A DNA stretch of 64,000 nt, from positions 20,288 through 84,287 of the forward strand of contig JAFSPS010000014.1 of NCBI GenBank assembly GCA_017451385.1, read 5' to 3'. Shown in pieces: positions 1 through 64,000 of the stretch. The position numbers were made by a program, and so were the translations under genes. The notes under the pieces are model-generated. The model was not told the origin of the DNA and did not search any database. It worked only from the letters and a program-made list of their open reading frames with translations. This DNA comes from Bacteroidales bacterium (GTDB taxonomy: Bacteria > Bacteroidota > Bacteroidia > Bacteroidales > P3). How positions within the stretch are numbered: position 1 is the stretch's first letter; each line of letters begins with the position of its first letter.

Positions 1-112
1 CGTCAGAGTAAAGGCAACATCGAATGGCAAACACCATTGCCATCTGCCATCATGCGGCAAAAAAAACTCATACACCACCACGCTACTTCATACAATTAAG
101 CAGTGCTAATCA

Positions 113-142
113 TTGGTAATCCAACTCTTTTTCTTATCTTTG
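113..142 (+). promoter_or_regulatory. Promoter of the LytTR gene
   Basis: TATCTTTG at 135-142 fits the Bacteroides -7 box TAnnTTTG. A TTGG at 113-116, 18 bases upstream, is a weak match to the -33 TTTG box. It lies about 100 bases ahead of the first gene, giving a leader of roughly 95 bases. The assignment rests on the known consensus only. Confidence 0.45.
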
Positions 143-245
143 CAGACATCTTGCAACAAGCAGAACGACAACAGATATTTGCTGACAAGAGTATTATACA
201 TATAGTTATGCCCAACAGACAGAAACGACACACACAACACCCCCA

Positions 246-611
246 ATGAAAGAATATCTGGTAATATCCACACAGACTGACCTGCTGCGGCTGACGGGAG
301 AAAACATCATGTACGTCAGTGCCGACGGCAACTACTCTACCTTCATGCAGCGCAATGGGGAGTCGAAGACCATCGTGAAACAGTTGGGCGAGATAGAGAC
401 ATCCATACGCCACCAGATGCGAGAGACGGGAGCGAACTTCATACGAATAGGCAGAAGCCTGATTATCAACAAAGACTTTATCCAATACATCAACATACCA
501 CGCCAACAGCTGGTGCTGTCCGACGGCAACATCGCACAACATTCGCTCTCCGCGTCAAAGGTGGCACTGAGCCAACTGAAAGACATTCTCGACAACGAAC
601 TGAACAGATAA
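246..611 (+). CDS. LytTR-type DNA-binding protein (stand-alone)
   Basis: A 121-residue protein that is essentially one LytTR domain, the beta-rich DNA-binding fold of AgrA/LytR-type regulators. Visible hallmarks are the ADGNYSTF strand near residues 26-33, the FIRIGRSLIIN segment near 65-75 and the QLVLSDG strand near 88-94. There is no receiver domain and no membrane segment, unlike classic LytTR response regulators. Stand-alone LytTR proteins are common in Bacteroidales. The next gene starts 47 bases downstream on the same strand, so the two are probably co-transcribed and this protein may control its own operon. The family call is firm; the target genes are unknown. Confidence 0.85.
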   Translation: MKEYLVISTQTDLLRLTGENIMYVSADGNYSTFMQRNGESKTIVKQLGEIETSIRHQMRETGANFIRIGRSLIINKDFIQYINIPRQQLVLSDGNIAQHSLSASKVALSQLKDILDNELNR

Positions 612-658
612 CCCTCACACTTCCGACCATCTGCAACACAAGAACAAACCGACACAAT

Positions 659-1561
659 ATGTCACACGATAAAGAAAACAAAATCAAGGACATCAGCGAC
701 GACGAAGTACGCATCATCGGCACCACCACAGCAAGTGGTAACGATGGCAACGACAAGCGTCGCAAGTGGTATATCATCGGAGCCCTCTGCGCCGCTCTCG
801 TGATTGTGCTGCTCGTCCTCATCCTCACACATCATGACAATACCACCGACACCGCAAACAGTATGCCACTGACCACCGATGGCACCGCCACCGAAGACAG
901 CTCCGTGAACGATGTGTGGTATGCCAATAGCGACAATAGCGGCAGAGCGCATGTGACGCGGCGCGACACCGTGGTGGCGGGCATGCACCTCTCACTGATG
1001 ACCCCCTACAACGCCACACCCGAACTCTCCGTAGGCGAACTCAACAGCAACGACAAAAGCATCATCCTTGCCTTGCAGGCTGCCGACATACGACGCGACA
1101 ACGGCGGCATAGTAGGAGCCTTCGTGCTGAAAGGGGAGCCGCTGGCATGGAGCCTCTCAAAAAAAGGCTTCTGCGCCATCATCAACGACCGCATGATAAT
1201 AGGCGTTGCCGACAACTCGCCCTACTTCGAACAGACCGCCGAACAAGGGGGCTACTTCTTCCGCCAGTTCCCTCTGGTGGACAGAGGGCAAGCCTGCGAG
1301 AGCGAACAGACGAAAAAAGCCGCACGACGTGCTCTTTGCAGCATCAACGATGAGGTAGTCATAGTCTTATGCCACGACAAAGTGCTGATGACCGATTTCG
1401 CCAAAGCCTTAGCGCAACTGGGAGCCTACAACGCCATCTACCTCGTAGGCGGCGATGCCCACGGCATCTATCTCGATGACACCGATGGCCAAACACACAA
1501 GATAGGAGAAAAATGGTCGAAAAAAATGAAGAACGTCAACTACCTCATCTTCCGCTCGTAA
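659..1561 (+). CDS. Membrane-anchored phosphodiester-glycosidase-like protein
   Basis: A 300-residue protein with a charged cytoplasmic N-terminus, one membrane segment near residues 38-57 (after KRRKW) and a Thr/Asp/Ser-rich linker. The C-terminal half resembles the NAGPA/phosphodiester glycosidase domain (PF09992): a GGIVGAF segment near 148-154 and the stretch LGAYNAIYLVGG near residues 254-265, which matches the family's LG..nAlyLDGG signature. The domain is expected outside the inner membrane. It follows the LytTR gene by 47 bases. The domain assignment is by motif memory; the usual D in the LDGG signature is V here, so activity is uncertain. Confidence 0.6.
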   Translation: MSHDKENKIKDISDDEVRIIGTTTASGNDGNDKRRKWYIIGALCAALVIVLLVLILTHHDNTTDTANSMPLTTDGTATEDSSVNDVWYANSDNSGRAHVTRRDTVVAGMHLSLMTPYNATPELSVGELNSNDKSIILALQAADIRRDNGGIVGAFVLKGEPLAWSLSKKGFCAIINDRMIIGVADNSPYFEQTAEQGGYFFRQFPLVDRGQACESEQTKKAARRALCSINDEVVIVLCHDKVLMTDFAKALAQLGAYNAIYLVGGDAHGIYLDDTDGQTHKIGEKWSKKMKNVNYLIFRS

Positions 1562-1838
1562 CCCACCCCAAACAACACTGACTGATAAGAAAACTAAACG
1601 CTCAAACAGCGTTATAGCCAGATAACTAAAAAACAAATGTACAAATCCAAATCAGTGGTATGTACGTTTGTTTTCATTCTATTATTGAGAATCTGCATCC
1701 CAACCCAAATCATAGGAATGAGAAGCAGGCAACATGTTAACTATCAAAACGGAACCTCCATACCATAAGTTAGAAAAACATCGCAGAAAAAAAACCAAAA
1801 AAATCCTAAAAAAATCCATTAGAATAAAAAAAAATATA

Positions 1839-1846
1839 TATCTTTG
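1839..1846 (+). promoter_or_regulatory. -7 promoter box before the structured RNA
   Basis: TATCTTTG matches the TAnnTTTG consensus. I see no convincing TTTG at -33. Transcription would start near 1853, which places the long hairpin at 1907-2035 inside the transcript and could also serve the five-gene cluster that begins at 2109. Confidence 0.45.
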
Positions 1847-1854
1847 AAAAAGTT

Positions 1855-2040
1855 TAAGGCGAGTCAACTTAAACGCAAACGACTGAACAACGAAGCGTTA
1901 TGCTTGTTCTTGTTAATGGAAACGTGAGAAATTTCTAATAAACAGCAAGACAGTATAATGGTTCACGTGATAGCGTGGGCTGTTCTATACTTTTCTTCTG
2001 TTTTAGGTTTTTTCTCACGACCCCCATTAAAAGAATAGTA
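1855..2040 (+). ncRNA. Structured RNA candidate, long interrupted hairpin (6S-like?)
   Basis: No open frame explains this stretch. It folds into one nested rod: 1907-1919 pairs with 2024-2035 (one bulge), CGTGAGAAA 1923-1931 with TTTCTCACG 2011-2019, 1935-1945 with 1998-2006, AGTATA 1952-1957 with TATACT 1986-1991, and GTTCACG 1961-1967 with CGTGGGC 1974-1980 (G-T pairs allowed). A -7 box at 1839-1846 sets the strand and predicts a transcript of about 180 bases. A long rod of this size is the shape of 6S RNA, but no sequence signature was checked. It could instead be a leader element controlling the genes from 2109. Confidence 0.45.
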
Positions 2041-2043
2041 TAT

Positions 2044-2084
2044 CAGTACCACGCTTGTGTTATAATTTGATTTCTTGGGTACTG
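2044..2084 (+). promoter_or_regulatory. Stem-loop in the leader of the five-gene cluster
   Basis: CAGTACC at 2044-2050 and GGTACTG at 2078-2084 are perfect complements with a 27-base AT-rich loop, ending 24 bases before the ATG at 2109. There is no T-run after it, so it is not a simple terminator. It may be a leader structure or a protein-binding site. Confidence 0.3.
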
Positions 2085-2108
2085 GGGAATCAGCAAAAAA
2101 CAACACAA

Positions 2109-3266
2109 ATGAAAAAAACAATTACTATCATTGCATTATGGGCAGCTTATGCTGTATTTGCTTTCTTTAGTGCATACTTTACTGCCACATCACTATCGCT
2201 CAATCTACTACAAGGCACCAATCTATGGATTATATTCATAATGGTATTCATCATTGCTCTATTAGCCGGATGGTGTCTTACAGAGTTTATAAAACAAATC
2301 TCAAATCACATAGACCCCAAAAAGAGCATAACCATCCTCACCTTTATTGGTTTCATACTCTTCTGGGGGGTCAGTTTCATGACAAACGTGCATTACTTCT
2401 TCGTACAAAAACACGGATACACCGTATTGAACAAAGAATTGTCTAACTGCAAAAATTATCTGACCGAAAACACAGACAATGCAAACAAACGGATAGAGAA
2501 CGATCGGAGCAATGCTATTAATGGCGTAAGAGCTGACATTCAGACAACATTTGACGAGTTTACTCGTGAATTGAATAACGCAATGGAATCCCGAATAGGC
2601 TTTGGGGACCATTGCATCATCCTATTGCAGCAACTGGAATCACGACTAAACAGCGACACAGCCTTATATCACGATAAGTCCAGATACCTTATCTATGATG
2701 AGTCAAGAGACAGAGGCTATTACGGACGTAAAGAGAGAAAAGATTTACAAATCATCTACAGTGACTACCGTCAGCGTATAGAGAATGCACTTCAGAGGAA
2801 GACTTCAGCCATTAACGCCTACTATGATTTAATGATTGTAAAGAATGACGTATGGAAAGAAATACTCCGTTCGGCTGACAGTCTGGCGACCTATGACCTT
2901 CCAGAAGTTCGTGAAGATGGTTCTGTCGAAGCATACTTCGCATACAATTCAAAACAAAATGCTTTAGTCGTTGACAAAATGCCAAGTGAATACGACACCA
3001 CATGCATCATATACAAAGTTCAAAACGCCAATACAGGGGAAGACAAAGCATCTATCTCAAAAAAAATAGCAGGCTACAAGATATATCCCTCCAAACATAT
3101 GTTTGACACATTCACCGTTTGGAACGACATCATGCATGGCTACCTGCCTGAATACATGAGGATATGGCAATGGATACTCATATCACTGCTTGTTGATGTC
3201 GTAGCATTCCTTCTGTTTTATTTAGCAAACAAACAATCATCCAGTTCATCATCAATAATCTATTAA
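2109..3266 (+). CDS. Four-TM protein with large extracytoplasmic loop, unknown function
   Basis: I do not recognise a family. The ATG at 2109 gives 385 residues with N-terminus MKKTITII; an upstream non-ATG start would add an unlikely 18-residue tail. Three membrane segments lie near residues 5-27, 38-60 and 72-92. A largely charged, helical stretch of about 260 residues with coiled-coil character follows, then a fourth segment near 355-378 and a serine-rich tail. With the N-terminus inside, the big loop would be periplasmic and both ends cytoplasmic. It is the first gene of a five-gene same-strand cluster, 11 bases ahead of the GTPase-like gene. The cluster is visibly AT-richer than its flanks. 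Confidence 0.75.
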   Translation: MKKTITIIALWAAYAVFAFFSAYFTATSLSLNLLQGTNLWIIFIMVFIIALLAGWCLTEFIKQISNHIDPKKSITILTFIGFILFWGVSFMTNVHYFFVQKHGYTVLNKELSNCKNYLTENTDNANKRIENDRSNAINGVRADIQTTFDEFTRELNNAMESRIGFGDHCIILLQQLESRLNSDTALYHDKSRYLIYDESRDRGYYGRKERKDLQIIYSDYRQRIENALQRKTSAINAYYDLMIVKNDVWKEILRSADSLATYDLPEVREDGSVEAYFAYNSKQNALVVDKMPSEYDTTCIIYKVQNANTGEDKASISKKIAGYKIYPSKHMFDTFTVWNDIMHGYLPEYMRIWQWILISLLVDVVAFLLFYLANKQSSSSSSIIY

Positions 3267-3277
3267 AAAACAAAAAA

Positions 3278-4090
3278 ATGGCATATCAGATTTCTGACAA
3301 AACAGCTCCCATTATTATTTTTGTAGGACCCTCACAAGCGGGAAAAAGCATGGTTCTTGTTCGCATTGCCAAATATCTTTATACAAAAGGGTACTCCGTT
3401 CAGGCATGCAGAAATTACATTGATACCAACGACTACCAACAGGCATGTGATGAATTCGATGCTGCATTGACCTCAAATCAAGCCCTGCCTGGCACTGTTA
3501 CCGACCTACTCGTACAAATACGCAAAACCAATGGCGACATTGTAGCGCAAATGTTGGAAGCACCCGGTGAACACTTTTTTAATCCAGCAAATCCACAACA
3601 AGCCGTTCCAGGTTATCTACAACATATCTGTGGCGGTGCCGTTCAAAACAAGAAGTGTTTCATACACATTTTGGACTTTGACAGCAATCCCAAATCTCCA
3701 GAACAATCATTGCGTAACAATTCTACAATACGAGATTTGTATGCTAAACGATTAATAAATGTTATTAAACCATTCGCACGCAAGATTGACCGCCACATCC
3801 TTCTATATAACAAGATTGACCTTACTCCGTATGGGACAACTCACGAATGTAAGAACTTCGGAGGTGCATTAAGAGATGCCGAACAAAATTATAGCTACGT
3901 TTTTGCCAACATGAAAAAGAAAATCCTCGGTGGACTCTTTACCGTTGACGACTTCGTATTCCTCCCATTTTCAACGGGAACATACTCAGAAAATTATGAT
4001 GATATGGGAGATATTTTATCTAAAGACTACAACATATCATCGGACATTTATCCAGAAAAACTCTGGAACGAAATAACAAGACGTTTTTAA
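3278..4090 (+). CDS. P-loop GTPase-like protein (TRAFAC-like)
   Basis: A soluble 270-residue NTPase. The P-loop GPSQAGKS sits at residues 17-24. EAPGEHF at 94-100 occupies the place of the switch II/DxxG region, and NKID at 178-181 is the guanine-specificity NKxD motif. The order and spacing of G1, G3-like and G4 fit a TRAFAC-type GTPase, although the G3 Asp is replaced by Glu in EAPG. It resembles the GTPases called double-GTPase or TRAFAC-clade in conflict-system surveys, but only one GTPase domain is present here. It is the only soluble member of the cluster (gaps of 11 and 10 bases on either side), so it is probably its cytoplasmic switch. Confidence 0.75.
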   Translation: MAYQISDKTAPIIIFVGPSQAGKSMVLVRIAKYLYTKGYSVQACRNYIDTNDYQQACDEFDAALTSNQALPGTVTDLLVQIRKTNGDIVAQMLEAPGEHFFNPANPQQAVPGYLQHICGGAVQNKKCFIHILDFDSNPKSPEQSLRNNSTIRDLYAKRLINVIKPFARKIDRHILLYNKIDLTPYGTTHECKNFGGALRDAEQNYSYVFANMKKKILGGLFTVDDFVFLPFSTGTYSENYDDMGDILSKDYNISSDIYPEKLWNEITRRF

Positions 4091-4100
4091 ATAATACATC

Positions 4101-5645
4101 ATGAATATAATTGATTATCTATACCATGGCAAACTTGGCGACACACACGTACTTACAAAGGACTCCGCTAACCTTGCCAAATTAAAGGAGAAAGTAAAGG
4201 AAGAGTTTTTTTCATTATCTACCCAAATTGCACAGAAATCGCCACAGCATCCAGTATTGCAATTTGACATCCGTGGAGGAGCGGAGAAGCGCTATGCCGT
4301 CGCAACATATTTCATCTCAACAAAAGACGTAGGTCTTCGCCCTGGCGGCTACTTCGCCCTATCTTTATTTATTGAGAATGAGATGCCACGTTCTCGTTCT
4401 ACAATGTATGGGATATTTCAGAAATACCACGACGAACTCTTAAAACATAATATTATATCCGAAACTCAGATACGAATATCCTCTTTTGATGAAAAAAAAG
4501 ATTTCTTATTCTCTCTTGCCGATGAATTAGTTAAAGACATCAATAGTCAATGTAAAGACGTTCAAAGTATCTCGTCAATCAGCCCTATTACATCTAACTC
4601 TATCAATAATAGTCAACTGATAAGTTTGGATGATTGCGACTCACAATATCTATTCAACATCCTAAAAAGAGGCGAAAAAGTCTTTGTGTCTCCAAACTTC
4701 CAATCATTACAATTCATTGCCGAAGACTATAAGAAAAAATATGAGAGCGAACATAGCAAACAATTATTGACTCAACAAAAAAATCAAAAAAACGAAGATA
4801 CACCCCATAAGAAACCAAACGCAAAAGACCCTCGTGACAAAGACCAACAAGAGGTAATATCAAATTTAAGAGCAGAGAATAACGAGTTGAAAAGTCAAAT
4901 AGAATCCATAAAGATAGTTCTGGATAAAAAAATCTCTAAAGCACAAGGTGGAATTGGCGCTGTCAAAAAGAATATAGCGGAAGTTCGCGAAGAAGAAAAA
5001 CAAAATGGAAGTGGAAGCATATGGAGCAAATTTATTCTTCTTATACCTTTCTTTAATCTATTGCTACTAATTGTTCTAATTTATTTAATAAGCAGCAATC
5101 TTGAAATTTTAAAAAAAAACACAGAAAACCCTAAAGACACCACAGATCATCCAACTGTTGTAGGAAAGGGAACAACCGATACCGACGGAGACTCATCAAA
5201 TGGGAAAGAGGATTTTATTAACTATGGACCGGATATAACAAATACCGGAAGCGAACCACATCAAAATCTTGCTACTTTAGGCACTACTACATATGAAACA
5301 AAAGACATAATCCTACAAGTTTTTTTGGTAAAAGACTCACTAATCAATATTTCAAAAAATAGCCAAATAGAACTACACCCAAAGGATATACTCGTTTTAC
5401 GTTGTAACAATACTCAAGCTGACTACGATTGGTTTGGCGACATTAATTGTTACAAAAATAAAGACATGATAAAGAAGATAGCGACAGAACACAACTTTTA
5501 CGATAAAACGAAAAAAACGGATATTATTGCATTTGTAAACGAATCTACTAATAACAACATTAGGATATGGTACTGCCTTGATAAAGAGAAGGACATTCCC
5601 TTTGAACAACAAAAAAATAGAAGGAATTACAAATATAAAAAGTGA
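4101..5645 (+). CDS. Single-TM protein: cytoplasmic domain, coiled coil, periplasmic domain
   Basis: 514 residues with no family I can name. Residues 1-150 form a globular domain with strands such as KRYAVATYF and YFALSLFIENE followed by a helix. Residues about 215-300 are charged and coiled-coil-like. A strongly hydrophobic segment near 312-334 spans the membrane. A Thr/Asp/Gly-rich linker then leads to a C-terminal extracytoplasmic domain of about 130 residues. No signal peptide is present, so the N-terminus should be cytoplasmic. The same architecture recurs in the last gene of the cluster (6164-7450). The stop is 4 bases before the next ATG, indicating tight co-transcription. Confidence 0.75.
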   Translation: MNIIDYLYHGKLGDTHVLTKDSANLAKLKEKVKEEFFSLSTQIAQKSPQHPVLQFDIRGGAEKRYAVATYFISTKDVGLRPGGYFALSLFIENEMPRSRSTMYGIFQKYHDELLKHNIISETQIRISSFDEKKDFLFSLADELVKDINSQCKDVQSISSISPITSNSINNSQLISLDDCDSQYLFNILKRGEKVFVSPNFQSLQFIAEDYKKKYESEHSKQLLTQQKNQKNEDTPHKKPNAKDPRDKDQQEVISNLRAENNELKSQIESIKIVLDKKISKAQGGIGAVKKNIAEVREEEKQNGSGSIWSKFILLIPFFNLLLLIVLIYLISSNLEILKKNTENPKDTTDHPTVVGKGTTDTDGDSSNGKEDFINYGPDITNTGSEPHQNLATLGTTTYETKDIILQVFLVKDSLINISKNSQIELHPKDILVLRCNNTQADYDWFGDINCYKNKDMIKKIATEHNFYDKTKKTDIIAFVNESTNNNIRIWYCLDKEKDIPFEQQKNRRNYKYKK

Positions 5646-5649
5646 AACC

Positions 5650-6162
5650 ATGAAAAAATACTTTATTTTACTATTAGTTGCGTCTATCACATTATGCGGA
5701 TGCAACTCCAAGAAGAAAAAATATGACCCATACAAAAAAAGAGAGAATACAACAGCCATTACAAGAGGTTTTGATATACCTTTTAGCATAAATGGTAATA
5801 CTCGAGTAGTTATGGTAACACTCAACGACGTCCTTGGCATAAATGCACTATTTGACACTGGATGTTCCAATATGCTCATCTCGGAAATGGAGTTTACCAA
5901 GTTACTACTCGAAAACACAATCATAGAAACAGACATAGGAGAGAGACCTGCAACTATAGCAAATGGAGAAACATCCATTTATAAAACCGTAAAACTCAAA
6001 GTTACTTTAACCGATAACAATGGAAAAAAACATGATGCCAATGTTGAAGCTACCGTTGTCCCCAATTTCTATGCTGAATGTCTTGTTGGAAATGGTGTTT
6101 TCTCACAACTATCTTCAAAAATCACACTAAATGACCAAAAGAATGTAATTCACTTTGATTAA
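5650..6162 (+). CDS. Lipoprotein with retropepsin-like aspartic protease motif
   Basis: The ATG at 5650 gives 170 residues beginning MKKYFILLLVASITLCGC, a lipoprotein signal with the lipidated cysteine at residue 18. After a short Lys-rich linker comes a clan AA aspartic protease-like domain: ALFDTGCSNMLIS with the DTG triad at 69-71, and VGNGVF at 147-152 near the usual hydrophobic-hydrophobic-Gly position. One DTG per chain is typical of retroviral-type proteases that act as dimers. It sits between two single-TM proteins that expose C-terminal domains to the same compartment, so those domains are plausible partners or substrates (inference). A start further upstream would overlap the previous gene. 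Confidence 0.75.
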   Translation: MKKYFILLLVASITLCGCNSKKKKYDPYKKRENTTAITRGFDIPFSINGNTRVVMVTLNDVLGINALFDTGCSNMLISEMEFTKLLLENTIIETDIGERPATIANGETSIYKTVKLKVTLTDNNGKKHDANVEATVVPNFYAECLVGNGVFSQLSSKITLNDQKNVIHFD

Positions 6163-6163
6163 G

Positions 6164-7450
6164 ATGACGCCTCTATTCTTCTTTTTTGGAAACTTCGGGA
6201 AAGAACATACTCAGTATCCCAGCGACTACACACAAAACATATTCAAAGAGTTCATATCAGAATCAAACAATAAGGTGCAGATTATCGTTCATCGCAGCGA
6301 TAATCTGCTTTATTATGGGTATGTACGGAAAATTGATAAAACAAACACCTTTGGAATTGGGGTTGCCATCGACAAAGTGTTTACAGATACAAGTCGCCTC
6401 TTTGACTTCTTTGATGACATATACTCCCAGTTCGCCTTGTCAGGCATAATCATTGCCATATCTACGAACGGGAAAACAATAATTAAGACAGATAACATAC
6501 AAGACGAAAAAAATGCAATAGAACAAAGTAAGATAAAATTAGAAAAAGAGATACTTGATATAGATACAGAAGAGCTACCACCATTAAAGCTATCTGTTTC
6601 AAAAGACATTCATATAAAGACAAGTTTAAGTTCTCCTCAGGAAGAAATAATACAACTTCTTAAAACTTATTCTAATATATACATTGGAAAGAAGAACTCT
6701 GATATACGCCGCATTGATGATGTAAAAAATACAATAAAAAAACAGAATGAAAAAATACAATCACTTAGCACAGAACTTGATAAAGAAAAGAAACGAAATA
6801 AAAATTTCAAGACTGTCTTCATTCTGTCTTGCATCATCGTTTTCTGTATTTTTTTCTTAATCAATCTTTTTAACAAACAAAACTACCAAGAACTAAAAAT
6901 AGGAGAACTATACGACACCATCAAGATGCAAGACGAAGAAATTGATTCTCAAATAAGAATCAATAAAACGATTGAGAAAAGTCTTCAAAACATAAAATAT
7001 TACACATATACCGTAGGTCCATCCGTCAATGAACATGACAGTTATGACAACTCTTACATCCTTTGGCTGGAATCTGAATTAGACATAAAACTGCTGTCTT
7101 TCGATGTTAAAGCCGATAAATCAGGCGATATATGTATAGCCTTATTTGATAGCACGGACAATAAAATAGCCACATTCACACAGTATATTTATGGGAAAAC
7201 AACCTGTAAAATAGATTGTAACTGTACTATTCGGCGTGGATTATACTATCTAAAAATAATAAACAATGACAACGACAATATCATAAACCTTCTATATCAT
7301 AGCACATCACAACGTGACTATGAGAATTATAAGATTGGTCCACTAAAAATCAAAGGTACTTGCAGTTACCAAAACAGAAACAATGCAAATCAACGTTTTT
7401 CAAATGGCTATTATCAATATTTCTACAATATTCAATACAAAATACTCTAA
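6164..7450 (+). CDS. Single-TM protein: cytoplasmic domain, coiled coil, periplasmic beta domain
   Basis: I prefer the ATG at 6164, one base after the lipoprotein stop (428 residues), over an in-frame TTG at 6155. The N-terminal 120 residues contain FGIGVAIDKVF followed by RLFDFFDDIYSQF, which matches by pattern the FALSLFIEN...MYGIFQKYH stretch of the protein at 4101-5645. A charged coiled-coil region lies near 185-215, a membrane segment near 216-237, a second heptad-like helix to about 280, and then a strand-rich C-terminal domain of about 150 residues that looks like a beta sandwich. Function unknown; it is probably a paralogous partner of the 514-residue protein. Confidence 0.75.
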   Translation: MTPLFFFFGNFGKEHTQYPSDYTQNIFKEFISESNNKVQIIVHRSDNLLYYGYVRKIDKTNTFGIGVAIDKVFTDTSRLFDFFDDIYSQFALSGIIIAISTNGKTIIKTDNIQDEKNAIEQSKIKLEKEILDIDTEELPPLKLSVSKDIHIKTSLSSPQEEIIQLLKTYSNIYIGKKNSDIRRIDDVKNTIKKQNEKIQSLSTELDKEKKRNKNFKTVFILSCIIVFCIFFLINLFNKQNYQELKIGELYDTIKMQDEEIDSQIRINKTIEKSLQNIKYYTYTVGPSVNEHDSYDNSYILWLESELDIKLLSFDVKADKSGDICIALFDSTDNKIATFTQYIYGKTTCKIDCNCTIRRGLYYLKIINNDNDNIINLLYHSTSQRDYENYKIGPLKIKGTCSYQNRNNANQRFSNGYYQYFYNIQYKIL

Positions 7451-7587
7451 TAGTCGTCCCTGATATTAACAAAAAAATGTATTTTTGCATACCAACAACA
7501 TATATTTTAGTACGTGAAACGCTAACGACAAAGACATACAACATTTTTAACGTCAACATGAGCAATTCCTAACACGGATTGAACGAT

Positions 7588-7606
7588 ATTCAAACAGTGT
7601 TTGAAT
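7588..7606. promoter_or_regulatory. Perfect inverted repeat before the flavodoxin-like gene
   Basis: ATTCAAAC (7588-7595) and GTTTGAAT (7599-7606) are separated by AGT. It lies about 60 bases ahead of the ATG at 7667 and after a possible -7 box TATTTTTG at 7480-7487. It could be an operator for a dimeric regulator or a small leader hairpin. Confidence 0.3.
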
Positions 7607-7666
7607 GGCCTAAATCCTTGAACGAGGACAAGAGAACATAACACATCAACCATTAAGCGTCATATC

Positions 7667-8290
7667 ATGAAAGTACTCCTCATCAACGGCAGCCCACGCC
7701 GCAACGGCAACACCTACACAGCCCTACACGAGATAGCCTCACAACTGGAAACGGACAACATAGAGAGCGAGATAGTGCATATCGGCGTCAAGCCCATACG
7801 CGGCTGCATAGCATGCAACCAGTGCGCAACCCGACAGCTGGGGCATTGCGTGTTTGACGACGACATCTGCAACAGCATTACCGAGAAGCTGCGTGCCAGC
7901 GATGCCTTGGTGGTGGGCTCTCCCGTCTTTTACGGACAGCCCAATGGCACACTGCTGTCACTGCTGCAGCGCATGCTATATTCTGCCAGCGATGCGGCAC
8001 AGAACAAGCCTGCCGCCGCGGTGTGCGTATGCCGTCGTGGTGGCGCCACGGCAGCCTTCCAGACACTGACCATGCCGTTTCAGATGCTCAACATGCCAGT
8101 GATAACATCGCAGTACTGGAACATAGCCTACGGCCGCGCCGAAGGCGAGGCAGCCCTTGACAGCGAAGGCATGCAGACCATGCGCACCCTCGCCGATAAC
8201 ATGGCGTGGCTGCTAAACAAGATTCACGCCAACGGAACGCCCGACTACCCCACTCGTGAACCGTGGCAACCCACCCACTTCATCCGTTAG
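7667..8290 (+). CDS. Flavodoxin-fold NAD(P)H-dependent FMN reductase-like protein
   Basis: 207 residues with the flavin-binding start MKVLLINGSPRRNGNT (GSPRxxGNT phosphate loop) and ALVVGSPVFYGQPNGTL, typical of the NADPH-dependent FMN reductase/iron-sulfur flavoprotein family. The CIACNQCATRQLGHC segment near residues 47-61 resembles the cysteine motif of iron-sulfur flavoproteins, here with four Cys, so a cluster may be bound. It is expected in the cytoplasm, transferring electrons from NAD(P)H through FMN to quinones or other acceptors. It is a single gene, ended by a strong hairpin terminator. Confidence 0.85.
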   Translation: MKVLLINGSPRRNGNTYTALHEIASQLETDNIESEIVHIGVKPIRGCIACNQCATRQLGHCVFDDDICNSITEKLRASDALVVGSPVFYGQPNGTLLSLLQRMLYSASDAAQNKPAAAVCVCRRGGATAAFQTLTMPFQMLNMPVITSQYWNIAYGRAEGEAALDSEGMQTMRTLADNMAWLLNKIHANGTPDYPTREPWQPTHFIR

Positions 8291-8322
8291 ACAGCCTGCG
8301 AGCATATTGCACAGCATACAAC

Positions 8323-8364
8323 AAAAAGTGTTGAGTTATCAGCAGATAGCTCAACACTTTTTTT
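8323..8364. terminator. Rho-independent terminator, bidirectional
   Basis: GTGTTGAGTTATC (8328-8340) pairs with GATAGCTCAACAC (8345-8357) around a four-base loop, flanked by AAAAA on the left and TTTTTTT on the right. It serves the flavodoxin-like gene on the plus strand and the giant adhesin converging on the minus strand. Confidence 0.85.
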
Positions 8365-8441
8365 GTCTGAATGTCAAATCGAGAGTTGCTTTGCGAAGCA
8401 ACAAAGCAACAATCTCACACTTGGGGTGCTTTTTCTCTTGC

Positions 8442-11400
8442 CTACCGCACTATCAGCTTGCGTGCCACGGTCTCGTTGTCGCCGGTGTGGAGGATTATGG
8501 AGTATGTGCCTTTTGTATCTACGGTTATATAGTTGTCGCCACTGGCGGCAGGCATCTGCACGACGAGGCGACCCAGCATGTCGTATATCTCTATTGTGCC
8601 GTTGTCGTCAACGCCTGTGGCGCTGATGGTCACCAGATGTCCCACGGCGACGGGGTTAGGATAGACAGAGAGCGAGAGAGGTGCCGCCAGCGACTTGCCA
8701 GAATTGACGCAGATGGTGTCGGAGTGCATATAGCTGCCAGCCACTAACACCTCGGCAAAATAGCATCCACCGAGTGGCAGATAGCGCGTGCCGAGAGTGT
8801 CGGCATAATAATCGTTGGTGGCGCCGGGGATTTGCACATAGAGGCCGTAGGGGTGGTCGCAACGATACCAACGATAGCCACCATAGTCCACGCGCTTGGT
8901 GTCGGGGCCCATGGGATAGTGGTCCACCATCAGTAGGTTCTTCAGCTCGTAGCACTTAATTTTAGGACGCATATATTCGGGCGAGACGAAGAGGTGCAAC
9001 ACATCAAGGCTGTCGCAGCCCACGCTGTTGCCGCCCGGAATATTGTGCTTGAAGACGCCCGTAGTGTCGTGCACGGTGCCGTGCCATGAGAAAGGCAGTG
9101 CCGTGCGCATAGTGTCATCCCGCACAGTTGAATGGTTGAGCGTGAGATAGAGCGTTATGATGCTGTCGCAGCCGTTGGCGGCAACGGTCTTTACGCTGGG
9201 CAACGTGGTGGAATAGGCGTAGGTGATGCCATCTATCCATGTGTAGCTGTCGCATGCCGTCTGCCGGTCTATCCTATTGCTACCGTATCTTATAGTAAGA
9301 TGCAACATTACGGTGCTGTCGCAACCATTGGCAGCAACAAAGCGGTGCGTCAGGTCGCTACGACTGATGGTAACAGCCTGATGCTCGTACCACGAATAGC
9401 TGTCGCAGGCAGATGCCGAGGTGTCGCCATAGGTGTCGTGCTTGATAGTGATACGCATATAGACCGTGCTGTCGCAGCCCGCCGCACTCGTAAGACGCTG
9501 GCTCACAATGGTGTCGGAGACGAAAGTCATACCATTCCACCGGTAGCTGTTGCAAGCGGCAGCAGAAGTTGATGTCTGGGCAGTGTGATGCACTCTGACA
9601 GTAGTCTGCATGACGGTGTCGCAGCTGGCGAGGCTGAACAGCGTGTCATAGACAACAGTGTCGGCACGGAGCAGTCTCCCACGCCACGGCACATTGTCGC
9701 AGGTGACCACCTGCTGGAAGCCTTGCACAGTGTCTTTAATATCAATATATATTGTGCCTATATTGTCGCAGCCCGACGGGTTGGGCTCTCTCTGCGTCAA
9801 GACGGTGTCGGCGGTGATGACAAGGCCGTTCCACACATAGCTCTTGCAAGCGGTGAAGGCGGTAGTGTATGTTGTAGAGTGGTTTATCGTGAAATGTATG
9901 GTCACGATGCTGTCGCATTCTGCCGCATTGGTCAGCGTCTGCTGGATGCTGTCGCTGGAGTAGTAGGTGGTGCCGCCCCAAACGATGCTGTCGCATTCCG
10001 TCAGCGTGCTTTCGGACGACGAGGAGTGCTTTATGGACAGAATCAGCGTGATGACGCTGTCGCATCCGGCGGCATTGGTGGTCGTATGCTGCGTCGTAGT
10101 GCTGGAGAAATAGGTGATGCCGTCTATCCATAGCAGGCTGTCGCACGCCGTCTTGTTAATGTCGGCAAAGGAGCTATGATTCACCGTCAGATGCACCTCA
10201 TAGATGCTGTCGCACACGCCCATGCCCGAGACAGCGTAGCTGACCGTAGTATCAGCAACGAAGGTCTCGCCGTTCAACACATAACTGTCGCATGCCGATA
10301 CAGACTGTGGCACAACGATGGCGTGCTGTATGGCAACTATTATCGAGGCCATGCTGTCGCATCCTGCCGCATTGGTGCCGTTCTGCGTTATGGTGGTATC
10401 GACCGTGATGGTCTGCCCCTGCCATGTGTAGTTCTCGCATGCAGAGACACTGTCCACGCTGCTCGTAGCACTGTTTATGGTCAGGTGCAGCGACACGACG
10501 CTGTCGCATCCTGCGGCGTTGACATAGGTGTTCTGCACCATCGTGTCGGCATTATATAGGCTGCCATGCCATGCAAAACTGTCGCACACCGTGGCAGAGG
10601 TGTCACCAACAAGCGGTGCATTGACCGTGAGGGTGAGGAAGGTGATGCTGTCGCACCCCGCCCTGTTTTGCATCAATGCCGTACTGTCGCGATATACGGT
10701 GTCGGTATGGAATACGAGTGGCGTGCCGTTGAAGGTGTAGGTGGCACCAGCGCATACAGCATCGACAATCTGCACCGTGTCGGCAGTATTAAGTATGAAC
10801 GTAGCCGTCACACTGCTGTCGCACTGTCCTATCGCCGTAGTGAAATGCTTGGTGTCGGTAGTATTAGTGGTATAGGTTGTGCCGTTCCACTCTATGGATG
10901 AGCAGAATGTCTGAGGTTCTAAGATGCTGTCGCGGCTGTGGTTGACGGTAAGGTTAAGCAGCAGGAGGCTGTCGCCGCCGCAGCTGCTGGTGCCTATAGC
11001 CACGGGTTCCGCCGTCGTGGAGGCATAGCGCGTGCCGTAGGCCCAAACGAGGCTGTCGCACACCGCCGTGTCGAGGGCAGCAGGAGCGTAGGTGTCGCGC
11101 GGACGTATGTACCAATGGGTTATGATGGTGGTAGGCGTGCATCCAGTGCGATAGACCTGTTCGGTGGTGCTGATGGTGCTGCCGGGCATTGCCGCCGTCA
11201 CTTCGGCTGGGATGTCCACACGACGGGGGCCGATAATCAGTATGCTATCAATGCCGAAGCCGGCACCGCCACGGTTGACATGAGCAAAGCGGCATTGTGC
11301 TTCGGCACCTGCCGTAAGGCTGCTGAAGTCGGCAGGAGTCGATTCCATCAAATACCAATAATCATCAGTAATAAACTCGTTGCCGTCCGAGTTGAAGTGG

Positions 11401-13190
11401 AACAAAGGAGAGCTGTTGATGCGTGTGGTGTTGTCGGCATCGAAATTGAAGCACGAGAGTATCACCTCGTCGTAGAAGGTGGCGCCGTCCACATATACGG
11501 CATCACCATAGACCGCATTGGGACCACAGAACATATACAGCTTCATCGAGGTGCGCGAGGGGTCGGCAATGACGAAGCGCGGCGTGCTGGCAGTGCTGAT
11601 AAACTGCATCATGTATATCTGCTCCTGATCGGAGAGGACGGTGTTGCCGATAAGGTTCTCGGCTTCCGGAGGCCACGCTGCGAGCGGATATTCGAACAGC
11701 GTCAGTCCGCCAAGTGCCGACATCGTGCCGTAGTAGTTGGGGATATTGTATATGTCATATCCCGTCAGGGCGTTGAAGCCGCTGCCGTTGAGGGCTGCAT
11801 TGTCGTAGGACCAGCATGTGGGCGTGCCGTTGTCGAAGTCCTCATAGAGAAGGGTGTCCACCTCGCGCGTGACGTGGTAGCCCGTCTCACCCTGACAGAT
11901 GGTGTCGTAGCGTTCTATGGTGCGCGCTGCTGAGGGAGGCAGCACGGTGAGCGTCTTGACTACCACCGAGTCGCATCCGTGGCTGTCGGTGAGAGTGTCG
12001 TTGATGGTACCTCCTTCGCTGAAGGTAACACCACCCCATGTGTAGGGCAACTGCGCGCTGCCTATCACGTTGGTCGCCGTGGTCTGGCTGCTTTGGTGCA
12101 CCGTCAGCGTGAGCAGCCTGATGCTGTCGCCACCGCAACGATTGGTGCCTACCACCACGGGCTGTGCGCTTACCGAAGCGGTGCAGTTGCCATACTGCCA
12201 CACGAGGCTGTCGCAGACAGCGGTATCGAGCGCAGGGCCGTAGTTGGACGAGCCGTTGCCGATATACCATGTTGTGACCACTATCGTTGTGTCGTAGCCG
12301 TCAACGATGTACGTCTGCTCCGTCGTCAGCGACGTGCCAAGGCTGGCAAGCGTCACCTCGCTGGGGATATCCACACGGCGTGGACCCATGATGAGGATGC
12401 TGTCGATGCCGAAGCCGGCACCACCGCGGTTGACATGAGCAAAACGGCATTGTGCCTCGCTGCCCGCCGTGAGGGAGGCAAAGTCCGTAGGCTCAGATTC
12501 AAGGAGATACAGCTCATCGTCATTGACAAACTCGTTGCCATCTGAGTTGAAGTGGAAAAGCGTCGTATTGTTTATTCGTGAAGTGTTGTCGTTATCGAAA
12601 TTATAACAAGAGAGCAGCACCTCATCATGGAAGACAGAGCCATCCGTCCACCCTGGGTAACCATACGTCACATTGGGAGCGCAGAAGAAAAGAAGCGACA
12701 TGGTGGTACGGGAAGGGTCAGCGACGACAAAACGCGGCGTGGTTATCATGCTTATGAACTGCGATAGATAACTGTTCTGCGCTGGGGTAAGACTCTCAGG
12801 GGCAACATTCATCAAAGCCTCGGCATCTGTGGGCCATACCCCCAGAGGATATTCGAAGAGCGTCTGCGTGCCGATGGCAGAAACCGTACCATACTGCGCG
12901 TCGTTATATACATCATAACCCGTCAAGGCGTTGAAGCCACTGCCGTTCTGCTGCGCCGTGGTACGCGTCCACGACAAGGGCAGCCCGTTGTCAAAGGTCT
13001 CATAAAACAAGGTATCTATGGCACGAGTGATGTGATAGCCCGTCTCGCCGCGACACACCGTGTCAAGACGATAAACATAGCGACGACTAAGCTGTGCCGA
13101 TACTTCGACGGGGAAAAACGACGCCACAACAAAAGCAAATATCGCAAGGACAAAGAATGATATACTGCTGGAAAACTTATATTTTTTCAT
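8442..13190 (-). CDS. Giant repeat adhesin 1, T9SS type A sorting domain
   Basis: I start at the ATG at 13190 (MKKYKFSSS, 1582 residues), which opens a clear signal peptide ending near VSAQ. Two successive modules of about 250 residues follow (YETFDNG... and YEDFDNG..., each with FAHVNRGGAGFGIDSI and GPRRVDIP), which resemble cleaved-adhesin/MAM-like jelly rolls. Then comes a long array of repeats of about 50 residues with the pattern CDSYxW...GCDSxxxLxLTI. A domain containing HYPMGPDTKRVDYGGYRW precedes the C-terminus, which is a type A T9SS sorting domain (SVYPNPV, YDMLGRLV, KLIVR end). Export across the outer membrane by a T9SS and surface attachment are expected. It is one of four paralogs in the window. 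Confidence 0.9.
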   Translation of the reverse strand: MKKYKFSSSISFFVLAIFAFVVASFFPVEVSAQLSRRYVYRLDTVCRGETGYHITRAIDTLFYETFDNGLPLSWTRTTAQQNGSGFNALTGYDVYNDAQYGTVSAIGTQTLFEYPLGVWPTDAEALMNVAPESLTPAQNSYLSQFISMITTPRFVVADPSRTTMSLLFFCAPNVTYGYPGWTDGSVFHDEVLLSCYNFDNDNTSRINNTTLFHFNSDGNEFVNDDELYLLESEPTDFASLTAGSEAQCRFAHVNRGGAGFGIDSILIMGPRRVDIPSEVTLASLGTSLTTEQTYIVDGYDTTIVVTTWYIGNGSSNYGPALDTAVCDSLVWQYGNCTASVSAQPVVVGTNRCGGDSIRLLTLTVHQSSQTTATNVIGSAQLPYTWGGVTFSEGGTINDTLTDSHGCDSVVVKTLTVLPPSAARTIERYDTICQGETGYHVTREVDTLLYEDFDNGTPTCWSYDNAALNGSGFNALTGYDIYNIPNYYGTMSALGGLTLFEYPLAAWPPEAENLIGNTVLSDQEQIYMMQFISTASTPRFVIADPSRTSMKLYMFCGPNAVYGDAVYVDGATFYDEVILSCFNFDADNTTRINSSPLFHFNSDGNEFITDDYWYLMESTPADFSSLTAGAEAQCRFAHVNRGGAGFGIDSILIIGPRRVDIPAEVTAAMPGSTISTTEQVYRTGCTPTTIITHWYIRPRDTYAPAALDTAVCDSLVWAYGTRYASTTAEPVAIGTSSCGGDSLLLLNLTVNHSRDSILEPQTFCSSIEWNGTTYTTNTTDTKHFTTAIGQCDSSVTATFILNTADTVQIVDAVCAGATYTFNGTPLVFHTDTVYRDSTALMQNRAGCDSITFLTLTVNAPLVGDTSATVCDSFAWHGSLYNADTMVQNTYVNAAGCDSVVSLHLTINSATSSVDSVSACENYTWQGQTITVDTTITQNGTNAAGCDSMASIIVAIQHAIVVPQSVSACDSYVLNGETFVADTTVSYAVSGMGVCDSIYEVHLTVNHSSFADINKTACDSLLWIDGITYFSSTTTQHTTTNAAGCDSVITLILSIKHSSSSESTLTECDSIVWGGTTYYSSDSIQQTLTNAAECDSIVTIHFTINHSTTYTTAFTACKSYVWNGLVITADTVLTQREPNPSGCDNIGTIYIDIKDTVQGFQQVVTCDNVPWRGRLLRADTVVYDTLFSLASCDTVMQTTVRVHHTAQTSTSAAACNSYRWNGMTFVSDTIVSQRLTSAAGCDSTVYMRITIKHDTYGDTSASACDSYSWYEHQAVTISRSDLTHRFVAANGCDSTVMLHLTIRYGSNRIDRQTACDSYTWIDGITYAYSTTLPSVKTVAANGCDSIITLYLTLNHSTVRDDTMRTALPFSWHGTVHDTTGVFKHNIPGGNSVGCDSLDVLHLFVSPEYMRPKIKCYELKNLLMVDHYPMGPDTKRVDYGGYRWYRCDHPYGLYVQIPGATNDYYADTLGTRYLPLGGCYFAEVLVAGSYMHSDTICVNSGKSLAAPLSLSVYPNPVAVGHLVTISATGVDDNGTIEIYDMLGRLVVQMPAASGDNYITVDTKGTYSIILHTGDNETVARKLIVR

Positions 13191-13240
13191 CTTTTCGGAT
13201 GCTTTTTTATTCAACAATTCGTTTGTTTTTTTTCATATTT

Positions 13241-13363
13241 CTCACAATTCACTTCTCACTATTCACCATTCACAATTCACTTCTCACCATTCACAATTCA
13301 CAATTCACAATTCACTATTCACAATTCACTATTCACAATTCACTATTCACAATTCACTTCTCA
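13241..13363. repeat. Tandem short repeat, ATTCACAATTCAC type
   Basis: About 120 bases built from variants of ATTCACAATTCACT and TTCTCACT, placed between the outer-membrane barrel gene and the start of adhesin 1. The same words recur singly at about 41085-41118 and 45031-45055, also next to gene starts. It is non-coding and slippage-prone. Confidence 0.8.
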
Positions 13364-14308
13364 CTACAACCATCTGTCACGCAAACCGGTTATCTTGTAG
13401 GGGTTGACCCACTGCAGGCGGTCGCCGAAGTTGAGGTCGTACTTCAGCCGCACACCCATGCTGAGATAGCGCAACGACGAGATGGCGCTACTCTCAAGGC
13501 AATGGTTATACTTCAACTCTTTGTCCACCAGCTCCACCATGCTGCCGTCGCCACTGCCCTTGATGCTGTTGAGACCAAAATCGACGAAGAACGAGACCAT
13601 CAGATGGTTCTCGTTGCTTACGGCGTAGCGGTAGCCCACTTCAAGTGCCGCTGCCACCGTCAGCCAGTTGGATTCGACATCATATTTGCCATCGCGCGCC
13701 GGAATCTTCCTATATTCTATCGGCATTGGGAGCGTCACGCCCATGCCGTCAACCTCCTCGCCAAAACTCAGCATAGCCTCGCCATATTCATATTTGGCTG
13801 ATGCCGAGACTGGAAACAGCAGTCGCACTCCTGCCTCCATGAAGAAATGGTCTTTCTGATACAACGCCATGACAGGCAGCGTGAGATAGGTCACGCTGTA
13901 GTCTTCGCGCGCATTAGCCGAATAGGTGATGACATGGCTTAGGCGTTTCTCGCTACCATCGTTGCCGAAAACAGGCATCTCTCCCATTCCCTTGGTCTCC
14001 AGCTCGTCGAACTTCACCGTGCTGCCGCCATAGGTCACGCCCAGAGCAGCATGAATACCCCAAAAAGAGGTGAAAAGGTGAGTGTAGCCCAGCTCAAGAT
14101 GCCCTCCAATGCCGGGCACCGTGGGGTTGAAGATGTTTCCGTTGGCCATCATCTCATGAACTCCTACACCTATTGTGGCGGTAAAATTGGACACTCGCTG
14201 CAAGCGCAACATGCCACGCTGTTTCAACGGCACACGCTCATAGCCCTGCCCTTGTACGCCTACCACGGCACCAAAAAGCAATAAGGTAATTAGTAATACT
14301 TTTCTCAT
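13364..14308 (-). CDS. Outer-membrane beta-barrel protein
   Basis: The ATG at 14308 gives 314 residues starting MRKVLLITLLLFGAVVGVQG, a standard signal peptide; the longer open frame upstream would put the signal 68 residues inside. The mature part alternates glycines and aromatics in amphipathic strands (ATIGVGVHEM, HLELGYTHLF, AALGVTYGG) and ends in LNFGDRLQWVNPYKITGLRDRW. This is the pattern of outer-membrane barrel proteins of the PorT/OmpA-barrel type common in Bacteroidota. It lies directly upstream of adhesin 1 on the same strand, separated by the short-repeat tract. A role with the adhesin is possible but not shown. Confidence 0.7.
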   Translation of the reverse strand: MRKVLLITLLLFGAVVGVQGQGYERVPLKQRGMLRLQRVSNFTATIGVGVHEMMANGNIFNPTVPGIGGHLELGYTHLFTSFWGIHAALGVTYGGSTVKFDELETKGMGEMPVFGNDGSEKRLSHVITYSANAREDYSVTYLTLPVMALYQKDHFFMEAGVRLLFPVSASAKYEYGEAMLSFGEEVDGMGVTLPMPIEYRKIPARDGKYDVESNWLTVAAALEVGYRYAVSNENHLMVSFFVDFGLNSIKGSGDGSMVELVDKELKYNHCLESSAISSLRYLSMGVRLKYDLNFGDRLQWVNPYKITGLRDRWL

Positions 14309-14331
14309 TAGCAGTATTTTATTCTGGTTTC

Positions 14332-14382
14332 TATAAACAGGGGTTATATGCAACCCCACAGGGGTGAATATTCTAACCAACC
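14332..14382 (-). promoter_or_regulatory. Conserved GC-rich double-hairpin element, copy 1
   Basis: Read on the minus strand, this leader has CACCCCTGTGGGGTT followed at once by GCATATAACCCC. The central GGGG can pair with the CCCC on its left (loop TGT) or with the CCCC on its right (loop including GCATAT), giving two mutually exclusive hairpins. A second copy with changed bases lies at 55391-55425. It sits just ahead of the barrel gene start at 14308. Confidence 0.45.
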
Positions 14383-14537
14383 GTTTTCTTTGCACTTCAT
14401 TGTTGTTCTCCGTTGCCGAGGGAGTCACCACACCGTTCTCTTCACCTTTTCGCCACTCGTACATCACATCAATAAAAGAAACCGAATGTCCCACACCATA
14501 GCGCAAGACCACATGTGGGACATTCGACTTTTATCGG

Positions 14538-17843
<3,306 letters not shown>

Positions 17844-17905
17844 TTTATGTCTTATTACATTATTATACAACAACTTATTCGTTATGATACAATCACACGA
17901 AACTG

Positions 17906-17913
17906 CAAAAATA
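17906..17913 (-). promoter_or_regulatory. -7 promoter box of secA
   Basis: On the minus strand 17913-17906 reads TATTTTTG, a match to TAnnTTTG, about 65 bases ahead of the secA ATG. I see no clear -33 TTTG at the right distance. Confidence 0.4.
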
Positions 17914-18032
17914 ATAAAAATCAAAAAAATAGACAACATCAACTTCAATCTACATTTTCCGTAATTTGCGTTTTACCTCCTCCGGCCCTTTCGCCACTTT
18001 GTATTCGTCATTCTTCAAACGGCTGCCAGAAC

Positions 18033-18165
18033 ATTTCGTTGTCGTCACTAAGCAACCTCCGTAAGCACCAAAGCAACCCTTCGTTAATTTCGTTCCTTTC
18101 GTGGTCGCTATCCTGCAATCAAAAGACTGTGTGGTAAAACTTTCGTCCCTTTCGCGTTCGCCACG
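18033..18165. repeat. Dispersed ACGAA-rich intergenic repeat, diverged copies
   Basis: The minus strand of this gene-free stretch reads CGACCACGAAAGGAACGAAA followed by TTAACGAAGGGTTGCTTTGG, clearly related to the four tandem units at 23036-23320. It fills the gap between secA and the symporter gene. No coding potential seen. Confidence 0.55.
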
Positions 18166-18176
18166 CTGTGGTTCGA

Positions 18177-18208
18177 TTTGAGTTTTTGCAATCTATGTCG
18201 TACCTTTG
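18177..18208 (+). promoter_or_regulatory. Promoter of the symporter gene at 18221
   Basis: TTTG at 18177-18180 and TACCTTTG at 18201-18208 with a 20-base spacer fit the Bacteroides -33/-7 consensus. The predicted start of transcription falls only a few bases before the ATG at 18221, so the mRNA would have an extremely short leader. Confidence 0.7.
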
Positions 18209-18220
18209 CAGGCGTTTTTT

Positions 18221-19732
18221 ATGACGCTCACTGCCGTACATATCATTGGTATCCTGCTCACTGTGGGGTTGCTGGTAGCCATAGGGCTGCTGTCAGGCCG
18301 CGGCGTGAAAGACGCACGCAGCTTCGCCATAGGCGGCAAGGCCAACAGCTGGATGGTGTGTGGCATCATCATGGGCACCCTCGTAGGCGGACAATCGACC
18401 ATAGGCACCGCGCAGATGGCCTTCTGCTATGGTCTCTCGGCATGGTGGTTCACCATCGGCGCCGCTCTGGGCAGCGCAGTGCTGGGGCTTGTCTATGTGG
18501 TACCCCTCCGCCGCAGCGGCTGCGTGACGCTGGCCGAAATCGTTGCAAAAGAATATGGGCACAAGGCCGAGACCATAGGGTCGCTGCTCTGCATGATGGG
18601 CATCTTCATCAGCATAGTGTCGCAGGTGCTGGCTTCGTCGGCCATGCTCACCACCCTATTCCGAATGCCGACGCTGTGGGGGTCCATCCTCTCGGTGCTG
18701 CTTATCGTCATCTTCATATTCTTCGGCGGCATACGCAGCGCCGGGCTTGGCGGCATACTGAAAGTGGTGCTGCTCTATGTAGCCTCCATCACCTCGGCAG
18801 TAATAGTATTTGGGCTGACGGGGGGGCTTGACGGTGTATGGCACGACCTCTCGCTACTATTCCAGCAGCCACAGGTGGCAGAAAACAATGGCATTGCCGA
18901 CGCCTGTGGACTGCATGACCGCTACGGCAACATAGTAGGACGCGGGGTGCTGAAAGATGTAGGGTCGGGGTTGTCGCTCCTGCTGGGAGTACTTGCCACG
19001 CAGACCTACGCGCAAGGCATCTGGGCGGCACGTGGCTACCGTCAGGCACGGCGCGGTGCGCTGCTCTCCGCCCTGCTTGTACCTATCATCGGCGCGGCTT
19101 GCACGCTGGTAGGCCTCTATATGCGCGGGCACTATATCACCGCCGACGAGCAGACCGCCATACTCGCTGCCGGCGAGAGCATCCCCGACGGCATCCGCAT
19201 CATCAACAACACCGCCGAGGTGTTCCCCCGCTTTATCCTCGACTGCTGTCCGCCGTGGATTGGCGGCATAGTGATAGGTACACTCTTCGTGACGGTGCTT
19301 GGCGGCGGCAGCGGGCTGACCTTGGGGGCGGTAACCATCCTTGTGCATAACGTAGTCAACAACATACGCCGTCCCAACGGCAAAGGCTGGGGCGAGGCAA
19401 GTCGGCTCTACCGTGCCGGCATAGTAATCATTGCATCGGCAGCCCTTGCCGTGTCGTTGGCAAGCCACCGCACCCTCATCAACGACCTCGGCTTCCTATC
19501 CCTCGGCCTACGAGCCACAGCACTGCTTCTGCCGATAACGACAGCCCTCTTCATGCACGGACAGATAAGCCGACAAGCAGCTATCACGGCCATGATTGCC
19601 GGCACTGCCATGATGATGGTGGCAGCACTGATGAAAATGCCAACCGACCCTATATTCTACGGCATGGGAGCAGAGATATTGATTGCGGCTGGCGACATGA
19701 TGATAAAAAATATCAAAAGGCATAGGGTTTGA
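18221..19732 (+). CDS. Sodium:solute symporter family (SSS) permease
   Basis: 503 residues from the ATG at 18221; a TTG 15 bases upstream lies inside the -7 box and is rejected. The N-terminal block GRGVKDARSFAIGGKANSWM with IIMGTLVGGQSTIGTAQMA is the typical SSS core, and about 13 hydrophobic segments follow, including the LGGGSGLTLGAVTILVHNVV stretch. It should couple inward sodium flow to uptake of an organic solute such as a sugar, amino acid or pantothenate-like molecule. The substrate cannot be told from sequence. It has its own promoter, and the tRNA-Asp promoter lies downstream. Confidence 0.85.
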   Translation: MTLTAVHIIGILLTVGLLVAIGLLSGRGVKDARSFAIGGKANSWMVCGIIMGTLVGGQSTIGTAQMAFCYGLSAWWFTIGAALGSAVLGLVYVVPLRRSGCVTLAEIVAKEYGHKAETIGSLLCMMGIFISIVSQVLASSAMLTTLFRMPTLWGSILSVLLIVIFIFFGGIRSAGLGGILKVVLLYVASITSAVIVFGLTGGLDGVWHDLSLLFQQPQVAENNGIADACGLHDRYGNIVGRGVLKDVGSGLSLLLGVLATQTYAQGIWAARGYRQARRGALLSALLVPIIGAACTLVGLYMRGHYITADEQTAILAAGESIPDGIRIINNTAEVFPRFILDCCPPWIGGIVIGTLFVTVLGGGSGLTLGAVTILVHNVVNNIRRPNGKGWGEASRLYRAGIVIIASAALAVSLASHRTLINDLGFLSLGLRATALLLPITTALFMHGQISRQAAITAMIAGTAMMMVAALMKMPTDPIFYGMGAEILIAAGDMMIKNIKRHRV

Positions 19733-19778
19733 TTTTCAACAAAATACATCACGTACAACAATATAAGGCAAAAAATAA

Positions 19779-19809
19779 TTTGTCATATTAAAAAAAATGC
19801 GTACCTTTG
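19779..19809 (+). promoter_or_regulatory. Promoter of tRNA-Asp
   Basis: TTTG at 19779-19782 and TACCTTTG at 19802-19809 with a 19-base spacer are a near-perfect match to the Bacteroides promoter consensus. It lies about 60 bases before the tRNA. Confidence 0.75.
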
Positions 19810-19871
19810 CAATCGCATTTGAGGAACGAAACTGATGTTTCGAGAGTTCTAAGAGATAACAGATGCAAAAC

Positions 19872-19949
19872 GGTTCGGTAGTTCAGTTTGGTTAGAATAC
19901 ATGCCTGTCACGCATGGGGTCGCGAGTTCGAGTCTCGTCCGGACCGCCA
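19872..19949 (+). tRNA. tRNA-Asp (GTC), CCA encoded
   Basis: A full cloverleaf: acceptor arm GGTTCGG (19872-19878) pairs with CCGGACC (19939-19945), G discriminator, CCA at 19947-19949. The anticodon loop has GTC at 19907-19909 (CTGTCAC), and the T-loop is GTTCGAGTC. GTC decodes the Asp codons GAC and GAT. It has its own promoter upstream and a terminator hairpin directly after. Confidence 0.97.
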
Positions 19950-19960
19950 AACAAAAAGAA

Positions 19961-19993
19961 AGCAATCAGTCAAACAACTGGTTGCTTTTTTTT
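19961..19993 (+). terminator. Terminator after tRNA-Asp
   Basis: AGCAATCAG (19961-19969) pairs with CTGGTTGCT (19978-19986) around an eight-base loop and is followed by a run of nine or more T. It is a classic rho-independent terminator, 11 bases after the CCA end. Confidence 0.85.
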
Positions 19994-20026
19994 TGCATCT
20001 GATTACTCGTTAGACAACGACTGTAA

Positions 20027-20164
20027 TCCGAAAAAAAACTGAGCCAAACAAGAAATAAAAGAACAAAAATGAAAAAGATTGGTAATATGCTGTCCTCACT
20101 GAAAATGAAAGGGCTTATTAAATCAACAGGAAACGAGAAATGGTTTTTTATTGTTCAGATTTAG
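20027..20164 (+). pseudogene. Possible gene relic with winged-helix-like end, next to tRNA-Asp
   Basis: An open stretch of 45 codons with an internal ATG at 20069 (31 codons from there) ends at 20164. The words NMLSSLKMKGLIKSTGNEK resemble the recognition helix and wing of a winged-helix domain (pattern L..LK..GLI...G). It has no obvious promoter and lies just after a tRNA gene, a usual integration site, so it may be the remnant of an inserted element. It is very short and could be chance. Confidence 0.2.
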
Positions 20165-20225
20165 GTTTAAGCTATTCTCTACTTTTGCGTTTCATCAAGA
20201 TGAAAAGTTTGTATTTCTACGCGCT

Positions 20226-21149
20226 TTATTCCTCGATAGATTCGAGGATGTTTAGGTAGTTGTGGTAGCGTTCTTCGTGGATGGTGCCATCGGCTACGGC
20301 TTGCTTGACGGCACAGTCGGGTTCGTGGGTGTGGGTGCAGTTGGCGAAGCGGCAGCCGTGTAGCACGGCACGCATCTCGGGGAAGAAATGCGAGAGCTCG
20401 TCGCGGCCGAAATCTACCATGCCAAACTCTTTGATGCCCGGCGTATCTATCAGATAGGATGTGCCGGTGCCGCCAAGGGGTAAGGGGAATATCTCGGCAA
20501 AAGTCGTGGTGTGTTTTCCTTTCAGACTCCAGTCGCTTATCTCGCCCACCCGCAGATGCAGGTCGGGGCTGATGGCGTTGAGCAGTGCCGACTTGCCTAC
20601 GCCGCTGTGACCGGTGAAGAGTACCGTACCCCCCGCCAAGACATGGCGCAGCTCGTCAATGCCGTAGCCTGTCAGTGCCGACACGGCGGCGACTTCGTAG
20701 CCTGCCGACTGATAGATGGCTGCCACATCATGGTGAATCTGCCACAGCTCGTCGTCGTAGAGGTCGCACTTGTTGAAGAGCACCATGGCAGGGATATGAT
20801 AGGCCTCGGCAGTGACGAGCAGACGGTCGATGAAGCCCGTGCTGGTGCGAGGCAGTCCGAGAGAGGCAACGATGCAGAGCAAGTCGATATTGGCAGCGAT
20901 GACATGGGTCTGCTTGCTGAGCTTGGTGGCCTTACGCACTATGTAGTTGCGACGCTCGCAGACATCGGCAATCACGCCGGTCCCGTCATCCTGAACAGCA
21001 TATTCCACACTGTCGCCCACAGCCACGGGATTGGTCTGCTTGTTGCCACGCAGGCGGTAGTTGCCGCGCAGGCGGCAGTCTGTAACTGTTCCGTCGGCGG
21101 CCATCACTCGATACCAGCTTCCAGTAGTGCGCAATACAAGTCCTTGCAT
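20226..21149 (-). CDS. rsgA: Small ribosomal subunit biogenesis GTPase RsgA
   Basis: A circularly permuted GTPase that helps late maturation of the 30S subunit. The ATG at 21149 (MQGLVLRTTGSWYRV) gives 307 residues, the normal length; an upstream extension is spurious. It shows an N-terminal OB fold, then the permuted order: NKCD near residues 125-128, P-loop GHSGVGKSALLN, DTPG, and the C-terminal zinc site CRFANCTHTHEPDC. It is transcribed divergently from the GH2-like gene at 21217. Confidence 0.96.
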   Translation of the reverse strand: MQGLVLRTTGSWYRVMAADGTVTDCRLRGNYRLRGNKQTNPVAVGDSVEYAVQDDGTGVIADVCERRNYIVRKATKLSKQTHVIAANIDLLCIVASLGLPRTSTGFIDRLLVTAEAYHIPAMVLFNKCDLYDDELWQIHHDVAAIYQSAGYEVAAVSALTGYGIDELRHVLAGGTVLFTGHSGVGKSALLNAISPDLHLRVGEISDWSLKGKHTTTFAEIFPLPLGGTGTSYLIDTPGIKEFGMVDFGRDELSHFFPEMRAVLHGCRFANCTHTHEPDCAVKQAVADGTIHEERYHNYLNILESIEE

Positions 21150-21190
21150 ATTGTTTTGATACGAATATGCAAAAGTACAAAAAAATGTCG

Positions 21191-21198
21191 TACCTTTG
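21191..21198 (+). promoter_or_regulatory. -7 promoter box of the GH2-like gene
   Basis: TACCTTTG lies 19 bases before the ATG at 21217, with no good -33 TTTG at the expected distance. The leader would be about a dozen bases. Confidence 0.5.
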
Positions 21199-21216
21199 CA
21201 ACTCGCTAATACATCC

Positions 21217-22983
21217 ATGAAAAAACTGCATTTTATATCATGCCTTATCATTGTGGCAATCACTGCCATGAGCAGCATTGCCGCACCGCCGCCATACGAA
21301 CGCCCTGATGTCTATCGCATCAACAAAGTAAACCCTCATTCCGCCAACTGTCCCTCGGACAACAGCAGCTACCACATACTACTAAACAGAGGCTGGCGCG
21401 TCTGCCGCTATGCCACCCCAAAACAGGCTATTGCCTTTGCCGAGAGCAGAAGCAGCATGACGAGACTGCGCACCGTGACGCTGCCTGCCACATGGCCCAA
21501 TGACGACAGCATCACGGTGGTATCCACCGAGATAACACTACCCACCGAATGGCGCGGCCGCAACACGAGGATAAAGTTCGGAGCCGCAGGACCCGCCATG
21601 CACCTATATGTCAACGGCAGAATGGCAGGCTATTCCGAGGACAGCTATACTCCTGCTGAATGGGACATCACCAAACTGCTTAACGAGGGGCGCAACAGGC
21701 TGACACTATGCATCTACAGCAAGAGCGATGCCACCGACATAGAGCCACAGGAGACCCCACGAGGCATCACGCGCGACGTGGAGCTCATCTCGCTGCCACC
21801 GCTACATATCATGGACTACAACCTGCATACCTCTATAGACGACAACGGCAACGGCCTGATGGACCTCACCGTGGACCTCTCGGACGAGGTGAGGGGCGGC
21901 CAGCGCATAGAGATAGTGGTCACCGACACCTCGTTGCACACCTCGCATATCTTACTGAAACGGAGCCTACCCCTTGCACAGAAAGACTGGTTTGCCTCGT
22001 TTAGCGAGAAAGACAACACTATAGGTCCCGTGGTAGCATGGTCGGCAGCACATCCGCACCTCTACCAGCTCGACATACGTTTCTACAACGCCTCCGACAA
22101 CATCATCCACAGTGTGAGCACCCCCATAGGATTCTGCCGGCTGAGAGAAGAGAATCAACTGTGGTGCATCAACGGCTGTCCGCTACAGATACGCGGCATA
22201 GCATGGGACGAGCCACTGCCCCGCCCCACTCCCGAGGTCCTACGGGAAACCCTCGACTCCATAAAGCAGTGCGGCTACAACCTCATACGCCTTCAACGGC
22301 CTGCCAGCGAACTCTTCTACACCCTGTGCGACCAGATAGGGCTCATGGTGTGGAACTGCTGTGCCATCGCCACCCGTCAGCACGCCGTCATCGACAACGA
22401 CGAATATGAGGAGGCCATCATATATAGGGCGTTCAACCTGATGAGGCGCGACCGCAGCCATCCCTGCATCATCGCTTGGGGCGTAAACGACGGCATGCCC
22501 ACAGGCTACTGCACCAAGCAAATAGAACGTTTCTTCAGCGGACGCGACGCCATGCGCCCCTTCATCTGTCGCCCAATGGGGGCAAGCAACAACCTCTGTC
22601 TGAAAGAAAAACAGTCCATGGACTATCTCGACATCATAGGACGCAACCCCAACGGACGCAGCTACCTGCTGATAGTTGACGACACGATAGAGGCAACACG
22701 CTACGCCGCCTTATGGGACACCATAGCACGTTACCCCGCCCTGCAAGGCATGGTGTGTGGACACTGGAACAGCCTGACAGAAGCTCAACGCGCGGCACAT
22801 CTTCGCATAGCCCACCGCATAGCTCCTGCCGTCCCCTGCAGCGAACTGCTACCCGCCATAGAAGAACCAGCTACTATCGTAAGAACCGAAGCGACCAAAA
22901 CGGAGGACGATAAGCTCATCATCGACAAACCAAAACACAAAGGATTTTTCGGCTGGCTAAAATCACTGTTTAGGGCAAACTAA
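21217..22983 (+). CDS. Glycoside hydrolase family 2-like secreted protein, catalytic site degenerate
   Basis: 588 residues from the ATG at 21217 with a signal peptide (MKKLHFISCLIIVAITAMSS). The first 190 residues resemble the GH2 sugar-binding jelly roll (WRGRNTRIKFGAAGPAMHLY, YVNGRMAGYSEDSYTPAEWD). An Ig-like middle domain and the start of a TIM barrel follow (QIRGIAWDEPLPRPTPEVLR). In beta-galactosidase-type GH2 enzymes the acid/base is the Glu of an NE pair; here the segment reads IIAWGVNDGMP, with Asp in that place. I see no clear nucleophile motif, and the barrel is short. It probably binds sugar or is inactive, although a changed mechanism is possible. Confidence 0.65.
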   Translation: MKKLHFISCLIIVAITAMSSIAAPPPYERPDVYRINKVNPHSANCPSDNSSYHILLNRGWRVCRYATPKQAIAFAESRSSMTRLRTVTLPATWPNDDSITVVSTEITLPTEWRGRNTRIKFGAAGPAMHLYVNGRMAGYSEDSYTPAEWDITKLLNEGRNRLTLCIYSKSDATDIEPQETPRGITRDVELISLPPLHIMDYNLHTSIDDNGNGLMDLTVDLSDEVRGGQRIEIVVTDTSLHTSHILLKRSLPLAQKDWFASFSEKDNTIGPVVAWSAAHPHLYQLDIRFYNASDNIIHSVSTPIGFCRLREENQLWCINGCPLQIRGIAWDEPLPRPTPEVLRETLDSIKQCGYNLIRLQRPASELFYTLCDQIGLMVWNCCAIATRQHAVIDNDEYEEAIIYRAFNLMRRDRSHPCIIAWGVNDGMPTGYCTKQIERFFSGRDAMRPFICRPMGASNNLCLKEKQSMDYLDIIGRNPNGRSYLLIVDDTIEATRYAALWDTIARYPALQGMVCGHWNSLTEAQRAAHLRIAHRIAPAVPCSELLPAIEEPATIVRTEATKTEDDKLIIDKPKHKGFFGWLKSLFRAN

Positions 22984-23035
22984 GATTTCTCAACCACGAA
23001 GTCTCTTGTTTACTTCTCTCGACTACGAAAGTTTT

Positions 23036-23320
23036 TTTCGACCACGAAATCTACGAACTAAACGAAAGGGATTGCTTATGGCTCTTGACTACGCTTTTTT
23101 TTCGACCACGAAATTTACGAACTGAACGAAAAGAGGATTGCTTTGGCTCTTGACTATGCAATTATCTTTTCGACCACGAAATCTACGAACTAAACGAAAG
23201 GAATTGCTTGTGGCTCTTGACTACGAAATTACTTTGTTTCGAATACGAAGTTTACGAACTGAACGAAAAGAGGATTGCTTTGGCTCTTGACTACGCAATT
23301 ATCTTTTCGACCACGGATGG
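23036..23320. repeat. Four tandem units of an ACGAA-rich repeat
   Basis: Units of 64-69 bases begin near 23037, 23101, 23168 and 23236, with a partial fifth from about 23306. Each carries TTCGACCACGAAATCTACGA, then ACTAAACGAAAGG, ATTGCTT and GGCTCTTGACTACG. Within a unit, ACGAA recurs every 8-9 bases. Alternate units agree best (1 with 3, 2 with 4), suggesting duplication of a pair. The stretch is gene-free, lies between two convergent genes, and is related to 18033-18165. Confidence 0.85.
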
Positions 23321-23412
23321 AGCTAACGGGAGGTCTCTCTCTCGGATATAGGAATTGTAAAACATATAGTTACATTTGAAACATGGATAGTCTGATGAGC
23401 GAAAGGCTATGA

Positions 23413-26400
23413 CTAACGCAGCAACGTCACCATGCCGCGCTGGGTGTGGAAGAGGTCGGAAGAGGTGGCGACACGATAGCGAATGATATAGGCGTAGGAA
23501 CCCTGAGGACAGGCCGAGCCGCGATATGTGCCGTCCCACGAGATGTTGACATCATCTGAATGGAACACCAGCAAGCCCTGTCGATTGTAGATGCTAATCT
23601 CATAGTCCGCCACCTGATGACCTTGCACGCGCAACACGTTGTTGCTCGCCTCTCCCGGTGTGAAAAGCGACGGCACAAATAGCGTTGGATGCACCACAGG
23701 GAGAGTCACCGTGGCGGTATCATTACAGTAGAGCGAAGTAACAACCAGCGACACCTTCACGCTGTCGTCCTCACTGTCAACGGTTGCCGTGAGTTGCCGC
23801 TGGTCGGCAGACCACAACTGGTCGTTGATATACCATTCGGTGGACAATCCGATGTCGCCTAATGCAGTAGCTGAAATCGTGTTATTCTCTAACGAGATGA
23901 AATCCGGCACCAGACGCATAGCAGCATGCGGATGCCAGATGGTATCGACCGCCACGCTACCACTGACGGGACATAGGCCTTCGCTGTTGTAGGATGCCGT
24001 GACGTCTATAAAGGTCTCCCGCTCAGGAGAGAGGGTTATCGTAGGCAGATGGCTGTCGAAAGTCCACAAGCTGTCACCCATGCGAGCCTGCCAGACGCAG
24101 TAGGAGGCATCGCTCACTGCTGTGATGCTGTGAGCGAGGTTACCACAGTCCGTATTGACCACCAATTCGAGCGACGGCAGGGCGACAAAGGAGAGCGTCA
24201 GCATGGTGAGGCTATCGCACCCTACACTGTTGACCGTATGTACCGAATAAGTGCCATCCACATAAAACGTATCGCCATCAAAGTAATACGCCATACCGCT
24301 ACACTGCGAATCGGCAATAGCGCACTGCGAGCTATACGCCACCGTGAGGTCGAGGGTTACGAGGCTGTCGCACCCCACTCTGTTGTGCAGCAGCTGACGG
24401 GCGTCGGAAGTGGAAGAACGATAGACGATGCCATCGTCCCAGAGAAGGCTATCGCATACAAAAAGAGTGTCGTTCACCTCGTTGGAATAGTTGACCACCA
24501 GCGATAGGTGCACCACGCTGTCGCAGCCCACACTATTGGGCAGCCTATAGGTGATTGTATCGCACGAAGCATTGAATATACGTCCATCGGGAACGAGAAA
24601 CCTATCGCACGCCTGCTGTCGCTCGTACGACGCCGTAGTGTCTGCCGTGCGAAGCACCATATAGACTATGCTGTCAAGGCCATCCGAGGCAGGCAGATGC
24701 AACACATACTGCGATGGCCGCTGGAAGAGGATGCCGTTCCACATCATTGGCAGCTTATTGTTACAGACAAGGCTGTCGATGGGCGTATAGTGGTTGACAA
24801 CCAGATGAAGCGTTACGAGGCTGTCACAGCCATGACGGCTGACAGTATCGCTCACGCACACATGACGACCTACACCACCAATCAGCTGCCCGCCAAAAGC
24901 ATAGGTAATATTCTCATAGATAGTATCATAAACAAGGGTATCGTAGGTGGGATGCACCACTAGATGAAAAGACCTGAGGCTGTCGCACCCGCTGACAGTG
25001 GTGGCGAGGAGGGTGTCGTGCACGGCATAGCGATAGACGTTGTCAAAATGGTAGGCCACAGTGTCGTCGCATATTGTGTCGTAGTCGGCAATAGAATAGA
25101 CCGGATGCACGACGAGGGTCATCACCACCATACTATCGGCTCCCGAGGAGCGCAACAACAAGGCCGTATCGCACAGACTGCCGTAGGCACTGCGCTCGCG
25201 TGTGGCACGCTGCGGCAGGTGGCTCAGGGAGAAGGTGATGCCGTTCCACCGCACGAGACTGTCGGCATAACACATCGTCATACTGTCTGCAACGACAATG
25301 TTGCGATGCACATAGAGGTTATAATGTATGCTGCTGTCGCACTGCGCCATATTGATGAGCGATACGAGCGTGTCGGTGATGGTTGTAGTGTCAGCAAAAC
25401 GCAGACCATTGAAGCGGTAGCCACCAGCGACGAGGGTCTGGTTTTCCACTATGGTGTCATAGATTGTGGTGTCATTATCACGATGTACCGTCAGCTGAAG
25501 CGAGACAATGCTGTCGCATCCCAGCAGAGTGCGGCGTGGCAGATAGTAGCTTCCGGAGGGCGAGCCGTAGAGCAACACCGTGTCATGCCATTGGAGGTCG
25601 GCACGTGTGTCGTTCTCACATTTAAGCTGGTGCTCATCAATATGCCATGAGGGATTGACGGTGAGCCTATAGTTTATCACGCTGTCGGCGCCATGAATAT
25701 TATAGAGTTTGTGCTGACGCGTGAAAGTGCCACGTGGCGGGTTGCCCTCGAAGTCGGCAGCCGCAAAGGTAACGCTGTCTATGGTCAGCGGCAATGCGTC
25801 GGAACAGATGGTGATAGACGAAGTGCTGTCGTAGTTGCGATAGACAAACAGGTTGTAGTCTATAATGCTGTCGCAACCTGCGCTGTTGGCAATCACCACC
25901 GTGTCGTGGCTCACGCTGTCGGTATAGGCACGCACATGGTAGAGCCAGCATCGTTCGCGCGTGCCCCACGGCGTATCATGCACGTCGTAGAGACGATTCT
26001 CGACGATGGTGTCATACTGCTCACCGTAGGAGATACTATTCACCGTCAGCTCCACGGTCGATGTGCTGTCGCAGCCGTAGCGCGAGAAGCCGTTGTAGGT
26101 GTAGGTCCCATCGGTATCGAGAATGGTGTCGTCAAACAGTAGTGGCACATTATTGCAGATTACGCGCACTATGGTATCGTCATAGCGTGGATGCGAGCGC
26201 ACCAGATAGAAAACCACGCTGTCGGTACCGTAAGGGCCTACAAGCGTGTCGCCGTACATACCCTGCCGCTCATAGCCGTAGCCATGCCACACGATGGGGA
26301 AGGCATCCTCGCAGATGCCTGTATCTATAACCGTGCGACTATTGCGATGAACATGAAGATTGTAGTATATAAGGCTGTCGCAACCCATAGCATTGTGCAA

Positions 26401-28365
26401 CGTGATGAGATAGTTGCTCACCGTGTCGGCAAAAGCAATGCCATAGCGCACCACAGGCAAATCGTTCTCAATGACGGTTTCACGAATAGTGCGTGTGGGA
26501 CAAGGCCGCATCCGCATGGTAAGCGTCAGAACGCTGTCGGCACCATGATAGTTGGGCACCGATGCCGTACCAATGCCCGCACTGTCGAAGCGCTGCCCAT
26601 GCCACACCACAGGATAGTCGTTCTCGCACACCGTGGTATCATCTGTCCCCTGCACATTGCGCCACACATGAAGATGATAGGTCACCACGCTGTCGCAGCC
26701 TTCGGCATTGCCGCCCACACTGCGTGCCTTGACGCCACGCCCCGCGGTGCCATAGATGGCTGCAGCATCAAAATGTTGGTCCATATAGGTGTAGGGCAGC
26801 TGGTTCTGCACGATAGTGTCGTAGAGCATTGCCACAGAGGTGTCGCGGATGTTGAGGTGCAGCACCTCAATGCTGTCGCAGCCGGCACGCGTGAGCATCT
26901 GGCAACGATAAGTGCCAGAAGTGTCGCACACCGAGCGGCAAAATAGGCGCAAATGATTATTGCATATTGTCTCACTCTCCTCTTTGTGGTACACGGGATT
27001 GACGGTGAGATGCAGCACCTCCACGCTGTCACATCCATCTATGGAGGTCATCCGATGTGTAAGAGTAGTAGAAATAGATGAAGAACGGTCATAAAAATTG
27101 ACGATAGCACCCTCACACACCACACTGTCTATCACTGTCTTATAGGTAGGCAAAGCCACTACATTCATCGTGATGAGCGAATCGGACCCCGTAGCGCTCA
27201 TCAAACGTCCAATGCGCGTAGCTGAGGAATAGAACGTTACCCCGTTCCAACGAAAGCCGTTGCGCAACACGTTGTCACACAATGAGGTGTCGGCGACAGT
27301 AGATATATTCTCATATACCGTCAATGCGACATGTATATTACTGTCGCAGCCAGCATTGTTGACTATCGTCACCACGGTGTCGGCATGACGTGTGTCGGCA
27401 TCAAAGACAGCACCATTGAATGTGTACGGCAGCTCATTCTGCACAAGAAAGATAGATGTATCTGAGGCCGACGAGCGTGCCACAACGACACGAAGGTCTA
27501 TCACACTGTCGCAGCCGGCAGCATTGCCACCCTCAACAACGATGTGCTGCGAGGCTGAGTTACGGAACACGGTGCCATCGTAGCTCCACAGGAGCGAGTC
27601 GCACCCAAACTGATGGTCCACAACCCTTGACGACCGTAGGACGGTGAGCCGTAGTGTGGTGGCAGAGTCACAACGGGTGGCATTAAGGTCATGCCCCACG
27701 ATGGTCTGCGAAGAACGATAGACCGTATTATGCCAGACGAGGCTGTCGCACACGCTGCTGTCGGCAGTAGCGGCATTGCTATGCCCCAGCGTCAGCTGCA
27801 AGACAACCACCGAATCGCACCCATCGTCCTTACGCATCCACACGGTGTCTGTGCCACTCTGCGTAAATACCGCAGCGTTGCGCCACCATTGGTATTGGTC
27901 ACAATGGTGGATATGCTCCGTTAGGCTGTCGGTGTAGGCAAGGGTAAGCCGCAGCCGCTTGATGCTGTCGCAACCACATACGGGTGTTCCTGATGTGGCA
28001 CCATAAAGCGGCATACACACCACCCGCGGGACACGTCGCGACACACTGCGACTGGCAGTAAACGTCTCGCTGAGACCACTACCATAATGCCACGTATAAC
28101 TGTCGCAGCCACTCACCTCCTCCATCGACGAGCGTGTAGGCATAACAGTGATATAGTAGGTCTTAGTGACCTGCCTACCACCTATAGCAACAGCTGGAGC
28201 CACATACTCCGTAGAGCGCGTGAACAGGCGGTCGCCAATGCGAACAGTGTCGCATCCATAGACATATAGCGACACCAACGCCTGCGTGTCATCAGCATAC
28301 ACCTCTACCGAGTCGGCAACAAAATACTGCGCCGACGTATGCTGTGGCATAACACTTACGACCAT
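23413..28365 (-). CDS. Giant repeat adhesin 2, T9SS type B (gliding-associated) C-terminus
   Basis: 1650 residues from the first in-frame ATG at 28365; the true N-terminus probably lies upstream (see 28366-28416). Nearly the whole chain is CDS repeats of about 50 residues or more, with the pattern CDSYxW...GCDSxxxLxLT, interspersed with longer variants (DTIVENQLPY, ENDYPVVWHG). An Ig-like region follows (ASYCVWQARMGDSLW...), then a type B sorting domain: PTLFVPSLFTPGEASNN, YNRQGLLVF, WDGTYRGSACPQGSYAYIIRY. Type B domains are cleaved or retained by T9SS and occur on gliding adhesins. It follows adhesin 3 closely on the same strand and may be co-transcribed with it. Confidence 0.88.
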   Translation of the reverse strand: MVVSVMPQHTSAQYFVADSVEVYADDTQALVSLYVYGCDTVRIGDRLFTRSTEYVAPAVAIGGRQVTKTYYITVMPTRSSMEEVSGCDSYTWHYGSGLSETFTASRSVSRRVPRVVCMPLYGATSGTPVCGCDSIKRLRLTLAYTDSLTEHIHHCDQYQWWRNAAVFTQSGTDTVWMRKDDGCDSVVVLQLTLGHSNAATADSSVCDSLVWHNTVYRSSQTIVGHDLNATRCDSATTLRLTVLRSSRVVDHQFGCDSLLWSYDGTVFRNSASQHIVVEGGNAAGCDSVIDLRVVVARSSASDTSIFLVQNELPYTFNGAVFDADTRHADTVVTIVNNAGCDSNIHVALTVYENISTVADTSLCDNVLRNGFRWNGVTFYSSATRIGRLMSATGSDSLITMNVVALPTYKTVIDSVVCEGAIVNFYDRSSSISTTLTHRMTSIDGCDSVEVLHLTVNPVYHKEESETICNNHLRLFCRSVCDTSGTYRCQMLTRAGCDSIEVLHLNIRDTSVAMLYDTIVQNQLPYTYMDQHFDAAAIYGTAGRGVKARSVGGNAEGCDSVVTYHLHVWRNVQGTDDTTVCENDYPVVWHGQRFDSAGIGTASVPNYHGADSVLTLTMRMRPCPTRTIRETVIENDLPVVRYGIAFADTVSNYLITLHNAMGCDSLIYYNLHVHRNSRTVIDTGICEDAFPIVWHGYGYERQGMYGDTLVGPYGTDSVVFYLVRSHPRYDDTIVRVICNNVPLLFDDTILDTDGTYTYNGFSRYGCDSTSTVELTVNSISYGEQYDTIVENRLYDVHDTPWGTRERCWLYHVRAYTDSVSHDTVVIANSAGCDSIIDYNLFVYRNYDSTSSITICSDALPLTIDSVTFAAADFEGNPPRGTFTRQHKLYNIHGADSVINYRLTVNPSWHIDEHQLKCENDTRADLQWHDTVLLYGSPSGSYYLPRRTLLGCDSIVSLQLTVHRDNDTTIYDTIVENQTLVAGGYRFNGLRFADTTTITDTLVSLINMAQCDSSIHYNLYVHRNIVVADSMTMCYADSLVRWNGITFSLSHLPQRATRERSAYGSLCDTALLLRSSGADSMVVMTLVVHPVYSIADYDTICDDTVAYHFDNVYRYAVHDTLLATTVSGCDSLRSFHLVVHPTYDTLVYDTIYENITYAFGGQLIGGVGRHVCVSDTVSRHGCDSLVTLHLVVNHYTPIDSLVCNNKLPMMWNGILFQRPSQYVLHLPASDGLDSIVYMVLRTADTTASYERQQACDRFLVPDGRIFNASCDTITYRLPNSVGCDSVVHLSLVVNYSNEVNDTLFVCDSLLWDDGIVYRSSTSDARQLLHNRVGCDSLVTLDLTVAYSSQCAIADSQCSGMAYYFDGDTFYVDGTYSVHTVNSVGCDSLTMLTLSFVALPSLELVVNTDCGNLAHSITAVSDASYCVWQARMGDSLWTFDSHLPTITLSPERETFIDVTASYNSEGLCPVSGSVAVDTIWHPHAAMRLVPDFISLENNTISATALGDIGLSTEWYINDQLWSADQRQLTATVDSEDDSVKVSLVVTSLYCNDTATVTLPVVHPTLFVPSLFTPGEASNNVLRVQGHQVADYEISIYNRQGLLVFHSDDVNISWDGTYRGSACPQGSYAYIIRYRVATSSDLFHTQRGMVTLLR

Positions 28366-28416
28366 CGCCAGAAAGAGACCTAATATATGCAGTAAGCGGC
28401 TGATAGGCTGTTACAT
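28366..28416 (-). other. Interrupted signal-peptide start of adhesin 2 (ATG directly followed by TAA)
   Basis: On the minus strand ATG (28416-28414) is followed at once by TAA (28413-28411). The same frame then reads QPISRLLHILGLFLAM into the annotated start at 28365 and continues VVSVMPQHTSAQ. Together they make a complete signal peptide with charged, hydrophobic and cleavage regions, which the ATG at 28365 alone does not. Either the second codon mutated to stop (AAA to TAA is one change), the read has an error, or translation starts at a non-ATG codon. Confidence 0.6.
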
Positions 28417-28476
28417 TTATTTACTTATGAATGTTTCTCGGCGAAAGGTTGCTGCCACTCATGGCTACACCATCGC

Positions 28477-31400
28477 CTACCGCACCAGCAACACCGACCC
28501 CGTCATCTCCTGATATGAGTTTGGCTTGGCGGTATCGCGATAGCGGATAAGATAGACATAGCTGCCCTGCTGGCACACCGTTCCGTCGTGCTTGCCGTCC
28601 CATCCCTCTTCGATGTCATTAGAAGAGAACACCAAGAGTCCATGACGGTCGTAGATAAACATGTGGAACTCTAAGATGCCATTGCCTTCTGCTTTGAATA
28701 TCTTGTTGTAACTCAAGAAAGGCGTGAACATGTTAGGCACGAAGAGCGTAGGCGTATGCACATAGATGACCTGCTTGACGCTATCCTTGCAGAAGCCCTC
28801 AGTGACCTCCAGCATCACCACCGCCGAGTCGTTGTCCAGGCTAATAGGTTGGCTGATGGTGTTCGATGTGGTCTCCTGCATGAAGCCATTGATATACCAG
28901 TGACGTGAATCGTAAACATACCCAACATCGGTGGCAACAATCATGTTATTGTCATACGAGAGATAGTCGGGAGTGACGTGCATACGCGCCACTGGGCGCT
29001 TCAGCGGCGCGAGCGACAGCACCGCAGTGGCAGGACAGGTGGGCACACTGTCGTAGTCGGCATATATGGTGTATGTCGTCTCGCTCTTTGGACTGAGGCT
29101 GACGCTGCGCATGGTGTCGTGACCGTCAAGACGGCTATCGTAGGGGAACGCCGTCCAATGCACGTAGTTCACATCCGTTGTCAGGGTTATGTGATAGATA
29201 TTGCTGTCGCAGTCCTCGCTCTGCGCCACCTCGAGCAGCGGCGTAGGCAAGGCGGCGAGGTGCAGCACCGTCACGCTGTCGCACCCATCAACGGTGCGCA
29301 GGGTGTCGAAATAGGTACCCGACCCATAGAGGGTGCGATTGCGGAACCGATAGCTGCTGCCGAGACACATAGAGTCCATCTGCTCGTCATACGATGAATG
29401 TCCGATATGCAACGCAAGGGTGACGAGGCTGTCGCAATCATAGGCTGAACGCAGCATGTACTGCTCGCCTGCTGTTGATTCATTATACGTTATTCCATCA
29501 ACCCATGTGTAGGTGTTGCATGCCGTGATGCTGTCCTCGGTGCTATACGACGGATGGATGGCAAGGCTCAGATGCACCACGCTATCGCAACCGTTTGCGG
29601 CACGGCGCACCACGAACGGCTCGTCAGTATCATTGCTATAGACTATTCCGTTTATCCAGCGCAGGGTGTCGCAGGCTTCACGACGGTCGGTCGTGGCAGC
29701 GGTGTCAAGTACTCTGAGGTTTAAGAGCAGAAGGCTGTCCACACCGCTCTCCGTGGCGAGGAAGGCCGTATCGGTGCGTGCGACGTCGAAATCTATGCCA
29801 TGCCACGTCACAGGCATACGATTGGAGCAGACGGCAGTATCAAGAAATGTCACCGGACTGATGGCAAGGTGGAGGTAGAACATGCTGTCGCAGCCACTGA
29901 CTGTTGCCTCGCGATGTTGATAGGTATTAGCCGACTCACACGCGAGGTTGAACCATCTGTAGGGCAACAGATTGCTGTAGGCAGTGTCGTAGCTCGTAGT
30001 GCTATATGTCGGGCGCACCGTGAGCAACATATCCACCACGCTGTCACAGAGGTTGACAGTGGCGAGTGTGTCGCTATAGCGCACAGTGCGGTCGGTGCCT
30101 TGCGTATAGGTGTAGGTGCTGTCGCCAAACGTAAAGGGCATATTGTCGCACACAGTGTCATAGAATGTCAGCCCATAGATGGGATTGACATGCAGGTGCA
30201 TAGTCCGAAGGCTGTCGGCACCATGAGTAGTAAGCAGCGTGGTCTGCTGCATGATGTCGCCGCTGGGTTCGCCACCAAGCGAAGTGGCATAGAAGGTTAC
30301 GCCATTCCACGTGTAGGGCAGCTGGCTGTAGCACACCGTAGCATAGGCATCGGCCTCCACATTGGGATAGACCATCAAGGTGAATGCCACCAGGCTGTCG
30401 CAACCATAGATATCAGTAAGTTGGAATACGCTGTCGGTCACTGCATTGTAGAACGTCCAAGCGTCATAGGCATACGGCAAATCGTTCTCCACGATGGTGT
30501 CGCCCAGCTCTACATACGTGCTGCCGCGCAGCGTGAGGTCGAGCGTGAACGTGCTGTCACATCCGTAACGGCTCACTGTGTCAAGATAATACACGCCAGA
30601 GGTCGTCCCTGAAGGCAGTATTGTATGCCGCCATGGGATGGTCATGCCTTCCTCATAGCAAGCATCCATAGTATCATTGACATGATAGGACGGCATGATA
30701 TGCAAGGAGTAGGTAACGAGGCTGTCGCAGGCTCCTACCACCGTCTGCAACATCACCGGCGCCTCAGCATCAACCACATAAGCCACACCATTGAACAACA
30801 AAGTGTCGCAGCCAATGCTATCAACTCGTATGTCTGTATATACGGGGAGAATGGTAAGCACCAGCACCGTGGTACTGTCGCCGCCGTAGATGTTGCATGC
30901 CGTGCACTGCACACTGTCCATGCCACTCTCGGTATAGGTGGCACCCGTCTCGCTCCACTGATAGCTGCCACACGCCGTTACCGGCACTTCTACACGGCGG
31001 TCATGCGAGATAGTGAGGTTGAGATAGGCAGTGCTGTCGCACCCCTCGGCGTTCAACCCTGCAGACTTGCTATAGATGCCACTTTCTGTATAAGTCTGAC
31101 CGTTGCCCTCAGGCAAAGCCCATGTATAGGAATCAGGAATAGTGAGCGTAGTTGTAGAACTGCTGGTATGCTTGATGTGGACGGTATAGGTCACCACGCT
31201 GTCGCAGCTGCGCACCGTGGTGAGCGTACGCGAGAAGACGGTGTCGCTGGTGAATGTGAAACCATCAAAAGCCAGATGCTCGCAGTCCTCCATGTAGTCG
31301 CTTATGTCAGTATAGGAGGGATAGCGCGTATAGTCAAGCACCGTGGTGCTGTCGCCCCCATAGATATTGCACGCCGTACACTGCACGCTGTCTCTACCAC

Positions 31401-33216
31401 TCTCCGTGTAGGTCTGCCCCGTAGCCTCCCATGTATATGGGTCGCAGCTGCCAACGGGGACAACCACACGCCTATCAAACGACAGCGTGAGGTCGAGATA
31501 AACGGTGCTATCACAGCCATACTGTGTCTGTCCTGCATTCTTGGAATACATACCGCTCTCGGTATATGTCACTCCATTACCCTCTGGCAGAGCCCAAGTG
31601 TATGAGTTGGGCTGCATAACAACCACGGTGTCCTTTGGAGCAGGATGCACCGTCCAAACGATAGTAACGGGCGTAGAGCCACAGCCTACACGATTCTCAT
31701 ACATCGTGGCTGTGGTAATCACGGAGCCTGCCGCAGCACTCGACACCTCTGCTGGGATTGCCACAGCACGCGGACCATAGACAAGGACATTATCCACGCC
31801 CGAGCCAACACCACCATAGTTGTTGCTGGCAAACTGAATTTGATTATCGCCAGACGAAAGCATGGAGAGCGTAACATCCTTGCGTCGCCAACTGTCAATA
31901 TCCACCTGCCCAAGGTCCCAGATATACACAGGAGTGCCATTGACATTACCTACCACTGCAAATTCATTGATATAGTTTTCATATAGGCAGTCATAATAAT
32001 ATCCGTAGTAGTCACAGCTCTCTATAGTGAACACCTCGTTGTAGTAATAGAAAGAGAGTTTTGTCTGCGATGGGTCGTAAATATTGACCGTAGGACTGCT
32101 AAGGAACGATGCCCTGCTGTATGTGGACGAATATGAAGCGTCCGTGCCTTGCACAAAAGCCGAATAGCCTTGGTAGGCTGTCATATATTGCGATGGGTCT
32201 GCCCAGAGGCGGATGCGGTCGCCTACATAAAAGTCATTGACAGAACTGCCAGACGCATGAGTGGCTCCCCAACAGTCTATGCCGTCATTGAAGTCAGCAT
32301 AGAGAAGTGTGTCCATAAACGTGAAGTAGCCTGTCTGCCCCTCGCAGATATCGAAATATTGCACGTTCGAGCCTGTCGGGGTATTGTCAAGGATGGTCCA
32401 ATGGGTGCGTATTATCTGCTGCTGACAACCCACACGATAGACATATTCATCCGTCGTATAGTCGTTTGTGCCGCCAGGCAAAGCACTAACCTCAGCAGGT
32501 ATCAAGGTGCGCCGCGGCCCGTTGATTAATACATTATCAAAACCCATGCCTATACCACCTTCATTGACGTGAGAGAACATAAACTGCATATTGCCAGCCA
32601 CATCGCTACTTTCTAAAGTATATGACATCGGTTCCCAGATTCCGGGAGCATACCATTGCCGCGCACAGGTAATGCAGTTGTCATTCCATACACGCCTGCC
32701 ACTACCACCTTCGTAATAGACCAGCAGCCCCACCTCGTCATCAATCGTTAAAAGACCATACTCATCAGTGTATTCCCCATTCCATGCCACAAAGGAGACT
32801 GTAGTGCTCGTAGGTCTAAATACAGGTATATTGGGCGTGGTGAAACCTCCGATATACTGCAGTTTTGTGTCATCATCCATGTTCGAGAAATTCACATAGT
32901 CGTAGTCGTACTCCCACGCTGCGTAACTGCCACCTATAGGGGTCGCCGCCACAGTGTTGCAGTCACCGCGCAAACACAACTGCGTCCCCACGCTAAAACC
33001 ACTACCATTCAATGTGGGACGCACCGTCCAGCAAGAAGCATTGCCACTCTCAAAGTCCTCATAAAACAGAGTATCTATTCGTTCGTCCACATAGCCGGTC
33101 TGCCCCGCATTGATGGTCACATAGCGCTCTATAACACGCTGAGCCCTACCCTCCACGCTGAGACAGAACAAGAATGCAACTAACGATAAAACAATACTTT
33201 TTGCAATAGTTCGCAT
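28477..33216 (-). CDS. Giant repeat adhesin 3, T9SS type B C-terminus
   Basis: The ATG at 33216 gives 1579 residues starting MRTIAKSIVLSLVAFLFCLS, a signal peptide ending near GRAQ; the longer frame places it 35 residues inside. Two N-terminal modules (YEDFESGNASCW... and YADFNDGIDCW...) end in FDNVLINGPRR and VDNVLVYGPRA and resemble cleaved-adhesin/MAM jelly rolls. Then follow tandem CDS repeats, some with long identical words (QTYTESG, VQCTACNIYGGDSTTVL occurs twice), an Ig-like region, and a type B sorting domain (PTLFVPNMFTPF, YDRHGLLVF, WDGKHDGTVCQQGSYVYLIRY). It lies upstream of adhesin 2, 60-110 bases apart. Confidence 0.9.
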   Translation of the reverse strand: MRTIAKSIVLSLVAFLFCLSVEGRAQRVIERYVTINAGQTGYVDERIDTLFYEDFESGNASCWTVRPTLNGSGFSVGTQLCLRGDCNTVAATPIGGSYAAWEYDYDYVNFSNMDDDTKLQYIGGFTTPNIPVFRPTSTTVSFVAWNGEYTDEYGLLTIDDEVGLLVYYEGGSGRRVWNDNCITCARQWYAPGIWEPMSYTLESSDVAGNMQFMFSHVNEGGIGMGFDNVLINGPRRTLIPAEVSALPGGTNDYTTDEYVYRVGCQQQIIRTHWTILDNTPTGSNVQYFDICEGQTGYFTFMDTLLYADFNDGIDCWGATHASGSSVNDFYVGDRIRLWADPSQYMTAYQGYSAFVQGTDASYSSTYSRASFLSSPTVNIYDPSQTKLSFYYYNEVFTIESCDYYGYYYDCLYENYINEFAVVGNVNGTPVYIWDLGQVDIDSWRRKDVTLSMLSSGDNQIQFASNNYGGVGSGVDNVLVYGPRAVAIPAEVSSAAAGSVITTATMYENRVGCGSTPVTIVWTVHPAPKDTVVVMQPNSYTWALPEGNGVTYTESGMYSKNAGQTQYGCDSTVYLDLTLSFDRRVVVPVGSCDPYTWEATGQTYTESGRDSVQCTACNIYGGDSTTVLDYTRYPSYTDISDYMEDCEHLAFDGFTFTSDTVFSRTLTTVRSCDSVVTYTVHIKHTSSSTTTLTIPDSYTWALPEGNGQTYTESGIYSKSAGLNAEGCDSTAYLNLTISHDRRVEVPVTACGSYQWSETGATYTESGMDSVQCTACNIYGGDSTTVLVLTILPVYTDIRVDSIGCDTLLFNGVAYVVDAEAPVMLQTVVGACDSLVTYSLHIMPSYHVNDTMDACYEEGMTIPWRHTILPSGTTSGVYYLDTVSRYGCDSTFTLDLTLRGSTYVELGDTIVENDLPYAYDAWTFYNAVTDSVFQLTDIYGCDSLVAFTLMVYPNVEADAYATVCYSQLPYTWNGVTFYATSLGGEPSGDIMQQTTLLTTHGADSLRTMHLHVNPIYGLTFYDTVCDNMPFTFGDSTYTYTQGTDRTVRYSDTLATVNLCDSVVDMLLTVRPTYSTTSYDTAYSNLLPYRWFNLACESANTYQHREATVSGCDSMFYLHLAISPVTFLDTAVCSNRMPVTWHGIDFDVARTDTAFLATESGVDSLLLLNLRVLDTAATTDRREACDTLRWINGIVYSNDTDEPFVVRRAANGCDSVVHLSLAIHPSYSTEDSITACNTYTWVDGITYNESTAGEQYMLRSAYDCDSLVTLALHIGHSSYDEQMDSMCLGSSYRFRNRTLYGSGTYFDTLRTVDGCDSVTVLHLAALPTPLLEVAQSEDCDSNIYHITLTTDVNYVHWTAFPYDSRLDGHDTMRSVSLSPKSETTYTIYADYDSVPTCPATAVLSLAPLKRPVARMHVTPDYLSYDNNMIVATDVGYVYDSRHWYINGFMQETTSNTISQPISLDNDSAVVMLEVTEGFCKDSVKQVIYVHTPTLFVPNMFTPFLSYNKIFKAEGNGILEFHMFIYDRHGLLVFSSNDIEEGWDGKHDGTVCQQGSYVYLIRYRDTAKPNSYQEMTGSVLLVR

Positions 33217-33361
33217 ATATTTAGTAACTTTTTTCTTTTTAATATAATACACCACTGTATAGGCACAAAAAGTGCATACTACAAACTTTGCAAATATCAT
33301 CATTTTTTTGCAATAAAGCAAATTTGAGCTTAATCATCTATCTGACATGACATTATACCGC

Positions 33362-33396
33362 AAAAAAAGCAGGACATGACGGTTGTCATGTCCTGC
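33362..33396 (-). terminator. Terminator of the aldo/keto reductase-flavodoxin operon
   Basis: GCAGGACATGAC (33369-33380) and GTCATGTCCTGC (33385-33396) are perfect complements with a GGTT loop. On the minus strand the hairpin is followed by TTTTTTT (33368-33362). It lies just after the flavodoxin stop and before adhesin 3. Confidence 0.85.
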
Positions 33397-33429
33397 CGAA
33401 ATCCTTATCGCCTATTGGCGGTAAATAAC

Positions 33430-34059
33430 TCAATAGCCCATCTCTTTGAGCCACTTCTCAACACGATTGCGACCGCTGCGTACATCATGCCCTGCTATGG
33501 CAAAGCCCTGCACCACTGTCGCTTTGGGATAGGCACCCTTAAGGTCGCTCACCGTTGAGGCCAGTCCGCTACCTTCATGCGTAACAAAGGGGACTATGGT
33601 CTTGCCGCTGAGGTCGTTGTCGCGGAAGAAGGTGAACATGACGCGAGGATAGGTGCCCCACCATATAGGGCCGCCAATGAAGATTGTGTCGTACTGCGAG
33701 AGGTCGCCCACAGAACCCTTGTATGCAGGATATTCGTCGTTGTTCGCCTCCTGCTTAGCAACTTCTATCAACTTCATGTACGGCATGTCATAATCTTTCT
33801 CGCAGACAATCTCAAATTGGTCTGCTCCCGTCATCTCGCTGATATAGTCAGCCACAATCTTCGTGTTGCCAACCTCAATGTTCCCTACGCTGTAGTTCTC
33901 GCCAGCGTGGGAAAAGAATACCACTAAAGCTTTACTTTTCATATTGTTATTTTGTTTTGTTGTGTTATTACTATTTTGCGCGGTGCATCCTGATACCACG
34001 ACCATTGCCATCAATATGGCTAAAAGTGTTTTTATTTTCATGGCATATAGTTTTTTCAT
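33430..34059 (-). CDS. Flavodoxin-like lipoprotein
   Basis: 209 residues from the ATG at 34059; an alternative ATG at 34041 shortens the signal by six. The signal ends in the lipobox VSGC (MAMVVVSGCTAQ), then a Asn/Thr/Lys-rich linker, then a flavodoxin fold: ALVVFFSHAGENYSVGN (phosphate loop), TIFIGGPIWWGTYPRVMFTF (flavin-stacking WWG) and a conserved-looking C-terminal HDVRSGRNRVEKWL. Periplasmic, lipid-anchored flavodoxins of this kind (Flavodoxin_4-like) are common in Bacteroidales. It is the last gene of a three-gene operon with an aldo/keto reductase and an NTF2-like protein, 35 bases after the latter, and is followed by a strong terminator. Confidence 0.88.
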   Translation of the reverse strand: MKKLYAMKIKTLLAILMAMVVVSGCTAQNSNNTTKQNNNMKSKALVVFFSHAGENYSVGNIEVGNTKIVADYISEMTGADQFEIVCEKDYDMPYMKLIEVAKQEANNDEYPAYKGSVGDLSQYDTIFIGGPIWWGTYPRVMFTFFRDNDLSGKTIVPFVTHEGSGLASTVSDLKGAYPKATVVQGFAIAGHDVRSGRNRVEKWLKEMGY

Positions 34060-34094
34060 TGTGAGATTAGTATTCAACATAGCATGCAAGACCT

Positions 34095-34547
34095 TCAATA
34101 CATGGCAGCCCGCGACTCCGTCAATCGCCACCCTTCGACGCTACGCCTCAGTTTGAAGCGCAACAGCAATGGCCACGTGTGACAACTTCCACCAAAGACT
34201 GCCGCCGTAACACGACTACGCCCTGTCATCATCGCCTCATCACCATTCACCACGATTTCAATACTGTCGGTCTCTACATCATAGTAATTGAGCGTACCAT
34301 TGATGATTGCATTGATATACTCCTCCTTAGTCTGGCGCATACCTGTCATGTGATACAACACAAATTCATCATCGTGTATCTGATTCATCATATCGACATC
34401 TTTGTCAATCATAGCACGATACATCGTATGATATAATTCCTCAATTGCCTGCCTGTCTTCCGTCTGCGCCATCGTAACAAAAGGAGTGATTATTAGTAGT
34501 ATGATTACTGCCAGCGTCTTTTTAGCTCTTCCCACCTTGTGAAGCAT
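34095..34547 (-). CDS. Secreted NTF2-like/SnoaL-fold protein
   Basis: The ATG at 34547 gives 150 residues with a signal peptide (TLAVIILLIITPFVTMAQ). The mature part has the cone-fold pattern of the nuclear transport factor 2 superfamily: DRQAIEELYHTMYRAMIDKDVDMMNQIHDDEFVLYH, then TKEEYINAIINGTLNYY, then strands with VVNGDEAMMTGRSRV and WRLTESRA. Members bind small ligands or act as isomerases and dehydratases; the function cannot be told. The start is 5 bases after the aldo/keto reductase stop, so they are translated from one transcript. Confidence 0.8.
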   Translation of the reverse strand: MLHKVGRAKKTLAVIILLIITPFVTMAQTEDRQAIEELYHTMYRAMIDKDVDMMNQIHDDEFVLYHMTGMRQTKEEYINAIINGTLNYYDVETDSIEIVVNGDEAMMTGRSRVTAAVFGGSCHTWPLLLRFKLRRSVEGWRLTESRAAMY

Positions 34548-34552
34548 ATATA

Positions 34553-35542
34553 CTATTTGCCTAACACGGCATTCTCCTTCACCGCTCCGACAATCGTATG
34601 CGGACGATAGAGCTCTTCGAGGTAGGCTGCATCTTCTTCGCTCAACACAAGGTCCACGGCACGCACCGCAGCGTCGAAATGCTCTGCCTTTGTGGCGCCC
34701 ACTATGGGAGCAGCCACACCACGATGCAACAGCCATGCCAGCGACACCTCCGTCATCGTAACACCCATACGCTGCGCCACCTCAGCCACACGAGCAATAA
34801 TCTGCATGTCGTTCTCCATAGCATGGTCGTATTTATTACGCGATACATTATCGGTAGCACTGCGTTTGCTGTCGCCCTGCCATGAAGAGCGGGACAGGTG
34901 ACCGCCTGCCAGCGGCGAGTAGGGTATCAACGATACGCCATACTGCTGGCAGATGGGAATCATCTCGCGCTCATCCTCGCGATAGAGCAGGTTGTAGTGG
35001 TTCTGCATCGTGGCGAACTTGGTCCACCCATTGCGTTCCGCAGCCACTTGCATGTTGTGAAACTGATAGCCATACATGGCCGATGCTCCTATGGCGCGCA
35101 CCTTGCCAGCCAGCACCAGAGAGTGCAACGCCTCCATCGTCTCCTCGATAGGCGTATCGTAGTCGTAACGGTGTATCTGGTACAGGTCTAGGTAGTCGGT
35201 GCCCAGACGCTGCAATGTGCCATCTATCTCTCGCTGTATCGCTGCACGAGAGAGACGCCCATCGTTGAAATAGACTTTTGACGCGATAACCACCTTGTCG
35301 CGTGCCACACCTATGTTCTTCAGCGAACGCCCAAGATATTCCTCACTGGTGCCAAAAGAATAGACATTGGCAGTGTCGAAGAAATTGACACCAAGCTCTA
35401 TGGCATGACGCACCATGACCTCTGTCTCTTCAGCATTAAGTGTCCACTGGTGGAAGTCGGCAGTAGCCTTACCGTACGACATGCAGCCAACGCATATCCT
35501 TGACACCTCAATACCTGTTGTTCCAAGAGTTGTATATTTCAT
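34553..35542 (-). CDS. Aldo/keto reductase
   Basis: 329 residues from the ATG at 35542 (MKYTTLGTTGIEVSRICVGC). A TIM-barrel NADPH-dependent oxidoreductase: FFDTANVYSFGTSEEYLGRSL holds the catalytic Asp and Tyr, IASKVYF the Lys, DLYQIHRYD the His, and VGATKAEHFDAAVRAV near the C-terminus the cofactor-binding loop. It reduces aldehydes and ketones to alcohols in the cytoplasm; the substrate is unknown. It is the first gene of an operon with NTF2-like and flavodoxin lipoproteins, behind a palindromic operator-like site. Confidence 0.93.
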   Translation of the reverse strand: MKYTTLGTTGIEVSRICVGCMSYGKATADFHQWTLNAEETEVMVRHAIELGVNFFDTANVYSFGTSEEYLGRSLKNIGVARDKVVIASKVYFNDGRLSRAAIQREIDGTLQRLGTDYLDLYQIHRYDYDTPIEETMEALHSLVLAGKVRAIGASAMYGYQFHNMQVAAERNGWTKFATMQNHYNLLYREDEREMIPICQQYGVSLIPYSPLAGGHLSRSSWQGDSKRSATDNVSRNKYDHAMENDMQIIARVAEVAQRMGVTMTEVSLAWLLHRGVAAPIVGATKAEHFDAAVRAVDLVLSEEDAAYLEELYRPHTIVGAVKENAVLGK

Positions 35543-35571
35543 AATTAGTATAGATTGTTGATTACCAGACA

Positions 35572-35616
35572 AGAAAAAAAGCATAGACATCACCTCATAA
35601 TGTCTATGCAAAAATA
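35572..35616 (-). promoter_or_regulatory. Promoter with overlapping palindrome before the aldo/keto reductase operon
   Basis: On the minus strand TATTTTTG (35616-35609) matches the -7 box TAnnTTTG. It runs straight into a perfect 10-base inverted repeat, GCATAGACAT (35581-35590) and ATGTCTATGC (35600-35609), with a nine-base spacer. The repeat would span the start of transcription, as an operator does. Since TTTTTTTCTT follows on the minus strand, it could instead be a terminator for purM upstream or an attenuator. Confidence 0.5.
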
Positions 35617-35772
35617 TTATAATCTGCATTAACAACAGTTATACAAAAGTAGGTTATTCTTATACTTTTTCCCGTTTCTTCACAAAAAAATACGCATAAC
35701 CCACTCCGCTTTTTACGAAGCAAAAACACCTATCCAACAATATGATAGCGTTTTTTTTCTGTCGCTTACGTA

Positions 35773-36945
35773 TTACTGTTCATACACAAACTCGCCCTTA
35801 TCACTCTTTACCGTGACTTGGCGATGGTCGCAAGCCTCTACATGGCCTATGATGCGAGCATCGACATTGAAACTCTTAGAGATTTCTATGATACCCTGTG
35901 CCGTAGCCTCGTCAGTGTAGATTTCCATACGATGCCCCATATTGAACACTTTATACATCTCCTGCCATTCGGTATGGCTCTGTTCCTGAATCATGCGGAA
36001 GAGTGGTGGCACGGGGAAAAGATTGTCTTTCACCACATGCAAATCGTCAATGAAGTGCAGCACCTTAGTCTGTGCGCCGCCGCTGCAATGTATCATGCCG
36101 TCAATCTTGGGACGATACTCGTCGAGCACACGACGAATGATAGGGGCGTATGTACGTGTAGGAGAGAGGACCATGTGGCCGGCATCGACACCATCCACCT
36201 CCGTAGGGTCGATGAGTCGCTTGCCGCCGCAATAGACCACCTCCTGAGGCAGGCTGTGGTCATAACTCATGGGATAGTGTTCAGCATAGTATTTAGAGAA
36301 CACATCATGGCGTGCCGACGTCAGTCCGTTGCTACCCATACCGCCATTGTAGGTGCACTCATAGGTTGCCTGCCCGAAGGAGGCGAGACCAACGATGACA
36401 TTGCCAGCCTTGATATGAGCATTATCCACCACATCGGCACGACGCATACGAGCCGTGACGGTGCTGTCAACAATGATGGTGCGCACCAAGTCGCCCACAT
36501 CGGCAGTCTCGCCACCCGTGAGGTAGATGCCTACGCCGAGGTCGCGCATCTCCTGCAGAAACTCCTCGGTACCGTTGATGACGGCAGAAATGACCTCGCC
36601 GGGGATGAGCTGCTTATTTCGCCCTATGGTTGATGAAAGCAATATGTTATCTACGGCACCGACACAAAGCAAGTCGTCAAGGTTCATCACAACGGCATCA
36701 ATGGCTATACCTTTCCATACCGAGAGGTCGCCCGTCTCGCGCCAATAGAGGTAAGCCAAGGAGGATTTGGTGCCGGCACCGTCAGCATGCATGATATTGC
36801 AGTAGGCGGCATCGCCTCCCAACGTGTCGGGGATAATTTTACAAAATGCCTTGGGGAAAAGGCCTTTATCAATATTTTTTATAGCGTTATGCACATCCTC
36901 CTTGGAGGCGGAGACGCCGCGCAGATTATATTTGAGTGTGGACAT
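35773..36945 (-). CDS. purM: Phosphoribosylformylglycinamidine cyclo-ligase
   Basis: Converts FGAM to AIR with ATP, step 5 of purine synthesis, in the cytoplasm. The ATG at 36945 (MSTLKYNLRGVSASKEDVH) gives 390 residues, the size of Bacteroidota PurM, which is longer than the E. coli form. Family features are HADGAGTKSSLAYLYW, AIDAVVMNLDDLLCVGA, YLTGGETADVGDLV and the C-terminal HCSGGAQTK and FNMGHRMEIY segments. The remaining upstream open frame has no support. It has no purine genes beside it here. Confidence 0.95.
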   Translation of the reverse strand: MSTLKYNLRGVSASKEDVHNAIKNIDKGLFPKAFCKIIPDTLGGDAAYCNIMHADGAGTKSSLAYLYWRETGDLSVWKGIAIDAVVMNLDDLLCVGAVDNILLSSTIGRNKQLIPGEVISAVINGTEEFLQEMRDLGVGIYLTGGETADVGDLVRTIIVDSTVTARMRRADVVDNAHIKAGNVIVGLASFGQATYECTYNGGMGSNGLTSARHDVFSKYYAEHYPMSYDHSLPQEVVYCGGKRLIDPTEVDGVDAGHMVLSPTRTYAPIIRRVLDEYRPKIDGMIHCSGGAQTKVLHFIDDLHVVKDNLFPVPPLFRMIQEQSHTEWQEMYKVFNMGHRMEIYTDEATAQGIIEISKSFNVDARIIGHVEACDHRQVTVKSDKGEFVYEQ

Positions 36946-37012
36946 TTTGTTGTTTTTATATGTATTTATTTTCGTTATTGTCATTCGAAGTCTTCTTAAA
37001 TTGTGTCTCCCC

Positions 37013-40000
37013 CTATCTAAGCACCAGAAGACGTGCTGCCAGCATCCTGCCGTCGGAAAGGACGAGTCGGGCATGGTAGAGCCCTGACGGAAGCGAGAGC
37101 GGCAAAAGCACTTCACTGCTACTGAAGGCGAACGATGCAACCTGACGGCCAAAGGCATCATAGACCATAAGGTTTGCTCCTCTCGCCGTCATGGGCATGC
37201 CCTCAAGCATCACCCGCAGCGGAGCACCCACCTTGACCGGATTGGGCGAAAACGTAAGAGACGCATCTTCTTGTCCCACCGATGCAATGCCATAGCTACC
37301 CACGCATATAACATTGGAACTCAGCCATACTTCGAGCTGTTCGTCAACAGCAGCCTCGGCATTGTAGCACCCATTGAGAGCTGCTCCCGATACCGTCTGA
37401 TAGCTGTCGCCCGTGGCATTTGCTATCAATTCGCCATCCTTATACCACCGGTAGCCATAATAGTCCACGCGTTGCTCGTTTTCACCGTATGGGTAGTGGT
37501 TTATCAGCAGCAGGCGGTCGTCATGGCTGAAAATCTCAGGGCTTGGCATGTCCGTAATCATAAGGTGCAATACAAGGATGCTGTCGCAGCCGCTGGCAGA
37601 TGTATATCTTTTGCTATATTCGCCCGATTGCGAATAGGCCTCGCCTTGCCAGAAGAACACATCGGTAGTGAACGCCTCGGTATGAAAATACTGTATCGTA
37701 TCTATATTGATAAACACATGGTTGATGCTGTCGCACCCGTTGGCAAGATGAAGCGTATCAGCAAAAGAGGCGCTATGGTCATATACATGCTGGTCTGCTC
37801 CCCAAATGAGTATGCCGCAAGCATGTGTGTCTATTACGTTGTGTACCGCATGGTTGATGACAATGTGCATCGTCTTTATGCTGTCGCAGCCACCGTCAAG
37901 ATGCACACTGTCAACCACATCTGTTGTGGCTATATATGTGGTGCCTCGCCACGAGACGCTGCTGCAAGCTGTTAGCGTGGAGTCTGCCCGTCCCCCCAGC
38001 ACGCGCACCGTGAGCCGTGTGATGTCACTACATCCAGTGGCATTAAGCTCCGAGAAGCGAGCGTTATATACCGACCGGTCATATACTATACCGTTGTAAG
38101 TCAACGACTCACACACCACAGTATCTATCACGCGCTCATGGTCGAAGCCCACAGCAAGGACGAGTGTGCGCTCAAGACGACACCCGTAATCCGTTGTGTC
38201 GAGCGTGATGATGGTGGTATCGTATGTCATAGTACGCCCACCCCACATGTACTGGTTGCAAGCGTGAAGGCTGTCGCGATATGCGCTGTCTTGATAGACA
38301 CGCAACATCAGCGTCTCGGCATAGGTGCACCCATAGTCGTCGGTGAAGAGCGAGGTCAACACGGTATCGCGCTCCAGCAGGACGCTGTCGTGGTAACGAT
38401 ATGGTCCACAGGAGCGCGCACTGACAGTCGTCTGCCTACCACTATAGCCTATCGAAAGAACTATCAGCGTAGTGCTGTCGCACCCCTCGGCAGTAGTAGT
38501 GAGCGTGCTATCTACCAGCGTTGTTCCTACATATATATGACCAGCGTAATAAGCACTGTCGCATGCCTTTATGGTGTCCGTAGCCCTTATGTGGCCACGC
38601 AGCGCAAGATGCAGAATCACTACGCTGTCGCAACCGTCAACATTGAGCGTATCATAATGAGCCGTATCAGTAGAATGAACATACAAACGCCCATGCCATA
38701 TATAGTGACCGCACCCCACGGCATCCTCCGTTGCCGCTGTCGATTGGCGGATAATGATTGCCATTGTCACCACACTGTCACATCCTTCAGGTGTTGTGAA
38801 AGTGTGGGATGCCGATGTAGATAAGCGATAGGTACTGTCGCACCAGATAAGGCTGTCGCACGCATCAGCAACATGTTGCGTCGCACTGTTGTGTCCCACA
38901 TGCAAGTGCAACACTTCCATTCCATGACATTCAGCGTCGTTGATGATGAAGGTGTCCACCGTCGAGGCAGCATAGAGACTGTCATGCCACAACAATCCGT
39001 CGCACACAGTAGTATCAAGAAGTGTAGTGTCTGAATGATACAGTGTTAGATAGAGTGTAGATAGGCTGTCGCACCCTTCTGTGTTGAGGGCGTGATACTC
39101 GTAGATAGTAGAGACCATGAAAACACTGTCGTGCCACTGGTAACTGTCGCACGCCTCTACGGTATGAGTTGCCGTACTGCTATGGCGCACATAGACAGTA
39201 AGATGTTCAACGCTGTCGCAACCGTCGCGATTGGTAGAGGCAAATGGCACATTGCTGACGCTTCGCGTGAAGAGGTTTGCATGCCACGCCAGCGAGTCGC
39301 ACACGGAGGTGTCTATCCATCGCTCGCTACTGTGACGCAGCGTGAGGTGCAGCGTCTCGGTGTAGAGGCACCCCTCGGACGTTGGCGGCAGGGTGTCAAT
39401 ATGGGTACCTGCATGTAGGTACAGACTATCATGCCACCTATAGAAGTCGCACGCCGTAGCGGTATCATGGTCGTGGCGACTGTCGTTGATAGTCAGCTGC
39501 AACTGCAATACGCTGTCGCATCCGTTGGCGGCTTTGATGACATGGGTATGAAGGCCTTGCTCTGTGCGCATCTGCCCGCGCCACATGAGGCTGTCGCACG
39601 CTGTTGCCAGCGTGTCGCGGTATGAGCTATAGAGAATCGTGATATGCAGGTGTATGTTGCTGTCGCAGCCATCCCGATTGGTGAGGGGCATAGCCGTGTA
39701 GTTCTGCGATGTAGTGAATATGGCGTTCTCCCAACGGTAGCTGTCGCAGGCAGTGATATTGGTATCGTAGTCGTTAGAATAACGCAGGCGGAGACGCAGG
39801 TGCAACACGCTGTCACAACCTTCTGCCGTTCTGCCAAGCGTGAGCAGGCTATCAGTGTCATGCTCGTAGGCAGAGCCGAAAAGCCATAGGCGGTCGCATA
39901 CCGAGGTGTCAAGGTAGCGGTGCACCGAGTGAGACACCACGACACGTGCCACCACGATGCTGTCGCATCCATCGGCAGCCTCGAGGGTGTCCATGAGGTT

Positions 40001-40141
40001 ATTGCGCGAAGCATAGTGCCATGCGCCGTTCCATGCCACACTGTCGCACCCTTCGCGAGTGACGAAGTCGTAATGCTCACACTGCGCCATAGCGATATGG
40101 GCAACAAGAAGCATTAGAACAAGCGTGGCAACTTTTCTCAT
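37013..40141 (-). CDS. Giant repeat adhesin 4, T9SS type A sorting domain
   Basis: 1042 residues starting MRKVATLVLMLLVAHIAMAQ, a signal peptide. Unlike adhesins 1 and 3 it has no jelly-roll modules: the repeats start at once and number about 16-17, each about 51 residues, with the pattern CDSYxWxxxxY...GCDSxxxLxLxIxxS. Within a repeat the two Cys are about 28 residues apart, which suggests one disulfide each. Then comes the HYPYGENEQRVDYYGYRWYK domain shared with adhesin 1, and a type A sorting domain (FSPNPVKVG, VYDAFGRQVAS, AARLLVLR end). Surface anchoring through T9SS is expected. Confidence 0.9.
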   Translation of the reverse strand: MRKVATLVLMLLVAHIAMAQCEHYDFVTREGCDSVAWNGAWHYASRNNLMDTLEAADGCDSIVVARVVVSHSVHRYLDTSVCDRLWLFGSAYEHDTDSLLTLGRTAEGCDSVLHLRLRLRYSNDYDTNITACDSYRWENAIFTTSQNYTAMPLTNRDGCDSNIHLHITILYSSYRDTLATACDSLMWRGQMRTEQGLHTHVIKAANGCDSVLQLQLTINDSRHDHDTATACDFYRWHDSLYLHAGTHIDTLPPTSEGCLYTETLHLTLRHSSERWIDTSVCDSLAWHANLFTRSVSNVPFASTNRDGCDSVEHLTVYVRHSSTATHTVEACDSYQWHDSVFMVSTIYEYHALNTEGCDSLSTLYLTLYHSDTTLLDTTVCDGLLWHDSLYAASTVDTFIINDAECHGMEVLHLHVGHNSATQHVADACDSLIWCDSTYRLSTSASHTFTTPEGCDSVVTMAIIIRQSTAATEDAVGCGHYIWHGRLYVHSTDTAHYDTLNVDGCDSVVILHLALRGHIRATDTIKACDSAYYAGHIYVGTTLVDSTLTTTAEGCDSTTLIVLSIGYSGRQTTVSARSCGPYRYHDSVLLERDTVLTSLFTDDYGCTYAETLMLRVYQDSAYRDSLHACNQYMWGGRTMTYDTTIITLDTTDYGCRLERTLVLAVGFDHERVIDTVVCESLTYNGIVYDRSVYNARFSELNATGCSDITRLTVRVLGGRADSTLTACSSVSWRGTTYIATTDVVDSVHLDGGCDSIKTMHIVINHAVHNVIDTHACGILIWGADQHVYDHSASFADTLHLANGCDSINHVFINIDTIQYFHTEAFTTDVFFWQGEAYSQSGEYSKRYTSASGCDSILVLHLMITDMPSPEIFSHDDRLLLINHYPYGENEQRVDYYGYRWYKDGELIANATGDSYQTVSGAALNGCYNAEAAVDEQLEVWLSSNVICVGSYGIASVGQEDASLTFSPNPVKVGAPLRVMLEGMPMTARGANLMVYDAFGRQVASFAFSSSEVLLPLSLPSGLYHARLVLSDGRMLAARLLVLR

Positions 40142-40174
40142 AACATACTAACATACCGCCCATTATGCCATTCC

Positions 40175-40233
40175 TACTATATATAGTAATAGCATAACAA
40201 GCATCTGCAAAATAAACATTTTTTTGCAGATGC
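40175..40233. promoter_or_regulatory. Palindrome and hairpin between RNase Z and adhesin 4
   Basis: TACTATATATAGTA (40175-40188) is a perfect 14-base palindrome just upstream of the adhesin 4 ATG. GCATCTGCAAAA (40201-40212) pairs with TTTTTTGCAGATGC (40220-40233). The hairpin may end the RNase Z transcript, although it has no strong T-run after it on the minus strand; the palindrome may be an operator of adhesin 4. Confidence 0.35.
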
Positions 40234-40257
40234 GAGGCAAAAATGTTTTTCAAAGCA

Positions 40258-41064
40258 TCAGAATACGCCGTAGCGTTTGCAATCTTCAGCAAGGATGACG
40301 TTGGGGAATATGGGCGACGCTTCGTCAAGGAAGGCATGAGGCTCCTTGAAACGATTGCTGAAGTGCGTCAGCAGGAGTTGCCCAGCATGAGCGTCGCGCG
40401 CCACGGTGGCGGCTTGCGAGGCGGTGGAGTGCTGGTGCTGGACGGCGCGCTCGGCATAAGAGTCGAGGTATGTGCTCTCCATGCAGAGCAAGTCAACGCC
40501 TTCCACCTGCTGTGCCAGTTCCTCGAAATAGGCGGTGTCGCAGCAGTAGGCGTAGCGATGAGGGGACTCTCCTTTCTTTGGCTTATCTTCTACTATGTAG
40601 CCGAACGATGGTACGGAATGTCGCAGGGCGAAAGCCCTAACGGTGCATTTGTTGTTGCTGAACACCTGCAGTTGGAGGCCGTTGGCAAGGCTTTCGTAGT
40701 CGAGTTCATGGTATTCGATAGGATAGTCGATATGGCTGCCCGAAAGGTTGAATATACTGTCCATTATACTCCGCAGACCGAGGGGACCGACAACGGTCAG
40801 CGGTGCCTCACGTCCGCAGAGCTGCATGGTGGATAGCAGTCCCGGCAAACCGAAGAAATGGTCGCCATGAAGATGCGAGATACATACGAGCTCGATAGAC
40901 TGCAGCCGTTCATGGCATACGCGGAGCTGTATCTGTGTTGCCTCACCACAGTCTATGAGCATCCTGAAACCATGTAGATGGACTATCTGTCCGCTACAGT
41001 TGCGCGTATGAGTAGATATTGCTGCTCCAGAGCCAAGAACGGTAACATAAAAATCGGTGTTCAT
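40258..41064 (-). CDS. rnz: Ribonuclease Z-type metallo-beta-lactamase nuclease
   Basis: The ATG at 41064 (MNTDFYVTVLGSGAAISTHT) gives 268 residues, a little short of the usual 300 or so. The zinc-binding motif HLHGDHFFG, the early GSGAA loop, the CDTAYFEEL Asp site and the C-terminal LLTHFSNRF His motif are all present. RNase Z trims the 3' end of tRNA precursors in the cytoplasm. The tRNA-Asp in this window encodes its CCA, so here the enzyme may serve tRNAs without it or act as an exonuclease. The upstream part of the frame translates a dispersed short repeat and is excluded. Confidence 0.88.
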   Translation of the reverse strand: MNTDFYVTVLGSGAAISTHTRNCSGQIVHLHGFRMLIDCGEATQIQLRVCHERLQSIELVCISHLHGDHFFGLPGLLSTMQLCGREAPLTVVGPLGLRSIMDSIFNLSGSHIDYPIEYHELDYESLANGLQLQVFSNNKCTVRAFALRHSVPSFGYIVEDKPKKGESPHRYAYCCDTAYFEELAQQVEGVDLLCMESTYLDSYAERAVQHQHSTASQAATVARDAHAGQLLLTHFSNRFKEPHAFLDEASPIFPNVILAEDCKRYGVF

Positions 41065-41160
41065 AATGGGTGTGTGAAGTAATGGGTGAATTGTGAATAG
41101 TGAGATATGAAATGACAAATGGGGTTATCGCTTATCAAAAAGAAACTTATTCACTTCTGA

Positions 41161-41337
41161 TTAGAAAGGTAGGTCGTAGTTTCTGTCGGGCTGTTCAACA
41201 AGTAGGTTTTTATATTCTGGCAAGAGTCTCTCAAATTTGCTGCGTGTGCCTTGGGGGATGACGATTTCATGCAAGGATTGGCACCAATCAATCGCTCCAT
41301 CACATATAACCTTTGTCCCTTGTCTGATGGCGTACAT
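41161..41337 (-). pseudogene. C-terminal remnant of a BspA-type leucine-rich-repeat protein
   Basis: 58 codons from an ATG at 41337 to TAA at 41163-41161. The words CDGAIDWCQSLHEIVIPQGT and KFERLLPEYKNLLVEQ match the last repeat and tail of Treponema/BspA-type leucine-rich-repeat surface proteins, where GT.ekfekLLPeYkdkLve ends the array. There is no signal peptide and only about one repeat, so it is probably a leftover of a larger gene rather than a working product. An overlapping frame in the same place gives no recognisable protein. Confidence 0.55.
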
Positions 41338-41391
41338 TGTGCATAAAAAAAATGAAATGGAATTAATTGAATTGGATTATCGGAAAACAAC

Positions 41392-42507
41392 CTAATTCGC
41401 CATATATATGAGGTCGCCTGTTTGGCTGTCGAATAGGGCTTTTACCTTGCCTTTGGGCAATTCCATCGTAGGCCCGAACTGCGCTATGGGCAGACGCTTC
41501 TCGAGGGAGAAAAGGTCGCAATACGCCGTCACCACAGCCTGCTCCGAGAGGCGATATTTGAAAGTGTTGCGACTATTCATATCGTTTTTGCCAAAGATGC
41601 CCACACGATATTTCACATAACGTGCCGCTGTGCGCATCTGATTGTCGCAGCGTAACGAGAGATAGATAGGCATCGCATCGGCATCGGCGGTATCTACAAG
41701 CCCCCGCTGTGGTGAGAAACGGCAGAGCATCACCGTCTGGCTGTCTATAAGGGTCTTCTCGTCACGCGGGTCGTAGGCATAGCGCACCGTCTCTATTTCG
41801 TAGCGGCCTACAAACTGCTCTACGAGCTGCTGCTCCTCGTGATTGATGAGGTCAAGCAGCACACGAAGACCTTCGGGCGTATAGGTGACATCGCTCTCGC
41901 CGCTAAGCAACTGCTGACGCCGTTCCTGCAACTGACGCACGCGCTCGGCGGCAGCGAGGGCTTGCTGACGCAGGCTGCGCGAATCCTTCTTGGATGCCAC
42001 CTTAGAGGGATGCCCCGGACGGTCGGCACGCGTGTAGAAAGTATCGGCACGGTCACAGAGATTATATTCCGGACGTAGCGGTTCGTCGCCGTCCGCAACA
42101 ACAGCATTGCGTGCGTGCTCGTTGATGGCTGCCAGCTCGTCGGCATCCATGCCTACCGAGCGCAGCAGCGAACGGTTATCCACCTGAACATTGATGCTCC
42201 GCGGACGGACATAATAGTACTGATTAGCATCGGCGACGACACGCGTAGTGAGCGCCACACCGCGCAGGTCATAGCCTCCAAACTGACTACTGACGGACAG
42301 CATCTCCTCGGCAAACTTGACAAAAGGAGCCCCCACCGTATCATAATGGCCTACGGTGATATCCACACACACCTCGGTACGCGGCAAGGCATAGAAGAGC
42401 CCCCCGGGCGACGACATCTTGGGACGTGAACGCACGGTGCGCACCTCATAACTGCATGACGTGAAAAGCATCACCGCCGTCAACAACAGAAAGGCATATC
42501 TTTTCAT
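41392..42507 (-). CDS. DUF4831-type lipoprotein
   Basis: 371 residues with a lipoprotein signal (MKRYAFLLLTAVMLFTSC). The segment GGLFYALPRTEVCVDITVGH followed by PFVKFAEEMLSV fits the DUF4831 family of Bacteroidota, whose function is unknown. A middle charged helix (LRQQALAAAERVRQLQERRQ) and the C-terminal LPIAQFGPTMELPKGKVKAL complete the fold. It follows the symporter gene by 29 bases, so the two are probably co-transcribed. Confidence 0.75.
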   Translation of the reverse strand: MKRYAFLLLTAVMLFTSCSYEVRTVRSRPKMSSPGGLFYALPRTEVCVDITVGHYDTVGAPFVKFAEEMLSVSSQFGGYDLRGVALTTRVVADANQYYYVRPRSINVQVDNRSLLRSVGMDADELAAINEHARNAVVADGDEPLRPEYNLCDRADTFYTRADRPGHPSKVASKKDSRSLRQQALAAAERVRQLQERRQQLLSGESDVTYTPEGLRVLLDLINHEEQQLVEQFVGRYEIETVRYAYDPRDEKTLIDSQTVMLCRFSPQRGLVDTADADAMPIYLSLRCDNQMRTAARYVKYRVGIFGKNDMNSRNTFKYRLSEQAVVTAYCDLFSLEKRLPIAQFGPTMELPKGKVKALFDSQTGDLIYMAN

Positions 42508-42536
42508 AACAAATAGTATTCGTTTACAATGGCAGT

Positions 42537-43991
42537 TTATTTCTTTCTTATTATCATCAAACCCAAAAATGTTAGCAAGCCGTTGATAAGCAACAACTCA
42601 AAACCGAAATGGTACCCCCCGAACCAGATGGGGGCATATAGTTTGAGGAGATAGCACACCACGGGACTCAATACCGCCACCAGCGGCACCCACTGGTCGT
42701 GCACGCGCCAGCGAGTGAACATGCCAAATGTATAAAGTCCCAACAAAGGACCATAGGTGAAACTCGCCACATCGAAAAGCGTGTCGATAAGCGACTGCGT
42801 ATGGAATGGGCGAAAGGCAACAATCACCAGCAAGAAAAGCAAGGCAAAGCCCGTATGCACCCAGCGACGCAGACGCAGCTTCTTCTCCTCGGAATATCCA
42901 CGCCGGTCGAAACCGATAAAATCATAGCACATCGTCGTGGTGAGCGCCGTCAACGTGCCATCGGCACTGCTGTAGCCTGCCGCCACCATGCCCAGCACAA
43001 AAACCACTGCCGTCAATGGACTCAGAGCGAAAGCTATAGAAGGGAAAATCTTGTCACCCACCACAGCACCAGCCTCATTGGTAGGCAGGACAAAGCCCGT
43101 CTGCTGCGCATAGACAAGCAGCGCGGCACCAAGACTGAGGAACAACACATTGACAACAATAAAAAGGCCGCTGGCCGTCAAAACATTCTTCTGCGCGTCT
43201 CGTAGCGTCTTGCATGTCAGGTTTTTCTGCATCATATCTTGGTCGAGTCCCGTCATAGTGATGGTAATGAAAGCACCGCTCACAATCTGCTTCCAATAGT
43301 ATTTGGGGTGAGTCACATCGGTCTCAAAAATTTTAGTAAACCCCGATTCCGCCGCCTGATGCATCAGACCGCTGTAGCCTATGCCAAGTTCCTTGAGTAT
43401 TGCCCATACCGTGATGACAGCAGCCAGAAGGAGGAACGTTGTCTGCAATGTGTCAGTCCATACCACCGTCTTAAGGCCGCCGCGGAACGTATAAATCAAG
43501 ATTATACCGACAAAGATAACTGCCGGCACCCAGAACGGAATACCCCACTCTCGAAAGACAAATTCATAGAGCACAAAAACGACAAGGTATAAGCGCAACG
43601 CCGACCCCAGCAGACGCGAGAGGATAAAAAACAATGCTCCCGTCCTCTCACTGCGCTGGCCAAAACGCTGCTCGAGATAAGTATATATCGATGTGACATT
43701 CAACTTATAGTAGAGCGGCAACAGCACCCATGCTATAACCGCATAGCCTATGACATAGCCAAACACCAGCGGCATATAGGTAAACTGACCACCATATACG
43801 CCACCCGGCACCGACATAAACGTAACACCCGACAGCGATGCACCTATCATGCCGTAAGCCACAACATACCACGGAGAACGACGACCTGCACGGAAAAACG
43901 CATCATTGCCAGCACGACGCGAAGTGAGCCACATCACGAGAAACAGCAACAACGTGTAAACCAAAAAACAAACAAGAATAATCGTCTCCAT
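42537..43991 (-). CDS. Sodium:solute symporter family (SSS) permease
   Basis: 484 residues with about 13 hydrophobic segments. The N-terminal region RRAGNDAFFRAGRRSPW and MIGASLSGVTFMSVPGGVYG are standard SSS signatures, as is TDTLQTTFLLLAAVITVW. This branch resembles the sialic acid/sugar-type symporters of Bacteroidota, but the substrate cannot be told. It lies upstream of the DUF4831 lipoprotein gene (29 bases) and diverges from the YD-like gene at 44146. It is a different subfamily from the permease at 18221. Confidence 0.88.
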   Translation of the reverse strand: METIILVCFLVYTLLLFLVMWLTSRRAGNDAFFRAGRRSPWYVVAYGMIGASLSGVTFMSVPGGVYGGQFTYMPLVFGYVIGYAVIAWVLLPLYYKLNVTSIYTYLEQRFGQRSERTGALFFILSRLLGSALRLYLVVFVLYEFVFREWGIPFWVPAVIFVGIILIYTFRGGLKTVVWTDTLQTTFLLLAAVITVWAILKELGIGYSGLMHQAAESGFTKIFETDVTHPKYYWKQIVSGAFITITMTGLDQDMMQKNLTCKTLRDAQKNVLTASGLFIVVNVLFLSLGAALLVYAQQTGFVLPTNEAGAVVGDKIFPSIAFALSPLTAVVFVLGMVAAGYSSADGTLTALTTTMCYDFIGFDRRGYSEEKKLRLRRWVHTGFALLFLLVIVAFRPFHTQSLIDTLFDVASFTYGPLLGLYTFGMFTRWRVHDQWVPLVAVLSPVVCYLLKLYAPIWFGGYHFGFELLLINGLLTFLGLMIIRKK

Positions 43992-44072
43992 AGCATGTAT
44001 TGAAAAACAAATACAAAAGTAAAGAAAATAAAGCGATTGTATTATTTTTTTATATCATAACATAAAAAATAG

Positions 44073-44080
44073 TAATTTTG
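44073..44080 (+). promoter_or_regulatory. -7 promoter box of the YD-like gene
   Basis: TAATTTTG fits TAnnTTTG and lies about 65 bases before the ATG at 44146. The region upstream is T-rich but lacks a clear TTTG. Confidence 0.4.
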
Positions 44081-44145
44081 AAAATTTATGAAGAGTGCCC
44101 ACAAAAAAGGCAAAAAGAAGAAAAACAACGAATAATCAACACAAT

Positions 44146-44928
44146 ATGACCAAGAAAAGCCTTATTACGATAGTTTGTCTTATGCTCGGTGCCACCTTTG
44201 CTATGGCACAGAAAGCAGCTCCCGAAGTGAAACTTGACGGCTACAAAGGTTCGGTGCACACGGTGTCGTCTATCACCTATGAGGCCATAGACAACGGCGG
44301 CCAGACGCTGCAACGCGGCGACATCATAGAACACCTTGAGACCACCTACAAAGACAACGGACAGCGCAAAAGCATGAACTACCTCTCGCCCGAGGAAAAC
44401 ATACTTTTCCGCTCGCGCTACAAACACGACGGCTTCGGCGTTACGACACTCGAACATGTAGTGGACAACAACGACCGCATCGTGGGACGCACCTACTTTA
44501 TCTACGACCCCAGCTTCTTCCTCACCGAAATTTATACCGAAGATGCCGACCGACAGATTGAGACGCGCACACTGCTGAAATACGACAGCCACAACCGCGT
44601 CAGCCAACGCACTTTCACCGACGCTCATGGCAACACCTTCCGCCGCGAAGTATATACCTACAGCTTCGAAGGGCTCGTCATCAAGACCGTAGTCTTCGAC
44701 CGCGATGGCAACAAAATAAGGGAGATACGCTACGAATACGACCAGAACGAGCAACCCATCACGCAAACCATATATGACTACTCGGAACCCGAACCGGAGA
44801 TTTATATCACACTCTTCCGCTACAAATACGACAACCATCGCAACTGGGTGCAACGGACAGAGTACATCATGGAGACTAACGAACCCGTGGCACAGACCAT
44901 CGTAGAGCGCACCATACAGTACTACTAA
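44146..44928 (+). CDS. Secreted protein with YD/RHS-like strand repeats
   Basis: The ATG at 44146 gives 260 residues with a signal peptide (MTKKSLITIVCLMLGATFAM, cut near AQ). The mature chain repeats short beta hairpins of the type Y..DG...R....Y.YD: LLKYDSHNRVSQRTFTDAHG, VYTYSFEGLVIKTVVFDRDG and IRYEYDQNEQPITQTIYDY. This is the pattern of YD/RHS-type repeats found in secreted wrappers and in DUF-type Bacteroidota proteins. There is no toxin domain. Function unknown; it is a single gene ended by a hairpin at 44995. Confidence 0.7.
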   Translation: MTKKSLITIVCLMLGATFAMAQKAAPEVKLDGYKGSVHTVSSITYEAIDNGGQTLQRGDIIEHLETTYKDNGQRKSMNYLSPEENILFRSRYKHDGFGVTTLEHVVDNNDRIVGRTYFIYDPSFFLTEIYTEDADRQIETRTLLKYDSHNRVSQRTFTDAHGNTFRREVYTYSFEGLVIKTVVFDRDGNKIREIRYEYDQNEQPITQTIYDYSEPEPEIYITLFRYKYDNHRNWVQRTEYIMETNEPVAQTIVERTIQYY

Positions 44929-44994
44929 TAGCAACATTTCATGCTGATTCTTATACCGTTCAAATGCTGCTCCATCGTCATTTGAACATCCTTT

Positions 44995-45020
44995 AAGCAC
45001 TGGTCAAACAGTGCTTTTTA
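44995..45020 (+). terminator. Terminator after the YD-like gene
   Basis: AAGCACTG (44995-45002) pairs with CAGTGCTT (45009-45016) around GTCAAA and is followed by TTTTA. It separates the YD-like gene from era. Confidence 0.75.
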
Positions 45021-45055
45021 TCAAATCATTCTTCACCATCCATTCACAATCACAC

Positions 45056-45937
45056 ATGCCCCATAAAGCAGGTTTCGTCAACATCATAGGTAATCCCAAC
45101 GTAGGGAAATCCACCATTATGAACGCCCTCGTCGGCGAGAGGCTCTCCATCATCACCAGCAAGGCACAAACCACACGCCATCGCATCATGGGCATCGTCA
45201 ATGGCGATGACTTCCAAATCGTTTATACCGACACTCCCGGCATCGTCAACCCACACTACAAGCTGCACGAGAGCATGATGGGCTTCGTGAACAGTGCCTT
45301 GCAGGATGCTGACCTCTTCCTGCTCGTAACCGAAGTGGGCGAGACATTCAAAAACCAAGAGGTGCTACAAAAAATCATACGGAGCAAAGTCCCCGTAATC
45401 CTTGTTATCAACAAGATAGACCTCAGCGACCAACAGACCGTCAACGACCGCATAGCCTATTGGCGCAACCAGATATCCCGCGCCATAATTATCCCCACCT
45501 CGGCCACCAATGGTTTTAACATTTCCGCCATTTTCGACAACATCATCGACCTGCTGCCCGAAAATCCTCCCTATTTCCCAAAAGACGAACTGACAGACCG
45601 CTCCATGCGTTTCTTTGTCAGCGAGATAATACGTGAGAAACTGCTACTCTACTACCAGCAGGAAATTCCCTACTCCTGCGAAGTAGCAGTAGAGAGCTAC
45701 GAGGAGCGCGACGGCATCGACCGCATCTCGGCAGTGATTTTTGCCGAGCGCGAGTCGCAAAAAGCAATCCTGATAGGCCACCAAGGCAAAAGCATCAAAA
45801 AGGTAGGCATAGAAGCACGCAAGGATATTGAAGACTTCACGGGCAAACGCTGCTTCCTCAACCTCTATGTCAAAGTGATGAAGGATTGGCGCAACAGCGA
45901 CCGCGCCCTACGCCAATTCGGCTACGAGACAGACTGA
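45056..45937 (+). CDS. era: GTPase Era
   Basis: 293 residues from the ATG at 45056 (MPHKAGFVNIIGNPNVGKST); the upstream 15 codons translate a dispersed repeat. An essential GTPase that binds 16S rRNA during 30S assembly. Motifs: GNPNVGKS (P-loop), QTTRHR (switch I), DTPG (switch II), NKIDLS (guanine specificity), and a C-terminal KH domain with HQGKSIKKVGIEARKDIE. It converges on the protease gene at 46108, with a shared terminator between. Confidence 0.97.
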   Translation: MPHKAGFVNIIGNPNVGKSTIMNALVGERLSIITSKAQTTRHRIMGIVNGDDFQIVYTDTPGIVNPHYKLHESMMGFVNSALQDADLFLLVTEVGETFKNQEVLQKIIRSKVPVILVINKIDLSDQQTVNDRIAYWRNQISRAIIIPTSATNGFNISAIFDNIIDLLPENPPYFPKDELTDRSMRFFVSEIIREKLLLYYQQEIPYSCEVAVESYEERDGIDRISAVIFAERESQKAILIGHQGKSIKKVGIEARKDIEDFTGKRCFLNLYVKVMKDWRNSDRALRQFGYETD

Positions 45938-46063
45938 ACGCACTATCACCATAACTGCTATGGCCATGGAAGACTGCAAACTAAATAACACCACGACAGA
46001 CGCTTGCTCTCCATCGCTTTATGTCGCAAAACAATCCCGAAGACTAACAGCACACTCACACAA

Positions 46064-46098
46064 AAACAACCCGATAACACTTTGCTATCGGGTTGTTT
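46064..46098. terminator. Bidirectional terminator between era and the YhfC-type gene
   Basis: AAACAACCCGATA (46064-46076) and TATCGGGTTGTTT (46086-46098) form a perfect 13-pair stem, flanked by A-rich sequence left and T-rich sequence right, and lie between convergent genes. Confidence 0.85.
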
Positions 46099-46107
46099 TG
46101 TTTAGCA

Positions 46108-46932
46108 CTATTTTTCCTCCGAGAGAGTCCCGATGCCCTCCACCTCGTATTCCTCCATGTTCCTGCTGACGACAATGCCGAGACAAAATACGACAAGAGC
46201 GAACAGGAAAACGATAAGTTCAAGTACAGCCGTAGAGACAGAGTGATTAAGTAACACGGCAGCACCGTCAACCAACGCATGCAAAACAATAGCCGCAGGG
46301 AAAAGCCAGAGCCAGCGACCGCCTTTACGGACAGCCGAAAAGACAATAAGCGAGAGGCCTAAATGGATGACGATGGCAGACAAGCGTTCACACAGACCCA
46401 AAAGGTATGTAGCCGCAGTGGCATCCTGCAACTGCTGCACGACAGTCTGCATCTGAATCTGCGCCTCGGCAGGGACTGTGGAAAGCAACCTGCCCGTCTG
46501 ACCACCATTTATCATCATAGACATCACCAAGTTACCAATCATCGTAACACCGAAAACAATTATCATCTCCACCCCGCCATGACCGACACCATAGCCCAAG
46601 GCAGTAAACCTGTTTGACGGGCAACGACGCAAGAGGTATTTCATCGAAAGAAAGCGTCCCGTCTCCTCGAATAGCCCAGCCATCAAACCGCCATAGGTGG
46701 CAAAATACCAAACATTGTCGCGGATTACAGCACCCTGCGGCCCATTGAGTACCGCCATGTGCACCAACGACTCCAAGACAAGTGCAAAGACAACGAACGT
46801 GGCGGCACCGATGAGTATTACAGAAAGACGGACATGCAATGACTTACACATATACCATGCCAAACCGACAGGTAGGACAAAACCAAGAAAGGCATTGACA
46901 GCCATCATCACAACAGCCGATGTAGGTACCAT
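46108..46932 (-). CDS. YhfC-family intramembrane glutamic-type protease
   Basis: 274 residues with about seven hydrophobic segments. GGLMAGLFEETGRFLSMKYL holds the EE(T)xR motif and GYGVGHGGVEM the His motif that mark the YhfC/PrsW/CAAX-protease superfamily, which cuts substrates within the membrane. A third His in VLHALVDG fits the family's last motif. The substrate is unknown. It lies 71 bases downstream of the YfhO gene on the same strand. Confidence 0.8.
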   Translation of the reverse strand: MVPTSAVVMMAVNAFLGFVLPVGLAWYMCKSLHVRLSVILIGAATFVVFALVLESLVHMAVLNGPQGAVIRDNVWYFATYGGLMAGLFEETGRFLSMKYLLRRCPSNRFTALGYGVGHGGVEMIIVFGVTMIGNLVMSMMINGGQTGRLLSTVPAEAQIQMQTVVQQLQDATAATYLLGLCERLSAIVIHLGLSLIVFSAVRKGGRWLWLFPAAIVLHALVDGAAVLLNHSVSTAVLELIVFLFALVVFCLGIVVSRNMEEYEVEGIGTLSEEK

Positions 46933-47003
46933 TTGTATTATCTTTTAGAGTTTGTTTATACGACCAATGACAAAACAACCTACCTTTTTCTCATGTCATC
47001 TGC

Positions 47004-49517
47004 TCATTTCTTAGCGAGATGGCTTCTCTTTCTATATTGTATAACAAACAACGCCAAGGCAGCAAACACGATAACATACAGCAAAATAGAGGATATTATG
47101 GTTATCCTATCAAGGTTGTGCATACGCGGAGCCTCGTTGCGGAACTCGATGAGATGGTCGCCCGCCGGCACTATCATGGCACGCAGGATATAGTTGGCAC
47201 GGAAATAGTCTGCCGGCTTCCCATCAATGTAGGCAAACCAGTCGGGAGAATAGAACACCTCGCTGAACACCGCCAGCTGGTCGCTGTCGCTGTGAGTGCG
47301 ATAGCGAAGATAGCTGGGATTATAAGGTTCCTGATGTTCTGCCACTATACTGGCTGAGTCGGATGCCGTAGGCACGAAGCCCTTGAGTAGCGCACCCCAC
47401 TTGGCACTATCCACCACAGCCGTTTGCGACGGCTCTATGCTGTTGAGAGCCAATATCTCGGCATCGGCATCGGGCACCATCTGTACATCGCTTACGAACC
47501 ATGCGTTACCCAACGCTTCCGGATTGCGCTGCACCTGACGGTTAGGAGCGACAACATAGCGCGTATTAAGCATGCCGAGCACCTTCCAGTTGATATGACG
47601 GCTAATATAAAAGTCGATAATATCCTGATAGCGACGCATCTTGACGGCGCTGTATCCTCCTATCTGATGGTGGAAGGCGGAGGGCTTGGCATCATTAAAG
47701 GTGTTTACGGCAAGGTTGAGCACCCTGTAGTCTTTGTCGCCAAACGCCGCAGCCTGCTGGTCGATAGCGGCATCCCAAACCTCCGGCTGCAGCTTCAAAT
47801 CGCGGGCACGGACAAATTTGTCCTTGGAGATATAGCGACGGTCAACACCCCAGAGGTCAACGAGCACCAGCAAGGCGAGCGGGACGATGAGCAGATAGGC
47901 ACGGCGTATCTTGTCGTTGAGGTAGAGCCACAGCACTACGGCAGCGAGAGCCACAAAGAGTAGCGAACGCCACGAATCGCTGACAAATAGCGACTTGCGG
48001 TCCTGAATAAACACATTTTGGATAAATGGCCATTGGTCGCCATACTGGGCTGCCATCTGCTCGTCGCCTACACCAACAAAACTAAATCCGCCACAGAGCA
48101 ACAAGCCGATAAGCAATATGCCGCCCGTGATGCCTGCCGACACATAGAGCGCGACATTGAACGAACGTCGCTCGCGAGCAGGCTGCTGCTGGTTGTCCAC
48201 TACGGCCTTGAGAGCAAGAACAGCCATAAAGACCATGGCCACATTGGCAAGGACAAGGGCCATAGAGGGAGTGCGGAACATGTTGTAGAGCGGCAAATGG
48301 TAGAAAAGCCACTCGTTGAGCACCATGAAATGCCGTCCCCACGAGAGCAATATAGACACTACGGCAGCAGCGACAAGCCACCAACGCTCAGGACCACGCA
48401 CCACAAACATTCCAAAGATGAACAGGAAAATGACAATAGCACCAAAATAGACCGGTCCACTGGTGAACGGCTGGTCGCCCCAATAGAGCGGCATAAGCGT
48501 CTGATGGAAATTCTTGTAGCCTGCACTTTCCTTACCGACACGCTCTGCACTTCCTCCTCCCATAGCACCAGGCACCAGCAGCGTATAGGTCTCCCCGATT
48601 CCATAGCTCCAACTATACGCATAGTCAAGACTCAAGCCCGTAGATGTAAAATCCGACTTCGGCTCATTGTCGTTATACAAGTTTTCGGGAGTTACCGTTA
48701 TCTCGCTACCACCACGCATGGTGTATTTGGCATACTCCTGCGAAATGAACAGCAGACGGGCATTGCAGCCCACGGCGATGCCAGCACCCACCAGCAAGAC
48801 GACACCAGCCACGGCAAGAGGCATAATCCACTTGTCCTTAACAGCATAGACCGCATAGACAATACCAATCAACGCACATCCTATGGCAGTATAATACGTT
48901 ATCTGTATATGGTTGCATCCCAGCTGGATAGTGAGCGCGATGGCGAACAGGAGCCCTCCGCCAACTATCTTCCACCAGTTCCACCGCCCTTGTGTGCGCT
49001 TCTCGCTACATCCGCGTAAGGTCAGCAACATGCCCGCCAAGATAGGCATCATCAATGCCATACAGTTTGCTTTGGTGAGATGCCCTGCCTCTATGATGAT
49101 AAGATTATAGCTGCCGAGGCCAAAAGCTATCGCACCAAACAACGACAGCCACGGACCCAGCCCCAGACAGACAAGAGCCACAAAGAAACCCAAAAGATAG
49201 AGAAACAACAACCCAAGGTCGTTAGCATACCCCAATTTGAGCAAATCCCAGGGTGCGCGCCAAAGATTTTTGCGCGGCGAGCCACCGCCAATCTGATAGT
49301 TGGGCATGCCGCTGAACATAGCGCTGTTCCACTCACTATACTCTCCCGTCGCCTCGGTGAAATTTTGGTTTTCCTGAACCATACCCTGCACGCTCTGCGT
49401 ATCGCCCTGCGGCAGCTGTTTGCCCTGCAGTACAGGCGAGAAAAAGACACAAGCCACAACGGCAAGAACCGCAACACAAGCAACGAAGATAAGAATGTTT
49501 TTTGTCTGTTGTTTCAT
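47004..49517 (-). CDS. YfhO-family polytopic membrane protein
   Basis: 837 residues, starting MKQQTKNILIFVACVAVLAV, with a dozen or more hydrophobic segments and large soluble loops. The early periplasmic part with QLPQGDTQSVQGMVQENQNF and SEWNSAMFSGMPNYQI is typical of the YfhO family, which is related to GT-C glycosyltransferases. In Gram-positives YfhO-like proteins glycosylate teichoic acid; in Bacteroidota the role is not established. It is followed by the YhfC-type protease gene and preceded by the AAA-ATPase gene on the same strand. Confidence 0.85.
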   Translation of the reverse strand: MKQQTKNILIFVACVAVLAVVACVFFSPVLQGKQLPQGDTQSVQGMVQENQNFTEATGEYSEWNSAMFSGMPNYQIGGGSPRKNLWRAPWDLLKLGYANDLGLLFLYLLGFFVALVCLGLGPWLSLFGAIAFGLGSYNLIIIEAGHLTKANCMALMMPILAGMLLTLRGCSEKRTQGRWNWWKIVGGGLLFAIALTIQLGCNHIQITYYTAIGCALIGIVYAVYAVKDKWIMPLAVAGVVLLVGAGIAVGCNARLLFISQEYAKYTMRGGSEITVTPENLYNDNEPKSDFTSTGLSLDYAYSWSYGIGETYTLLVPGAMGGGSAERVGKESAGYKNFHQTLMPLYWGDQPFTSGPVYFGAIVIFLFIFGMFVVRGPERWWLVAAAVVSILLSWGRHFMVLNEWLFYHLPLYNMFRTPSMALVLANVAMVFMAVLALKAVVDNQQQPARERRSFNVALYVSAGITGGILLIGLLLCGGFSFVGVGDEQMAAQYGDQWPFIQNVFIQDRKSLFVSDSWRSLLFVALAAVVLWLYLNDKIRRAYLLIVPLALLVLVDLWGVDRRYISKDKFVRARDLKLQPEVWDAAIDQQAAAFGDKDYRVLNLAVNTFNDAKPSAFHHQIGGYSAVKMRRYQDIIDFYISRHINWKVLGMLNTRYVVAPNRQVQRNPEALGNAWFVSDVQMVPDADAEILALNSIEPSQTAVVDSAKWGALLKGFVPTASDSASIVAEHQEPYNPSYLRYRTHSDSDQLAVFSEVFYSPDWFAYIDGKPADYFRANYILRAMIVPAGDHLIEFRNEAPRMHNLDRITIISSILLYVIVFAALALFVIQYRKRSHLAKK

Positions 49518-49633
49518 ACCAATAGTTTTGTATATCTATTTGTTTGATATATATATTAGTTAAGCAATACACTTTTTTCGTCATCAGTTTTAATATCGTT
49601 CTTTGACTTACGATGAAACATCTTCATAAAGTG

Positions 49634-51202
49634 TTATCCCATCTGAAAGCCACTATGAATCCATCGGTTTACACAGTGTGTGTCGTCGTCGAACTCTATG
49701 GCGAGCTGGCACAGCTGGCGGTATTGCGCGCTGTAGGCATCGACATAGCGACGAGCCTGCATCTGCTCCATTGCCGCCAACACGCCTCCGTTGCTCTTGA
49801 GTTTCAACTCGATGACATACAGCCAACGACGCGTCGTGACGACCATGTCTATTCGCCCTGCCGCCACACGCACCTCTTGCTGCACACTGAAATTAACAGA
49901 ATAGAACATCATACTCAACAGGAACTGGAAATGGCTCTCAAGCACCTTGTGCCGCTGATTGTCGTAGGGTGCTGCTGCTACGAGTTGCGAGATATACTGC
50001 ATAGCGGAATCAACATCTCCAGAATCCATTGCCGCCGCCATCCTTCCCAATGCGCTGACGCGCAGCGAGCTACTGAGCTCCGGCATCACATTAGGCAGGA
50101 CGATGTCGCTCATGGTCTGCCGCACCTCGGCATTAGAGAAGCCAAGAATGTAGTTCCACTCATCGTAATCCTTGATAGTGAGGTACCCCATCTGGTAGAG
50201 AGACACGGCTGGCTTGGACAGCAGGTAGTCGGAGGTCTCCAACTCCGTACGACTTACCACGACATGGTCCATCTTTTCTATTTCTATATTGTTCTCACTC
50301 AGTATTGTTGGCAGCAACAAGGTTGCTCCATCTGATGCCCTGTAATTACGTATCTTCTTATCATCCAATGCCGTGAAAAGACTTGTCGGATTATATACGT
50401 CTATGAGGTCATCGGTGAAATGGTAGCCATCATAGTACTCACGCAGCCGCTGTCGCAACTGTTCATACGTCATCCCCATTGCTTTTGCCATCACATCCAT
50501 TTCGGTACCAAGACAGCTTTCTATCTCCTCATTTGTAATACCGCACAACGAAGCATATCGTGACTCGAAACTCAAATTCCGTAGCGTGTTGAGCGCACTG
50601 AAAAGGCTCAGCTGCGTGAACTTGGAAATGCCTGTGATAAAGACACAGTGGATATAGCTGCCTTCTGACTTCAGAATCGACAAGAAGTCTCGGTAGTGAG
50701 CCCGCGTAGCGTCGTGGTCGGCTGTAGTCAGTGTATTGCGTACCGGACTGTCATATTCATCTATTATTATTGCTACCTCTTGTTCCGTCTTCTGATAAGA
50801 GCGACGGATGATTCCCGCAAAACGGTCGCTCGCCCTACCTTCTGCCTCCACTATCCCATACACCTCCTCATACTCCGACAGTTTTCGATTTAGGTATGAC
50901 AAGAACCCATCCGCCGAGCTGATACTGCTCATATCGAAATGAAACACAGGACGCGACACCCAGTCCGTCTCCATCTCCATTATCTTCAGCCCCTCGAAGA
51001 GGTCCCTACGCCCATCGAAATAACTATGCAACGTCGATGCCAAGAGCGACTTACCAAAACGGCGCGGACGATTAAGGTAATTATACTTGTTGCCGTTAGC
51101 TATGTGCCAAACCATGTCGGTCTTATCGACATACAAGCACCCTTTTCTCCGTAATTCTTCAAATGTCTGTATCCCTAATGGGAGTTTCCTCGACGGTGTC
51201 AT
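49634..51202 (-). CDS. AAA-ATPase-like protein with PD-(D/E)XK nuclease domain (DUF1703 type)
   Basis: The ATG at 51202 (MTPSRKLPLGIQTFEELRRK) gives 522 residues. N-terminal AAA-like ATPase: the signature YVDKTDMVWHIANGNKYNYL, Walker A in RPRRFGKSLLAS and Walker B in AIIIDEYDSPV. The C-terminus has a PD-(D/E)XK nuclease-like core, AAGRIDMVVTTRRWLYVIEL with the lysine next (ELK). This family (AAA-ATPase_like plus PDDEXK_9) is abundant in Bacteroidales, often in many copies per genome, and its biological role is unresolved; a link to mobile DNA or defence has been suspected. It stands alone here. Confidence 0.9.
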   Translation of the reverse strand: MTPSRKLPLGIQTFEELRRKGCLYVDKTDMVWHIANGNKYNYLNRPRRFGKSLLASTLHSYFDGRRDLFEGLKIMEMETDWVSRPVFHFDMSSISSADGFLSYLNRKLSEYEEVYGIVEAEGRASDRFAGIIRRSYQKTEQEVAIIIDEYDSPVRNTLTTADHDATRAHYRDFLSILKSEGSYIHCVFITGISKFTQLSLFSALNTLRNLSFESRYASLCGITNEEIESCLGTEMDVMAKAMGMTYEQLRQRLREYYDGYHFTDDLIDVYNPTSLFTALDDKKIRNYRASDGATLLLPTILSENNIEIEKMDHVVVSRTELETSDYLLSKPAVSLYQMGYLTIKDYDEWNYILGFSNAEVRQTMSDIVLPNVMPELSSSLRVSALGRMAAAMDSGDVDSAMQYISQLVAAAPYDNQRHKVLESHFQFLLSMMFYSVNFSVQQEVRVAAGRIDMVVTTRRWLYVIELKLKSNGGVLAAMEQMQARRYVDAYSAQYRQLCQLAIEFDDDTHCVNRWIHSGFQMG

Positions 51203-51302
51203 ATCGGCCGTGTTTTGACGCAGAGTAACAAATACATTCAAATTGCAAAATTACGATAATTTTGCAAAACATTGAATGATTACGGAAATTAGGGAAAATA
51301 CT

Positions 51303-52229
51303 TTAGGATATTTCACCTATATTAAGAAGACCACGACTTACATTCCATCGGAATTGCACTATTTTATTGCCCTTTTGGGGCTGCAAGCGCAACAAGAAAG
51401 CAACCCATAGCACTATCGAAGCACACCATTTAACACCTTCTGAAAGAAGCCTCTTAACATAGGCACTTTTTGATACACTAAGGGTACGAATGCGCTCACT
51501 CTTGCCTATACTTAATGTAAGACGATTGAAATGGCTATCCGTCAGCTTCCCTTCAGGTATAATATGGTATAGGACCGCCGTGGGGAGATAGTAGTACTTT
51601 ATCCCACAAGCATCCATTCTGCTGAAAAGGTCCTTTTCTTCGGCTCCTATAAGACTATTCCCTTTGCGTCCAAGGTCAGGATTAAACAACCCTATGGTAT
51701 CAAACACCTCTTTTCTGTAGGCGGCATTTCCTCCACCAGGGTACTTGCCACGAGGAAAACGCCGTTCCTCTTTGCCGTAGTATATACATCCCGTGATGAG
51801 GGCTCGTGTATAATAAGACATCCATGAGGGTTCTTCCGTCTCGTATCTCGGTATTATTGGTCCTCCGGCTGCCATAACATCTTGTCGTTTGACAAAGAAA
51901 GTATTATAAGTGTCCAAATACTTATCGTTTACCGTCGCATCATCGTCCACAAAAACCACAACATCCCCACGAGCATTGGTCACACCTGCATTTCTTGCAT
52001 AAGACAGACCTTGACGAGACTCATCAATACACCGAAAAACAACATCTGGATAATCGTGATGAAACCTCTGACATTCGACAGCGGTATTGTCGCTACTATT
52101 ATTGTTGACAACGAGAATCTCATAGTCCTCTTTGTCAAAGTTATTCTGCGCAATACTTTGTAAAACATTGTATATGTAACGCTCCCTGTTGTAGGTGCAT
52201 ATTATGACAGTTAGTTTTAGCTTTTGCAT
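51303..52229 (-). CDS. Glycosyltransferase family 2
   Basis: The ATG at 52229 (MQKLKLTVIICTYNRERYIY) gives 308 residues. A GT-A fold transferase: TVIICTYN start, VVNNNSSDNTA, and the metal-binding VVFVDDDATVN (DxD-like). PGGGNAAYRKEVFDTIGLFN and the GAEEKDLFSRM acid region are typical of polysaccharide GT2 enzymes. A hydrophobic stretch near the C-terminus (IVLWVAFLLRL) may anchor it to the inner membrane. It probably adds a sugar to a surface glycan repeat unit. It is the last gene of a minus-strand group with SGNH and MBOAT genes. Confidence 0.9.
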   Translation of the reverse strand: MQKLKLTVIICTYNRERYIYNVLQSIAQNNFDKEDYEILVVNNNSSDNTAVECQRFHHDYPDVVFRCIDESRQGLSYARNAGVTNARGDVVVFVDDDATVNDKYLDTYNTFFVKRQDVMAAGGPIIPRYETEEPSWMSYYTRALITGCIYYGKEERRFPRGKYPGGGNAAYRKEVFDTIGLFNPDLGRKGNSLIGAEEKDLFSRMDACGIKYYYLPTAVLYHIIPEGKLTDSHFNRLTLSIGKSERIRTLSVSKSAYVKRLLSEGVKWCASIVLWVAFLLRLQPQKGNKIVQFRWNVSRGLLNIGEIS

Positions 52230-52487
52230 TGTTAGGTGATTGTATTGTTCAATTCCTTTTGTCCATTTTTCTTGCCTCGACATACATGCAAGATTGTATG
52301 CTTTCGGCTTATCAAAAACGTCCTTTTATTGCAACTATTCTTCTTTCTGTATTGTCTTTTTTTTTTGCAAAGATACTTTATTTTTTAATTCGCCATCAAT
52401 TCAATGTTGTATTTACTCCCATCCGATGATAAAGCAATTCTTCCAACGAGTTTTCTTATTATGGTTTAGCAAGCCCTAATGTCATGA

Positions 52488-53405
52488 CTAATTATTCGCA
52501 CTGTGGGCAAGTATCTGTTTAAGGTCATGAGCAAATTGTTCTGAGAACACTCTTGCACTGCTATCCCATAGATGGTGGTCGTCCTTGAAACACTGCGGAC
52601 AGTCGTGGAATAATCCCTCGGAATGATAGTCAAGTAGCTGTAGGTTATTTTGTTTTGCAAAGCTATATACGGCAGAATAGTATGAAGAGTCTATGATGCT
52701 GTAGCAAGGCGAAATAGCGAGGATAAGCCGAATACCGTGTTCGTGGCATCGATTGACAAAACGCTGATAGTAGTCATATTTCAAGCTGTCCAGTGGCAGC
52801 ATGGTGTCGGTTTTATGGATTAGTTCTTGAGGGTGGTCCTGAGGTCTTGCGAGGGGTATATAGCCGTTGTCGTTGTTGGCATAGCTGTCCACCACCAGTC
52901 CAAGAATATTGGACGGGGCTTTGGCGTTGTACCTGTATAGATGCGATACTTTGTATGCCCAATATTTGCCAGCCTCGCGCATCACGCTGTCGCTACTGCT
53001 GTTGATGCCAAAATAGGGGGCAAAAAATCCTATTGTGCTGAAGTCGGAGGAGCCGAGTAGGTCTTCGTTGCGTGTGTCAAGGATTATGACCTTTGGGGTG
53101 TGGTGCGATAGTAGGTGGTTGAGCATTATGTAGTGTGAAAAGATGTCTTTTGTGGCATCTATGCCGCAGTTGTAAACAGTTTGCCCTACACTATCGCTGA
53201 TGATGGATGGCACATAGTGCATATTGCAGCGCGAGGTGCCCATAAGAATTATGTCCTCATCGGCATCTACGGCTATGTGTTTCATTTTGGGGCCAAAGAT
53301 GTCGTGAGTATTACGCGACACATAGTGCATTGCTACGCCGCCCAGTCTGTCTATGCACCAGAGGGATGCTATGATGAAAAAGATACTTATCAGAAGTCGC
53401 TTCAT
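52488..53405 (-). CDS. SGNH/DltD-like membrane-anchored esterase partner of MBOAT
   Basis: The ATG at 53405 (MKRLLISIFFIIASLWCIDR) gives 305 residues with an N-terminal signal anchor. DIILMGTSRCNMHYVPSIIS carries the Ser block expected near the N-terminus of SGNH-fold proteins (here GTSR), and the tail DDHHLWDSSARVFSEQFAHDL holds the Asp and His pair. Proteins of this kind sit next to MBOAT acyltransferases and hand acyl groups on outside the inner membrane, as DltD and AlgX/AlgJ do. It starts 10 bases after the MBOAT stop, indicating a functional pair. Confidence 0.75.
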   Translation of the reverse strand: MKRLLISIFFIIASLWCIDRLGGVAMHYVSRNTHDIFGPKMKHIAVDADEDIILMGTSRCNMHYVPSIISDSVGQTVYNCGIDATKDIFSHYIMLNHLLSHHTPKVIILDTRNEDLLGSSDFSTIGFFAPYFGINSSSDSVMREAGKYWAYKVSHLYRYNAKAPSNILGLVVDSYANNDNGYIPLARPQDHPQELIHKTDTMLPLDSLKYDYYQRFVNRCHEHGIRLILAISPCYSIIDSSYYSAVYSFAKQNNLQLLDYHSEGLFHDCPQCFKDDHHLWDSSARVFSEQFAHDLKQILAHSANN

Positions 53406-53415
53406 GTGAGTGCTC

Positions 53416-54822
53416 TTAAAACTGAAAATATATAAACTGGTCGCTGCCAAGCACACCGAAGAGCAGTATGAACGCAATAAGCAAAGCCATCTGTAGGTGG
53501 CGTGCGAACCATGATGAAGGATGCAGAAGCATGCCGCCTTTGCCGTGCTCTTGTAGTAGTTCGACTACAAAAAGTATCGAGAGTGCTATAATGTCTGCCA
53601 TCAGGTTGGCAGGGTCGAGTCGGGGCCGTCCTATTTGAGTGAATATGCCGCAGATAATTGTTACAGCATCGTCAATACTGTTGGCGCGGAACAATATCCA
53701 AGCAAAGCATACTATAATGAAGGTAATGCCCCAGTGGATGAGTTTGCTTATGCCTGAGAACTGCTTTTTGCTTATCCCTATTGCTTTTTCTACACATAGT
53801 ACGATACCGTGCAGTGCACCCCATGCTACGAATGTCCAGTTGGCTCCATGCCATAACCCGCTGATGAGGAAAGTGACGAAAAGGTTGAAATAATGACGTA
53901 GGGCTCCTACGCGGTTGCCACCGAGCGGGATGTAGAGATAGTCCATGAACCACGTGCTAAGCGAGATATGCCATCGTTTCCAAAATTCGCCCACTGTTGT
54001 TGAGAAATAGGGCCGGTGGAAGTTCTCCATCAGGCGGAATCCCATCACTTTGGCAGCTCCGATAGCAATGAGTGAATAGCCAGCGAAGTCGCCATAAATC
54101 TGAAATGTGAATAGTATAGCGGTGATGATGTACGAGGTGCCGGTGTATTTATCGACATTGTTGAAAACCATATCCACGTCGATGCCGCAACGGTCAGCGA
54201 TACACAATTTTAGAAAATAGCCCCATAGCATCATGCGAAGCCCTGCCATGATGCGGTCATAGTCGAGGGTATGCTGTTCTTCATGGAATTGGGGCAATAA
54301 GTTCTTCGCACGCTCTATGGGTCCTGCAACCAGTTGTGGGAAGAACGAGACAAACAAGGCGTAGGTGAAGAAATCGCTCTCGGCTCGTATGGTGCCGCGA
54401 TAGACATCTATGGTGTAACCTATTGCCTGAAAGGTGTAAAAAGAGATACCTACTGGCAGTAATACGTGAAGACCTGGCACCTGCCACGCTATCCCGCAAG
54501 TGTGGAGCATGTCCGTTATGCTGTCGCCTATGAAGTTGTAATACTTGAAGAGAAAGAGGATGGAGAGATTGAGGACGAGGCTTGTCGTCAGGAAGGTCCT
54601 TTTGCGCTTCTTGTCGGTGCTTTTCTCGACGAGAATACCGCAGCCATAGGTGATTATGGTCGATGTGAGTATGAGCAAGGCATAGGCGGGCTCCCAGTTC
54701 ATATAAAAATAGTAACTGGCGGCAAGAAGGAAGAGGTTGCGATAGCGTGTTGTCGGCAGAAGAAAATAAACGATGCAGACAATGGGGAAGAATATAAGAA
54801 AAGTCAGCGAGTTGAATAGCAT
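53416..54822 (-). CDS. MBOAT-family O-acyltransferase (AlgI/DltB-like)
   Basis: 468 residues with about ten hydrophobic segments, starting MLFNSLTFLIFFPIVCIVYF as AlgI-like proteins do. The family core is clear: VAGPIERAKNLLPQF, FQIYGDFAGYSLIAIGAAKV, RPYFSTTVGEFWKRWHISLS and the catalytic His in ISGLWHGANWTF. It moves an acyl group, usually acetyl, across the inner membrane onto a polysaccharide. With the SGNH partner downstream it forms an O-acetylation module for a surface glycan. Confidence 0.93.
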   Translation of the reverse strand: MLFNSLTFLIFFPIVCIVYFLLPTTRYRNLFLLAASYYFYMNWEPAYALLILTSTIITYGCGILVEKSTDKKRKRTFLTTSLVLNLSILFLFKYYNFIGDSITDMLHTCGIAWQVPGLHVLLPVGISFYTFQAIGYTIDVYRGTIRAESDFFTYALFVSFFPQLVAGPIERAKNLLPQFHEEQHTLDYDRIMAGLRMMLWGYFLKLCIADRCGIDVDMVFNNVDKYTGTSYIITAILFTFQIYGDFAGYSLIAIGAAKVMGFRLMENFHRPYFSTTVGEFWKRWHISLSTWFMDYLYIPLGGNRVGALRHYFNLFVTFLISGLWHGANWTFVAWGALHGIVLCVEKAIGISKKQFSGISKLIHWGITFIIVCFAWILFRANSIDDAVTIICGIFTQIGRPRLDPANLMADIIALSILFVVELLQEHGKGGMLLHPSSWFARHLQMALLIAFILLFGVLGSDQFIYFQF

Positions 54823-54900
54823 GATGTCGTTGGCGTGTTTGTTTGCATGAATATGCTATGCTATAATGTTTTATGTTAATCGGTGAAGAGACGCATATTG

Positions 54901-54908
54901 CAAAGGTA
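54901..54908 (-). promoter_or_regulatory. -7 promoter box of the MBOAT operon
   Basis: The minus strand reads TACCTTTG (54908-54901), about 80 bases before the MBOAT ATG. No good -33 TTTG is visible. Confidence 0.5.
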
Positions 54909-54934
54909 TGTTTTTTTTTGAAAAGGATAGTTAT

Positions 54935-55340
54935 CTACTCCCAAAATGTGACTAAAAAGCACCAATGTTGACGCTTTTAGTCGAACCAACTATTTAAACA
55001 GGTCATCCAGCTACTAAGTTTGACCCATAAGTCCTCAAAATCAAAATCATAACTCAGCCATTATCGAAAAAAAGTCGAAGACATACAATCAAAGAACTCT
55101 ATTCTAAGACACCTGCGTTAGTAGTCATTTCTTAGGGTTACCTTTGCTATCGTCAAACAAAAAAGACGTTACGATGGGCATAAGCACATCTTTTTCCATA
55201 CTGCCGTTGTTTGTCCCGCTGATAAAACCAATTCCACGCTCTTGCTTTTTTTGTCATCATCGGTGTGGCATCTTGGTGCAGTGGCATTATTAGTATGCGG
55301 CGAAGAGACATATATCTGTTATTAGGTGTATATCAAAAAA
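54935..55340. other. Gene-free stretch between divergent glycan operons
   Basis: No open frame of note, and many stops in all frames. On the minus strand a 28-codon open piece near 54990-55070 (LSYDFDFEDLWVKLSSW) ends in TAG-free context and looks like a protein tail, perhaps a decayed transposase or other gene, but I cannot identify it. The sequence is AT-rich. It may be the scar of a lost insertion. Confidence 0.3.
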
Positions 55341-55346
55341 AAAGTG

Positions 55347-55354
55347 TACTTTTG
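55347..55354 (+). promoter_or_regulatory. -7 promoter box of the cytidylyltransferase operon
   Basis: TACTTTTG fits TAnnTTTG and would give a leader of about 175 bases before the ATG at 55538. That leader contains the conserved double-hairpin element. Confidence 0.5.
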
Positions 55355-55390
55355 CATCAATATTATTACTACTAAACATATACGGACTTC

Positions 55391-55425
55391 TATAAACACC
55401 CTTTTGCGGGTTGCATATAATCCCA
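55391..55425 (+). promoter_or_regulatory. Conserved GC-rich double-hairpin element, copy 2
   Basis: TATAAACACCCTTTTGCGGG then TTGCATATAATCCC lies in the untranslated leader of the cytidylyltransferase operon. It matches the element at 14332-14382 over about 30 bases, with paired changes possible (CACCC with GGGTT; GGGTT with AATCCC). The two hairpins share the central GGG and exclude each other, as in attenuators and riboswitches. Confidence 0.45.
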
Positions 55426-55537
55426 ACATTTAGAAACAACCATATATCCATCCATAAAAAAACTTCAAAAATAAGGGTCGTATAAAAGATGTCACTTTTT
55501 TAGGCAAGTGGACAACGATAATAAACACTTAAATATC

Positions 55538-55954
55538 ATGACAATAGGATATACAACAGGGGTCTTCGACCTCTTTCATATAGGACACCTCAACCTGCTG
55601 AAAAACGCCAAGGGCATGTGCGATAGACTGGTGGTGGGCGTTACCGTTGACGAACTGGTGGCATACAAACACAAGCAGGCTTTTATCCCCTTCGAAGATA
55701 GGATTGAGATAGTTCGCAGCATAAAATATGTCGATGCCGCCATACCTCAATATGACATGGACAAACTCGCCACATGCAAGAAACTGGGAGCATCCATTAT
55801 GTTCGTCGGCGACGACTGGTACGGCACCGAAAAATGGGAAGACTACGAACGTATGTTCGCCAAAGAAGGCATTAGCATCGTCTATTTCCCCTATACCAAA
55901 GGCATCTCCTCCACTAAAATCAACGATGCCTTGCTAAAGATACGTAACCAATAG
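55538..55954 (+). CDS. Glycerol-3-phosphate cytidylyltransferase-like protein (TagD type)
   Basis: The ATG at 55538 gives 138 residues, the length of TagD; a GTG 30 bases upstream is less likely. The nucleotidyltransferase signature GVFDLFHIGHLNLL (HxGH) and the C-terminal GISSTKI (RTxGISTT-like) are present, with ERIEIVR-like FEDRIEIVRSI between. The enzyme would make CDP-glycerol or a similar CDP-alditol from CTP. It is the first gene of an operon with an asparagine-synthase-like protein (46 bases) and a CDP-glycerol-type transferase, which supports the substrate guess. Confidence 0.88.
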   Translation: MTIGYTTGVFDLFHIGHLNLLKNAKGMCDRLVVGVTVDELVAYKHKQAFIPFEDRIEIVRSIKYVDAAIPQYDMDKLATCKKLGASIMFVGDDWYGTEKWEDYERMFAKEGISIVYFPYTKGISSTKINDALLKIRNQ

Positions 55955-56000
55955 TTATACAACCTATTATTCTATTCCCCAAAAGTCATAATCAACGCTT

Positions 56001-57050
56001 ATGATTGACAAGAATTACTGCATGAGTTCATTCCTCGCTTTTCGCTATATTGCCGATGACAATAAGGATTTTGCCGAGGGGATGCACCACATGCTTTGCA
56101 AACGCGTGCCAGAGACCTATAAGAAACTCATATCCGATGCCGACGATGCCGAACTCGTAATACAGAACACCATTCGCATGGTGCGTGGCGAACGACTTGG
56201 CATCATGCTCTCCGGCGGGATGGACAGCGCCATTCTTGCTTCTTTTCTACCCAAAGGGACGGATGCCTATACTTTCCGTTTTCTCGGTGGCAACTTTCAG
56301 AGCGACGAGCTGCGTCGCGCCGAGCAGTTTGCTCAACTCTACGGCTTGCACCTGCACTATGTGGACATTGATTGGACAACCGTCGAACGCAATGTGGACA
56401 TCGTGATGAACAACCGTCAAGCTCCCGTACACTCCATAGAACCTCAAATATACGAGGCAGCCATGCAAGCCAAGGCTGACGGCGTGACAATGATGGTTAT
56501 AGGCGATGAATCCGACTATGTCTTCGGCGGCATGAACGGACTCTACTCGCAAGATTGGGACTATCAGTCTTTCATTGACCGCTACATATATGTCAACCCA
56601 CAAGAGGTGTTGTGCGACCCTGCCGACATATCGTTAGTTTTTGAACCATACAGATTAGGCCCCAACAGCCTCAACTGGATACAGCTGATGGACGAAATAA
56701 TGGTTGACGAATCGCGTCAGTCGTACCTCAACGCCTTCACGGCAGCAGGATTGTCATATATAGACCCCTATTCCATTATGAAAATGGCGCATCCGCTTGA
56801 CATCAAACGGCTCCGCAACGGCGACTCGAAATACATCATCCGCGACCTCTTCCGTCGTCGCTATCCTGAGTTCAACGTACCTGAGAAACTGCCCATGCCA
56901 CGCCCTGTGGACAAATACTTCGAGACATGGGAGGGTCCGCATCGTGACGAGTTCCGCAAAGACATTGACCTTAGCCGCTACAAAGGCAACCAACTATGGC
57001 TCATCTGGTGTCTGGAACGCTTCTTGAACAACATGGAAAAACAACAATAA
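56001..57050 (+). CDS. Asparagine-synthase-like amidotransferase (synthetase domain only)
   Basis: 349 residues. The PP-loop GIMLSGGMDSAILASFLP near residues 67-84 and VIGDESDYVFGGMNGLY (like AsnB's GxGxDExFGGY) identify the ATP-pyrophosphatase domain of asparagine synthase. The N-terminal glutaminase domain with Cys2 is missing, so ammonia must come from a partner or free pool, or the enzyme forms another amide. Genes of this type occur in polysaccharide clusters, where they amidate sugar acids. It sits between a TagD-like and a TagF-like gene, so it may modify the same phospho-alditol unit (inference). Confidence 0.82.
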   Translation: MIDKNYCMSSFLAFRYIADDNKDFAEGMHHMLCKRVPETYKKLISDADDAELVIQNTIRMVRGERLGIMLSGGMDSAILASFLPKGTDAYTFRFLGGNFQSDELRRAEQFAQLYGLHLHYVDIDWTTVERNVDIVMNNRQAPVHSIEPQIYEAAMQAKADGVTMMVIGDESDYVFGGMNGLYSQDWDYQSFIDRYIYVNPQEVLCDPADISLVFEPYRLGPNSLNWIQLMDEIMVDESRQSYLNAFTAAGLSYIDPYSIMKMAHPLDIKRLRNGDSKYIIRDLFRRRYPEFNVPEKLPMPRPVDKYFETWEGPHRDEFRKDIDLSRYKGNQLWLIWCLERFLNNMEKQQ

Positions 57051-57066
57051 CCATACCTCTACGACA

Positions 57067-58395
57067 ATGAGACTACCGCGTCTTACCACTGCACATCAAT
57101 GGGTCGTCCTGCTTGACTCCCTCTACAAGTCCATCATTTACAAAGACTTCTTCATCTCGCTCTCCCCTGCCCTGCTAAGACGCTACATCAAGAAGAGCCG
57201 CACACTACAGGCACGGCAAGAAGAATACCTGAAAAAAAAAGAAATCATCAACGTGGTGTTCTTCCTGCAAAGCTCCACTACATGGCCTTACGACGCCCTC
57301 TACCGACAATTGGAAGCCGACAAGCGCTATAATCCGATAGTAGTCGTCATCCCTTACGCCACCGAGATAGGACGCGACAGCAAAGAACGACAACATGTTA
57401 TGGACACCGCCTATCGCTTTGCACAACAGCAGGGATACAACTGCATCTGCTCTCGCAAAGACAACGGCAGATGGCTCGACGTGAGACGCGAAATCAATCC
57501 TGATATCGTGTTCTTCACCTTCCCCTACAAAAATAGCAGTCCCGCATATTTCATATACAACTACATTGACAAACTGACGCTATACGTACAGTATGCCACA
57601 CCTATCATCTCTCACAACGAGAATCTCTACAACACGCAGTTTCACAACCTGCTGTGGCGACGACTGGAATACTCTGACCTGCACAAAGAATATGCCGAGA
57701 AATACTCTATCTGTCATGGCGACAACACTGCCGTGATAGGCATGCTGCTGTGCGAACCTATCATCAACCCCAGCGTCAAGGCTAAGGATGTATGGAAGCC
57801 GCAAGAGACTGCCAAAAAACGCATCATCTGGGCACCGCATCACTCTATTACGCCCGACATATTCAGCTTCTCCAGTTTTCTCGACGTATGCGACGCCATG
57901 AAGAGCTTTGCCGAACGCTACAGTGACAAAATACAAATAGCCTTCAAGCCTCATCCCCTACTTAAAATCAAACTGATACAAATCTGGGGCTCCGAGCGCA
58001 CCGAAGAATATTACCATTGGTGGCAGACCACCGGCAACACGCAACTGGAGGAAGGCGACTTCATCGACCTCTTCCGCACCTCCGATGCCATGGTGCACGA
58101 CAGCGGCGGCTTCCGCGCCCAATATCTCAGCACCGGCAAGCCGGTGCAGTACATCCTCCGCGACGAGAGCGTCTATGAGGACTCCAACGAGTTCGGCCGC
58201 CTCTGCATAGATATGCACTACCACGCCCACAACGCCGACGACATAGAGAAATTCATCGTCGAGGTGGTGCTGAACGGCAACGACACGATGAAGGAACAGC
58301 GCGACGCCTTCGTGTCAAAATACTTTATACCCGCCGACGGCGTGATGCCCACCGACAAAATAAAGAAAATATTGGACGAAGCGGTGGGGAAATAA
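57067..58395 (+). CDS. CDP-glycerol glycerophosphotransferase-like protein (TagB/TagF type)
   Basis: 442 residues. The C-terminal half has the family's signatures: RIIWAPHHSITPD, IQIAFKPHPLLKIKL, DLFRTSDAMVHDSGGFRAQY and GKPVQYILRDE. These place it in the CDP-glycerol:glycerophosphotransferase superfamily with a GT-B fold. A short N-terminal amphipathic region may bind the membrane. With the TagD-like enzyme 1.1 kb upstream it could attach phosphoglycerol (or phospho-ribitol) to a surface polysaccharide. It starts 16 bases after the amidotransferase stop and ends before a hairpin. Confidence 0.85.
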   Translation: MRLPRLTTAHQWVVLLDSLYKSIIYKDFFISLSPALLRRYIKKSRTLQARQEEYLKKKEIINVVFFLQSSTTWPYDALYRQLEADKRYNPIVVVIPYATEIGRDSKERQHVMDTAYRFAQQQGYNCICSRKDNGRWLDVRREINPDIVFFTFPYKNSSPAYFIYNYIDKLTLYVQYATPIISHNENLYNTQFHNLLWRRLEYSDLHKEYAEKYSICHGDNTAVIGMLLCEPIINPSVKAKDVWKPQETAKKRIIWAPHHSITPDIFSFSSFLDVCDAMKSFAERYSDKIQIAFKPHPLLKIKLIQIWGSERTEEYYHWWQTTGNTQLEEGDFIDLFRTSDAMVHDSGGFRAQYLSTGKPVQYILRDESVYEDSNEFGRLCIDMHYHAHNADDIEKFIVEVVLNGNDTMKEQRDAFVSKYFIPADGVMPTDKIKKILDEAVGK

Positions 58396-58431
58396 TTGTG
58401 TTTATAAATACTAAACTCTTTACCTGAGCCG

Positions 58432-58470
58432 CATGTGTGTCGTAATTGGGCACACATGTTGTCTATTTTT
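58432..58470 (+). terminator. Probable terminator of the cytidylyltransferase operon
   Basis: CATGTGTG (58432-58439) and CACACATG (58451-58458) form an eight-pair stem with an 11-base loop, followed by TTGTCTATTTTT. The T-run is interrupted, so termination may be partial. Confidence 0.5.
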
Positions 58471-58635
58471 GCAAAATTAAAAAAAAAATACATCCAGAAA
58501 CTATCTCAGCGAGTACTGCTGGTAATTCAACAGAAGATACTTCGGCGATAAACTCTTCGAGAGACTAAACATTTCATCCATAAATCATAAGAACGAATGT
58601 AGGTATATTATTTAGTAATCATTTGTGTTTTTACG

Positions 58636-58643
58636 TACCTTTG
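58636..58643 (+). promoter_or_regulatory. -7 promoter box of the HAD phosphatase gene
   Basis: TACCTTTG lies 30 bases before the ATG at 58674. A weak TTTA lies about 21 bases further upstream. Confidence 0.55.
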
Positions 58644-58673
58644 CATAATCAACATCTGCTAACTGACTAAACT

Positions 58674-59315
58674 ATGGCAATACGAAACATCATCTTTGAC
58701 TTTGGTGGTGTCATCCACAACATACGCTACGAGAATATGGGCGAAGCACTCGTTCGTCTGGGTGCGCAGGGCATGGAGTCCTTCTACACCAAAGGCGGTC
58801 AGACCCACGAGATGGACCTCTTCGAGAAAGGGATGCTCTCGCCAGCCGAATATCGCGACTACTTGCGGCAAACCACTGGTCTACCACTGAGCGACCAGCA
58901 GGCCGACGACGTAGTGAACGCCGTGCTGCTTGACGTGCCACGCGAACGCGTAGCTCTGCTGCTGGCATTACGCAAAAAATATCGCCTCTTTCTCTTCAGC
59001 AACACCAACCAGATTAACTACGACTGCTTCACGCAGCGTCTGCATGACAAATATGGCTTCGACATCTTCACCGAATGTTTCGAGCGAGCCTATTTCTCTC
59101 AGCTAATGCACACACGCAAACCATCGGCAGAAGGCTTCCGCACCATCATGGCGAAAAACAACCTCCTGCCCGACGAAACACTGTTCATCGACGACATAGC
59201 CGCCAACGCCGAAGGGGCACGTCAGGCAGGACTCCATGCCCACCATCTGACAGAACCCGACATAGCAGACCTCTTCGACCAAGGGTTCAACCTATTGCCA
59301 GGCAAAGACCGATAA
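58674..59315 (+). CDS. HAD-superfamily hydrolase
   Basis: 213 residues. Motif I is IIFDFGGV, the DxGG variant seen in HAD-IA enzymes such as YihX-type phosphatases; motif II is LFLFSNTN; motif III is the Lys in MHTRKPSAEGF; motif IV is LFIDDIAANAEGA. It should hydrolyse small sugar phosphates in the cytoplasm; the substrate is unknown. It converges on the oxidoreductase gene with an eight-base gap. Confidence 0.88.
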   Translation: MAIRNIIFDFGGVIHNIRYENMGEALVRLGAQGMESFYTKGGQTHEMDLFEKGMLSPAEYRDYLRQTTGLPLSDQQADDVVNAVLLDVPRERVALLLALRKKYRLFLFSNTNQINYDCFTQRLHDKYGFDIFTECFERAYFSQLMHTRKPSAEGFRTIMAKNNLLPDETLFIDDIAANAEGARQAGLHAHHLTEPDIADLFDQGFNLLPGKDR

Positions 59316-59323
59316 AGCAGCAT

Positions 59324-60328
59324 TTATTTGCTTATCCTCAATATCGTCTTGCCTTTTGAACCGCCAGAGGCAATCTTCTTTAGAGCCTGATTGACTTCGT
59401 CCAAAGCGAACACTTCATCGATGGAGGCGGGGATGCGCTTTTCGTCAAACAGACGCGACACCTGCTGTAGTCCCTTTCCGTCCTCGTACACGAAAATGAA
59501 ATGATAGTGCTGCTGATTTCGGGCTGCCATGTTGTCGTATTTCATGCCTGCAAGCTGAAAGAGCATACGTTTCCAAAAAGCCATGCGCATCCTCTTTGCA
59601 AATTCGCCATTGGGCAATCCTCTGAGCGACACAAGGTGCCCCCCACGCTTCAAGATGCCAAACTCCTTTTGCAACTCGCGCTCACCAAGCGTGTCAATGA
59701 CGCCATCAACATCATGCAGCGTCTCGGCATAGTCCTCTGTCTTATAATCAATAAAACGGTCAACCCCCAAGCTGATGACTCGCTCGCGCTGACTGGCACC
59801 GCCATTGGTTATGACATTCAGCCCCTGACTCTTAGCAATAGGAATAGCCATTGCGCCAAAACTACCCGTACCTCCCGAGATGAAAACCGTATCTCCAGCT
59901 TTGAGATGCAGCAGCTCGAGCGCTTGCAGAGCAGTGAGTGCTGTAAGTGGCACTGCGGTGGCTTCCTCGTCAGAAAGATAGTCGGGCACCTTGGCAATGG
60001 CATCGCTGCTGACGGATAAATACTCAGCAAAAGCTCCGATGCGTTTCAGCGGCAAACGACCATACACACGGTCGCCGACAGAGAATCCGCGGACGCCATC
60101 GCCCATCTTCTCTATAGTCCCGCAGAACTCATTGCCCATGACGAGTGGCATAGCGTAAGGGACTATGAGCTTCACTTCGCCACGAACAATCATGTTGTCG
60201 AGCGGATTGACGCCTGCTGTGTGCACCTTGACGAGTACTTCATCTTTCTCAATCTTAGGCACTGGGACTTCCATTATGATCAGGTCACATCCCTGCTTGG
60301 CATACTTGTTTAATACGGCTACCTTCAT
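59324..60328 (-). CDS. Zinc-independent alcohol dehydrogenase/quinone oxidoreductase (MDR family)
   Basis: 334 residues. GroES-like N-terminal part with GVNPLDNMIVRGEV and VMGNEFCGTIEKMGDGV, then the Rossmann domain with GDTVFISGGTGSFGAMAIPI (GGTGSFG cofactor loop). Zinc-binding Cys clusters of classic alcohol dehydrogenases are absent, so it belongs with the NADPH-quinone oxidoreductase/enoyl reductase branch. It is the last gene of a minus-strand run with two thioesterases and an aldo/keto reductase, which may work on the same lipid or aldehyde compounds. Confidence 0.88.
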   Translation of the reverse strand: MKVAVLNKYAKQGCDLIIMEVPVPKIEKDEVLVKVHTAGVNPLDNMIVRGEVKLIVPYAMPLVMGNEFCGTIEKMGDGVRGFSVGDRVYGRLPLKRIGAFAEYLSVSSDAIAKVPDYLSDEEATAVPLTALTALQALELLHLKAGDTVFISGGTGSFGAMAIPIAKSQGLNVITNGGASQRERVISLGVDRFIDYKTEDYAETLHDVDGVIDTLGERELQKEFGILKRGGHLVSLRGLPNGEFAKRMRMAFWKRMLFQLAGMKYDNMAARNQQHYHFIFVYEDGKGLQQVSRLFDEKRIPASIDEVFALDEVNQALKKIASGGSKGKTILRISK

Positions 60329-60385
60329 GATGATTTCTTTTTGTTTATCTCTTATTTAGAATTACAAGTATAGATAATAATATTT

Positions 60386-61177
60386 TCATAAATCCCTATT
60401 CAGGTCTTCGCTGACCTCTCGAGTTTCAGGCTGTGGATGCCATCTGCTCAGCAGCTCGCAGACCACCACTCCCGCCGAATTCGTAAGCCAGTGAAGGTAG
60501 CTACCCTCATCCATGTGCGACATGTGGCATGTTAGGGTGTCGTCAAGATAGGTCTCATGCAGCCAGTGAACGACAAGCGACGTCAATGTCTGTGATGAGA
60601 GCACCGCATCGGGCATGGTCAGCAGGGCAATACTGACATAGCTACGGTTGCTGACGTGGAAATTGAAGTCGAGGTCAAGTCGCGTGGCGCGATGCTCCAT
60701 CTGCATATCTACCGTCTGTGCTTGGGGGAAGCGGATTTTCTTATGGCTACCCGCCATCAGGTCGGGCACCACCGTCAGCCTGTCGGCAAGAAAATCAGTC
60801 GTTTCCAGTCGCTTGGTGTCGAGGTTGAGGATGTTCCATTGACTTGTTCCGGAGGCTATCAGCTGCTCGTTATCTTTTCGTACAATACGGAAGTCGCAGT
60901 AGATGCGGAGCGACGACAGTTCGCTCACCCAAAGCTCCACGACGAAGTCCTCCGACCAGAAAGTGACCACCGGCTGGATGTCCATACGCACCTCCGTGAT
61001 GACCCACATCTGGTGCTGTTTGACAATGTCGAAAGCTGCAACGTGGTGGATAGTCATCATCCGCGCAAAACTATCTTGGAAGTACATCAACATGGCATTA
61101 GGGGTAAGCCTATATAAGGGTGTGATGTCGGATGCCGTTGAAGTGTAGGTATGTCTGTATTTTCCTTCTGCGTACAT
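60386..61177 (-). CDS. Acyl-ACP thioesterase (FatA/FatB-like)
   Basis: 263 residues, starting MYAEGKYRHTYTSTASDITP. A double hotdog fold: the first half has LTPNAMLMYFQDSFARMMTI and MWVITEVRMDIQPVVTFW, and the second half has FNFHVSNRSYVSIALLTM (the catalytic Asn of the NxHVNN-type site), as in PF01643. It releases fatty acids from acyl carrier protein in the cytoplasm. It lies 79 bases downstream of the aldo/keto reductase gene and 57 bases upstream of the MDR gene on the same strand. Confidence 0.85.
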   Translation of the reverse strand: MYAEGKYRHTYTSTASDITPLYRLTPNAMLMYFQDSFARMMTIHHVAAFDIVKQHQMWVITEVRMDIQPVVTFWSEDFVVELWVSELSSLRIYCDFRIVRKDNEQLIASGTSQWNILNLDTKRLETTDFLADRLTVVPDLMAGSHKKIRFPQAQTVDMQMEHRATRLDLDFNFHVSNRSYVSIALLTMPDAVLSSQTLTSLVVHWLHETYLDDTLTCHMSHMDEGSYLHWLTNSAGVVVCELLSRWHPQPETREVSEDLNRDL

Positions 61178-61256
61178 AGTTATTTTCTTTTAGGGTTTGC
61201 CTCTTGAAAGACGCTATTCGTTTTAATCAGCTTTATCTTTTTTTCCCATTCACATT

Positions 61257-62081
61257 CTATATTTCGTACCTCAGCACATCCGACGGCCAGCCCGTTACGT
61301 TCCTGCCCGTATCAAGCAAACGGATTTCACGGATGTCGTCATCACTAAGCGTGAAGTCGAAGAGGCTGATATTCTCCTGCATACGTTCCTTGTGTGTAGT
61401 CTTGGGGATAATGATAATACCATTCTGAATCAGGAACTTTAAGGCAATCTGCGCCGAACTCTTGCCATATTTCTCGCCAATTCGGCGGAGGACAGAACTT
61501 CTAACAATACCGCTCCTACCTTCTGCCAGCGGACTCCATGCTTCAAGAACCGTGCCATACGGTTTCATGTATTCCAGCATCTCACGTTGCTGAAAGAGCA
61601 CATGACATTCGCATTGATTCACGACAGGCATCACCTCGGCATCATCCACAATCTTGGGCAACGTATTAGGATAGAAATTCGATACACCGATGGCTTTGAA
61701 CACACCTTGATGATAGAGCTCTTCGAGCGTATGCCACATAACAGTAGGATTTCCAACGGGCCAGTGAATCAGCATCAAATCGACATAGTCAAGCCCCAGC
61801 TGCGTCATGGAATGGTCAACCGTGCGCAGTGTCTCTTCCCTCGTATAGCAGGCATCGCATATCTTTGTTGTAATGAATAGTTCTTCACGAGCAACACCAC
61901 AAGCCATAACGGCATCACCCACGCCTCTCTCATTGTAATACATGGCTGCAGTGTCAATGCTCCTATAGCCTACCGCTATGGCCTCTTCAACAACCCTTTG
62001 GGTTTCCCTCTCGGAGATATTATAGACACCCAGCCCAACCATCGGCATCTTCAGGCCGTTATTCAGAACCTTGTATTCCAT
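61257..62081 (-). CDS. Aldo/keto reductase (2,5-diketo-gluconate reductase type)
   Basis: 274 residues. RSIDTAAMYYNERGVGDAVM contains the catalytic Asp and Tyr, FITTKICDA the Lys and DLMLIHWPVGN the His; IIIPKTTHKERMQENI is the NADPH-binding segment. Cytoplasmic; it reduces carbonyl groups of sugars or aldehydes. It starts one base after the stop of the hotdog thioesterase gene, so the two are translated in series. Confidence 0.93.
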   Translation of the reverse strand: MEYKVLNNGLKMPMVGLGVYNISERETQRVVEEAIAVGYRSIDTAAMYYNERGVGDAVMACGVAREELFITTKICDACYTREETLRTVDHSMTQLGLDYVDLMLIHWPVGNPTVMWHTLEELYHQGVFKAIGVSNFYPNTLPKIVDDAEVMPVVNQCECHVLFQQREMLEYMKPYGTVLEAWSPLAEGRSGIVRSSVLRRIGEKYGKSSAQIALKFLIQNGIIIIPKTTHKERMQENISLFDFTLSDDDIREIRLLDTGRNVTGWPSDVLRYEI

Positions 62082-62082
62082 A

Positions 62083-62457
62083 TTAAACGAGTTTCGACAT
62101 GAATTTGTCTCTATCTACAACGAATCTCAGGTGCGTCCCCTCACCAAGAAGCATATCGCCAGAATAGGCAGACACCTTAAACTCTATCCTTTTGCCATCC
62201 ACCTTCGTCACTTCAGCCTCTGCTCTGACTATGTCACCAACCCTCGAAGGTTTGATATGCGATGTTTCAATATGACCTCCCACGGTAGTACACCCTGCCG
62301 GCAGTTCATCCCTTACGGCAAGCATGGCGGCATTCTCCATCAATGCTATCATCATAGGAGTTGCAAGAACAGGCATATCGCCAGACCCTACCTTAACGGC
62401 AGTTAGCTCCTCAGTAACCGTACATTCACTTGTATGTTTCAGCCCTACACTTACCAT
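62083..62457 (-). CDS. Hotdog thioesterase, FlK-like
   Basis: 124 residues. LATPMMIALMENAAMLAVRD with GHIETSHIKPSRVGDIVRAE is the pattern of the fluoroacetyl-CoA thioesterase FlK family, in which Thr, Glu and His of these segments form the active site. Members are general small acyl-CoA thioesterases, and no fluorinated substrate should be assumed. It is the first gene of the minus-strand run 62457-59324, directly abutting the aldo/keto reductase gene. Confidence 0.85.
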   Translation of the reverse strand: MVSVGLKHTSECTVTEELTAVKVGSGDMPVLATPMMIALMENAAMLAVRDELPAGCTTVGGHIETSHIKPSRVGDIVRAEAEVTKVDGKRIEFKVSAYSGDMLLGEGTHLRFVVDRDKFMSKLV

Positions 62458-62896
62458 CTCTCTATTTTTTATATCTTTACATCCTTTTATTTATCAACAC
62501 ATTCAATCTCCCCCGTTTTTTTGTACTCGCTACAAATTTACTGTTTTTCCACAAACTATCAGCACCACCTGCCAATAATCTTACACTATTTAACGTCATT
62601 TCCCATTCTTCGTTTTCCGTATCGTCATAAGAGAGCCTCTCACTGTCATCAACCCAACAAAAACGTTATGAAAAGGATAGTAAGGTCTCATAGAGTAAAA
62701 CAACGACGCTCCCATCTACCCCATCACGTCAACATGCCTCAGCATAGTTCAAAGCCACAAGCATGCAAACAGGTCAGAAACTGCCTACAATACAGCCAAA
62801 AAGCCGATTACTTAACCTTAAAAAGTAAGTGTGTCCAAGCCAAACAACAGCGTTTTTTTTCAAAAAAAGAACCTATCATTACGCAATGTTACATTA
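62458..62896. other. Gene-free stretch before the broken restriction locus
   Basis: A frame of 188 codons crosses this region on the plus strand but has unusual composition (His, Gln, Tyr, Cys rich), no recognisable motif and overlap with neighbours, so I do not call it. An A-rich tract lies at 62858-62870. No hairpin or repeat of note. Confidence 0.3.
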
Positions 62897-63439
62897 TCAT
62901 ATTGACAAAATATAATGAGATACTTTATCAGCGAACTGCACATAGTCGTTATAAACGACTGCACTACCAAAGCGTCCGTAATTGTTGCTTGACAAAGTGA
63001 CAGAAATATTCTGCAATGATTGGTAATGATTGATGTATTCTTGTCTATCGTTTGGAGCAGAAATCATTTCTGGCAAATGAATAACATAGAGAAGTGTTTT
63101 TGTAGGTGTATGAATAGATGTTTCAATGTTGTCTTCCGACAAACGCAAATATTTCTGTACGTTATGCAGAGTAAAATATTCCCATTTGTCGAACTTCCCG
63201 TTCTGTTTATAGTATGGGAGTTTCTCTGGTATTATGAATATTTGGAAATACGGTACGTTAGAGCATCTGATATTGGCAGTCTCACCAAGCATATTCTCAA
63301 AATAATTGTTCGAGTTCTGCGAATAGTTCTGCATAACGAACTTCACACCAATACCCGCAACCACTTCGTGATTCTGTGTGATTGTAATATCAACTTTCTT
63401 ATCAATATAACGACCTTCAGACACAACTCTCGAACGCAT
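62897..63439 (-). pseudogene. Restriction endonuclease fragment (PD-(D/E)XK-like)
   Basis: 180 codons open on the minus strand. YIDKKVDITITQNHEVVAGI followed by GVKFVMQNYSQNSNNYFENM looks like the D...xxK core and following helix of type II restriction endonucleases, where KF..nNY..N.ml.GE.anIR is usual. The N-terminal part is missing: upstream, the sequence continues as a methyltransferase fragment in another frame. The frame's first ATG at 63439 lies inside that overlap. Probably the 3' part of a degraded endonuclease gene, not a working enzyme. Confidence 0.6.
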
Positions 63440-63696
63440 TTGTCTCGTTCTCCGTAGTCTATCTCCACACCATGAATAAAAGTCTGTAAATGACGCTTTA
63501 GGTCGTTGCCCTTATACACATCACAGTATCGGGTGACAATCTCGCGTAGAAAAGCCCAATCGCCACAACTATTGTCAATAACATGTTTGCCAATTATTGA
63601 CGCACCTTTGTAGCCTCCAAAATCGAGTATCTGCCTAACAAGCCAGTCAGGCGTATATACTCTGCCATAATGTTTAACACTGAATGACTCTTTCAA
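63343..63696 (-). pseudogene. N-terminal fragment of an adenine-type DNA methyltransferase
   Basis: 117 codons starting MKESFSVKHYGRVYTPDWLV. VYTP and then motif I DNSCGDWAFL (residues 41-50; usually DNSCGDGAFL) and HGVEID (75-80, motif II) are the start of an N6-adenine methyltransferase of a restriction system. The catalytic NPPY motif is never reached: after about residue 85 the frame runs into endonuclease DNA read out of phase. A deletion has fused the 5' end of the methylase gene to the 3' part of the endonuclease gene. Trp in place of Gly in motif I is a further sign of decay. Confidence 0.6.
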
Positions 63697-64000
63697 TTTC
63701 TTACCTTGTTAATTATTAGTTATCCAATATAGACAATATCATGGTTTATTGACCACAATTACAGATTCAGAGAATTATTGTCGTCAAATCCATTTTTGGG
63801 AGAAACCTCATGTTTGTAACTAACAAAATCATAATTTGCTGATAATACATTATTTTTTGCCTTTTCTACGTTATTTATTGTGAGTTACGGTAGTAATACC
63901 AACCATCGAATGGCTTATATTTTGTGCAAAAACGCCTGCTACTATATTATAGGTCAATAAAATGCAAGACAATTACTAACAGCCTACTAAAAAAGACACA
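63697..64000. other. AT-rich gene-free end of window
   Basis: No open frame of note on either strand, and no strong hairpin. It should contain the upstream region of the former methyltransferase gene. Confidence 0.4.

What the first reader, a model, noticed from the sequence alone, without database searches (positions are those of the whole stretch)
1839..7450. Possible undescribed trans-envelope GTPase system
Five same-strand genes with gaps of 1-11 bases encode a four-TM protein, a P-loop GTPase-like protein (GPSQAGKS, EAPGEH, NKID), two single-TM proteins with cytoplasmic and periplasmic domains, and a lipoprotein with a DTG protease motif. The layout suggests a cytoplasmic switch coupled through the membrane to a proteolytic step outside. 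GTPase-centred conflict or signalling systems are known, but I know of none that carries a retropepsin-like lipoprotein.
Basis: partly seen in the sequence, partly recalled or inferred. Interest (0 to 1): 0.85.

Follow-up and report, generated by a model that had tools for sequence, protein, structure and literature searches.

The report
Mobile trans-envelope GTPase–protease gene cassette
Five neighbouring genes form a cassette, seemingly moved between gut-type bacteria as a unit, that joins a switch protein inside the cell to a protease outside the inner membrane; it looks like an undescribed envelope-sensing, possibly defence, machine.

Summary
Five same-strand genes (2109-7450; gaps 11, 10, 4, 1) encode a 4-TM protein (A), a P-loop GTPase-like protein with a glutamate in Walker B (B), two single-TM proteins (C, E) and a retropepsin-like lipoprotein (D). 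It is a conserved unit: A precedes B in 78 of 78 loci, C follows in 77 (the other contig ends). C and E are paralogues in their cytoplasmic halves; their outer halves are hypervariable. Of 65 long loci 53 carry retropepsin and 2, lacking it, carry a subtilisin-like lipoprotein, before E in one and after E in the other. The cassette is GC-poor (0.357 against 0.493), sporadic (12 of 190 family genomes) and mostly lies among different genes in relatives: probably moved laterally. By profile comparison B is nearest DO-GTPase2, below Pfam's threshold and not by every test; GAP1 was not detected. Best reading: a GTPase-gated envelope sensor with a proteolytic checkpoint, a cousin of predicted GTPase-centric conflict systems. 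Defence is unproven. Passing find: a covarying leader RNA before many cassettes, but also before surface-protein genes.

The parts
1899..2042 (+). non-coding leader of gene A, predicted long imperfect RNA hairpin
   Evidence: MFE -54.6 kcal/mol for 1880-2042, z -6.4, 0 of 200 shuffles fold as well; inverted repeat 1907-1931/2011-2035; only a weak match to leader model R1 (1961-2064 +, E 0.0026 in a 561-base search, the opposite strand scoring slightly better)
2109..3266 (+). A: four-TM membrane protein (3 N-terminal TMs, ~270-residue middle region predicted periplasmic, C-terminal TM)
   Evidence: hydropathy (in 70 homologues 50 show four TMs, 17 three, 3 two); K/R counts of loops in 60 homologues; next before B in 78 of 78 loci; no Pfam family above cut-off
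3278..4090 (+). B: P-loop GTPase-like protein, by profile comparison nearest to DO-GTPase2
   Evidence: motifs in 75 homologues; hhalign to DO-GTPase2 probability 96.5 over 176 columns
3326..3349 (+). G1/Walker A of B (GPSQAGKS)
   Evidence: G17, G22, K23 in 75 of 75; S/T24 in 75 of 75
3557..3571 (+). G3 of B (EAPGE), Glu in place of the usual Asp
   Evidence: E94 73 of 75, G97 75 of 75, E98 74 of 75
3809..3820 (+). G4 of B (NKID)
   Evidence: N178 61 (H in 10), K179 71, D181 74 of 75
4101..5645 (+). C: single-pass protein, cytoplasmic N domain and coiled-coil-like stretch, TM, variable periplasmic domain
   Evidence: TM at residue 312; N domain homologous to that of E
5034..5090 (+). TM segment of C
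5650..6162 (+). D: retropepsin-like lipoprotein
   Evidence: PF13975 E 6e-7; ApRick profile match
5854..5862 (+). catalytic motif DTG of D
   Evidence: D[TSN]G in 56 of 57 retropepsin rows (DTG 45, DSG 10, DNG 1; DTA in L099); the 58th row of that alignment is the subtilisin-like L087 protein
6164..7450 (+). E: single-pass protein, cytoplasmic N domain paralogous to that of C, TM, variable periplasmic domain
6815..6871 (+). TM segment of E

Best explanation
A mobile, envelope-spanning surveillance module. The variable periplasmic halves of C and E bind something outside the inner membrane (an invader-derived or envelope-damage cue). Their paralogous cytoplasmic domains act as an adaptor pair on the GTPase B, which works at the membrane through A. 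The lipoprotein protease (retropepsin D, or in a few cassettes a subtilisin-like enzyme) is the extracytoplasmic checkpoint or output: it most likely clips the outer domain of C, E or A, so that sensing and the GTP switch are locked or released by proteolysis. Shown: gene unit, paralogy, predicted topology, presence of an extracytoplasmic protease of either of two classes in 55 of 65 long loci, constant core against hypervariable outer domains, signs of lateral movement. Inferred: GTP hydrolysis, contacts, substrate, direction of signalling, and a role in biological conflict.
For: Order A-B-C in 77 of 78 loci; 63 of 65 long loci also have E. C and E N domains homologous, hhalign E 1.2e-21, outer parts not. 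Constant against variable: at 50-70% B identity (31 pairs) A 63, B 57, D 57% against 16% (C outer) and 17% (E outer). The window's E outer domain matches that of L100 and L098 at 31 and 29% over 97-98% with no N-domain hit at E 1e-3, which looks like a domain swap. Of 65 long loci: 53 retropepsin, 2 subtilisin-like (L073 before E, L087 after E), 1 weak Lnb_N-like, 3 unknown 'G', 6 none. Lateral movement: GC 0.357 against 0.493; 39 of 44 pairs of related cassettes (60-98.5% B identity, at least 4 flank ORFs each) share no flank ORF; integrase-like genes in 4 loci. Constant switch plus variable outer modules plus TM components is the described pattern of GTPase-centric conflict systems (PMC7159879, sections 27 and 29 read).
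Against: No defence phenotype; PADLOC gives the five proteins only weak matches (best E 0.0012); the flank scan showed no consistent defence company. 9 of 65 long loci have neither retropepsin nor a recognisable protease (6 none, 3 'G'), so a dedicated protease is not obligatory, and the subtilisin-like gene of L087 is not at D's position. D is as conserved as B, which does not by itself say that C or E is its substrate. The RNA leader shared with surface-protein genes could equally mark an ordinary envelope regulon. B is a GTPase by motif only: P-loop ATPase-type Pfam models match more members than DO-GTPase2 does. No structure could be predicted.
Confidence: 0.43

Rival explanations
1. Envelope-homeostasis regulator, not a conflict system: the secreted protease keeps its membrane partners (A, C, E) in check and the GTPase transmits growth or stress state, as the P. 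aeruginosa Rlo operon pairs a secreted retropepsin with a TM protein and a cytoplasmic nucleotide-using enzyme.
For: Rlo phenotypes of protease loss are suppressed by loss of rloB or rloC (PMC12239564, abstract and section 11 read). The leader RNA of many cassettes is shared with surface-protein genes.
Against: Sporadic distribution (12 of 190 family genomes; 4 of 393 order genomes, two of them of the own family), signs of lateral movement and hypervariable outer domains are unusual for housekeeping.
Confidence: 0.25
2. It is simply a DO-GTPase/GAP1 conflict system, C and E being diverged GAP1 proteins.
For: Best profile-profile neighbour of B is DO-GTPase2; Glu in Walker B; tandem GTPase genes in L058 and L101; GAP1-N2 systems have TM parts and outer beta-sandwich domains.
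Against: Pfam DO-GTPase2 reaches only E 0.0034 in 2 of 13 members, while nSTAND3 (9 of 13, best 1.6e-4) and AAA_22 (10 of 13) do better; small local HMMER models do not single DO-GTPase2 out (best E against the B set: DO1 0.0003, Der/Era-type 0.0017, DO2 0.0031); PDB profile searches find SRP-type GTPases first. GAP1-N1 and GAP1-N2 profiles do not match C or E (below 1%), though they do not match each other either.
Confidence: 0.12
3. Assembly factor of an envelope machine (secretion, adhesion): A, B, C, E build it, D processes an exported subunit.
For: TM and coiled-coil architecture; BACON or Ig-like models match a few C or E members, positions not shown.
Against: No conserved exported substrate gene seen beside the cassette; neighbours mostly differ.
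Confidence: 0.12
4. Unrelated genes that happen to lie together; D is a passenger.
For: D absent or replaced in 12 of 65 long loci.
Against: 77 of 78 conserved order; D identity tracks B (r 0.77 in 46 loci without L087), though relatedness alone inflates this.
Confidence: 0.02

Closest known systems
DO-GTPase / GAP1 GTPase-centric predicted conflict systems (PMC7159879; Pfam PF19993, PF19975, PF20012, PF20013)
   Same: P-loop GTPase-like protein with conserved Glu in Walker B; sometimes two GTPase genes; TM components; constant core with variable outer modules; mobile neighbourhoods; peptidases among effectors (passage)
   Different: no zinc ribbon noticed (by eye); no detectable GAP1; no GASH or FNIII among the Pfam matches shown; separate 4-TM protein A; two paralogous single-pass proteins; extracytoplasmic lipoprotein protease of two alternative classes; Bacteroidota
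Rlo operon of Pseudomonas aeruginosa (PMC12239564)
   Same: secreted retropepsin-like enzyme, TM protein and cytoplasmic nucleotide-handling protein in one operon
   Different: no GTPase named; RloB is an inactive transglutaminase TM protein and RloC an ATP-grasp protein; not described as a mobile cassette in what I read (abstract, section 11)
PerP-PodJ of Caulobacter (passages seen in PMC2714070 and PMC10202637)
   Same: periplasmic protease removes the periplasmic domain of PodJ (that PodJ is single-pass with a long cytoplasmic coiled coil, and that PerP is aspartic, is recalled)
   Different: cell-polarity factor; a GTPase partner gene is not mentioned in the passages seen
Bacterial retropepsins such as Rickettsia ApRick (PDB 5c9b)
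   Same: retropepsin-like domain of D (profile E 3e-6)
   Different: D is a lipoprotein in a conserved five-gene cassette

Membership tests
DO-GTPase (PF19993/PF19975) | match above Pfam cut-off | tested here: not met
   PF19993 in 2 of 13 members, best E 0.0034; not among matches of the window protein at E 0.1; no PF19993 match in the own genome at 1e-8
DO-GTPase (PF19993/PF19975) | GTPase profile similarity over G1-G4 better than to other GTPases | tested here: inconclusive
   for: hhalign probability 96.5 over 176 columns (DO2) against 74.1 (DO1), 58.5 (12 G domains from PF01926 matches), 93.5 over only 61 columns (one FtsY). Against: 30.1 over 33 columns with 20 GAP1-N2-associated GTPases; HMMER best E DO1 0.0003, PF01926-type 0.0017, DO2 0.0031, GAP1-N2-associated 0.05; SRP-type GTPases first in PDB
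DO-GTPase (PF19993/PF19975) | conserved glutamate in Walker B | tested here: met
   E94 in 73 and E98 in 74 of 75
GAP1-type GTPase system | GAP1 protein with GAP1-N domain downstream of the GTPase | tested here: inconclusive
   C/E N domain against GAP1-N1 0.4/0.3% and GAP1-N2 0.7/0.7%; but GAP1-N1 against N2 0.2%, so the test has no power
GAP1-type GTPase system | GASH or FNIII component | tested here: inconclusive
   not among the Pfam matches shown for members of C and E (25 families shown per scan) nor for the window proteins
retropepsin-like aspartic peptidase (clan AA) | D[TS]G-type catalytic motif and downstream hydrophobic-Gly motif | tested here: met
   56 of 57 retropepsin rows D[TSN]G; Gly of the hydrophobic-Gly motif in 56 of 57, the other (L037) cut off by its contig; Pfam above cut-off
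retropepsin-like aspartic peptidase (clan AA) | homodimeric activity, peptide cleavage | not testable with these tools
   needs biochemistry
lipoprotein | signal peptide II and lipobox Cys | tested here: met
   LCGC in the window; lipobox-like Cys found by pattern in 51 of 58 rows; no signal-peptide program was available
anti-phage defence system | protection against phage | not testable with these tools
   no experiment; PADLOC gives only weak matches

The most novel reading that the evidence does not exclude
A categorically new class of trans-envelope immune or surveillance machine in Gram-negative bacteria: a GTP switch read out by paired paralogous transmembrane adaptors with swappable periplasmic sensor domains and an interchangeable periplasmic protease module (aspartic or serine) acting as its fuse.
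Probability: 0.3. Interest if true: 0.88.

Novelty: new variant of a known kind. Interest (0 to 1): 0.72.

Why it matters
Predicted GTPase-centric conflict systems are, in the source read, in large part placed near the cell membrane, with triggers only proposed. A Gram-negative version with separate outer sensor domains and an extracytoplasmic protease gives clear, testable handles (protease substrate, GTPase partners, domain-swap specificity). The presence of another protease class in cassettes that lack the retropepsin suggests that proteolysis itself is the function kept. If true, a GTPase-driven envelope surveillance layer exists in gut Bacteroidota.

Tried and rejected
GAP1 link of C/E: profiles give nothing, but the positive control (GAP1-N1 against N2) also fails, so it is not claimed either way. 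A first GAP1-N2 set (14 sequences) held wrong-strand frames and was rebuilt (17 sequences). G550, the phylum hit, lies in an ORF read by eye as FtsY and was discarded. PDB searches with the C/E N domains and with A gave nothing below E 0.05. The flanking genes of the window are not close neighbours in the listed relatives, so no empty site could be shown. Short-contig bins titled Bacillus, Oscillospiraceae, Lachnospiraceae, Clostridiales, Opitutales and Roseburia may be misbinned Bacteroidales contigs; they are kept in counts but not used for host range. The 78 loci are not independent (L038/L039/L040/L042, L044/L045, L103/L104 at least 99% alike in B). Cassettes in plasmid and phage records: none with the window's B as query, none in plasmids with the L105 protein. 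The leader RNA was first thought cassette-specific; one search shows that it is not.

Errors found on checking: the D alignment and model contain one wrong row, the subtilisin-like L087 protein; without it the identity table is unchanged to two digits and r for D becomes 0.77 in place of 0.74. One search used a weak second hit as gene A in L068; with the best hit the count is 30 of 73, not 29.
Full report
WHAT IS THERE. Five + strand genes: A 2109-3266, B 3278-4090, C 4101-5645, D 5650-6162, E 6164-7450, gaps 11, 10, 4, 1 bases. The cassette has GC 0.357 in a window of 0.493; stretches on either side (1-1561, 7667-20000) have 0.512 and 0.543, and the five lowest 1-kb windows of the 64 kb lie in it. 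Only D belongs to a named family above cut-off (PF13975, E 6e-7); the other four have no Pfam, NCBIfam, PHROGs or PADLOC match below E 1e-3.

THE UNIT IS REAL. The window's B finds 12 of 190 genomes of the same family, the own one included; a profile finds 4 of 393 genomes of the order, counting the own genome and G138 of the own family, and in 395 of the phylum only the own and G550, whose match lies in an ORF that reads as FtsY by eye. A motif scan of 84,980 species gave 75 loci; 68 have Bacteroidota titles (two Candidatus names placed from recall), such as Bacteroides, Prevotella and relatives, Parabacteroides, Porphyromonas, Dyadobacter, Saprospiraceae and Chitinophagales; six are bins with Firmicutes or Opitutales titles, and one is an isolate, Undibacterium pigrum, with A-B-C only. 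With L124-L126 this makes 78 loci. Among family-labelled genes A is next before B in 78 of 78 and C next after B in 77 of 78, the exception being a contig end; median gaps are 21 and 4 bases. Of 65 loci with at least 2,500 bases after C, 63 carry E.

PROTEINS. A has three N-terminal TMs, a middle region of about 270 residues and a C-terminal TM; loop charges in 60 homologues (K/R 0.3 in loop 1-2, 2.9 in loop 2-3) put the middle region in the periplasm. C and E each have one TM; K/R before against after it are 3.5 against 2.0 (47 of 70 higher before, 7 lower) and 5.1 against 1.75 (54 of 56 higher before, 1 lower), so N-in. Their cytoplasmic N domains are homologous to each other (hhalign 99.4%, E 1.2e-21, 130 columns); the outer parts are not. 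B: G1 and G3 (E-A-P-G-E) are nearly invariant and G4 (NKxD) mostly kept (N 61, K 71, D 74) in 75 homologues. D: 56 of 57 retropepsin rows keep D[TSN]G. Residues +2 to +6 after the pattern-located lipid Cys hold at most 2 acids in 51 of 51, i.e. no acidic surface-export signal (that signal is recalled), which suggests that D faces the periplasm.

CONSTANT CORE, VARIABLE OUTSIDE. In 47 complete loci, pairs with 50-70% B identity (31 pairs) average A 63, B 57, D 57, C-N 32, E-N 39, C-outer 16, E-outer 17%; with at least 70% (11 pairs) A 76, B 75, D 71, C-N 56, E-N 64, C-outer 28, E-outer 45% (unchanged without L087). Detectable similarity at E 1e-3: E N parts 1313 of 1711 pairs against outer parts 169 of 1326; C N parts 1312 of 2415 against outer parts 40 of 1953. 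The window's E outer domain matches that of L100 and L098 (E 1e-20, 2e-19; 97-98% coverage) with no N-part hit: probably a domain swap. BACON or Ig-like models match a few C or E members; their positions were not shown.

THE PROTEASE. Of the 65 long loci 53 have retropepsin D. L087 and L073 lack it and instead encode proteins with a lipobox (by eye or pattern), related to each other (29% identity), with subtilase Asp, His, oxyanion Asn and Ser motifs kept (motifs named from recall). L087 passes PF00082 (22.7 against 21.8 bits); L073 does not but has a subtilase prodomain (PF22148, E 8e-8). In L073 this gene stands before E, as D does; in L087 it follows E. L062 has a lipoprotein with a sub-threshold Lnb_N match (16.9 against 22.2 bits). 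Three loci have an unknown TM-anchored protein 'G', before E in L058 and after E in L098 and L100; six have nothing. An unrelated protease class in cassettes without retropepsin argues that proteolysis matters; the nine loci with no recognisable protease argue that it is not obligatory. In L085 a retropepsin gene precedes A.

LATERAL MOVEMENT. Among 44 locus pairs with B identity 60-98.5% and at least four flank ORFs each, 5 share any flank ORF and 1 shares three or more; the pairs are not independent and flank ORFs are mechanical. Genes related to two integrase-like queries lie in 4 loci, the nearest listed gene before A in L124 and L052. Some assemblies carry two distinct cassettes (L043/L072; L066/L094, by contig prefix; G158 and G167).

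PLACE AMONG KNOWN SYSTEMS. By profile-profile comparison B's best neighbour is DO-GTPase2: hhalign 96.5% over 176 columns, G1 to G4 in register, against DO-GTPase1 74.1, 12 G domains from PF01926 matches 58.5 and one FtsY 93.5 over 61 columns. Other tests do not single it out: 30.1 with 20 GTPases next to GAP1-N2, although their G3 'AGEHF' resembles B's 'APGEH'; HMMER best E-values DO1 0.0003, PF01926-type 0.0017, DO2 0.0031; Pfam DO-GTPase2 2 of 13 members, best 0.0034, behind nSTAND3 (9 of 13, 1.6e-4) and AAA_22 (10 of 13); SRP-type GTPases first in PDB. So B may work like, and may be a remote relative of, DO-GTPases, but membership is not met. GAP1 could not be tested with power. PMC7159879 (sections 27 and 29 read; other passages seen) describes a constant GTPase core with variable TM and outer modules in mobile neighbourhoods, the pattern seen here. 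Searches of the open library met no description of this cassette: and no paper, two papers, 28 papers (15 listed), four, 533 (8 listed); of these only the papers named here were opened, and most subscription papers are not held.

HOW IT MOST LIKELY WORKS. Outer domains of C and E sense; their paired inner domains set B; B acts with A at the membrane; D cuts an outer domain or an A-linked partner as checkpoint or output. PerP removing the periplasmic domain of PodJ (PMC2714070 passages; PMC10202637 passages) and the Rlo operon, where loss of the TM or cytoplasmic partner suppresses loss of secreted retropepsins (PMC12239564 abstract and section 11), show that both halves of such a scheme exist in bacteria. 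Every step of coupling here is inference. A PADLOC scan of 131 of 201 listed nearest flank ORFs found 73 families at E 1e-10, 23 of the 25 shown in single members, without a control: no claim of defence islands.

LEADER RNA. Upstream regions of cassettes at different sites share sequence. A model of 15 leaders (P1 followed by a U-rich tail, P2 inside) has 98.1% standard pairs and 8 pairs with double changes (0 of 500 shuffles reach either), against at most 51% and 3 when slid; the weaker measure, further pair types, is reached by 21 of 500 shuffles. An alternative, pseudoknot-capable helix is nearly as consistent. The structure was chosen by looking at these sequences. The model matches within 1 kb upstream of A on the same strand in 30 of 73 eligible loci at E 0.01, 15 of them the training set, and farther off in 3 more. 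But it also occurs in 116 of 189 genomes of the family at E 1e-4. Of 20 such loci looked at, the core was located in 11, and in 5 of these a BspA-like repeat protein (named by eye) follows. No Rfam 15 match was found in the window's leader (E up to 1) or, tRNAs apart, in the window and six cassette loci at gathering score. The window's leader folds very stably (z -6.4) but matches the model only weakly.

Noticed in passing
L049:6606-6719 +, L069:6608-6717 +, L126:10802-10908 - and others: Structured leader RNA (two helices with compensatory changes, U-rich tail), no Rfam 15 match where tested, 1-8 copies per matching genome among those listed, in 116 of 189 family genomes, before cassettes and surface-protein genes.
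   Followed up: partly
window 1880-2042: Very stable predicted RNA hairpin upstream of A (z -6.4), only weakly like the leader model.
   Followed up: partly
L058:4738-6670, L101:7842-9585, L059:14498-15274: Cassettes with a second GTPase gene of the same family, tandem in L058 and L101, recalling the paired DO-GTPases.
   Followed up: no
L057:4063-4686, L059:10580-11182, L061:4152-4826, L090:8518-9111, L091:9356-9970: Extra predicted secreted protein of about 200 aa between C and D in several cassettes (family F).
   Followed up: no
L058:9265-10152, L098:11994-12908, L100:11958-12854: TM-anchored protein 'G' of about 300 aa in three cassettes that lack D; the L098 and L058 proteins have no Pfam match above cut-off.
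   Followed up: partly
L067:13156-15240: TPR protein with a C-terminal retropepsin domain just downstream of a cassette that already has D.
   Followed up: no
L062:7869-9275: Predicted membrane protein with a von Willebrand A-like DNSGS motif (by eye; no Pfam match above cut-off) inside the cassette.
   Followed up: no
L105:6751-10415: A-B-C without D or E in Undibacterium pigrum, the only locus titled as a proteobacterium.
   Followed up: no
window 246-608 and 659-1561: LytTR-domain regulator and a NAGPA-domain protein just upstream; the latter and the downstream FMN reductase gene are not close neighbours in the listed relatives.
   Followed up: partly
window 8442-13217 -: 1591-aa repeat protein with a C-terminal sorting-like domain downstream (by eye).
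   Followed up: no
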